In this document: piece after piece, positions 1 to 32,703 of the stretch
Layout of the letters: each line of letters opens with the position of its first letter
How positions within the stretch are numbered: position 1 is the stretch's first letter
Source of the DNA: a virus
Length of the DNA: 32,703 bases
IMG/VR virus record: IMGVR_UViG_3300022690_000789
Coordinates: 1-32,703 of that record
Reading direction: 5' to 3' (one strand)
Notes under the pieces: generated by a model
Told to the model about the DNA's origin: nothing
Databases searched by the model: none
Seen by the model: the letters and a program-made list of their open reading frames with translations, nothing else
Program-made: the position numbers and the translations under genes

Positions 1-1359
1 ACGGCTGATGAAGTTTTTTATGGTGGAGCCGCTGGAGGGGGAAAAACAGAATCTCTCCTTGTTGACGCAATTCGTCAGATCGGCAAAGGGGGCTATCATG
101 GACTTCTTCTTCGCAGGACTTATCCCGAGCTCGAAAAATCCCTTATTCTGCGATCACATGAGATCTTCCCTAAAATCACTAGAGGAAAATGTAGGTATGA
201 CTCGATCAACCATAGATGGCTATTTCCTAACCATGATATCATCGAATTCGGACACTGTAAAACTAGGCAAGATGTCAATAAATACCAGAGTGCTGAATAC
301 CATTACATTGGATTTGATGAACTCACCCACTTTCCACATGAAGTATACCTATTTTTATTCTCAAGGCTCAGATCAAGAAGAAAAGAAATTAAATGTTACA
401 TGCGATCAGCCTCAAACCCAGGAGGAGAAGGACACAACTGGGTTAAAAAACGGTTCATTGACAGACTCAAACCCTGTAGAATCGGGTATTTCAAAAGAGT
501 CAAAGATCAAGACATAGAAACAGACGGTACTGATACCAATTCAATATCGCGGTGTTGGATTCCAGCTGGTGTCAAAGATAACCCAAAAATAGATAAGTCT
601 TATGAAACCTGGTTGAATCAACTTCCAGAGATTCTAAGAAAGGCTTTTCTTCTTGGGGATTGGAATATCTTTGTAGGACAGTATTTTAAAGAGTTTGATT
701 TTAATCTACATGTCATACAGCCATTTGAGATTCCAGGCTATTGGCCGCGGTATCGAGCAATTGACTGGGGTTATAGTGATCCTACTTGTTGTCTATGGTT
801 TGCAGTTGCGCCAGATGGGCAACACTTTTGTTATAGAGAATATTATAAAAATAATACAGCACCCAAAGATGTAGCTATAACAATTAGACGAATGACAGGA
901 TCACGGCAGGTAGAAGCAACCTTTGGGGATCCTAGCATGTGGAATCGCCAAGCTAATGGGAGATCTGTCTTTCAAGATTTTGTAGATGAAGGCTTGATCA
1001 TGACCAAAGCAAATAATGATCGAGTTCAAGGTTGGATTAAAGTTCATGATATGCTTGCTCTAAGATCCAATGGGAAACCCAAACTAAGAATTTTTATCAC
1101 TTGTGAAAATTTAATTAGAACATTACCAGCATTACAGTTTTCGGATAAATTAGGAAAGAAAGAAGACGCATCACAGACACAAGAAGATCATGCTCCTGAT
1201 GCTTTGAGATATCATGCAATTAGCACTTTAGTTGAAGATGGATATCCAACAATTACACCAAAACAAGCAGAGGAGAATGTCCATAAATTAACTCCTCCAG
1301 GAACAGAGGATATGGAAATGGTCTGGGATAACGAAACGGGGTATATCGCTAATGGCTAG
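1..1359 (+). CDS. terL: Large terminase subunit (5' partial)
   Basis: ATP-driven DNA packaging motor and headful or cos nuclease that docks on the portal. The frame is open from base 1, so the start lies outside the window; 452 residues are present. Walker A is GGAAGGGKT at residues 8-16 of the visible part, Walker B ends in D106-E107 (IGFDE), and a coupling motif SASNPGG lies at 136-142. The RNase H-fold nuclease has D255 (AIDWGYSD), D310 (FGDP) and D396/D400 (DHAPDAL). The ATPase and nuclease signatures lie in one uninterrupted frame, so there is no frameshift. The stop overlaps the start of the next small gene (ATGGCTAG). Very little is missing at the N-terminus because Walker A sits at the edge. 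Identification is firm. Confidence 0.95.
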   Translation, partial: TADEVFYGGAAGGGKTESLLVDAIRQIGKGGYHGLLLRRTYPELEKSLILRSHEIFPKITRGKCRYDSINHRWLFPNHDIIEFGHCKTRQDVNKYQSAEYHYIGFDELTHFPHEVYLFLFSRLRSRRKEIKCYMRSASNPGGEGHNWVKKRFIDRLKPCRIGYFKRVKDQDIETDGTDTNSISRCWIPAGVKDNPKIDKSYETWLNQLPEILRKAFLLGDWNIFVGQYFKEFDFNLHVIQPFEIPGYWPRYRAIDWGYSDPTCCLWFAVAPDGQHFCYREYYKNNTAPKDVAITIRRMTGSRQVEATFGDPSMWNRQANGRSVFQDFVDEGLIMTKANNDRVQGWIKVHDMLALRSNGKPKLRIFITCENLIRTLPALQFSDKLGKKEDASQTQEDHAPDALRYHAISTLVEDGYPTITPKQAEENVHKLTPPGTEDMEMVWDNETGYIANG

Positions 1360-1516
1360 TCATTTATCTAATAAATTAAGAAGTTCACATATGCCCAAAA
1401 CAAAAAGATCTAGGGCTAGAGTTTCACGGAAGATTCGTTTTTTAAAGAAAGAAGGTAAATCTCAAAAAGAAGCCGTAGCCCAAGCTTTAAATCGGTTTCG
1501 ACGTAAGGATTTATAA
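1352..1516 (+). CDS. Small basic phage protein (54 aa)
   Basis: The start overlaps the terminase stop by 8 bases, which suggests translational coupling. The product is strongly basic, with a C-terminal half of the form FLKKEGKSQKEAVAQALN. That pattern recalls small Lys/Arg-rich phage proteins carrying a 'GKS.KQAVAIAL' helix often found near packaging and head genes; this is recognition of a pattern, not of a function. An internal ATG at codon 14 (MPKTKRSRA) is an alternative start. The gene fills the space between terminase and the next gene exactly. Function unknown. Confidence 0.7.
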   Translation: MASHLSNKLRSSHMPKTKRSRARVSRKIRFLKKEGKSQKEAVAQALNRFRRKDL

Positions 1517-1518
1517 TT

Positions 1519-1767
1519 ATGCGGCGTCATAAACATATGATAATTTCATTACGTACAATAGCTATGTTGTTCACTAAAGGTGAACATAGGTATTCAATGG
1601 ACAATGATGGATTACCGAAAGGTTCTAAAATTATTTCAGCAGCTTATCAACGTGGAAGAAGTGATATAACTTTCCTTATTGAATGTGGAGAATTTCCACT
1701 CAGCGGGGATACAGATAATCTTCCCATACTTATTCCATTGGTGAGGAAACTAACTAATGCCAGATAA
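1519..1767 (+). CDS. Hypothetical protein (82 aa) upstream of portal
   Basis: Not recognised. It starts two bases after the previous stop and overlaps the portal start by 11 bases, so it lies in the packaging operon and is probably coupled to portal translation. The N-terminus is basic (MRRHKHM); the rest mixes beta-type segments (DITFLIECGEF) with a proline-containing C-terminus (LPILIPLVRK). No signal peptide or clear metal site is seen. A small head-assembly factor is possible from position alone. Confidence 0.6.
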   Translation: MRRHKHMIISLRTIAMLFTKGEHRYSMDNDGLPKGSKIISAAYQRGRSDITFLIECGEFPLSGDTDNLPILIPLVRKLTNAR

Positions 1768-3478
1768 AAACAAAGCTATGGCCCAAGTTTTAGGCGATGT
1801 TCAACGTTGGGAAAATGAATCATCTTTATTTTTTCGGGATTTTAATAGGCATGCAGATGCATATAGGATGCTTTCGCCAAATAGACGGGTAGGGACACAA
1901 CATCTTTCTAATACTCGAACTGCTGAAACTGCTAGAGCTACAGAAACATTAGCAACTTTGATCTTTCGAATGATGACCTCTTCAAATCCTAATTTTCAAT
2001 TAGTATCAAGACACCCTAATTTTGGAGATAGAGATTTAGTAGGGCCCGAAGCTGTATTAAAATTTAATCAACATGCCTCTCAATATCGCAGACGGTTAAT
2101 GAAAGCACTTAGAAGTGGGGTTCTTTTTGGTAGTGTTCCAGTTGAATTGGGATGGGATAATAATTTCATGTTGGGAGTAGAAGGCCCAACTATGATTCCG
2201 AAAAGTTTACTACAATTTGCTTTTGATCCTTTTGTTTCAGAAATTGATCAATCTGATTGGTTTGCAACAATTGATTATATTACTGAACAAAGATTAAAGG
2301 ATATGGTTACGGCTGATCAAGCTGCTAAAGATAAAGATGAAGATGCTGTAAATGTTTGGGATGAAGCTGAAATTCGTCGTGGCTTAGGGCAAAGAAATAG
2401 CAGAGGTTTTAGTGTTTGGATCCAGGAAAGATTGACAAATGCAGGTTATACTCAAATTCAAAAAGGATTAAATGAAGTTATTACTTGGTATGGTAAACTT
2501 CCAGATCAATCTGATAAAATGTGGGTAGTGACTATTTTAAATAGAAATTCTGTGATACGATTTCATGAGAGTCCGTATAATGATATTGATGGGCTTGCAC
2601 CATTTGAAATAGCTAATTTTACGGAATTTGAATTAGAAGCATTTGGTTATGGTGTAGGTAAATTTGGTCATAGACTTCAACGAGAGTTAGATGCTAATAG
2701 AAATCGTTATCAGGATCTTATTACTTTTAGTCTCTTTAATATGTGGGAGATTCCTAAATCAGCTGGGATTACTAGAGTTTTAATTAAACCTTTAATGGTT
2801 TTACGTCCAACTGAAGCAGGCCAAATAAATCCCTTACGCCCAGATTTAGCAGCTCTTGGCCCGGGAATTAAACTTGAAGATGTTTTTAAAGATGATTTTA
2901 GGGCATTAACTGGTGCCACTTCAAATTTACAAGCTGTAGTTACAAAAGCAACCGCCACTGAAAGTAGTATTGCGCAAACTGAATCAATTAGAAAAGTTTC
3001 TGTTATTGCGGAATTAATGGCAGAGCCTTTAATTAGGCGAACGCTTTTACGTTGGCATGGTCGTAATATGAAATGGATGGATTCCCCTCTATGGTTAGGA
3101 ATTGCTGGTAGTCCTAAACCTGTAATGGTTTCCAAATCTGATTTGCGAATTCCATTAGATGTAGATCCCAGAATTGTAACTGATAAAGATTTTCGTCCGC
3201 AAAGATTAGAAGCAATTAATTTTGGATTACAAACTTTAGTAACACTTGCAAGAGAAGATTCTACTGTAGATGTTAAACCCCAAGTGAAAGCTCTTGCCAA
3301 TGAATTACTTAGAACTTTAGGTGTTAATATCGATCCTATTAAGCCATTAGCTAAAATGGCTGATAGAGCTGAGGGTGTATTGAGTGGGAAAAATGAATTA
3401 CTTAGAGAAGTTGCAGAAACTCCAGATATTGTTGATCAAGCTGGTTTAGCAACCCCAGTTCCACGGGAAACTCGGTAA
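1757..3478 (+). CDS. Portal protein (head-tail connector)
   Basis: Forms the dodecameric ring at one capsid vertex through which DNA is packaged and ejected. The 573-residue length, the position directly after terminase and the composition fit podovirus-type portals: an N-terminal helical region with Arg-rich segments (PNRRVGTQHL, TRTAETARATETLATLIFRM), a long alpha/beta middle and a helical C-terminal stem region containing repeated QTESIRK-type helices. No single catalytic motif exists for portals, so the call rests on order, size and overall look. The reading frame is intact and a ribosome site (AAGGAGG) for the next gene lies at its stop. Confidence 0.8.
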   Translation: MPDKNKAMAQVLGDVQRWENESSLFFRDFNRHADAYRMLSPNRRVGTQHLSNTRTAETARATETLATLIFRMMTSSNPNFQLVSRHPNFGDRDLVGPEAVLKFNQHASQYRRRLMKALRSGVLFGSVPVELGWDNNFMLGVEGPTMIPKSLLQFAFDPFVSEIDQSDWFATIDYITEQRLKDMVTADQAAKDKDEDAVNVWDEAEIRRGLGQRNSRGFSVWIQERLTNAGYTQIQKGLNEVITWYGKLPDQSDKMWVVTILNRNSVIRFHESPYNDIDGLAPFEIANFTEFELEAFGYGVGKFGHRLQRELDANRNRYQDLITFSLFNMWEIPKSAGITRVLIKPLMVLRPTEAGQINPLRPDLAALGPGIKLEDVFKDDFRALTGATSNLQAVVTKATATESSIAQTESIRKVSVIAELMAEPLIRRTLLRWHGRNMKWMDSPLWLGIAGSPKPVMVSKSDLRIPLDVDPRIVTDKDFRPQRLEAINFGLQTLVTLAREDSTVDVKPQVKALANELLRTLGVNIDPIKPLAKMADRAEGVLSGKNELLREVAETPDIVDQAGLATPVPRETR

Positions 3479-3489
3479 GGAGGTTTCTA

Positions 3490-3798
3490 ATGAAAGCATC
3501 TGATGTTTATCTCCCAGAAACAGACCAAGGTAAAAAAGAATTTTTACGACAAGCATATGAGGTAGAAAAAATTATACATTCTCCAGGATGGAAAATTCTA
3601 AGAAATTATTGGCACCATTTAAGAGAAAATATATTATCCGAAATAGAATCAGCAAAGTCAGATAGGAAATTTCAATATTATCAAGGGCAATTAAAAGCTT
3701 TGAGACAAACTATTGAAACTGTAGATCAAATTTTAGCCGATGCTGAAACGATGAAAGCAGATTTAGAAAACCAGGAGGATGTCAATGGCCCAACATAG
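3490..3798 (+). CDS. Small helical head-region protein (102 aa)
   Basis: Not recognised by family. It is preceded by a near-perfect AAGGAGG seven bases before the ATG, so it should be well translated. The sequence is almost wholly helical and charged, with a region (about residues 55-95) of the pattern KFQYYQGQLKALRQTIETVD likely to form a coiled coil. It sits between portal and the acidic protein below, where small assembly chaperones are commonly encoded; that role is inferred from position only. It overlaps the next gene by 14 bases. Confidence 0.7.
   Translation: MKASDVYLPETDQGKKEFLRQAYEVEKIIHSPGWKILRNYWHHLRENILSEIESAKSDRKFQYYQGQLKALRQTIETVDQILADAETMKADLENQEDVNGPT
3773..3778 (+). promoter_or_regulatory. 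Shine-Dalgarno AGGAGG that decides the start at 3785
   Basis: AGGAGG ends directly against an in-frame ATG at 3779, leaving no spacer, but lies six bases before a second ATG at 3785. Normal ribosome spacing therefore favours 3785. Confidence 0.7.
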
Positions 3799-4252
3799 AG
3801 CAATAAAAGTTTTAATGGAAGATCTAGGTGTCACAATGGACGAGGCTGTACAAATGGTAAATCAAGCTAGAAAGAATAAGCTTCGTACTGAGAATGATGC
3901 AGATAATGAAATGGAAGGCCAAATTGCCCGAGCTAATCAGGAAGAAGCTTTGGATACTGGAACAGAGGAAGAACTTTTACCCCCTGAACAGGAAGTTGAA
4001 AAAGAAATTCCTCAATCAGAATTAGATCAGGCTAAACAGGTTTTTGGAAATGTTGCAACGGAAGATTTTATGTCCGTTGATCGTCCAGCTGGACAAACTC
4101 TTAATCTGAAGGCCTCTGATTTTCCTCAATTAGCGCAGGAAAATATTGGTTACGATACTTTTTTTGTTGTTCGGGGCCCATTAGTGGCAAAACAAGAAGA
4201 TACTTTATCAGTTGGAATTGGTAAAGCTGTCATGATTAAGAAAACTGGATAA
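3785..4252 (+). CDS. Acidic head-region protein (155 aa)
   Basis: Function not recognised. The start MAQHRAIK is chosen because the AGGAGG is correctly spaced to it rather than to the ATG two codons upstream. The first 30 residues (IKVLMEDLGVTMDEAVQMV) look like a small helical UBA-like segment; residues about 45-80 are very acidic and disordered-looking (GTEEELLPPEQEVEKE). The C-terminal half ends in a compact beta-type segment (TLSVGIGKAVMIKKTG). Placement between portal and capsid genes suggests a head-assembly or accessory head protein. Confidence 0.7.
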   Translation: MAQHRAIKVLMEDLGVTMDEAVQMVNQARKNKLRTENDADNEMEGQIARANQEEALDTGTEEELLPPEQEVEKEIPQSELDQAKQVFGNVATEDFMSVDRPAGQTLNLKASDFPQLAQENIGYDTFFVVRGPLVAKQEDTLSVGIGKAVMIKKTG

Positions 4253-4261
4253 GGAGAATAT

Positions 4262-4561
4262 ATGAAAAAAATATTAATCAGTTGTTTAATTTTATTTTTA
4301 AGCATCGGTTCTAGTTCAGCATTAACAATTGATCACTTAAATGTTCTAAAAACTTTTGTTGGTAAAGATAAACCTACAGAACCGCAGAAATATTACATTA
4401 TTGAATTGATGAAAAGAGAAACTAATCCATTACATTTTAAATATTTAATAATTCTTTCAGTAGCAGTTGATGAACCATTTGCTACTTATTTGCCACTACA
4501 AACCATTGAATGGGTTAAATATGAATTAAAAAAAGAACAAAGTCAAAAGGAGGTCAAGTAA
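4262..4561 (+). CDS. Exported small protein with Sec signal peptide (99 aa)
   Basis: The N-terminus has the form of a cleavable signal peptide: MKK, a hydrophobic core (ILISCLILFLSIG) and small residues SSSA before a likely cut near residue 20. The mature part is helical, with no recognised domain. It has a good ribosome site (AAGGAG before the ATG). It is the first of three consecutive genes with signal peptides in the virion operon, which is unusual for phage particle proteins. It could be a periplasmic or envelope-acting factor rather than a structural one. Confidence 0.7.
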   Translation: MKKILISCLILFLSIGSSSALTIDHLNVLKTFVGKDKPTEPQKYYIIELMKRETNPLHFKYLIILSVAVDEPFATYLPLQTIEWVKYELKKEQSQKEVK

Positions 4562-4975
4562 GTGCAAAAAATTATAGTCGCATGTTTATTGGTTCTTGGC
4601 TTAGCAGTTTTTGGTCATGCATATACACGAACTGTCGAGGAACCTATTAGAAAAGTTACAGATCCAGAAAGTTCTGATATTTCTGTAAGTGTTTCTAATT
4701 CAACTTGGACACTTGTAGTTCCATTAGCTGCTGATGAGTTAAAAGGTCGTGATGGAGTGATTATTAATAATCCTTCTGTAAACAATGCAAATGTTATTGG
4801 GATTATTACACCACATGATCAAGCACCAACTGTTTCAACTAATACAGCAATAATTGAGATAGCTCCTGGTGATCCTGATAGAGAGATTAAATTATCGGAT
4901 GAACAAAATCTCTTTATGAATTCTAGGCATTCAGCAGCAGAGACTATTTACATCCAAGAATTTAAACAAAGATAA
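4562..4975 (+). CDS. Exported small beta-rich virion-region protein (137 aa, GTG start)
   Basis: Starts with GTG directly after the previous stop; AAGGAGG lies eight bases upstream, which supports the GTG. A signal peptide (MQKIIVACLLVLGLAVFGHA) is followed by YTRTVEEPI. The mature part is beta-rich with IINNPSVNNANVIGI and IEIAPGD segments, reminiscent of the small beta-sandwich phage proteins that carry an 'iqNpS..n.yig.....l.pG' pattern. The post-signal TRTV motif recurs in the next gene, suggesting the two proteins work together or share processing. Function unknown. Confidence 0.7.
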   Translation: MQKIIVACLLVLGLAVFGHAYTRTVEEPIRKVTDPESSDISVSVSNSTWTLVVPLAADELKGRDGVIINNPSVNNANVIGIITPHDQAPTVSTNTAIIEIAPGDPDREIKLSDEQNLFMNSRHSAAETIYIQEFKQR

Positions 4976-4989
4976 ATAGTTGATCGATT

Positions 4990-7074
4990 ATGAGTCGCCG
5001 ATTTATCTTATTACTTATAAGTAGTTTTGTAAGTATTGGTTTTCTATATGCTTTTACTCGAACTGTAGCTACAAGTATCAATCTAGTACAATGGCAGACC
5101 GATACAGATTTTAATAAGGGTTCTTTGACATTAATAGAGGTTATTGGAACTAATGACGTCGCATTTATTCAGTTAGAGGAGTTTGATGATCAAACATTTA
5201 ATATTGATTATGAAACAGCCAGTGAATATACCGTATCAAGTGATAGTATAACAGTTGCTGATGGAGTTTTAAAATTAGCTACTCTAACTGGTAATACAAC
5301 AACTTATCCATTTACTGATTCTGGAAATTACACATTTAATTCTTCATCAGTAATCGTTACTGGTGGGGTTGGTAGATTACGATCTGCACCCTTTGTAGTT
5401 GCTCAGTGGCACTTAAATGAATCTTCTGGTGATAATGTTGATGATGCTTCTGATAATAACAATGATGGAACAAGATTTAATATGGAAAATGCAGATTGGG
5501 TTAGTGGAAAGTTAAATAATGCTCTGAGATTAGACGGAGTCGATGAATATGTAGATATGGGTGACATTGCCTCTTTTGAAAGAACTGATCCTTTCAGTAT
5601 TGAGTGTTGGTTTAATGCTCCATCAGATGCAGACGATGAATTTTTAGTTGCTAGAGAAGCAGATACGGGAGGGGGATCTCGAGGTTGGGTTATGATGTTA
5701 CAAGGCTCAGTAGGAAAAGCACAATTCACATTAACTAGTGATCCTTCAAATCGGATAAGAGCACGCTCAACTACAACAGGATTAGACGATGGGACATATC
5801 ATCATTTTATTGTGACATATGACGGATCAAGCGATATTAGCGGATTAAATATTTATGTTGATGGATCTTCTGAGACTCTTACTGATACAGTTAACACTTT
5901 AAGTGCTACTACAATCCAATCAACGAATACAATTATAGGTGCTAGAAGTGGAGGAACACAAATTTTATATTCCGGTGATATAGATGAAGTTGTGATTTAT
6001 TCTAGGGAGTTAACTCTTATTGAAGCGATAGCACGATTTAATGCAGGAAACGGAAGTGAAACGACGTTTTTTAATACAGAAAATCCAACTCTAGAGCCGA
6101 CAGGTGCATTTACTTATTTAACTTTGCTTAATGAATTTGATGTAACTGAAACTTTAACTTTGGGAACTTCTATTTCTTATATAATTAGTGATGATACTGG
6201 CACAACTTTCTCTTTCTTTAATGGTTCAGATTGGGTAACTTCAGACGAAACATTTGCACAATCTAATTCTTCAACGACGGTAGATGAGAATATATCAACT
6301 TTTTCTTCGAGTGGTACATTTAAATTTAGGGCCTTTCTTCATGCTGATGTTTCAACAGGAACACCACAAATAGATTTAATTTCAGTGCAAACTGATGTAA
6401 GTTTTCCTACAGATGATAACTTTTTTGCGGATACAAAAGATTCTTCACAAGTAGTTCCATCAACTCAAGCAGTTTGGTTGACATTAACAATTACTGAATC
6501 TTTACCGGCATTGACAACAGGAACAATTTTATTATCAAATGATGGTCGTTCTACTTGGCAAACATTTGATGGATCAAATTGGGTTGTTGTTATTGATTCA
6601 GTAACACGAACCGTTGGGACTGGATTTACAGTTGCTGAAACTAATTTTTCCACATTTCCCAATGGTGATGATACATTAGATGTACGAGTTTTTCTTAAGA
6701 CGGATGGAAATTCTAGTAATCCAAATGTTAGTAATATTCAAATAACTAATGATTCTGGATTTGCTTTAAGTGGGAATTTTGAAACTAATGAATTTAGTTC
6801 TGGAGAAATAGATATTCTTTGGCAAAATTTACTTGTTTCATCTACAACCCCCCCAGGAACTAGCATTATTTATAAAGGCAAAGCGGCAAATACATCTACT
6901 GAAATAGTTTTAACAACTTTTACAGTTATATCACCTAGCAGATTTACAAATTTAGAGGGACAAATTCTTCAGTTAAGAATTGAAATGATTGGAGTAAGTA
7001 CAGCTCCTCCAACCTTAGATAAGATTGGAGTTAGATATCAGACACCAAGAGTTCCATCAATACAAGCCCCATAA
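4990..7074 (+). CDS. LamG/concanavalin-like lectin domain protein with signal peptide (694 aa)
   Basis: Probable adhesin or fibre-like protein. A hydrophobic N-terminus (residues 1-21, ending FLYA) looks like a signal peptide and is followed by FTRTV. Residues about 136-355 form a LamG/concanavalin A-like domain: AQWHLNESSGD, LNNALRLDGVDEYVDMGD, FSIECWFNA, YHHFIVTYDGS, GLNIYVDGS, IDEVVIYSRELT are the usual strands. After it come beta modules with repeated FFNGSDWV / TFDGSNWV and FRAFLHAD / VRVFLKTDG signatures (about 400-580) and a third, more divergent one to the C-terminus. Such domains typically bind glycans. The ribosome site is weak. Its place before scaffold and capsid is odd for a receptor-binding protein. 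Confidence 0.8.
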   Translation: MSRRFILLLISSFVSIGFLYAFTRTVATSINLVQWQTDTDFNKGSLTLIEVIGTNDVAFIQLEEFDDQTFNIDYETASEYTVSSDSITVADGVLKLATLTGNTTTYPFTDSGNYTFNSSSVIVTGGVGRLRSAPFVVAQWHLNESSGDNVDDASDNNNDGTRFNMENADWVSGKLNNALRLDGVDEYVDMGDIASFERTDPFSIECWFNAPSDADDEFLVAREADTGGGSRGWVMMLQGSVGKAQFTLTSDPSNRIRARSTTTGLDDGTYHHFIVTYDGSSDISGLNIYVDGSSETLTDTVNTLSATTIQSTNTIIGARSGGTQILYSGDIDEVVIYSRELTLIEAIARFNAGNGSETTFFNTENPTLEPTGAFTYLTLLNEFDVTETLTLGTSISYIISDDTGTTFSFFNGSDWVTSDETFAQSNSSTTVDENISTFSSSGTFKFRAFLHADVSTGTPQIDLISVQTDVSFPTDDNFFADTKDSSQVVPSTQAVWLTLTITESLPALTTGTILLSNDGRSTWQTFDGSNWVVVIDSVTRTVGTGFTVAETNFSTFPNGDDTLDVRVFLKTDGNSSNPNVSNIQITNDSGFALSGNFETNEFSSGEIDILWQNLLVSSTTPPGTSIIYKGKAANTSTEIVLTTFTVISPSRFTNLEGQILQLRIEMIGVSTAPPTLDKIGVRYQTPRVPSIQAP

Positions 7075-7088
7075 GATTTGAAAAGTCG

Positions 7089-7106
7089 AGGCCCTAATGT
7101 GGGCCT
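7089..7106 (+). terminator. Hairpin before the scaffold/capsid cassette
   Basis: Perfect 6-bp stem AGGCCC/GGGCCT with loop TAATGT, in the 59-base gap after the LamG gene. It is followed by AATAAATAAAA and not by a T run, so it is either a weak terminator or, more likely, an RNA stability or processing hairpin upstream of the highly expressed scaffold and capsid genes. Confidence 0.5.
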
Positions 7107-7133
7107 AATAAATAAAAACATAAAGGAGGAATC

Positions 7134-7901
7134 ATGTCTGAAGATATGAATCCGTCCGCAGGTCAGGTAGATCCCGAGTTAGAAGGGACTAAGGTAGCGG
7201 AGCCAGAACCAAAACAAACTAATAACGAGGAAGGGAAGGTCGATCCCGTCCGCAGGCAAGAGCAGATCAATGATGAGACTGTTCCGCAATGGAAATACAA
7301 TCGTCTTTACCGAAGACAGAAGAAAACGGAAGAGACCTTGGAAGCTTCAATGAAGCAAATTGCTGAATATAAGACTACGTTGGAGGAGTTTAGAGCTCGC
7401 CCAGTTCAAACTTCTCAAGATCCTAATCAAGATTATTTTGCGAATCCCGCAGATGCAACTGCTCGTATTGTTGCAGCTGAGATGGATAAACGATTCCAAA
7501 AGTTCGAGAATAGGTTCGATGCAAAACAACGTAGTGATACTCATGAAAGATCGGTTAACGAGGCCCTGGATTATGTACGATCCCAAAAAGATGTCACTTC
7601 TCAAAAAGAACTAATGGAAATTGCCGATGTTATGGATGAGTATGGGTTAGATGGGCTAGCCCGTACAGATCCTATTGGTGCAGCAGAAAAAGCACTGAAG
7701 AATTGGAGGCAAGAGAAAGGGATAACGAACAACTCGCTGAAAAAGCGACAGGCTGTTTCTGTAAAAGGAACTCCTGCTATGCAGTCATCCGGTTGGACGT
7801 TAGAAAAAATTAACAAACTCGCTAAGGATAATCCTGACGAGTATGCTAAAAGAGAAGATGAGATCATGGCTGCTTTAAATTCGGGACGTGTAACACAATA
7901 A
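7134..7901 (+). CDS. Capsid scaffolding protein
   Basis: Internal scaffold for procapsid assembly. The 255-residue protein directly precedes the major capsid gene, is highly charged, starts with a disordered acidic region (to about residue 45), continues with long coiled-coil helices (YRRQKKTEETLEASMKQI, MDKRFQKFENRFDAKQR) and ends with a basic-acidic helical tail (LEKINKLAKDNPDEYAKR). That layout is typical of phage scaffolds. A strong AAGGAGG precedes the ATG. Codons such as CTC, GCC, CCC and CGT are commoner here than in flanking genes, consistent with selection for high expression. Confidence 0.8.
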   Translation: MSEDMNPSAGQVDPELEGTKVAEPEPKQTNNEEGKVDPVRRQEQINDETVPQWKYNRLYRRQKKTEETLEASMKQIAEYKTTLEEFRARPVQTSQDPNQDYFANPADATARIVAAEMDKRFQKFENRFDAKQRSDTHERSVNEALDYVRSQKDVTSQKELMEIADVMDEYGLDGLARTDPIGAAEKALKNWRQEKGITNNSLKKRQAVSVKGTPAMQSSGWTLEKINKLAKDNPDEYAKREDEIMAALNSGRVTQ

Positions 7902-7912
7902 GGTAAATCACA

Positions 7913-8752
7913 ATGGCTAACGAAATTACAACTACTGAAGCTGCTGCCGTAATTCCTGAGGTATGGAGACGAAATGTACTGAAGGCAAGATACGCTAGAC
8001 AGGTTGTTGTTCCCCGGGTGGGAAATGTGACGCAAGACATCCAGAAAATGGGTGATATTGTTCATATTCCTACCATGCCCCAGACTCTTTCAATCAATGA
8101 TGTGGGTTCTGGTGGTTCACTTACGAATCAAGCGATTACTATTACTGATACGACTCTGACCATCGACCGATGGAAAGAGACGACTGTGGATATCACAGAT
8201 CGATCAGTGGTACAAAGTATCGTTGATTTGTTTAGGGAATTTTCAATCTCGTTTGGTGATATTTTGGCAGAGCATCTTGATGAACAGTTGTTAGCTGAGC
8301 ATTCAAACATCACCACAAATGCTGTCGGAGGCGATCAAACGCTGGACGACGATTTGATGACTGATGCAATTAGACTTCTCGATGATATTCCTGTGCCTGA
8401 AGATGATAGGTCATGGGTTTTTGCTCCTATTGCAAAGCGTGATCTTATGCGACTCGATAAATTCGTTCTTGCGAATCAAACGGGTATGTCTAAGGGATTG
8501 CAGATCAATGGGAACTTCGGAGAGATTTATGGTGCTCCAGTTCTAACAAGTTCAAAAGTTGCGACATCTGGTGGTCAAAGAAAGAATCTTTATTTTCATC
8601 GGGAAGCTATTTTTATCGGCATCCAGAGAAATATCCGATTCCAGAAATTGGCTAAAACCCAGCTGTCCCAGAAACTCGTCGCTGATCTTCTATATGGAAT
8701 TAAGACGGTTAGAGAGAATCATGCTGTTGTCGTTTCAACCAGTTCTTCGTAA
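7913..8752 (+). CDS. Major capsid protein (HK97-fold)
   Basis: Shell protein of the head. The 279-residue product follows the scaffold with an 11-base gap and has typical coat-protein features: an N-terminal arm (EVWRRNVLKARYARQVV), a GDIVHIPTMP strand, an ITIDRWKETTVDITD type extended loop, a long central helix (DILAEHLDEQLLAEH) and a late segment (NGNFGEIYGAPVLTSSKV) that matches the usual 'G.i.G.pV..S..v' strand of HK97-fold coats, followed by LYGIKTVRENHAVVV at the C-terminus. Leucine codons are mostly CTT/CTG/CTC/TTG rather than TTA, unlike neighbours, fitting very high expression. The N-terminus has no sign of a protease domain. Confidence 0.92.
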   Translation: MANEITTTEAAAVIPEVWRRNVLKARYARQVVVPRVGNVTQDIQKMGDIVHIPTMPQTLSINDVGSGGSLTNQAITITDTTLTIDRWKETTVDITDRSVVQSIVDLFREFSISFGDILAEHLDEQLLAEHSNITTNAVGGDQTLDDDLMTDAIRLLDDIPVPEDDRSWVFAPIAKRDLMRLDKFVLANQTGMSKGLQINGNFGEIYGAPVLTSSKVATSGGQRKNLYFHREAIFIGIQRNIRFQKLAKTQLSQKLVADLLYGIKTVRENHAVVVSTSSS

Positions 8753-8765
8753 GGGGGATAATATT

Positions 8766-9188
8766 ATGAAATTTCTTTCAATGTTGTTCTCTTTCGTTCT
8801 GGTAGCTACGATAGCTCATGGTGCTCCATCGTTTCAAGTTCCTCGTGGACAAGACGGTGTGCCCTTGCGTGGGGACGAATATGGTGGAGCTTCCTCTAAA
8901 CTCATTACTACGGCAGATGGAACCGAACAGGTTGTATTTGCAGGTAGAGGTGTAGTTTATGGAGTTCTACTCAGTTCTGGCGCAATTACGAGTTATGCTG
9001 TTCTCAGTGATTCTGGCCCAGTAACTTCTCCTACGGGAGCTGTTACTTCTCAGATGGTTTATGAAAGTACTGCAACTAAGCAATTCAAATTCCCAAAAGG
9101 AGTTCGTGTTGCTGATGGTGCAACTCTCGCAATCACTGGTGGAGCCGGAGTAACTGCAACAGTCTTTTATCAAGACGAACAAGAATAA
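8766..9188 (+). CDS. Exported small beta-rich protein after capsid, decoration-protein candidate (140 aa)
   Basis: The start at 8766 is preceded by GGGGGATAATATT; a longer frame begins inside the capsid gene but has no ribosome site. A signal peptide-like N-terminus (MKFLSMLFSFVLVATIAHGA) precedes a beta-rich, Gly/Ser/Thr-rich body with GVVYGVLLSSG and GVRVADGATLAI strands, resembling small phage beta-sandwich proteins found next to capsid genes. Codon use matches the scaffold and capsid genes, so it is probably made in large amounts. It may decorate the head, but a Sec signal on a head protein would be surprising; an exported cell-surface role is the alternative. Confidence 0.7.
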   Translation: MKFLSMLFSFVLVATIAHGAPSFQVPRGQDGVPLRGDEYGGASSKLITTADGTEQVVFAGRGVVYGVLLSSGAITSYAVLSDSGPVTSPTGAVTSQMVYESTATKQFKFPKGVRVADGATLAITGGAGVTATVFYQDEQE

Positions 9189-9202
9189 GTCGTAATCGAC
9201 TT
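9187..9202 (+). terminator. First hairpin after the capsid cassette
   Basis: Perfect 6-bp stem AAGTCG/CGACTT with a four-base loop TAAT, overlapping the stop codon of the gene at 8766-9188. No T run follows. It is directly adjacent to a second, stronger hairpin. Confidence 0.5.
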
Positions 9203-9203
9203 A

Positions 9204-9222
9204 GGTGGGGTAACCCCCCACC
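9204..9222 (+). terminator. Second, GC-rich hairpin after the capsid cassette
   Basis: Perfect 7-bp GC-rich stem GGTGGGG/CCCCACC with loop TAACC, followed by AAAAGACG rather than by T residues. With the hairpin at 9187 it forms a tandem pair that closes the capsid cassette. It could attenuate transcription into the tail genes or protect the 3' end of capsid mRNA. Confidence 0.55.
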
Positions 9223-9233
9223 AAAAGACGATT

Positions 9234-9464
9234 ATGAAATGCCCAGAATGTAAAATAGAAGTGCATGTCTATCGAATTATAGATGGTAAAGATATATGTC
9301 ATGAATGTGCTCCTTCTATAATGAGCCCAATGTTGACTAATGTCCGAGCAGTCTATGGAAGATTTGGTGGAACAGCAGCACATTTAAAAGATATTAAAAC
9401 AAGGAGGTTGGCTGAAGACGGTAGATCAGTTGTTCGATATCGTCCTAAGACTTATATATTCTAA
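9234..9464 (+). CDS. Zinc-ribbon protein (76 aa)
   Basis: Two CxxC pairs (C3/C6, CPEC, and C22/C25, CHEC) make a short zinc ribbon; the C-terminal half is basic (LKDIKTRRLAEDGRSVVRYR). The start lies 12 bases after the hairpin pair and has a poor ribosome site. The stop overlaps the next start (TAATG). A zinc ribbon among tail genes is unexpected; it might be a small virion component or a regulator of late transcription. Function not known. Confidence 0.7.
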   Translation: MKCPECKIEVHVYRIIDGKDICHECAPSIMSPMLTNVRAVYGRFGGTAAHLKDIKTRRLAEDGRSVVRYRPKTYIF

Positions 9465-10561
9465 TGGCACAACTAGAAGAGTTTATATCGCTTTATCAAA
9501 GGGTAGCTAAAAATGTTGGATTAAGTACATCAAGAACTTCTGATATAGCTCTTGCTAAAGATTGGACGAATAGAGCTTATTTAGATTTTAATGGAAAATT
9601 TCCCTGGCCTTGGGCATTAAATAGGTTTTCTTTTCAGACTGTACCAAATAAAACTGCTGGAACCGTATCGGTTACACAGGGATCAAGAACTGTCACTGGT
9701 AGTGGTACAGCATTTAGTACAGATGATGAAGGCCAAGTCTTTTTATTAAAGAATGAAAAAGATAATAAATATATTATTTTAAAAGTCAATAGTTCCACTG
9801 AGTTACTTCTTGAACAGCCATATACTTTAGAAAGTAAAAGTGATCAGCTCTATATCATACATCATAAATATTATATTTTAGCTTCAGAAGCCCAAAATGT
9901 ATATGATATGTATGTCGAACGGGATAAACTTAGATATGCTGATTTACGAGATTTCGATGCTAAATTTCCTGATTCTCAAGAACGGGGTATTCCATTACAT
10001 TGGACTCGATGGGGTAGGGATTATAAAATTCGTACTCATTCAGCTGGTACTATTACAATAGAAGCTGAAAGTAGAACGGTAATTGGGGTCAGTACAAATT
10101 TCTTAGGTAATGTACAACCAGGAGATTTAATTATTGCAACTGAAACTTATCATGTAAAATCAGTTGATTCTGATACACAAATTAGTTTGATCGAAATAGT
10201 AACTACTGATAGAACTAATGTTTCTTATACAAGTGAATCAAAAGCCGCCCCCATAATTTGGATCGATGGGGCACCAGTTGATATTACAACTATAGAATAT
10301 TTATATAAACGTCGAACATATCCAATGCAAGGAGATACAGAATGTCCCAATGTTGATAGGCAGTTTTTGGATGCAATTGTTTCTGGGGGCGTTTTGTATG
10401 GATATCAATATTTAGATGATGATAGACAGCAAAGTCAAAAAGCTCTATTTGAATTACAAATTCGAGATGCTGTAGCATTTTACGATTCATCTGAACGCCC
10501 AGATGCTATGGAATGGGCAGAGGAGTCATTTATCGATGGCGACGAAGTTAGGATCCGTTAA
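9464..10561 (+). CDS. Head-to-tail adaptor / tail tubular protein A-like
   Basis: Probably joins the portal to the tail nozzle. The 365-residue protein starts with the helical, aromatic-rich N-terminus common in such adaptors (AKDWTNRAYLDFNGKFPWPWAL), similar in role to T7 gp11 or P22 gp4. It contains two copies of a small beta element, residues about 65-118 (AGTVSVTQGSRTVTGSGTAF) and 194-247 (AGTITIEAESRTVIGVSTNF), a motif often seen in phage tail proteins. The C-terminal region returns to helices (RQFLDAIVSGGVLYGYQYLD). The gene overlaps both neighbours. The family call is by pattern and gene order. Confidence 0.65.
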   Translation: MAQLEEFISLYQRVAKNVGLSTSRTSDIALAKDWTNRAYLDFNGKFPWPWALNRFSFQTVPNKTAGTVSVTQGSRTVTGSGTAFSTDDEGQVFLLKNEKDNKYIILKVNSSTELLLEQPYTLESKSDQLYIIHHKYYILASEAQNVYDMYVERDKLRYADLRDFDAKFPDSQERGIPLHWTRWGRDYKIRTHSAGTITIEAESRTVIGVSTNFLGNVQPGDLIIATETYHVKSVDSDTQISLIEIVTTDRTNVSYTSESKAAPIIWIDGAPVDITTIEYLYKRRTYPMQGDTECPNVDRQFLDAIVSGGVLYGYQYLDDDRQQSQKALFELQIRDAVAFYDSSERPDAMEWAEESFIDGDEVRIR

Positions 10562-12077
10562 TTACGAAGATTTTAATGGGGGTTTAGACGACACTACACC
10601 TTCAACTAAGCTTCCTATTACTCGAGCACAAAGAGCGCGGAATTGGAATTTTGTTCCAGGTGGTGGACTTCAAAAAAGAAAAGGTTCAATTAAAGTTAAT
10701 TCTTCTGCCTTAAATTCTGGAGCTTCAGTTTTAGATATTGGAGAGTTCCGAGAATCAGGTGGAACAAACAGAATAATTACTGTTGCTGGTGATAAGATTT
10801 TTAAGATGGAAGATTTAGATGGAACTTTTGATGATATTACTGGTGGACTTACTTTGAGTGCCGGAAATAATAATTTGGGAACTCATGCTATTATGAACGA
10901 TAATTATATTTATACCAATGGTATTGATGCCCCGATTAAAGTTAATTCGAGTGGAGTTGCTTCACTTTTAGGTGGAAGTCCTCCAAGCGGTAGAAGTATT
11001 ATTGAAATCAATAATTTTATTTTCTTTGGTAGATTACCATCTAATAAATCTAGGGTTCAATTTTCAGGTTTAGCGGCCGAAGAAACTTATGATCTAGTGA
11101 ATGATTTTATTGATGTTGATCCAGATGATGGAGATGAAATACAAGCTTTAGGTTCTTTGTTTAATAATCTATATGTTTTTAAAGGATTTTCTATACATCG
11201 AATTCCTGTAATTAATATCCCATTTGCTAAAGAACGGATAGCTATAGGAATTGGATGTGCTGGAGCAAAAGCCTTAACAAATGTTGGTGGGACTCATATT
11301 ATCTTTATGACTAAAGATGGGCGTTTTATGGCTTTTGATGGTTCCGTATTAACAGATATCAGTTCTTTACGTATTCGTAATAAGATTGCCAGTCTTAATA
11401 AATCCAGATTGCAATTTGTTTCGATGCAAGATTATAAAACTCGTCGACAAATTGTGATCACTTTATCAACTGGATCGAATACAACTCATGATGAAATTCT
11501 TATATATGATTATAGCAATGGAATTACGGATGGGGCATGGATGCCAGTTACTGGAATTGCAGGTAATGCTGTTTTATCAATGTTAGATCAACGCAGTTCT
11601 ACAGCAGGTAGTGAAATTCTTCTTACTGGAGATTATACTGGATTTGTAAGAATTCAAGATACAGGAAATCTAAATGATGATGGTGGAAAGATTGACGCTT
11701 TTTGGGAAACAGGATGGAATTATTTTGGTACTCAGCACAATATTAAAATTTTACGTGCAGGGCATATTTTAACTACCAAAGAAGGATCTGGTGTAACAAT
11801 GGATTTTAAAGTAGGTTTTGATTTTGAAACAGATTTTTCAATCACTGAAAGAGTGACTTTAGCTGAAACTGGAGCTGAATGGGGCTCTGCTATATGGGGC
11901 GTTGATTTATGGTCAGGAAAAACCATTATTCAAAAACATTTAACTGACATGGCTAGTTTTGGGTTGGCAATGAAATTTGGATTTCAAAGTAATAGTATTA
12001 GTCCATTAGATTTAATGAGATCATTTGAAGTTCGAGCAAAACCAGCTGGAACTCGGGTTGCCGAGGCATTAACATAA
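10536..12077 (+). CDS. Tail nozzle / tail tubular protein B-like (513 aa)
   Basis: Likely the large tail-tube protein below the adaptor. The start MATKLGSVNY at 10536 is chosen because GAGGAG lies about 10 bases upstream; an ATG 11 codons earlier lies deeper in the previous gene without a ribosome site. The body is almost wholly beta, with NGGLDDTTPSTKLP and the nearby ARNWNFVPGGGLQKRKG, then repeated blade-like strands (IITVAGDKIFKME, IYTNGIDAPIKVNSSG, NNLYVFKGFSIHRI, IFMTKDGRFMAFDGS), as in beta-propeller nozzle and stabilisation proteins of podoviruses. The stop overlaps the next start by one base. Confidence 0.7.
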   Translation: MATKLGSVNYEDFNGGLDDTTPSTKLPITRAQRARNWNFVPGGGLQKRKGSIKVNSSALNSGASVLDIGEFRESGGTNRIITVAGDKIFKMEDLDGTFDDITGGLTLSAGNNNLGTHAIMNDNYIYTNGIDAPIKVNSSGVASLLGGSPPSGRSIIEINNFIFFGRLPSNKSRVQFSGLAAEETYDLVNDFIDVDPDDGDEIQALGSLFNNLYVFKGFSIHRIPVINIPFAKERIAIGIGCAGAKALTNVGGTHIIFMTKDGRFMAFDGSVLTDISSLRIRNKIASLNKSRLQFVSMQDYKTRRQIVITLSTGSNTTHDEILIYDYSNGITDGAWMPVTGIAGNAVLSMLDQRSSTAGSEILLTGDYTGFVRIQDTGNLNDDGGKIDAFWETGWNYFGTQHNIKILRAGHILTTKEGSGVTMDFKVGFDFETDFSITERVTLAETGAEWGSAIWGVDLWSGKTIIQKHLTDMASFGLAMKFGFQSNSISPLDLMRSFEVRAKPAGTRVAEALT

Positions 12078-12427
12078 TGGCTACTTTAAGTATTCCACAT
12101 CAATCTGTAGCAGCTCTTCAAGATCCATCCAAATTATTGGAGAATTTTAAAGCTATTGTTGATCGAATTAATGATGGATCAGTTTTATTGGGGGCAACAT
12201 CAGTTTCTATAGTATTCTCAACTACCCCAAATACAACATCATTAGTGCCACATACATTAGGACGCATACCTGTCAATTGGATAATTTTAGGTGTGGATAA
12301 ACAAGCAAATATTTTTGAAATAAATAAATCATCTTGGACAACAACCGAAGTGCAATTTAGAGTTTCAGCTGTTGGACTTACCGCAACAACTCAAGAAATT
12401 GTAACAGCAAAGATTTTATTACTTTAA
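12077..12427 (+). CDS. Small tail protein (116 aa)
   Basis: Coupled to the nozzle gene by TAATG. The N-terminal helix (LQDPSKLLENFKAIVDRIND) is followed by a beta segment of the pattern VPHTLGRIPVNWIILGVD ... SSWTTTEVQFRVSA, a signature seen in many phage tail-associated proteins ('hgLGr.P.gwiv', then 'W....i.l'). It probably forms part of the tail tip or anchors the fibre encoded next. No signal peptide, unlike the following gene. Confidence 0.7.
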   Translation: MATLSIPHQSVAALQDPSKLLENFKAIVDRINDGSVLLGATSVSIVFSTTPNTTSLVPHTLGRIPVNWIILGVDKQANIFEINKSSWTTTEVQFRVSAVGLTATTQEIVTAKILLL

Positions 12428-12437
12428 GGAGAATACA

Positions 12438-13961
12438 ATGAAGAAAATATTATTGGCATTACTAGCAATTGGTATGATGAATCCATTATATGCTGGACTC
12501 ATTACAAAAGCTAATACGTTTTCAGCTGGAACGATTATAGATCCATCACAGGTCAATACGAATTTTGATGATATCTATAATGAATTTAATGGTTCCATTT
12601 CTAATGCAAATATTAGTGGTAGTGCAGCAATTGTTGCTTCAAAATTAGATTTAGCAACTATTGCCCAATCTATAGTAATTACTAATTCAGGTAGTACAGT
12701 TTTAACATTAAATAATTCTTCTGGGTCTAATGATATATTTGCAGTTTTAGATAATGGAACAACCGTATTTGCTGTATTAGATGGTAATGATGTTGTTATT
12801 TCATCATCGGCAACATCTGCTCCTGGTGTATTTCTTGTTCATGGTAATTCAAGATTTTTTAATGTAGGAGATTCTAGGGGTTGGGATATTGTTGGCGAAT
12901 TAAATAGAGGAGATATAGTTAGTAAACCAGCTATTGAAGCAAGTACAACAGCATGGATAGGAATAGCGGGTGATGGACAACTTCATTTAGGTACAAATGA
13001 TGTAACAAGACTTCTTATTCAAGCAGGATTATTCACTTTTAAAGATTCAATACCACAAGGATGGGATATTTCAACGAGTATTAATAGGGGAGATTTAATA
13101 GCTCGCCCAGCTATATTAGGCAGCAGTAGTGGAGATGCGTTTATTGGTGTTGATGGATCCAATGAATTACATCTTGGAGTTAATAATAATTCCAATTTAA
13201 TTATTGTACCTAGCGGTGATGTAGCAATTGGAACAACTACCCCCAAAGGTGACTTACATGTTACAGATGGTACATCAGCTTTGGGCCCAAATCCTAATAC
13301 GCTTGCAGATCAATTTATTATAGAAACAAGTGGGAATACAGGAATGACAATTATGACAGGAACGTCTTCTACTGCTACTATTTGTTTTGGTGATACTGAT
13401 AATAGTTGTATTTCAGCCATTAAATATGTCCAGAGTTTAGATACGATAGTTTTTAATACATCTGGTTCTGATAGGGTGACTTTACTAGGAAATAATTTTG
13501 GTATAACAGGATGCGCAGATCCAGATCATGATCTTGTTATTGGTGGAACAGGATCAGGATGTGATACAGGTACTTTTTCAGAAATAGATGCAGGAGAAGC
13601 CACATTTGCAATTTCATCTGGCAGAAATCTAAAAAAGAATATATCAGAAGTTACCTTAGATCGAGCAGATATATATCAAAAGATACTTAATACTAAAGTT
13701 TATGATTATGATTTTAAAGATAGAGTACATCCAGTTACTGGAAAAACAATTATTGGTGGTAAAAATAGACGAGGACTAATGGCTGATGAGTTTGCTTTAG
13801 TACTTCCAAATAGAAGTACACCAACTACATTAAGAATGGATGATGTTATTATGACTATGTGGTCAATAATGCAACATTTAATAAATGAAAATCGGGAACA
13901 AAAAACAGACTTAGACACTTTAAAGAGTAGAATAGAAACTCTTGAAGCTCTTCACCCATAA
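12438..13961 (+). CDS. Tail fibre with S74 intramolecular chaperone domain and signal peptide (507 aa)
   Basis: The N-terminus is a signal peptide-like stretch (MKKILLALLAIGMMNPLYAG). Residues about 27-75 carry the common tail element 'TFSAGTIID...N..F...Y....G.I.NANISGSAAI..SKLDL'. Two related units of about 60 residues follow (DSRGWDIVGELNRGDIVSKP and IPQGWDISTSINRGDLIARP). The C-terminus is a peptidase S74 chaperone: catalytic Ser394 and Lys399 in SGRNLKKNI, then YDYDFKD, GLMADEFALVLP and a final coiled coil (LDTLKSRIETLEAL). In S74 proteins this domain trimerises the fibre and cuts itself off at the Ser. The usual SD pair is SG here. Combination with a Sec signal is odd. Confidence 0.85.
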   Translation: MKKILLALLAIGMMNPLYAGLITKANTFSAGTIIDPSQVNTNFDDIYNEFNGSISNANISGSAAIVASKLDLATIAQSIVITNSGSTVLTLNNSSGSNDIFAVLDNGTTVFAVLDGNDVVISSSATSAPGVFLVHGNSRFFNVGDSRGWDIVGELNRGDIVSKPAIEASTTAWIGIAGDGQLHLGTNDVTRLLIQAGLFTFKDSIPQGWDISTSINRGDLIARPAILGSSSGDAFIGVDGSNELHLGVNNNSNLIIVPSGDVAIGTTTPKGDLHVTDGTSALGPNPNTLADQFIIETSGNTGMTIMTGTSSTATICFGDTDNSCISAIKYVQSLDTIVFNTSGSDRVTLLGNNFGITGCADPDHDLVIGGTGSGCDTGTFSEIDAGEATFAISSGRNLKKNISEVTLDRADIYQKILNTKVYDYDFKDRVHPVTGKTIIGGKNRRGLMADEFALVLPNRSTPTTLRMDDVIMTMWSIMQHLINENREQKTDLDTLKSRIETLEALHP

Positions 13962-13973
13962 GGAGAATTTATT

Positions 13974-15689
13974 ATGGCACTAGAACGCGAAGCATTTGAA
14001 GCATTACAACAAGCAATTACTCAGCCTAATTTAACTGAGGAAGCAATAAATTCTATAATTCAATCATTTGAAACACTGTTTGGTAATACTCTATCTGATA
14101 AACAAAAAAATTCTTTATTTGGAGGAGCACAACTTACCGAAGCTGAATTAGTAGCATTACCAGAAAGAACTCCTGAAATTCAAACCAAACTAGATCAAAA
14201 ACAAGAAGCAGAAAGACAATTAGAAGCAGAAAGAGAACAAGGTCTTTTAGAAGGAGATATTCAAAGAGATGTATTAGTAAGAAATCCTAATCTATTGGAA
14301 TTTGCTGGGGGAACGCAGGAAGATCTTTTAGATTTCCAAGAAATTCAGAGGAATCAACAACTACGAACGGTACCACCTAATTTTGTTCGAGATGTTATAA
14401 CACAAGTTACATCCCAACTTGGGCCAGTTCAAGCTAGAGATCAAGAGTTTATTGTCTCGATAATTAGAGAAGCCTTTGAATCAGGATTGGGGCCATCTGC
14501 TGCTGTATCACAAATTGGGAGATTAGTACAACAACGACAAACTACACAAGCTGAAGAAGAATTACAAGGAGTATTAACTACAGAACAAGGACGACAAGAA
14601 CAACAGCAAGAAGCTATTCGACAAGCTTTAGCTGCTGGAGGAGAAGAATTCTTTACTCCTCGTCTATTAGCGAGACTTCAAGATCCAAATCGAACCAAAA
14701 CTCCCGAAGAATTAGTTGAAGAGGAAAGACAATTAGCGCAAGCTAGAACTGATGAAGAAGCAACTAGAATTGCTGCTCTTCAAGAACAAGACGATATACG
14801 AGTTCAGCAAGAACAAGCAGAATTAACTGCATCATTAAGAGGAGAAATCACCGCAGCTGAGGAAAGATTTCCTGAAGAACGACGCCAATTAGCAGAAGAA
14901 CTTCGAGGGATAAGTGAGCAAGAATTAGAATTAGCTCAACCTGAAATTGAACGGAGACTGCAAGAATTAGGAATTTTACGGAGTGGACAAAGAATTAAAC
15001 TCTCCGAACAAGTTCGTGGTAGACTTCTTGGGGAGAGACAAAGAATTTTAGCTGGGCAACAACAAGCAGATGTTTCAACTCTTAGACGACTTCGAGAAGA
15101 AGCTGGAGAGGCCGAAAGAGGAGTTACCAGACAAGATATTCTTTTTGCTCGTGGAATAAGAGGAACTGAAAGAGCTAGAGTACAAGATTTATCAGAACAG
15201 TTTAGACAAGAGGCTAGAGGATTTGGTCTACGAGAAGCAGATCTTCCTCGGGCTGGTCTCGAACAATTAACATCTTTTAGAACTGGAGTTGCAAGAGAAG
15301 ATATCCTTGGTGGAAGAGAAAGACGCCAAAGACTTGAAGAACTCGGTCTACAACAAACATTTGCATCTCGTGAAGCACAAAGAGCAAGAGCATTTGAGAG
15401 TGAACAACGAGCTATTGAACGAAGAGAACTAAGTAATTTATCCCAGCAACTTCGTAGCCGATCTCGTAGTGGAGCTTTTGGACAACTTTTTGGCGGAGTG
15501 GCTGGTGCTGGATTAGGATTTCTAACCGGAGGGCGTACAGGAGCTTTATTGGGTGGAGGATTAGGAGGAATATTCGGTGGGGCTTTTGGTGGTGGACAAC
15601 AATCCCAATTAGGGCAATCCCTATTCTTACAAGGATTAAGAGGATTTAATGATAGCACTCCACAACGTAGAACAGCAAGAGGATTTTAA
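13974..15689 (+). CDS. Internal virion / ejection-type protein with glycine zipper (571 aa)
   Basis: Not assigned to a named family. It is very rich in Gln, Glu, Arg and Leu, with long predicted coiled coils (for example QLAEELRGISEQELELAQPE), and the last 70 residues contain a Gly-rich hydrophobic stretch (500-541, with GVAGAGLGFLTGGRTGALLG) resembling a membrane-inserting glycine zipper. It is followed by two more large proteins without tail-domain signatures, as in T7 and P22, where three internal proteins are ejected into the cell. The ribosome site is AAGGAG. Membrane penetration during DNA ejection is inferred. Confidence 0.65.
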   Translation: MALEREAFEALQQAITQPNLTEEAINSIIQSFETLFGNTLSDKQKNSLFGGAQLTEAELVALPERTPEIQTKLDQKQEAERQLEAEREQGLLEGDIQRDVLVRNPNLLEFAGGTQEDLLDFQEIQRNQQLRTVPPNFVRDVITQVTSQLGPVQARDQEFIVSIIREAFESGLGPSAAVSQIGRLVQQRQTTQAEEELQGVLTTEQGRQEQQQEAIRQALAAGGEEFFTPRLLARLQDPNRTKTPEELVEEERQLAQARTDEEATRIAALQEQDDIRVQQEQAELTASLRGEITAAEERFPEERRQLAEELRGISEQELELAQPEIERRLQELGILRSGQRIKLSEQVRGRLLGERQRILAGQQQADVSTLRRLREEAGEAERGVTRQDILFARGIRGTERARVQDLSEQFRQEARGFGLREADLPRAGLEQLTSFRTGVAREDILGGRERRQRLEELGLQQTFASREAQRARAFESEQRAIERRELSNLSQQLRSRSRSGAFGQLFGGVAGAGLGFLTGGRTGALLGGGLGGIFGGAFGGGQQSQLGQSLFLQGLRGFNDSTPQRRTARGF

Positions 15690-15700
15690 AGGAGAAAATT

Positions 15701-16573
15701 ATGGCAAGAAGAGTTAGTCCAGGTTTATCAGAAAGAATTTTAGCACTTGAAGCTCAAGATCCCTTAGCTAGTGCTTTAGGTCAAATTGGTCAAACTACTG
15801 GAAGGTTTCTTGAAGAAAGATCCAGGCGTGAGGAAGAAGATAGACTTCGAGGAGAAAGACAACTTGAAGTAGAAACAAGAGAACGTAGACGTCAATTTGA
15901 ATCTGATCGAGCCTTTAAGCAACAGCAACGTCAATTTCGTGCTAGGCAAATATCTGAAGCTGGTAGAATCCGAGGTGAGCAAGATATAACACGTGAACGC
16001 ACAATCAGAGAAGAACTACGTAGATCTGAAGATAAACAAGCAAAACTTGAAGCCAAAGTTGCAGAACGGTTATTTAAAAGTCAAGCTAAAAAAACTGCCA
16101 CTCTTGAGGATCGTAGAGAAGTAGCTAGAAAAGAATTTACAAAGATTGTATCTGATCCTGATCTTAATGATGATCAAATAGTAGAATCCCTCAATAAACT
16201 TCGTCCTATCTTTGAAGCTGCTGGATTAGATGTGAAAGCAGAACTTCAAGCAACAGGAGAAGAAACTCTCGGTAGCCGTGCTCTTCGTGGAGCTGCTGGT
16301 GTATTTGGGGCTAGAGGAGCTATTGAACCTACATTCCGACAAGAACTCCAACCAACAATTACAGAACGGCGTGCACCTTCATTACAAGGAGTTGGTGCTC
16401 CTCAATTGAGGCCCCGACAAACACAGCAAGCTAACTTTTTTAGAAGTTCTGTTAATGCTCTTGCCCAAAATAATCCAGAATTACAGCAACTTATACAACA
16501 AGCTAGAGATGCCGGATTATCAGATCAAGATACCTTTAATCTTATTCAGCAAGATCTTAGACAGGGACGCTAA
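15701..16573 (+). CDS. Coiled-coil internal virion protein candidate (290 aa)
   Basis: No recognised domain. Residues about 40-150 are a continuous Arg/Glu/Gln coiled coil (RREEEDRLRGERQLEVETRE, FRARQISEAGRIRGEQDITR). The C-terminal part is less charged with NPELQQLIQQARDAGLSDQ helices. It shares composition with the preceding gene, suggesting that they pack together inside the head. Preceded by AAGGAG and coupled to the next gene by TAATG. Its place between two other large coiled-coil or hydrophobic proteins supports an ejection-complex role. Confidence 0.65.
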   Translation: MARRVSPGLSERILALEAQDPLASALGQIGQTTGRFLEERSRREEEDRLRGERQLEVETRERRRQFESDRAFKQQQRQFRARQISEAGRIRGEQDITRERTIREELRRSEDKQAKLEAKVAERLFKSQAKKTATLEDRREVARKEFTKIVSDPDLNDDQIVESLNKLRPIFEAAGLDVKAELQATGEETLGSRALRGAAGVFGARGAIEPTFRQELQPTITERRAPSLQGVGAPQLRPRQTQQANFFRSSVNALAQNNPELQQLIQQARDAGLSDQDTFNLIQQDLRQGR

Positions 16574-19002
16574 TGCCCAATGGATTTGAAGCTTTACGAG
16601 CGGAGATTGAGCGGAGAAAAACACCACAAACTCCGCAATTCAGTGCCCTTCGGGCCCGCATTCAAGCACAACAACCAGAAGCACCTCCTACCCCTATTCC
16701 TTCGGAAGTTCCTCCTCCGCCTGTTCGAACAACTCCAGTAGGTCGAATTGCTGGGGGAGTTCAAAGATTAGCTGAAGCTACCAGAGAAACCATCGAACCA
16801 GCTAGAACGACAGAACAAGCAAAACGATTATTTGCTCCAGTCGCAGGTCAATTCGGAGTATCACAACCATTACAAGAAGTTGGAGAAAAGCTTGGGGCAA
16901 TAAGACAAGCTGCCATAGAACGGATCCCAGAAACCAAAATAGCCCAAAGATTTCCTAAACTTGTGGCTGCCGTAACCACTGCCGCTGAAATATTGGCTCC
17001 TGGAGAATTGACCCCTAGTGGCCTTCAAATTGAATTAGGGGGTGTTGCAGCCTTCGGATTGGGTGGAAGGGCCTTTGGAGCCCTTCGTAGAGCCATTAAA
17101 GGCCGTCCTACAGCTTCGTTTGCTGCTTTAGAAGCCTCAGTTGCTCCTGAAGCACCAGGTGTATTTCAACAACTAAAATCTCAACTCTTACGATCTGGAG
17201 AACCAACCTTTAGACGTCAAGGAAAAGCAGGAATTTCTCTTGCAGATGATTTTAGAAATTTACAAGCGCAAACAGAAATTAGAGCTGGAACAGCAAAAGA
17301 TAAATTTATGGATGATTTAGTTGCACTAAATGATATAGAAAAAGATGCTTTTGTTGAATTTTTAGACAAAGGTATTATTCAAAAAAACTTAACTCCTAAA
17401 GCAAGATCAGTTGTAATGAGAGCTAAAGGAGTTCTAACTAATCAGGGCCAAATACTTGAACAACTTTCTAAAGAAACTGGTTTTAAAGTAACAACTCCCC
17501 AAGGGAAACGACCATTCTTTGCACGTAAAAATTTCTTTCCACGAGAACCTGATTTTGATCGTTTAGCAACAACTGAAGGAAGAGCAGATGAAGTTAAACA
17601 TTTACTTGATCCTCGTCAACCTCAAGCTTCCTCACCTGAAGAGGCTAATAGAATTATTGATTTAATTTTACAACGTCAATCGCCTATCCTAGATGATGCA
17701 GCTATTCGAGGAGTTGGTCAGACCTTTAGGGGAGTAGCCACTGAACTTAAGAGAGCGAGAATCTTTGATCTTAAAAACTTTATTCGTGATCCAGTTAGAG
17801 CTTTGAGTAGAAATATTGATAGAACAAGTGAGTCAATTGAAAGAATAAAAATATTTGGGCCATCTAATGAGAAGTATATTCAGAGATTATCTGAAATTCG
17901 AGCAACTGGTGGCGATTTTGAATCAGCAAAAACACTTGGAAATCGTCTTTTAGGATTAGAAGAAAAGAATTTTGGATTAAGTCGAGCTTTATCTGAAATT
18001 AGAGGATTTCAGGCCCTAAAATTAGGGCTAGCGGTAATAAAGAATATACCTCAAGGCTTTGTTAACTCATGGTTAGAATCAGGGAGTGTACGAGTAGCAG
18101 CAAAAGGATTCTTTAGTCAATTTACAAAAGAAGGTGTTAGATTTGCTAAAAGTTCTGGGGCGGCTGGTAATAAACTTGTTGATGATTATTTAGATGCAGT
18201 AGTTGGTATTGTACAAAATCGTCCAGGACTATTTCAAAAACTTGGTGGTAAATTATTAGATATAACAAAATTTAAATCTGCTGAAATAGCCAATCGTGTA
18301 GTAGCGGCAAATGCCGGTAGAGAATACGCACAATCTATATTAGTTCCTCGTATACTAAAGAATCCTTTAGATAAACTTGCTCGTAAGGAATTTAAAAATT
18401 TAGGCGTGAACGCAGAAAAAATTATAAAAAATCGTGGTGTCGATCAACAAGATTTACTTAGAATATCCAATGAATTCTCAAGATTAACACAATTTAAAGC
18501 TGATCCTCTATCATTACCTATATTTTGGACGACTCCGTGGGGTAGAGTTCTTACTCAGTTTAAATCATTTTCGTTCAACCAAGGAAAACTTATTGCACGT
18601 AATATGGCAAAGAGACCTATTACAACTCCGATTCGCTTAGCTGCTGTCGCTACCGCCGTAGGTATTCCAGTTAATACATTAGATAGTGTTTTACGAGCTA
18701 GATTTAAAAAGAATCAAGAAAAAATGGATAGTTTTATAGATGAAGCTTTAGCAGGTTTAATGACCATTGGAGGACTTGGATTATTCAGTGATATTTTTGA
18801 ATCGGCTAAATTTGGAAAACAAGGTTCATTCGGATTCTTCTTGGGGCCAACTGGTTCTGATATTGCTAATCTAGCTTTTGCGACAAGACAAGCAGTCCTT
18901 GGTAAACCTAAAGCGTTGGCTAGAGAAGCAGTTAAAAAGATTCCTGTTGCTGGGCCTGCCCTTAAAAATATCTTATTTCCACCTAAGCAAAAGAGAAAAT
19001 AA
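16573..19002 (+). CDS. Large internal virion protein (809 aa)
   Basis: Likely the largest ejected internal protein. The N-terminus has two related short units (FEALRAEIERR and FSALRARIQAQ), then a Pro-rich linker (about 32-55). The middle is helical with many Lys/Arg. The C-terminal 200 residues include FWTTPWGRVLTQFKSFSFNQ, a pattern seen near the end of many giant phage virion proteins, plus hydrophobic segments (LAAVATAVGIP, LAGLMTIGGLGLF) and a basic tail KQKRK. No transglycosylase motif was found. It overlaps both neighbours by TAATG, so the last three large genes form one translational unit with the gene at 19002. Confidence 0.65.
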   Translation: MPNGFEALRAEIERRKTPQTPQFSALRARIQAQQPEAPPTPIPSEVPPPPVRTTPVGRIAGGVQRLAEATRETIEPARTTEQAKRLFAPVAGQFGVSQPLQEVGEKLGAIRQAAIERIPETKIAQRFPKLVAAVTTAAEILAPGELTPSGLQIELGGVAAFGLGGRAFGALRRAIKGRPTASFAALEASVAPEAPGVFQQLKSQLLRSGEPTFRRQGKAGISLADDFRNLQAQTEIRAGTAKDKFMDDLVALNDIEKDAFVEFLDKGIIQKNLTPKARSVVMRAKGVLTNQGQILEQLSKETGFKVTTPQGKRPFFARKNFFPREPDFDRLATTEGRADEVKHLLDPRQPQASSPEEANRIIDLILQRQSPILDDAAIRGVGQTFRGVATELKRARIFDLKNFIRDPVRALSRNIDRTSESIERIKIFGPSNEKYIQRLSEIRATGGDFESAKTLGNRLLGLEEKNFGLSRALSEIRGFQALKLGLAVIKNIPQGFVNSWLESGSVRVAAKGFFSQFTKEGVRFAKSSGAAGNKLVDDYLDAVVGIVQNRPGLFQKLGGKLLDITKFKSAEIANRVVAANAGREYAQSILVPRILKNPLDKLARKEFKNLGVNAEKIIKNRGVDQQDLLRISNEFSRLTQFKADPLSLPIFWTTPWGRVLTQFKSFSFNQGKLIARNMAKRPITTPIRLAAVATAVGIPVNTLDSVLRARFKKNQEKMDSFIDEALAGLMTIGGLGLFSDIFESAKFGKQGSFGFFLGPTGSDIANLAFATRQAVLGKPKALAREAVKKIPVAGPALKNILFPPKQKRK

Positions 19003-19253
19003 TGGAAGAGTTCAAAAAACATTGGATTAAAATTTTAATGATAACTTTGACAGCGGGTATCCTATGGGCTAATGTTCAATACACAATCTCAGACCATGAT
19101 GAGGAAATTCAGACAAATAAATTGAGTATTTCTGGACTTCAATCCGAACAACACGAAATAAAAATAATCAATGCAGAAATTCTTCTTGAATTAAAATATG
19201 TCAATAAGTCTTTAGACCGATTAAATCTGGCAGTTGACAGATTAAATAAATGA
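19002..19253 (+). CDS. One-helix membrane protein with coiled coil; i-spanin or holin candidate (83 aa)
   Basis: A single transmembrane segment (WIKILMITLTAGILWANVQY, residues about 8-27) is followed by a long coiled coil (EIQTNKLSISGLQSEQHEIK and onward). This N-in, coiled-coil-out form is that of inner-membrane spanins (Rz) and of XhlA-like accessory proteins. It is the last plus-strand gene and its 3' end overlaps by 12 bases the end of the minus-strand endolysin. With the small lipoprotein at 19794-20006 it could form a two-component spanin split across the two strands. The role is inferred from shape and position. Confidence 0.55.
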   Translation: MEEFKKHWIKILMITLTAGILWANVQYTISDHDEEIQTNKLSISGLQSEQHEIKIINAEILLELKYVNKSLDRLNLAVDRLNK

Positions 19254-19772
19254 GATTTCTCTTGGTTGATTATTCTTACGCAATCCAAAATGAAGATGTG
19301 CTCCCGTAGATCCGCCCGTATTACCAGTTTTAGCTATTACTTGTCTTTGTCTAACTAGTTCTCCAGGTTTAACCATATAAGTGGATAAATGTCCATAGTA
19401 AGCTTTCGTACCATCTTTAAGCATGTGTCGTATATATATTCCAAACCCTTTTCCTTTCGGATCATCCCATCCCGCATATTCAATTAGTCCTTTAGCAACT
19501 GCATATACTAAAGTTCCTTCTGGACAAGCATAGTCATAACCTGTATGCTGGCCTTTACCATTGATTTGTCCTCGTTTCCAGATCTTTTCTTCTTTATCAA
19601 AATACCATTTCCAATATTTACTCCATATACCAAAGGTACTGGTAATAGGATAATTTTTAATAGGCTGAATTATATTTAATGTTTTCTTTTTTTTCTTGGG
19701 TTCTATTACAGGTTCCCAAGGTTTTTCTTTGGGGGCTAATTGTTCTTTTACTTTTTTAAATATGTTCCACAT
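19242..19772 (-). CDS. M23 family peptidoglycan endopeptidase (endolysin)
   Basis: Zinc metallopeptidase that cuts peptide cross-links of peptidoglycan. LytM/M23 signatures are complete: H76 and D80 (HTGYDYACPEGTLVYA), H128 (YYGHLS), and H159-L-H161 (GAHLHFGLR); H76, D80 and H161 are the expected zinc ligands. The 45-residue N-terminal extension is Lys/Pro-rich with no signal peptide, so release would need a holin. It is the last gene of the minus-strand operon, 21 bases after the lipoprotein gene, with AAAGG as ribosome site. Tail-associated M23 enzymes exist, but the gene lies apart from the tail module, so lysis is favoured. Confidence 0.88.
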   Translation of the reverse strand: MWNIFKKVKEQLAPKEKPWEPVIEPKKKKKTLNIIQPIKNYPITSTFGIWSKYWKWYFDKEEKIWKRGQINGKGQHTGYDYACPEGTLVYAVAKGLIEYAGWDDPKGKGFGIYIRHMLKDGTKAYYGHLSTYMVKPGELVRQRQVIAKTGNTGGSTGAHLHFGLRKNNQPREISFI

Positions 19773-19793
19773 TATTTAACCTTTGTCCAGCCT

Positions 19794-20006
19794 TCATTTC
19801 AGTAATTTAGGATAAGTTTCTTTGATCATTAGTCTATGATCTTCATGTAATTGATTGACAGTTTTAGAAAGATTAGTATTGTCTTTCAACACTTCTTTAT
19901 AAACTGATAATCGACCTTCATAATAACGCATAGTTCCATACTTAATAACATCAGATTTTAAGGCGCAGCCCGTACTACCTATGAGTAGTAACAATAGAAT
20001 CTTCAT
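19794..20006 (-). CDS. Small lipoprotein, o-spanin (Rz1-like) candidate (70 aa)
   Basis: MKILLLLLIGSTGC is a short lipoprotein signal with the modified Cys at residue 14 (STGC lipobox). The mature 57 residues are helical and charged (RLSVYKEVLKDNTNLSKTV) without the proline-rich region of classic Rz1. Adjacent to the M23 endolysin, which fits outer-membrane spanins. Starts one base after the stop of the upstream gene. An immunity or superinfection-exclusion lipoprotein is the alternative. Confidence 0.65.
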   Translation of the reverse strand: MKILLLLLIGSTGCALKSDVIKYGTMRYYEGRLSVYKEVLKDNTNLSKTVNQLHEDHRLMIKETYPKLLK

Positions 20007-20007
20007 C

Positions 20008-20211
20008 TTATTTAACCGCCGGAATATACATCCAATGTGAAATATATTCAGGATGTAGATGTATAAATTCAGTATTACTTACATCATATTCAAATCCACA
20101 GTCTGGTGTATTAGGTGCTTTCCAACGAATTAATACCCAATTAACATCTCTTCCTCTATGAATAATTTTAGGTAACTGTTTTTTAATATTAATCCATTTA
20201 AATTTTTTCAT
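20008..20211 (-). CDS. DUF551-like protein (67 aa)
   Basis: The protein has the pattern of the DUF551 group common in phages: a start of the type W-I-x-I/V-x-x-x-L-P (FKWINIKKQLPKI), a central VNWVLIRW strand and an ending in HWMYIPAVK, close to the usual 'thWmplPepp'. Its function is not known. The start overlaps the DNA polymerase stop (TAATG), so it is translated with it. Confidence 0.65.
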   Translation of the reverse strand: MKKFKWINIKKQLPKIIHRGRDVNWVLIRWKAPNTPDCGFEYDVSNTEFIHLHPEYISHWMYIPAVK

Positions 20212-22019
20212 TATTTTACCTCCTCCAACTCAGCCCAATTCTTATTTGACTTCTCTACTTTAACTCTGATAGGAATAGATATCTCAGGCCAATCTGTTAA
20301 ACAATTTGATATTTCTTGAAGATATTCTTTAGATACCTGAGAAGTTAAATCTATCCTAATAGCATCATGAATATTCTGTTTCCAATTAGGATGTAACTTT
20401 TCCTCAATTCTAACCATACTAGCTTTCATTAAATCAGCAGCCCAACCCTGTATTAAATGATTTACTGCGGTATACGCCATACAACATTTTCTTGTTTCTC
20501 CATTAATTAATAGTATTTTATATAAAGGATTAATTCTTCTCACTCTTCCAAATTGATTTTTAACAAAATGATCCCAGGGAGAACGACTTTGCATCACAAT
20601 ATCTCTAATATATTTTGTAAACGTTGAAATACCGCTAAAGGTATCGAGATATCGATGTCTAAATTCAATAGCTTCTTTATGCGATACTTTATTATCAAGA
20701 TTCATATTGAGAAAATTAGATAATTTTGTCTTCCCCACTCCATAAATCATCGCTAAATTCATGTTCTTAAAAACCTGCCGTTGTCCTTTTGTTACTTGAT
20801 CAAAAGAAACCTTCAAGACTTCGGCAGCTGTTTCTGTATATATATCTCGACCAGTTTTAAACATCTCCCTCATTTTAGGTTCTTGGGAATAATGCGCAAA
20901 GCCAACCATCTCAATTTGAGACTGATCCCAAAACCACATAGTGCATCCAGGATCTGGAAGAAAAGCTTTTTTAATATCTGGTTCTTTTGCCTGATTCTGT
21001 AGATTGGGGGAATTGCAGCTAAAACGACCTGTTTCAGTTCCCGTGATGTTATAGTTGCCATGGACATACCCCCTAGAATCTACATGCTTGAGTAAGGCTG
21101 CAATATATGTCGAATGTAATTTCTTCTTTCTTCTATATTGTAGTACTTTTGCTACAAATGGATGTTGTAACTGTTTGAGTACATCATCATCAGTTGATGG
21201 CAAATGTGTCTTTTCACTATAGCCTAGTATTGGGAGTTTGAAACCATCATATAAAAGTCGAGATAATTGTTTGGATGAGTTAAGATTAATCTCCCCTACT
21301 TGAAGTTTCATCTCTTGCTCCATAGCAAAGAGTTCTTTTTCATATTGTTCTTTGAGTTCCTCTAGATACGGTACATTAATTCTTAATCCATTACGTTCCA
21401 TTTTGTAAAGGATTCGTAAAACTTTAATTTCATTTTGATAGAGATTCCAAAAGTAAGTTTTAATGGCTGGAAAGTATTTTTGAAATAATTTCATAGTGCC
21501 CCAGGCATCCATACCAGCATAAGGAGCCATCAATTCAACTGGTACTTTACTAAAATCCCAATCCTTTTTTAATTTGAAATTGTCTTTTAGCCACACCTTA
21601 ATCTTCTCATCTTCCTGATGTTTAATATCTAAATCCTCAACCATTAGCATCTTTAAAGATTTGAACCGATTTTCATTGATCAAATGCGCCATAATTTGAG
21701 TGTCATTAAGTTGTCTAGTAACATTAATATTAAACGTAGATTTAATCTGATGCAAATCAAATTTAATATTATGGCCCACAATAAATTTTTGATACCCAAT
21801 AAATATATGCTGAAGTACATAACGTAAAGATTCATATTTAAATTTATTTACCGGTACAACCCAAGCGGTTTCCCCATCAGAAAAAGAAAACATAAAGATT
21901 TTAGATTTCCACCATTGCAATCCAGTAGTTTCGGTATCCATAGCAAAAATAGATCGGCACATTAATCGATCTTTCATCTCTGATAATTTCTTGGTGGAAT
22001 CAACTATCTCTAGTTTCAT
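20211..22019 (-). CDS. polA: Family A DNA polymerase with 3'-5' exonuclease
   Basis: Replicative phage polymerase (602 residues) without a 5'-nuclease domain. Proofreading motifs: Exo I D28/E30 (DTETTGL), Exo II D88 (GHNIKFDLH), Exo III Y167/D171 (YAGMDAW). Polymerase motifs: TGR at 330-332, SPNLQN 337-342, motif A D365/E370 (DQSQIE instead of DYSQIE), O-helix R414, K418, L422, Y426 (RQVFKNMNLAMIYG), motif C H551-D552-A553 where HDE is the norm. Leu422 aligns with Klenow Phe762, a residue that tracks phage lifestyle in environmental surveys. All catalytic aspartates are present, so it should be active. It overlaps the upstream zinc-ribbon gene by 20 bases. Confidence 0.95.
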   Translation of the reverse strand: MKLEIVDSTKKLSEMKDRLMCRSIFAMDTETTGLQWWKSKIFMFSFSDGETAWVVPVNKFKYESLRYVLQHIFIGYQKFIVGHNIKFDLHQIKSTFNINVTRQLNDTQIMAHLINENRFKSLKMLMVEDLDIKHQEDEKIKVWLKDNFKLKKDWDFSKVPVELMAPYAGMDAWGTMKLFQKYFPAIKTYFWNLYQNEIKVLRILYKMERNGLRINVPYLEELKEQYEKELFAMEQEMKLQVGEINLNSSKQLSRLLYDGFKLPILGYSEKTHLPSTDDDVLKQLQHPFVAKVLQYRRKKKLHSTYIAALLKHVDSRGYVHGNYNITGTETGRFSCNSPNLQNQAKEPDIKKAFLPDPGCTMWFWDQSQIEMVGFAHYSQEPKMREMFKTGRDIYTETAAEVLKVSFDQVTKGQRQVFKNMNLAMIYGVGKTKLSNFLNMNLDNKVSHKEAIEFRHRYLDTFSGISTFTKYIRDIVMQSRSPWDHFVKNQFGRVRRINPLYKILLINGETRKCCMAYTAVNHLIQGWAADLMKASMVRIEEKLHPNWKQNIHDAIRIDLTSQVSKEYLQEISNCLTDWPEISIPIRVKVEKSNKNWAELEEVK

Positions 22020-22140
22020 GATCTCTCTTCCAAGTTGTTTGACAATTTATACACCTTATATTATGCCCATTAACTGTTTCCCAAATTGCATGTTTACATA
22101 ATGGACAGATACCAATTGGCTGTTTTTCATTCTTCATCAT
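22000..22140 (-). CDS. Zinc-ribbon mini-protein (46 aa)
   Basis: Two CxxC pairs, C12/C15 (CPLC) and C30/C33 (CINC), form a zinc ribbon. The start is the first of two adjacent ATGs, within the last codons of the upstream gene; GAGGAG lies a few bases before. A much longer frame extends upstream but only by reading against the larger gene in another frame, so the short form is preferred. The end overlaps the polymerase start. Possibly a small nucleic acid- or polymerase-binding factor; unproven. Confidence 0.65.
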   Translation of the reverse strand: MMKNEKQPIGICPLCKHAIWETVNGHNIRCINCQTTWKRDHETRDS

Positions 22141-22594
22141 CCGGCTCCTCGAAGAAACCATCCGCATCAAGTTTCGCTGGCCAAATAAAGTCTGAACAAG
22201 CCTGTGTGTTAGAAATAAAATGATCACGACTATGGTAAGTTGCAAATGACAAACGCCAACCATCCCTTGTTTTGTACCACCCAAACGCCCATACCTTCCG
22301 CTCTTTCTTCTTGATAGAAGAGGGAGAACAAAGATCGCCATGAAGAGACCAAACTTCCTTCTTCACTTCGCGGCGGATGAGCCAGTCAAAAGAAGATATC
22401 CTCCTTGATGTTTCACTCATTTCACTCTCTGTTTGAGAGAAAATAATAATTATTTCTTTGCCGATATATGACACTTCTCCAACAATATGCATTCCAAACA
22501 TTTTACTTTGTGACTTCACAACCTCCCCCACAAGCGACTGGTCGTTCGGCTTTATTTCTATGGGCAACCATTCGTACTGTTTAGATTCGATCAT
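22127..22594 (-). CDS. Hypothetical protein (155 aa)
   Basis: Not recognised. Begins with a WLPIEIKP segment, contains a Gly/Ile-rich strand region (VGEVSYIGKEIIIIFSQ) and aromatic pairs (KVWAFGWYKTRDGWRLSFA), and ends in an acidic tail (FFEEPDDEE). Base composition is clearly richer in G and C than the adjoining polymerase gene, suggesting separate acquisition. The start shares ATGA with the previous gene's stop. Confidence 0.65.
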   Translation of the reverse strand: MIESKQYEWLPIEIKPNDQSLVGEVVKSQSKMFGMHIVGEVSYIGKEIIIIFSQTESEMSETSRRISSFDWLIRREVKKEVWSLHGDLCSPSSIKKKERKVWAFGWYKTRDGWRLSFATYHSRDHFISNTQACSDFIWPAKLDADGFFEEPDDEE

Positions 22595-22896
22595 GGTTTC
22601 TCTTTCAGACGAATGTTTATAGTTTGTTTCAATTGTTCAAACTCTTCTAAAAACCTACTCCATAAAGGGTTATAATGTATTCCTTCTTCTAACTCTCCAG
22701 GAAGAACATATGTTCGATCTACAATATGTATAATAATACTAAGAGGAATAAGTAATGTTATCCACCAAGGATTTATACCACTGGCCTTTATAAAAAGATA
22801 CATTATCATAAAAAACTGAAGTCTTTGGATATATTGAATCAGACGTTCTAGATGAAATTTAATTTTACCCAAAGGATTTTTCACAACATATTTCAT
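22591..22896 (-). CDS. Small membrane protein (101 aa)
   Basis: An amphipathic basic N-terminus is followed by two probable membrane segments (LQFFMIMYLFIKASG and WWITLLIPLSIIIHIV, residues about 27-59) separated by a short turn, then a charged helical C-terminus. Two-helix hairpins of this size occur in holins, but the gene is distant from the endolysin and lies among replication genes. Starts just after the stop of the 34-residue membrane protein. Function unknown. Confidence 0.65.
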   Translation of the reverse strand: MKYVVKNPLGKIKFHLERLIQYIQRLQFFMIMYLFIKASGINPWWITLLIPLSIIIHIVDRTYVLPGELEEGIHYNPLWSRFLEEFEQLKQTINIRLKEKP

Positions 22897-22897
22897 T

Positions 22898-23002
22898 TTA
22901 TCTCTTTCTCAACCAATTCAACACCATCACAAACACAATACCACACGCAAAGCCAACCAACATGCCTAGAAGATAATCTGGTGTGTCGGGAGGGAGGATC
23001 AT
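22898..23002 (-). CDS. Tiny membrane protein (34 aa)
   Basis: One predicted membrane helix (LLGMLVGFACGIVFVMVLNW) between a short Pro-rich head (MILPPDTPDY) and a basic tail (LRKR). GGAGGGGG lies just before the ATG, and the ATG overlaps the upstream stop as ATGA, while its own stop falls two bases before the next start. These exact junctions strongly support a real gene. Confidence 0.7.
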   Translation of the reverse strand: MILPPDTPDYLLGMLVGFACGIVFVMVLNWLRKR

Positions 23003-23310
23003 TTCCCCCTCCGTATTTCCTCGGCAATATGATCACATGCTAAGTTATATCCAATTCTTAGTTGTTGTTCATGATAAACTGAATCACTAACACTTTGATC
23101 TTCTTGACAATTCTCTGTGAACTTCTTATCTATTACACTCTTCCTAATCTTCTCCCGTTCCTCCCGCAACTCCGCCATCGCTTGGGTGAAGGCCGTACTT
23201 AAAATACGAATGGCTTCATGTGATTCTATTGGAAGTAAAGCCGTACATTTTATCATCCTCGGCAACTCCTCTTTCTCAAACTTCTCTAGATCAATCTTCT
23301 CAGCGGGCAT
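22999..23310 (-). CDS. Hypothetical protein, copy A of a duplicated early gene (103 aa)
   Basis: Helical, charged protein of unknown function. It shares IDLEKFEKEELPxM near the start, AMAELREER in the middle and HIAEEIR at the end with the protein at 25927-26184; the DNA for the N-terminal block is identical over 36 bases. The two are therefore paralogues from a recent duplication. This copy is longer in the middle. The ATGA at its stop starts the 34-residue membrane protein. Confidence 0.7.
   Translation of the reverse strand: MPAEKIDLEKFEKEELPRMIKCTALLPIESHEAIRILSTAFTQAMAELREEREKIRKSVIDKKFTENCQEDQSVSDSVYHEQQLRIGYNLACDHIAEEIRRGK
23261..23296. repeat. 36-bp direct repeat, copy 1
   Basis: Identical base for base to 26147-26182. 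It encodes the N-terminal ID-L-E-K-F-E-K-E-E-L-P block of the gene at 22999-23310 on the minus strand. A long identical stretch in DNA of this composition implies recent duplication or gene conversion, and could serve as a site of homologous recombination. Confidence 0.85.
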
Positions 23311-23527
23311 CTTTTAACCTCCATCCAAGATCAAGACACACACCATATTCGTACAAACCCTTCCCACTCCATTTTTCCAATGTTGCCCATGCTTGCTTTG
23401 GTGTTTTGATCATTTCCTTGAGAAGCATTTCTTCAATAATGTCTCTTGGTGTTTTGTAACCATTAGATTTACAATAAAAATAAATATGGATTCTTTTCCA
23501 CAAATAATCCTCGCATTTTTTATTCAT
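23300..23527 (-). CDS. Hypothetical protein (75 aa)
   Basis: Not recognised. Helical with aromatic and basic residues (LWKRIHIYFYCKSNGYKTPR), a middle helix KTPKQAWATLEKWSGKGL and a C-terminal YGVCLDLGWRL. The start has AAGGAG at a suitable distance in the 33-base gap upstream. The gene overlaps the next start by 11 bases. A small DNA-binding fold is possible but no clear helix-turn-helix can be claimed. Confidence 0.6.
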   Translation of the reverse strand: MNKKCEDYLWKRIHIYFYCKSNGYKTPRDIIEEMLLKEMIKTPKQAWATLEKWSGKGLYEYGVCLDLGWRLKDAR

Positions 23528-23560
23528 CGACCAAAGGTGTTCTCCTTTCTTTTGTCATAT

Positions 23561-24277
23561 CTAAAAACTCATCCATTTACCACATTTACTACATATATAT
23601 TTATGTTTTACACTCTTGAGATTATATCTAAATCCTCTAGGTTTAAGATTCCAATCTGGAGCTCCACATGAAGAACATCCATTCTTAGATTCATGCATCA
23701 CTAAACTTTTATTTAATACTTGAGGGACATAAGGAGCAATACGATTGTACACTCTTTCAAGTAATCTAACATCTTCTTTACAATATTTTATCATATATCG
23801 TAATGCTGTTGCCTCGCCTTTTAAAACCTTTTTCCATAAATTGAAATCAGTCTTAATCTTCTTTCCCAAATTTAGATATTGACTTACATAATCTAACTTA
23901 TTTGAATTCAGATAAAATACTTTACGAAGTTGCTTCAATGTATCTTCTGTTTTAGCATGGTCAATAGGTGGTAAGTTATGATATAGTAATCTACCATTAA
24001 TAAATCGAATATCATACTTATCGCCATTATGGGCTACAACTAAATTTGATTCATTAATAGCTTTACTCACCTCAATTAAAACATTCTTATCATCAAACTT
24101 ATTCCATGAAGCATGATAGACTTTTTGACTATGTGACCATTTCCATGCCACACAGATAATTTTTCGTTCTTGGATTATACTCTCATAGGATAGAAATACT
24201 TTTCTTCCAATATTCCAAGTATAGACTATATTGGGACTAGTTTCTATATCGATGAAAAGTATTTTCGGTTTTTTCAT
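23561..24277 (-). CDS. DnaQ/RNase H-like 3'-5' exonuclease with C-terminal zinc ribbon (238 aa)
   Basis: A second, separate exonuclease. DEDD signatures: D10/E12 (FIDIETSPN), D89 (AHNGDKYDIRF), D169 (YCKEDVRLLERVY), with the tyrosine two residues after Exo II D in the KYD context. These match the predicted RNase H-like/YprB-type nucleases of phages. The last 40 residues form a zinc ribbon, C201/C204 (CSSC) and C229/C232 (CSKC), likely for nucleic acid contact. As the DNA polymerase already proofreads, this enzyme may act in recombination, primer removal or host DNA degradation. Starts with ATGA at the upstream stop. Confidence 0.82.
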   Translation of the reverse strand: MKKPKILFIDIETSPNIVYTWNIGRKVFLSYESIIQERKIICVAWKWSHSQKVYHASWNKFDDKNVLIEVSKAINESNLVVAHNGDKYDIRFINGRLLYHNLPPIDHAKTEDTLKQLRKVFYLNSNKLDYVSQYLNLGKKIKTDFNLWKKVLKGEATALRYMIKYCKEDVRLLERVYNRIAPYVPQVLNKSLVMHESKNGCSSCGAPDWNLKPRGFRYNLKSVKHKYICSKCGKWMSF

Positions 24278-24462
24278 TTCTTATGGTGTTTCATGTAATC
24301 CAATACAAGTCTTAAACCAAAGACAGCGGCAGGAATCCATGGAGCTACTGACATCATTTCGGGATTAGTCAATCCAGCTATCAAAGCAACTAACCCAGCT
24401 TCTAATGCAGCTCTCCCAGCCTTCTTAAAGGTTTTCTTGTAATCATATGTTTTTCTCTTCAT
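24274..24462 (-). CDS. Small membrane protein (62 aa), holin candidate
   Basis: A basic N-terminus (MKRKTYDYKKTFKKAGR) precedes one or two short hydrophobic segments (ALEAGLVALIAGLTN and VAPWIPAAVFGLRLVLDYM) and a basic end MKHHKK. Size and charge pattern are compatible with small holins, and no other clear holin exists in the window, but the gene is about 4.5 kb from the endolysin. GGGGGATAA stands directly before the ATG. Confidence 0.6.
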   Translation of the reverse strand: MKRKTYDYKKTFKKAGRAALEAGLVALIAGLTNPEMMSVAPWIPAAVFGLRLVLDYMKHHKK

Positions 24463-24476
24463 TTTATCCCCCTTCT

Positions 24477-24761
24477 TTATAATTCAAATTCTATTTTAAG
24501 CACGCCAATTTTTTTAATCCAGACAATCCAGCCTTTAGGTATGTCAGTAAAATCGTCTTCACCAGGGCCTCCTTCGTTATTAAGCACTCTAATATATACC
24601 TTTCCGTATGAATCTCGTACCACTTTAGGCAATATGGCTCCATAAGTAATTTGACCTGCCCCTGGTGCTTCTTTGTCCCGATTTTTACCTGTAATAATAC
24701 AGGCATCTCTCCAATAAATCGCCACGATTTGCCTTTTCTCATTGCGTTTTGCCTCGGTCAT
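24477..24761 (-). CDS. Conserved phage-type hypothetical protein (94 aa)
   Basis: Start taken as MTEAKRNEK because a GGGATGG sequence lies upstream; a TTG seven codons earlier is possible. The protein is beta-rich: IVAIYWRDACIITG, GQITYGAILPKVV, KVYIRVLNNEGG and IPKGWIVWIKKIGVL. A 'YWrDAci...' opening with an 'iPkGWI..I' end is seen in phage hypothetical proteins, but no function is known to me. It overlaps the end of a 30-codon membrane-protein frame. Confidence 0.65.
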   Translation of the reverse strand: MTEAKRNEKRQIVAIYWRDACIITGKNRDKEAPGAGQITYGAILPKVVRDSYGKVYIRVLNNEGGPGEDDFTDIPKGWIVWIKKIGVLKIEFEL

Positions 24762-24831
24762 TGAACCACCATCCCATAGCAATTACTAATATCAACAAAA
24801 TTAGTAAGAGCAAATTATTTAAATTCATCAT
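24739..24831 (-). CDS. Tiny membrane protein (30 aa), candidate
   Basis: Starts at ATGATG inside the end of the upstream gene and encodes MMNLNNLLLLILLILVIAMG followed by WWFNDRGKTQ: one strongly hydrophobic helix with a tryptophan pair and a charged tail. It fills the space between its neighbours and overlaps both starts and stops. The ribosome site is weak, so translation is less certain than for the other tiny genes. Confidence 0.45.
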   Translation of the reverse strand: MMNLNNLLLLILLILVIAMGWWFNDRGKTQ

Positions 24832-25018
24832 TAGTTTCAAGTTCTCGAGAAACATCATATTTCCAATCAATCAACTCACTAAATAAAACCTCACATGCTT
24901 TCAGATCAGCTACCCAATGAACACATCCTGCCAACCAAAATACATCCAGTAAGGTTCTAAGTTCTTTTCTAAAAATCTTCTTCGTCAATTGCGATTTCAG
25001 TTTCTTCTTGTGTTTCAT
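24815..25018 (-). CDS. Hypothetical protein (67 aa)
   Basis: Not recognised. The N-terminus is strongly basic (MKHKKKLKSQLTKKIFRKEL), the rest helical and acidic with LLDVFWLAGCVHWVADLKAC. GGGGGATATT lies about nine bases before the ATG, a good sign of translation. Its first 50 bases overlap another possible 34-codon frame that has an acidic product, so one of the two may be spurious. Confidence 0.55.
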   Translation of the reverse strand: MKHKKKLKSQLTKKIFRKELRTLLDVFWLAGCVHWVADLKACEVLFSELIDWKYDVSRELETNDEFK

Positions 25019-25073
25019 CTAATAATATCCCCCATAGATTTTTACAGTATGGTTTTAATTCGATTTTTTCCAT
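24969..25073 (-). CDS. Acidic mini-protein (34 aa), candidate
   Basis: Begins within the end of the RusA-like gene after GGAAGAG and gives MEKIELKPYCKNLWGILLDE with an acidic tail (TEIAIDEEDF). The product looks protein-like, but its final 50 bases overlap the basic N-terminus of the gene at 24815-25018. Overlapping coding, or only one of the pair being real, are both possible. Confidence 0.4.
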   Translation of the reverse strand: MEKIELKPYCKNLWGILLDETQEETEIAIDEEDF

Positions 25074-25612
25074 TTCTCTTCCAAAGTTGAATTGCCCACA
25101 TTATCATACATAGCCCTTCCGCCAAAAGTATAATCGTAATTAGGATACCAAACATGATCTTCCCAAAAAGCAATTTCAATACGGGGATTGACTTTATCCA
25201 CAAAACGTGCATAGTAGGCACATCTCCTTACTAAATTATCATTTTTGTAGACCAACGTTTCCAAAGCGTCGAACACAGTTTGAAGAGCGTTGTCTGTATC
25301 GCCCCTTTGTGTGGGAAACCATACCTGAGCTGAGAAGGCAATTGCACCCTGAAGTTGGCTAAATCCGTATAATTTGTTGGAAAGAAAACTTCTTCTGATA
25401 GAGTCTGTATATTCCACAACGTCTGGGTCTGTATACATCCATGCTTTGTGTGTCCGTCTGGAGTAAGCAATACGCTTTCGATTCTTTTTAGCGCATGGCT
25501 TACCAATAATGCTGAGATGAATGAATTGCTGCGATTGATCATAGGCTTGGAAGATAACATGTGCCCTCCTAGTATTACAGACTTCCTTAGTTTTGTCAAC
25601 CTTTTTCTTCAT
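25055..25612 (-). CDS. RusA-like Holliday junction resolvase (185 aa)
   Basis: Endonuclease that resolves four-way DNA junctions formed in replication and recombination before packaging. The RusA core is clear: PCAKKNRKR near the start, the catalytic D105/D107 (RGDTDN), D115 (TVFDALETL), and D125 in VYKNDNLVRR, followed by a PRIEIAF strand (about 143-149) that closes the fold. It is longer than E. coli RusA (about 120 residues), with 30 extra N-terminal residues and a 35-residue C-terminal tail. GC content is higher than that of neighbours. Confidence 0.85.
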   Translation of the reverse strand: MKKKVDKTKEVCNTRRAHVIFQAYDQSQQFIHLSIIGKPCAKKNRKRIAYSRRTHKAWMYTDPDVVEYTDSIRRSFLSNKLYGFSQLQGAIAFSAQVWFPTQRGDTDNALQTVFDALETLVYKNDNLVRRCAYYARFVDKVNPRIEIAFWEDHVWYPNYDYTFGGRAMYDNVGNSTLEEKWKKSN

Positions 25613-25618
25613 TTGATG

Positions 25619-25915
25619 CTATTTTACCTTATGTTGAGGAGCTTCTAGATCCCCATGTTCATGCTTTTTATGCTCTTCATATGGCCCGAGATGCGCACGA
25701 TAAAACTCAAGAGCAGCACATACAAGAATGCCAATAGCCATACACATTGAACTGAATCTTTTCTCTGTAAACTCATTCAAGAGATTATGAATTATGAAAC
25801 TTATTGAAGCTTCAGGTTTCACCTGTCTTTGATCCCTTACTATGCGTATACAACTTTTTAATCGAACTAATCCTGGTGACAATGTTGTTCTAGATTCTTG
25901 ATCAATATAGGGCAT
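25619..25915 (-). CDS. Conserved phage protein, DUF6899-like (98 aa)
   Basis: Matches a common phage pattern: MPYI-x-Q-E-x-R at the start, a region 'SFIIHNLLNEF', 'SMCMAIGILVCAALEFYRAH' and 'PYEEHKKHEHGD' at the end, close to the usual '..aiGaLe.a.lEfYRR...PYE..K...nGDvY'. Function is unknown; such proteins often lie near nucleotide metabolism and recombination genes, as here. Helical, soluble, no metal site seen. Confidence 0.7.
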   Translation of the reverse strand: MPYIDQESRTTLSPGLVRLKSCIRIVRDQRQVKPEASISFIIHNLLNEFTEKRFSSMCMAIGILVCAALEFYRAHLGPYEEHKKHEHGDLEAPQHKVK

Positions 25916-25926
25916 TTTTAATCTCC

Positions 25927-26184
25927 TTATTTATTCCTGATTTCCTCGGCGATATGAACATCGTGGAAACTACCAATTAAACATCTCTTTATATGAGTTT
26001 CAGCAATTTTCGCACACCGCCCCCGTTCCTCCCTCAGCGCCGCCATCGCGGCCTCAAAGGCTTGGATTAAATAAATGGCATCTAAATTATACGCTCGTGT
26101 ATTTAGATCGTTCTGATATAAATATCCGCTACGCTCTTTCATCCCTGGCAACTCCTCTTTCTCAAACTTCTCTAGATCAATCAT
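25927..26184 (-). CDS. Hypothetical protein, copy B of a duplicated early gene (85 aa)
   Basis: The start MIDLEKFEKEELPGM is set by the ATGA overlap with the upstream stop; a longer frame reads into the neighbour. It shares its N-terminal block, AMAALREER and HIAEEIRNK with the protein at 22999-23310. The middle part differs (GYLYQNDLNTRAYNLDAIYL), so the copies have diverged there, possibly in specificity. Function unknown. Confidence 0.7.
   Translation of the reverse strand: MIDLEKFEKEELPGMKERSGYLYQNDLNTRAYNLDAIYLIQAFEAAMAALREERGRCAKIAETHIKRCLIGSFHDVHIAEEIRNK
26147..26182. repeat. 36-bp direct repeat, copy 2
   Basis: Exact copy of 23261-23296, in the same orientation and at the same codon phase within the paralogous gene. 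The copies are 2886 bp apart; recombination between them would delete the exonuclease, RusA-like and DUF6899-like genes. Confidence 0.85.
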
Positions 26185-26465
26185 TTCTTTTCCATACGAG
26201 CTTGATAAGATAAATAACCTTTCTTCCAAATAGCGGCCCTCATAACCAGCGTCTTAAGATTCCAATTGGTATATCCTTTACTGATAAGAAAACCGACATA
26301 ATTATCTAACATAGTAACAAACATTTCTGGGCTCTCTAAAACTTTATGTATCTGTTCCAAGTAATGGGATGTTACTTTTGGATATTTGATTGTCCAAGCA
26401 TCTGCTTCAAATCCCTTTTTATCTACGTAGAGTTTGAGATACTTTTTGTATACTAATTTATCCAA
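26181..26465 (-). CDS. Hypothetical protein (94 aa)
   Basis: Not recognised. All-helical look, rich in Lys, Tyr and Trp (LVYKKYLKLYVDKKGFEADA, ISKGYTNWNLKTLVMRAAIW). It ends in MEKK, whose final bases form the ATGA with the duplicated gene, and starts three bases after the diphosphohydrolase-like gene's stop. Part of the same dense operon. Confidence 0.6.
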   Translation of the reverse strand: MDKLVYKKYLKLYVDKKGFEADAWTIKYPKVTSHYLEQIHKVLESPEMFVTMLDNYVGFLISKGYTNWNLKTLVMRAAIWKKGYLSYQARMEKK

Positions 26466-26468
26466 TAT

Positions 26469-26876
26469 TTATTCCCCTCTTCTACTGTTCGAATCTTTTT
26501 TAATGACTGACATTCTCTGATTTTCAAGTTTCTGTAATGTTTCGTATAGGGATGGAATTGTATCTCCTTTTCCATTTGGACGATCATCAAAATCAGTTTT
26601 GGTATTCATATACTGGAGCAGTGCCAAACATCCGAATGTTGCATGTGCTGTGTGTGGCAATCCCGTCTCTGGATCAAGATCTTCGCCTCGATACCATGCC
26701 CACATATGGCGCATGATACCACTAAAAATTCGTGACCACAATATACCTTTTTCCCAATTTCTTGGGGAATATTTTTTGGCGCCAAATGTGTAAACTTTAA
26801 CGACACTTTGGAGTGCTTCTGGTGGGAGCAAGTCATATCTTAACTTCTCTCCGTCATCTTTTCGGCCTTCATCCAT
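26469..26876 (-). CDS. dATP/dGTP diphosphohydrolase-like protein (135 aa)
   Basis: The sequence carries the pattern of the phage dATP/dGTP diphosphohydrolase N-terminal family (all-alpha, MazG-like superfamily): DDGEKLRYDLLPPEALQSV (residues 7-25), FGAKKYSPRNWEKG (31-44), MRHMWAWYRGEDLDPETGLP (55-74) and HTAHATFGCLALLQY. The E/D and H residues of RHM..WYRGEDLDPETG are the expected metal and nucleotide site. Such enzymes hydrolyse dNTPs to dNMP and shift the nucleotide pool; in 2-aminoadenine phages a relative supplies dGMP. No purZ is visible here. Overlaps the upstream gene by 37 bases. Confidence 0.78.
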   Translation of the reverse strand: MDEGRKDDGEKLRYDLLPPEALQSVVKVYTFGAKKYSPRNWEKGILWSRIFSGIMRHMWAWYRGEDLDPETGLPHTAHATFGCLALLQYMNTKTDFDDRPNGKGDTIPSLYETLQKLENQRMSVIKKDSNSRRGE

Positions 26877-27217
26877 TTGCGTAGTTCCCCCTCTTCTAAA
26901 TGATTAATTGGTATTCTAAAAAACTGAGCTATGAATACTTCGAATTTAGCTCCACGACTATTCCACCAATCAGGCAATGTCCAAATTTGATTTATACCTC
27001 CCCTATCAAATAAGATAGCAAATATATCTTCACGCATATACTTTAAATATTCTTCTTCATTAGAATCACGATCTAAAATCTCACTCTCTTTATTACAGGG
27101 ATTAATTACTTCAAAACCTTGAGCTTCAAGATAGGACTGGGCAGCATCAAACATTTCTTTATTCTTCATGGGGTAACCAGTCATCGGCCCAGAAAGATAG
27201 ATTCTTATTTTCCTCAT
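26840..27217 (-). CDS. DUF4406 nucleoside 2-deoxyribosyltransferase-like protein (125 aa)
   Basis: Rossmann-like fold. The start MRKIRIYLSGPMTG is fixed by GGGGGATAAT just upstream and by the preceding gene's stop one base away. IYLSGPMTGYP-x3-N, the segment QGFEVINPC, a D-containing YMREDIFAILFD and W-x-x-SRGAKFEVFIAQ match the DUF4406 pattern. The relatives bind nucleoside or nucleotide and may exchange bases or clear modified nucleotides. The close overlap with the diphosphohydrolase-like gene suggests joint action on the deoxynucleotide pool; substrate unknown. Confidence 0.75.
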   Translation of the reverse strand: MRKIRIYLSGPMTGYPMKNKEMFDAAQSYLEAQGFEVINPCNKESEILDRDSNEEEYLKYMREDIFAILFDRGGINQIWTLPDWWNSRGAKFEVFIAQFFRIPINHLEEGELRKWMKAEKMTERS

Positions 27218-27218
27218 A

Positions 27219-27374
27219 TTATCCCCCACCACAATCTTCACGAGAAAAAATAGATTCTACACAATGTTGACACATCCCCCAACTTCCAAAATAACTATAC
27301 ATCTTACAAGAAAGACATTTAAATCTTTGGGTTGTATATGTTCTTTTTGTAGTTTTTTTAGGATCTTTACTCAT
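27219..27374 (-). CDS. Zinc-ribbon mini-protein (51 aa)
   Basis: C20-x2-C23 (CLSC) and C35-x2-C38 (CQHC) form a zinc ribbon after a basic N-terminus (MSKDPKKTTKRTYTTQRFK); one further Cys is near the Gly-rich end. The ATG forms an ATGA with the stop of the RepA-like ATPase gene, and its stop TAA lies within the GGGGGATAAT that leads to the next gene. Both junctions are precise, so the gene is well supported. It may assist the ATPase or bind DNA. Confidence 0.72.
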   Translation of the reverse strand: MSKDPKKTTKRTYTTQRFKCLSCKMYSYFGSWGMCQHCVESIFSREDCGGG

Positions 27375-28123
27375 ATAATTTCCCTTCGCAATACAACTGT
27401 TCGATCAATTGGGTCAAAGGTACGTACAAGAGTTAAGTCTTCTGGTTTTGGGGCCCCACGCATTTTGAAAATTAGTTTATGACTTCCATGATCTGTTGGC
27501 ATAAGTCCGATAACTGTATCAGCCCAGGCAAGTAAATCACCACTTCCTCTCAAACGATTGAGCGGATTCTTGGATGCTCCAGGTTGTGGCTTAGATAAAT
27601 GATGTATCATAATCACACTCGCTTTTGTTATCAATTTAATCCTTAAAATAGAATCCAAAACAGGTTGTAAATCAGTGCTCGAAATCTCATCTTGTCTATG
27701 AAGTCTTCTAAATGAATCTATAAATACCGCAACACATTTATATTTCTGGACGAACTCAATAATTTTATCTGCGTTTTGAGGAAACTTTATTCCGCCTTGA
27801 ATCGCACAATAAAAAGATTTTATGTGCTCTCGTGATAGTTTCTTTCCTCGTAATAAAAGATCAAGTCTTTGATGAAGTTCAGCAAGTGATTGCTCTTCTT
27901 CAATGAATAAAATCGGCCCAGATCGTTTTGGTTTATACTCATATAAGAATGGGGTGTTTGAAACTATAGATACTGCCATATCTAATGTGAACCATGTCTT
28001 ACCTTGTTCCGGTTCACCAGCTACAAACCCTACTCCATTTGGCCATACAGTGTCAATGAGCCAATCGATCTTGGGTGGAGGAGATGCAAGCATCTCCGAA
28101 GCATTGATGATAGGTACAGACAA
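27371..28123 (-). CDS. RepA/AAA_25-type ATPase, putative replicative helicase (250 aa)
   Basis: RecA-fold ATPase of the RSF1010 RepA / AAA_25 kind. Walker A GEPEQGKT at residues 36-43, FIEEEQ at 73-78 (catalytic Glu region), Walker B VAVFIDSF at 131-138 with D136, MIHHLSKP sensor at 172-179 and RGSGDLLAWADT at 192-203. The reading begins with TTG at 28123; an ATG at codon 11 would remove part of the usual N-terminal lead-in, so TTG is preferred. Next to the OB-fold-like and RecB-like genes it is the best candidate for unwinding DNA; no primase was found. Confidence 0.82.
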   Translation of the reverse strand: MSVPIINASEMLASPPPKIDWLIDTVWPNGVGFVAGEPEQGKTWFTLDMAVSIVSNTPFLYEYKPKRSGPILFIEEEQSLAELHQRLDLLLRGKKLSREHIKSFYCAIQGGIKFPQNADKIIEFVQKYKCVAVFIDSFRRLHRQDEISSTDLQPVLDSILRIKLITKASVIMIHHLSKPQPGASKNPLNRLRGSGDLLAWADTVIGLMPTDHGSHKLIFKMRGAPKPEDLTLVRTFDPIDRTVVLRREII

Positions 28124-28126
28124 TTC

Positions 28127-28504
28127 TTATACCGTATCAATAACTGGAACATTTGGTTTTGGGTCAGTTTCTTTTCCGCCTAAATGAAAATCAATTCTAT
28201 CAACTTTTTCTTCTAGGCGTTTAAGAATTCTTATGACTTCGGAAGAATCTACTGAACCCCCAGAATCAACTTCAGAACGTTTTTGTCCATTTTCTTTAGC
28301 AATTCGATTTTGAGTGAACTGACCATTTACTTTTTGTTCAAACTTAATGTCATAAGTTTGACCAACCTCGAATCGACTGCCCTCAAACGTACTATATTGT
28401 GTCCCTTCTTCATCCGTTACAAGCCACATTGTCCATGCCCCATTCTTATTAGATCCCGATGACTTTGCTACTTTTTCAACAACTTTAATTTTCTTTGTTT
28501 CCAT
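28127..28504 (-). CDS. OB-fold-like, putative ssDNA-binding protein (125 aa)
   Basis: The first 75 residues are beta-rich and look like an OB-fold: KKIKVVEKVAKSSGSNKNGA, WTMWLVTDEEGTQYSTFEG, GQTYDIKFEQKVNGQFTQNR. Residues 80-100 form a helix (SSEVIRILKRLEEKVDRIDF) and the end is acidic/proline-rich (KETDPKPNVPVIDTV), similar in role to the tails of phage SSBs. Encoded directly upstream of the ATPase with AAGGAGAT as ribosome site. The fold is inferred by eye; an annealing accessory is the alternative. Confidence 0.6.
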   Translation of the reverse strand: METKKIKVVEKVAKSSGSNKNGAWTMWLVTDEEGTQYSTFEGSRFEVGQTYDIKFEQKVNGQFTQNRIAKENGQKRSEVDSGGSVDSSEVIRILKRLEEKVDRIDFHLGGKETDPKPNVPVIDTV

Positions 28505-28516
28505 TTTATATCTCCT

Positions 28517-29146
28517 TTATTTAATTTCTTTGAAACTTTTACACAGATTAAGTGCATCTTTGAAAACATCAAAAAACTTTTCAAGTTGGGTTTTATTATA
28601 GAATGGGAGTTCATAATTTCCGCTTGGATCTAACCGTAATATACCCGCAAAATCAGCATTGTTTCCCATTTCAATTAGGGCGTGCCAATAAGCAGCAATT
28701 TGAAGTTTATATTCTGGCCAGATTCCTGAACCAGTTTTATAATCAATAAGAATATTGGGATATTTTTCCTTAGTTAATTTATTTACTAATGTCCCATAGT
28801 CATCCAGTTCCCCACAATACCCATATTCTTTTGATATAACTAATTTCTGATCGAATTTTTTGATCGGTGTATATGTCCATTCTTCTTCAAACTTTTTAAA
28901 TCCTAATAAATATTTCGTTTCCTCGGGTGTAACGGTTCGAAATACATCTTCCCAACTATGTCCCGTTTGTCTAGCTTCAATAGCATGATGTACATTTGAG
29001 CCCCGTTTAGCTGAATCTTTAAGAATATCAAAAGCTTTCATGCCGTGTTTAGCATACCATCGATAGAGAGCAGGTTTACTTATAATGGACAGAATGCTCG
29101 TTACACGAGGATATTTTACTCCATCAATTTCTCTATATTGGCTCAT
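28517..29146 (-). CDS. PD-(D/E)XK nuclease, RecB/Cas4-like (209 aa)
   Basis: Exonuclease-type core: GSNVHHAIE with H53/H54, the acidic GELDDYG (D115), catalytic IDYKTG with D135 and K137, and QIAAYWHAL giving the Q149-x3-Y153 motif. These are the RecB-family signatures in the right order. The start MSQYREIDG is fixed by the ATGA with the 38-codon gene upstream and by GGGGGATAATAC before it. It likely resects DNA ends in phage recombination with the OB-fold and RusA-like proteins; Cas4-like cysteines are absent. Confidence 0.85.
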   Translation of the reverse strand: MSQYREIDGVKYPRVTSILSIISKPALYRWYAKHGMKAFDILKDSAKRGSNVHHAIEARQTGHSWEDVFRTVTPEETKYLLGFKKFEEEWTYTPIKKFDQKLVISKEYGYCGELDDYGTLVNKLTKEKYPNILIDYKTGSGIWPEYKLQIAAYWHALIEMGNNADFAGILRLDPSGNYELPFYNKTQLEKFFDVFKDALNLCKSFKEIK

Positions 29147-29259
29147 TGTATTATCCCCCAAATCCATTCTCCATATTTAATTACAAGCATACAATATAGT
29201 GGAAAAACAATTGTTAATATAATTAAAATAAAAACCGACATACTTAAATATTTAATCAT
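29143..29259 (-). CDS. Tiny membrane protein (38 aa)
   Basis: One long hydrophobic helix (MSVFILIILTIVFPLYCMLV) with a tryptophan-containing tail (YGEWIWGIIQ). It starts directly after the stop of the 60-residue gene (TAAATG), has GGAGAAAT as ribosome site, and its stop shares ATGA with the RecB-like nuclease start. Function unknown; a coupling peptide or membrane-acting early protein is possible. Confidence 0.7.
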   Translation of the reverse strand: MIKYLSMSVFILIILTIVFPLYCMLVIKYGEWIWGIIQ

Positions 29260-29442
29260 TTATTTCTCCATTGAAAATATATTTAAATTTTGATTTGGTG
29301 ATAATATATTAGAAGTATTGGCTTTAATTATTTTAATTGCTCGTTCACAAGTATCCACAGAATCAAACTCTTGTGTTATAATAGATAACATTCCTTTCCG
29401 ATCTTTTTGATATAATAAAATAAGTAGTATTCTCTTTGTCAT
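29260..29442 (-). CDS. Hypothetical protein (60 aa)
   Basis: Not recognised. The sequence looks like a small alpha/beta domain: a first strand ILLILLYQKDRKG, then FDSVDTCERAIKIIKANTSN helix, as in small phage proteins of the 'f.s...C..a...i' kind. AAGGAGAT precedes the ATG. Adjacent on both sides to tiny genes with TAAATG junctions. Confidence 0.6.
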   Translation of the reverse strand: MTKRILLILLYQKDRKGMLSIITQEFDSVDTCERAIKIIKANTSNILSPNQNLNIFSMEK

Positions 29443-29616
29443 TTATTTATCTCCTTTGCAACATATTAAACATTTGGGATCATGCCAGGTTGAACAATTA
29501 CAAACTGTACATTCAGAAATAAAAGCGTTTGGACGATTGCATGGTACACAATTACTTGGGGGAGTAACACAATGCCCACATTCATCATTCCCATAGTAAT
29601 CTTTAACTATTTTCAT
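29443..29616 (-). CDS. Cysteine-rich zinc-binding mini-protein (57 aa)
   Basis: Ten cysteines in 57 residues: C13/C16, C23/C26, C36/C39/C41 and C49/C52/C53, with His at 15 and 45. This is enough for two or three zinc sites in a treble arrangement (ECGHC, CVPC, CTVC, CLIC). The gene begins directly after the upstream stop (TAAATG) and ends directly before the next ATG. Function not known; may bind nucleic acid or a host protein. Confidence 0.72.
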   Translation of the reverse strand: MKIVKDYYGNDECGHCVTPPSNCVPCNRPNAFISECTVCNCSTWHDPKCLICCKGDK

Positions 29617-29898
29617 TTATTTCTTCTTGGGGTTATCTGGCCAGTTATATCCCCCATCTTTATTAAACCCCAAAGTGGAAGGACGTAAAATAGCTTCAAT
29701 TTCTTTTTTATTTAATATTTGTTTTTCAACTAATTTTAAAAATAGTCGAGATAATATACTCGTAGTATTTTCTAACTGTGATTCTAACCGTTCAATTTGA
29801 CCATCTTCATAATCACTTTCGGTTAAATATGTTTGCACTACATCACAAAATGATTGATCTAATTTATCCAAATACACTCTATCAAAATCAAATGACAT
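29617..29898 (-). CDS. Hypothetical protein (93 aa)
   Basis: Not recognised. Helical and acidic in the first 60 residues (DRVYLDKLDQSFCDVVQTYL), with LESQLENTTSILSRLFLKLV likely coiled coil, and a Gly/Pro/Trp-containing C-terminal tail (GFNKDGGYNWPDNPKKK). The start MSFDFDRVY is set by the strongest ribosome site in the region, AAAGGAGG five bases upstream; a longer frame starts at 29943 without one. Confidence 0.65.
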   Translation of the reverse strand: MSFDFDRVYLDKLDQSFCDVVQTYLTESDYEDGQIERLESQLENTTSILSRLFLKLVEKQILNKKEIEAILRPSTLGFNKDGGYNWPDNPKKK

Positions 29899-29965
29899 TT
29901 TTCCTCCTTTGTTTCCAATTAGAAAACTCTTGTATATCTGCAATGATAATTTCTTCTTCAGTCAT
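29888..29965 (-). CDS. Very short ORF (25 aa), candidate
   Basis: MTEEEIIIADIQEFSNWKQR with a basic tail, preceded by AAGGAG at normal spacing. It begins inside the last codons of the gene upstream and ends inside the first codons of the next gene, thereby bridging a gap that would otherwise be untranslated. It may serve as a coupling ORF, or be chance. Its stop overlaps the strong AAAGGAGG start region. Confidence 0.45.
   Translation of the reverse strand: MTEEEIIIADIQEFSNWKQRRKNVI
29903..29910 (-). promoter_or_regulatory. Strong Shine-Dalgarno AAAGGAGG for the gene at 29617-29898
   Basis: Reads AAAGGAGGAAAAATG on the minus strand. This is the best ribosome site in this stretch and decides the start at 29898. 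Confidence 0.75.
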
Positions 29966-30206
29966 TTAATTTCTCCTTATGAGTTTTTTTCATATCTTCC
30001 AATTCTTTATCTGTCCAATATGTAGAATAATAATCACGAATAGTTTTCCTAATAAATTCTTGGTCATCTTTATTAATGGTATTTAAATCTTCATCAAGTT
30101 CTGTAAATGCTTTTCTAAATTGATGATGACTTTTAGTTTCAAGAAAATCAGAAATCATAAATTGTAAATCATCTAAAAAGCCTGCTATATCTCCATATCT
30201 TGACAT
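29958..30206 (-). CDS. Hypothetical protein (82 aa)
   Basis: Not recognised. Helical, acidic, with FLDDLQFMISDFLETKSHHQ and a C-terminal YWTDKELEDMKKTHKEK. The start MSRYGDIAG has GGAGG upstream and lies one base after the stop of the tiny gene at 30208-30309, so a longer frame that would start at 30245 is not adopted. Confidence 0.6.
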   Translation of the reverse strand: MSRYGDIAGFLDDLQFMISDFLETKSHHQFRKAFTELDEDLNTINKDDQEFIRKTIRDYYSTYWTDKELEDMKKTHKEKLND

Positions 30207-30207
30207 A

Positions 30208-30309
30208 TTAACCTCCATACATCTTTTTGTTCCAATTGATTGCAATTACAAAAAGCACTAAACTGACTAAGGCGGCAACTATGAGCTTTACTGTAATGGT
30301 CATCATCAT
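30208..30309 (-). CDS. Tiny membrane protein (33 aa), probably leaderless
   Basis: Starts with three ATG codons in a row and encodes MMMTITVKLIVAALVSLVLF-type hydrophobic helix followed by VIAINWNKKMYGG. No ribosome site is present, but a strong sigma70-type promoter lies directly before it, placing the predicted transcript start at or next to the ATGs. Initiation may therefore be leaderless at the second or third ATG (30306 or 30303). Its stop leads into the next gene by TAAT-ATG. Confidence 0.55.
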   Translation of the reverse strand: MMMTITVKLIVAALVSLVLFVIAINWNKKMYGG

Positions 30310-30313
30310 ACTT

Positions 30314-30341
30314 AGTATAATGACATTCTTCGGTTTGTCAA
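30314..30341 (-). promoter_or_regulatory. Sigma70-type promoter (TTGACA-16-TATACT)
   Basis: On the minus strand TTGACA (30341-30336), a 16-base spacer and TATACT (30319-30314) lie in the only non-coding gap of this part of the arm. The -35 box is perfect and the -10 box has five of six consensus bases. The predicted start is near 30307. It would drive the replication and recombination genes to its left, using host RNA polymerase. Confidence 0.75.
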
Positions 30342-30350
30342 GGGGAAAGT

Positions 30351-30545
30351 TTAACTATAATCTTCTTCGTTATATCCGTGTATATTTGATGCATTTCGTC
30401 TAAATTGATTTACAAGATCATCTTCACCAAATGTATCAAACTTTGTTTGAATATCTTTTAAAACTTCTAAAATTTCTTTTAATAATTTCTCAGTTACATT
30501 AGATTTTACTTGTGATACCTTACTCAAAAGATGTGTATTATTCAC
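30351..30545 (-). CDS. Hypothetical protein (64 aa, GTG start)
   Basis: Not recognised. Helical throughout (LLSKVSQVKSNVTEKLLKEI, LEVLKDIQTKFDTFGEDDLV), probably a small coiled coil. It starts with GTG, supported by AAGGAG at proper distance that overlaps the stop of the upstream gene. It is the last gene before the promoter gap. Confidence 0.6.
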   Translation of the reverse strand: MNNTHLLSKVSQVKSNVTEKLLKEILEVLKDIQTKFDTFGEDDLVNQFRRNASNIHGYNEEDYS

Positions 30546-30557
30546 TTTATTCTCTCC

Positions 30558-30743
30558 TTAATTTTGATTCGACCATACAGCTTTGCCAAATGTCTTTGTA
30601 ACTTTATCCCAACATTTTTTACAAATATGAAGGGCACGTATTGAAGATTCCGCGTTTGCTAATTTTTTATTAATATCTCTTCTTTCAGTTTCAGTATATT
30701 TTGATTCAAAAAATTTATTACAAAAACCACATTGAACTTTCAT
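30558..30743 (-). CDS. Zinc-ribbon protein (61 aa)
   Basis: C5/C8 (CGFC) and C41/C44 (CKKC) frame a charged helical insert, forming a zinc ribbon with a long loop; the pattern HICKKCWDKV is typical of such small proteins. The start MKVQCGFC is taken because it forms ATGA with the 46-codon gene upstream; a longer frame to 30791 overlaps that gene and lacks a ribosome site. Function unknown. Confidence 0.68.
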   Translation of the reverse strand: MKVQCGFCNKFFESKYTETERRDINKKLANAESSIRALHICKKCWDKVTKTFGKAVWSNQN

Positions 30744-30880
30744 TTCTGTATTTTTTGTATTGTAATAATAGCAACTGGTTGTAAAGTACAATATCTTTTG
30801 AGGGCTATGTTACCAGCTCTTATCAATCTTTTATGTATTTCATGATCACTTAATTTAGATATTGGTGGAACCCATTTCAT
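30740..30880 (-). CDS. Small basic protein (46 aa)
   Basis: MKWVPPISKLSDHEIHKRLI, then a basic helix and an ITIQKIQK end. Both ends are ATGA junctions: with the lipoprotein gene upstream and with the zinc-ribbon gene downstream. That arrangement strongly supports translation. No recognisable domain; the ISKLSDHEIHKRLIRAG part could be a short DNA-contacting helix pair, but this is a guess. Confidence 0.65.
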   Translation of the reverse strand: MKWVPPISKLSDHEIHKRLIRAGNIALKRYCTLQPVAIITIQKIQK

Positions 30881-31170
30881 TTTGCTTTCTCTTTCTTTTG
30901 TATTTCTATATAGATTAAATCAGCTAAATCTTTAAGGACTTGTTTATCAATGAGAATTTTACCTTCACTAGGTATGAGTTGATGAATATAACAAATACCA
31001 TTATTCGTACTTACTTGTATGGTATAAACTTCACCAGAACACGGAGGAATAGACCTAATTTCGGATTTATGTGGGGATAGGGATGCTTTACGATTTATGG
31101 ATTGTTTTTCTGTGCTACAACCAAATACCACACAAAAAGTCATTATAATTATCAGAGTTAATTTAATCAT
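30877..31170 (-). CDS. Lipoprotein (97 aa)
   Basis: The start MIKLTLIIIM is chosen for the GAGGGA upstream; a start five codons earlier has none. A short signal (residues 1-17) ends in VVFG-C18, a lipobox with a lipidated Cys. The mature part has STEKQSINRKASLSPHKSE linker, a CSGEVYTIQVSTNNGICYIH beta segment with two Cys that may pair, and a charged helical C-terminus. Located far from the endolysin, so superinfection exclusion or envelope modification is as likely as a spanin role. Confidence 0.65.
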   Translation of the reverse strand: MIKLTLIIIMTFCVVFGCSTEKQSINRKASLSPHKSEIRSIPPCSGEVYTIQVSTNNGICYIHQLIPSEGKILIDKQVLKDLADLIYIEIQKKEKAK

Positions 31171-31188
31171 TATATATTCCCTCATATT

Positions 31189-31262
31189 TGGCGCTTGGCC
31201 TTGGTAGACAACGGCCTAATCCATTGGGTAGGAACCATCAGAGTACCACCTCACAAGCGCTA
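31189..31262. ncRNA. TRNA-sized folded element of unknown type
   Basis: GCGCTTG (31191-31197) and CAAGCGC (31254-31260) form a perfect 7-bp closing stem about 70 bases long overall, extended by G.U and T-A pairs if read on the plus strand. Inside lies GGCC-TTG-loop-CAA-C-GGCC (31197-31216), a 7-bp hairpin with one bulge, and weaker stems further on. The element is more GC-rich than its surroundings and occupies most of the largest non-coding gap in the right arm. It does not fit a canonical tRNA: T-arm and anticodon arm are absent. Confidence 0.4.
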
Positions 31263-31283
31263 TTATTTTGCATATATATTTGT

Positions 31284-31664
31284 TCAATTTGATATATTTT
31301 CCCATAGTGATCCAGAATAAAATCTATCATCTAAATCACGACGAAGATAAGAAGCAAATTTACTACAAGCAAGATCTAAATCTTCTAGAGAAACACTTTT
31401 TGAGTCATAATAAATACTACTGTATGGATATTGAATTTTTCCAATTGTTTCACTTAATATATTTTGATCTTCATATTGATCACCTGCATCATAATATGCA
31501 TTAAAATTACCTCTAATATCGCCATTTATATAAAGTGGCTTGATAGGAATTTCTATTTGACCAAAATTTAATTTAAAATCACCTTTGATATCTTCTTTTG
31601 TCAAACGAATTTCAGGAAGTTCTTGCCATTCGGCCATTTCAAACCATTCGAATTCATCGATCAT
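31284..31664 (-). CDS. Hypothetical acidic protein (126 aa)
   Basis: Not recognised. Very acidic and aromatic, with IKGDFKLNFGQIEIPIKPLY and INGDIRGNFNAYYDAGDQYE: two related IxGDxxxNF units about 22 residues apart, suggesting small beta repeats. The C-terminal third is helical (LEDLDLACSKFASYLRRDLD). An AAGGAG stands nine bases before the ATG. An acidic anti-host or DNA-mimic role could be imagined, but there is no direct evidence. Confidence 0.62.
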   Translation of the reverse strand: MIDEFEWFEMAEWQELPEIRLTKEDIKGDFKLNFGQIEIPIKPLYINGDIRGNFNAYYDAGDQYEDQNILSETIGKIQYPYSSIYYDSKSVSLEDLDLACSKFASYLRRDLDDRFYSGSLWENISN

Positions 31665-31670
31665 GATAGA

Positions 31671-31997
31671 TTACTCCTTAGATTGTTTTTCGAGTTCATC
31701 ATATTTTCGATTCCAATATGCAAATCTATGCAATGATTTCATAAATTGTTTTAAGGGGAATCTATCATAACTACAATATTTAGGGATTTTGGGATCTTTC
31801 ATAATTCCTTTTGTTATGCTTAAATATTGTGATGTATAAACCCCACTTTTTATTTGGGTAATACATCCATGCGTGAATGGGGACCCTAATATTTTAAATA
31901 ACACACCATGCTGAACATATCTATGTTTATTCCAATCTGACTTGATTCTTTTAGGATATTTCTTATAGTATTTTACAGCTTTATCATATACATCCAT
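31671..31997 (-). CDS. Hypothetical protein (108 aa)
   Basis: Not recognised. Strongly basic and rich in Tyr, Lys and His, with KAVKYYKKYPKRIKSDWNKH at the start and FMKSLHRFAYWNRKYDELEK at the end; the middle has GVLFKILGSPFTHGCITQIK, which looks like a small beta unit. Charge suggests nucleic acid binding. The start overlaps the upstream stop (TAATG), with CAGGAG upstream. Confidence 0.62.
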   Translation of the reverse strand: MDVYDKAVKYYKKYPKRIKSDWNKHRYVQHGVLFKILGSPFTHGCITQIKSGVYTSQYLSITKGIMKDPKIPKYCSYDRFPLKQFMKSLHRFAYWNRKYDELEKQSKE

Positions 31998-32125
31998 TAA
32001 TTTACTCCTGGGTTAAATTTACGGAACACTATATAACATACTAAATTCTTGATGTCATGTAAAGTTCTATAATCATAAGACAACTCTAAAATGTGTTCTG
32101 TAATGTGTGCAAAATTATCTACCAT
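31997..32125 (-). CDS. Small protein (42 aa)
   Basis: MVDNFAHITEHILELSYDYR followed by a TLHDIKNLVCYIVFRKFNPG segment, mostly helical. It fills the gap between two genes: starts six bases after the upstream stop, with GGAA as a weak ribosome site, and ends on the TAATG of the next gene. Not recognised. Confidence 0.6.
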   Translation of the reverse strand: MVDNFAHITEHILELSYDYRTLHDIKNLVCYIVFRKFNPGVN

Positions 32126-32130
32126 ATTTA

Positions 32131-32421
32131 CTATTCCGCAATCTGTCCGTAACATGAACAATCTCCTTTAATATTTTCTTTGAAAGAAAGTTTATCTCGT
32201 GTAAGGGCAGTAATGTATCTCTGCGTCGCTTCTTGAAGTTCGTCCAACCTTCGATATCTAGTATCCAGGTTTTGATATCGAGTAAGGACAAATGAACGGA
32301 TTTTTTGTATTTGGGAATCAATTTTGTCAAGTTCCCTCCAACCTAGTTTATTTGATTTTTCGACGACTAAACGTCCGAGTTTGGCTAATTCAGCTTCAAT
32401 CATCTTGTGTGTTATAATCAC
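32131..32421 (-). CDS. Coiled-coil hypothetical protein (96 aa, GTG start)
   Basis: Helical, charged protein with heptad-like repeats (LGRLVVEKSNKLGWRELDKI, DTRYRRLDELQEATQRYITA) and two Cys near the end (CSCYG). GTG at 32421 overlaps the upstream stop as GTGA and is supported by that coupling; ATG at codon 7 is the alternative. A second open frame on the same strand (32115-32330) is offset and less protein-like. Confidence 0.6.
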   Translation of the reverse strand: MIITHKMIEAELAKLGRLVVEKSNKLGWRELDKIDSQIQKIRSFVLTRYQNLDTRYRRLDELQEATQRYITALTRDKLSFKENIKGDCSCYGQIAE

Positions 32422-32702
32422 CAGGCACCACCAAATACCCGACGAGTATTTCTTTCTTGCTTTCGTGTTAATTTCTTTGTTTCGGCTAACACAATTCTAG
32501 TTCCAATAATCCAATAGGGCTCTTTATGAAATTCATGTGATACAAGAAACTCTCGTTGATCATTCATAACATTAATTTTAACATTGTGAATTTTACAATC
32601 AATCTTTTTACCATCGGATCCAATTAGCTTAGCTGGTTTAGTCATACTAATGCATCCAATACATTTTGTTCCATTGGAAATGCTTTTATTCCATGCAGCC
32701 AC
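32418..32702 (-). CDS. Hypothetical protein, partial at the right edge
   Basis: At least 94 residues, running to the end of the window, so the true start may lie outside; the first possible start inside is GTG at 32702. Contains TKCIGCISMTK and KKIDCKIHNVKI segments (three Cys), a beta-rich centre (FLVSHEFHKEPYWIIGTRIV) and a basic end (TRKQERNTRRVFGGAW). Could hold a small metal site. Function unknown. Confidence 0.5.
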   Translation of the reverse strand: MAAWNKSISNGTKCIGCISMTKPAKLIGSDGKKIDCKIHNVKINVMNDQREFLVSHEFHKEPYWIIGTRIVLAETKKLTRKQERNTRRVFGGAW

Positions 32703-32703
32703 T

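Follow-up and report, generated by a model that had tools for sequence, protein, structure and literature searches.

Tailed-phage assembly is held to be cytoplasmic; why, then, would five genes in the head and tail region of an uncultured virus begin with what look like Sec-type signal peptides, and where would their products act? The window considered here, meaning the whole stretch of DNA that was analysed, comprises 32,703 nucleotides of an IMG/VR virus record (IMGVR_UViG_3300022690_000789). PHROG and Pfam matches give the order terminase, portal, scaffold-like gene, major capsid protein (7913–8752, + strand; phrog_267, E=9.5e-26; Phage_capsid_4), tail-tubular-like genes and internal virion-type genes, the last of which match phrog_342 ‘internal virion protein’, a podovirus-type arrangement. 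The terminase large gene is open from the first base, with its 5′ part outside the window, and a frameshift at the listed terminase ORF start (position 400) was rejected because the gene is simply truncated by the window edge. Known phages are remote relatives (capsid identity of 27% or less, terminase ~37–41%); tblastn against them gave no match for the portal or the fibre, and only a partial LamG match to S-PM2 for the LamG protein. No related loci were found through single window proteins (the capsid, the product of 8766–9188 and the DNA polymerase), relatives being obtained only through terminase and alignment-based queries, and among contigs of bacterial genomes retrieved through the terminase, no virion module with signals could be clearly made out. 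No tRNA was found in the window. Elsewhere in it, a tail-adaptor-like protein (9464–10561) matches tail-fibre PHROGs over residues ~63–144 and ~193–248, and two small exported-looking proteins on the minus strand (19794–20006 and 30877–31185) have lipobox-like cysteines (GSTG/C and VVFG/C) and are possibly spanin-type or surface lipoproteins.

The five open reading frames and their N-termini, all on the plus strand, are present as originally described, and each N-terminus has the n-h-c organisation of a Sec/signal-peptidase-I signal: a positive n-region, a hydrophobic core of 8–16 residues and small residues at –3 and –1, with the 8766 product marginal. The first two, of 99 residues (4262–4561; signal peptide MKKILISCLILFLSIGSSSA at 4262–4321, followed by LTID) and 137 residues (4562–4975, GTG start; signal peptide MQKIIVACLLVLGLAVFGHA at 4562–4621, followed by YTRTV), have no Pfam or PHROG match and carry AAGGAG and AAGGAGG, respectively, at their starts. 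The third is a 694-residue LamG/concanavalin-lectin protein (4990–7074; signal peptide MSRRFILLLISSFVSIGFLYA at 4990–5052, followed by FTRTV) with its LamG domain in residues 182–342 (5533–6015; Laminin_G_3, E=1.1e-18); no Shine-Dalgarno sequence was seen upstream of its start. The fourth, a 140-residue beta-rich protein encoded immediately 3′ of the capsid gene (8766–9188), has AAGGGGG before its start, and the fifth is a 507-residue S74 fibre (12438–13961) with signal peptide MKKILLALLAIGMMNPLYA at 12438–12494 and TTAAGGAGAATACA-ATG at its start. Strong AAGGAG-type sites thus precede 4262, 4562 and 12438, and 8766 brings the starts with a good site to four out of five, so that the idea of true starts lying downstream of the hydrophobic segment fails for those four. 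By its sequence, the 8766 signal (MKFLSMLFSFVLVATIA, ending in HGA) is the weakest of the five: the cut originally proposed between HGA and P is a poor one, having His at –3 and Pro at +1, and with AHG/A and TIA/H as alternatives the cleavage position is ambiguous. AlphaFold2 returned a low-confidence all-beta model for this protein (pLDDT about 55), with which Foldseek retrieved nothing at E≤0.001. A weak match to it in one bacterial genome (E=3.7e-4, 249 genomes) was not accepted as real.

Signals were detected with our own rule-based scorer (pass mark 6.4), which cannot tell signal peptides and first transmembrane helices apart. In control runs it placed eight of nine textbook signal peptides at 6.65–8.68, missing PhoA, and among 46 E. 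coli coding sequences from a 50-kb region it picked yaaX and yaaI together with two false positives, the membrane proteins hokC and nhaA. The products of 4262 (7.69), 4562 (7.33), 4990 (6.93) and 12438 (6.82) fall inside the range of the known signal peptides, and that of 8766 (6.49) lies just under it. Five of the 18 head/tail genes in the window pass, the next best (19002–19253) reaching 5.03, compared with 7 among 1,799 ORFs on the forward strand of other phage contigs, retrieved through terminase or capsid matches, a background that excludes the clade described below. The probability of at least five passes among 18 against this background is ~7e-9, a figure that treats genes as independent although within one genome they are not. 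The original view that such repetition is not due to chance is upheld by these statistics, and by recurrence in an unrelated clade that includes orthologues with and without a signal.

That recurrence emerged from a search for signals in related phage genomes, which located them at matching places in a clade of four uncultured contigs. One of these, L029, is a terminase relative of the window; its full record, G001, comprises L029, L159 and L160. The G001 capsid belongs to another family (phrog_14242, against phrog_267 in the window); L163, L164 and L179 are capsid relatives of G001 at 57–59% identity. In G001 the signals occur on three genes, namely the post-capsid gene, the one that follows the tail adaptor, and a third that encodes a 304-residue fibre-like protein carrying a distal-tail-fibre-like stretch. 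All four contigs share an orthologous post-capsid gene, which bears a signal in G001, L164 and L179; its L163 orthologue has none, possesses its own AAAGGAG and starts approximately where the others would be cut, from which the signal in this family reads as an added module. Models of the post-capsid family also reached a pLDDT of only about 55, and the fold evidence for it and for the 8766 protein is void. Three of the four (G001, L163 and L164) carry a signal on the fibre-like gene, the L163 product being a 1,203-residue homologue of tail fibres with a GDSL-lipase-like stretch just below the Pfam cut-off, and in L179 a signal occurs on a small Phage_depo_C-like protein. Since the large L179 fibre and a second fibre of G001 have no signal, the fibres of this clade do not all need to be exported. 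More distant capsid relatives have no comparable signals except for a weak one, lacking a Shine-Dalgarno site, in L180/L181; none of 58 post-capsid genes in the capsid-matched set of the window itself has one, and post-capsid and fibre-like signals are missing from nearly all other contigs examined. On this distribution, the trait is rare and clustered, and has arisen at least twice. A sub-threshold Pfam match of the G001 post-capsid protein to DUF6520, which overlapped the signal, was ignored. Separately, the mature starts of the 4562 product (YTRTVxxxI, 4622–4636) and the 4990 product (FTRTVxxxI, 5053–5067) are alike, and in G001 and L164 the post-capsid proteins begin with VTYTV and YTITK; such similar starts could be a shared attachment strand. 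L029 also encodes long SVWDSVRASV-type repeats (677–1651, minus strand), and a nearby gene (3207–3707) has Ala/Trp-rich repeats.

The fibre, the only recognisable one in the window phage, provides an opportunity to examine the boundary at the predicted cut. Its S74 domain spans residues 394–458 (13617–13811; Peptidase_S74, 24.1 bits against a cut-off of 22), but inspection by eye reveals SGRNLK in place of the SDxxxK catalytic motif; Ser and Lys are kept and Asp is replaced by Gly, making self-cleavage by this predicted domain uncertain. A profile of the phage-fibre N-terminal motif was built only from signal-less phage fibres in which it starts at residue 1 (Pelagibacter phage HTVC033P gp66, L083, MaAM05, L167 and the second fibre of G001). 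This profile matches the window fibre with E=0.0012 among 15,352 ORFs, its positions 2–39 aligning with residues 20–58 (12495–12611), and residue 20 is the first residue past the independently predicted cut. The alignment points to a signal placed before an existing virion domain. In addition to this conserved motif, the fibre has the locus expected of a tailed-phage fibre: the preceding gene for a tail-tubular/head-closure-like protein (10503–12077, + strand; phrog_578 head closure, phrog_5107) is separated from it by a gene for a 116-residue protein (12077–12427, + strand), a weak relative of L164:19774–20124 whose family also occurs in G001 ahead of the signal-less fibre. The synteny of tail-tubular gene, small protein and fibre is therefore common to the window and G001. 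Podovirus-type fibres such as HTVC033P gp66 and the G001 protein L160:6083–6892 share with the window fibre both the N-terminal motif and the place after the tail-tubular gene, but have no signal peptide. The source of one profile member, L011 (MW495066.1, ‘Microcystis phage MaAM05’; stated source hospital wastewater), appears to be a prophage-bearing bacterial contig, with proS, lepA, ftsH and glgX around the phage module.

The same motif also occurs in cells. In whole-genome searches, with phylum labels taken from the titles of centre genomes, it was present in 15 of 299 Pseudomonadota and 13 of 148 Nitrospirota, lying in most of these loci directly behind a signal peptide or signal-like helix; Pfam domains recognised in the remainder of these proteins were of the S74, LamG, C-type lectin or gp53-like kind. 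These chromosomal secreted proteins (L269–L303) thus resemble the window fibre in their signal, in the motif right after the cut and in the domains at their ends, but differ in lying outside phage head/tail modules, at least in the five loci read by eye for context, which were ordinary chromosome and not prophage. At a further locus, L309:6165–8055 (minus strand), two motif-carrying secreted proteins are encoded in tandem on the chromosome, and one of them has a C-type lectin domain at its end. Against the bacterial profile the window fibre reaches 38.4 bits, versus 21.7 against the phage profile, a comparison mildly biased by inclusion of the window in the query alignment. A published parallel is found in the mosaic adhesive trimeric (MAT) fibres of Bdellovibrio, exported adhesins that act on the predator surface or vesicle (PMC10769870). 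Like the window fibre, these possess a signal peptide, an elongated beta-rich fibre and a C-terminal S74 chaperone/protease domain, and are kin to phage fibres; however, they are cellular, and a conserved N-terminal beta domain of ~130 residues follows the signal (PMC10769870), at the place where the profile match puts the short motif of phage fibres in the window protein. Given the cellular look-alikes, the closer profile score and the match to MAT fibres, exchange between a phage fibre and a secreted cellular fibre is the likely origin of the window fibre, whose combination of signal, adaptor motif and S74 is shared with secreted bacterial fibres and was probably exchanged with a cellular gene of that kind. 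A signal on an S74 fibre is therefore not odd in itself, being part of the architecture of chromosomal secreted fibres, a point missed in the original view; what is odd is its presence at a phage tail-fibre locus.

Export and membrane anchoring had both been offered as readings of the five segments. The former is backed by the scorer statistics, the second clade, its orthologue pair and the domain boundary at the cut, whereas anchoring becomes less likely given short segments and a c-region followed by soluble, mostly beta-rich sequence. We consider Sec export of the five products highly probable on these comparisons. In the mechanism we favour, (i) the five segments would act as Sec/signal-peptidase-I signal peptides, (ii) host Sec would export the S74 fibre, the LamG lectin and three small, mostly beta proteins during infection, (iii) the signals would be removed and the products would fold outside the cytoplasm, and (iv) the S74 fibre would join the virion after export, for example at lysis, when the inner membrane is opened and virions cross the periplasm. 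The fibre most likely belongs on the virion because no other fibre is recognisable and its gene lies at the tail-fibre locus; there it would probably serve in receptor binding, having been attached after export or at lysis. Within this account the signals, their recurrence, the domain boundary and the cellular look-alikes are observed, whereas removal of the signals, export, folding beyond the cytoplasm and incorporation into virions are inferred, and the chances that the whole of it holds seem to us about even. To our knowledge no tailed phage adds Sec-exported fibres to virions, and our literature search found none; nor did it find a description of several signal-bearing fibre- or decoration-type genes in one tailed-phage head/tail module, although coverage was incomplete and this absence is weak evidence.

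Cysteine content mildly supports folding in an oxidising compartment. Cysteine accounts for 0.69% of residues in the mature signal-bearing proteins versus 0.37% in other head/tail proteins of the same phages (Fisher P=0.011, with related genes pooled and no correction for kinship). Close cysteine pairs are present in the three signal-bearing post-capsid proteins and absent in that of L163; the window fibre has four cysteines arranged as two pairs, and the 11 counted signal-less head/tail proteins of the window have two altogether. Three of the five mature window proteins possess no cysteine, so oxidative folding is not a general reason for export.

The main rival to virion joining is that the proteins are exported but never reach the virion, acting instead as secreted adhesins or lectins at the envelope of the infected cell, where they might mask receptors against superinfection or against re-adsorption to debris. 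The combination of signal, motif and S74/LamG/lectin architecture in bacterial chromosomes is consistent with such a role, as is the export of MAT adhesins (PMC10769870), and G001 has its second, signal-less fibre at the canonical place. Phages are also reported to encode secreted proteins, including those of Porphyromonas phages (PMC10367356), ORF22 of Thermobifida phage P1312 (PMC4569894) and the T4 antiholin RI (PMC8385771); these use host general secretion, as proposed for the window, but, where a role is assigned, serve in lysis control or host modification, and are mostly not of the fibre or decoration type. Against a purely surface role, the window has no other recognisable fibre and its signal-bearing one sits at the syntenic tail-fibre locus, while the signal-less post-capsid orthologue at the same place suggests a virion-type ancestor. 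We regard a surface role as a serious but minority possibility. A second reading, in which the segments stay uncleaved and anchor secreted proteins or assembly intermediates in the inner membrane, would suit a scorer that also picks first membrane helices such as those of hokC and nhaA, and the weak cut site of 8766; it is unlikely, in that hydrophobic cores are short and followed by small –3/–1 residues in most of the five, and the fibre domain starts right at the cut. Slightly less likely still is that the segments are leaders, either cleaved by a protease of the phage or vestigial and derived from the host, on proteins that stay cytoplasmic and assemble normally. Predicted signals on Porphyromonas phage capsid proteins have indeed been interpreted as prohead-protease substrates (PMC10367356), but PHROG and Pfam searches found no prohead protease in the head module of the window, and these are full n-h-c signals whose layout stays the same in two unrelated lineages while their sequences vary. 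A chance origin or misassigned start codons, for which one could cite the 4990 start without a visible Shine-Dalgarno site and the possibility that 8766 starts elsewhere, are very improbable in the face of the background statistics, the four well-placed ribosome-binding sites and a second clade with the same trait.

A broader proposition, which we advance tentatively, is that some tailed phages may build virion parts outside the cytoplasm. Fibres and beta proteins encoded next to the capsid gene would leave by Sec, undergo trimming and folding in the periplasm and join heads and tails on exit, a habit arisen in at least two unrelated lineages through signals added to virion genes or through captured secreted host fibres. 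With signals on fibre and capsid-adjacent genes in two unrelated uncultured lineages, the assumption of cytoplasmic assembly becomes testable, and clean test cases exist in the post-capsid orthologue pair with and without a signal and in the fibre whose domain boundary coincides with the cut site. The link to chromosomal secreted S74, LamG and lectin fibres further suggests that adhesin genes move between phages and bacteria.
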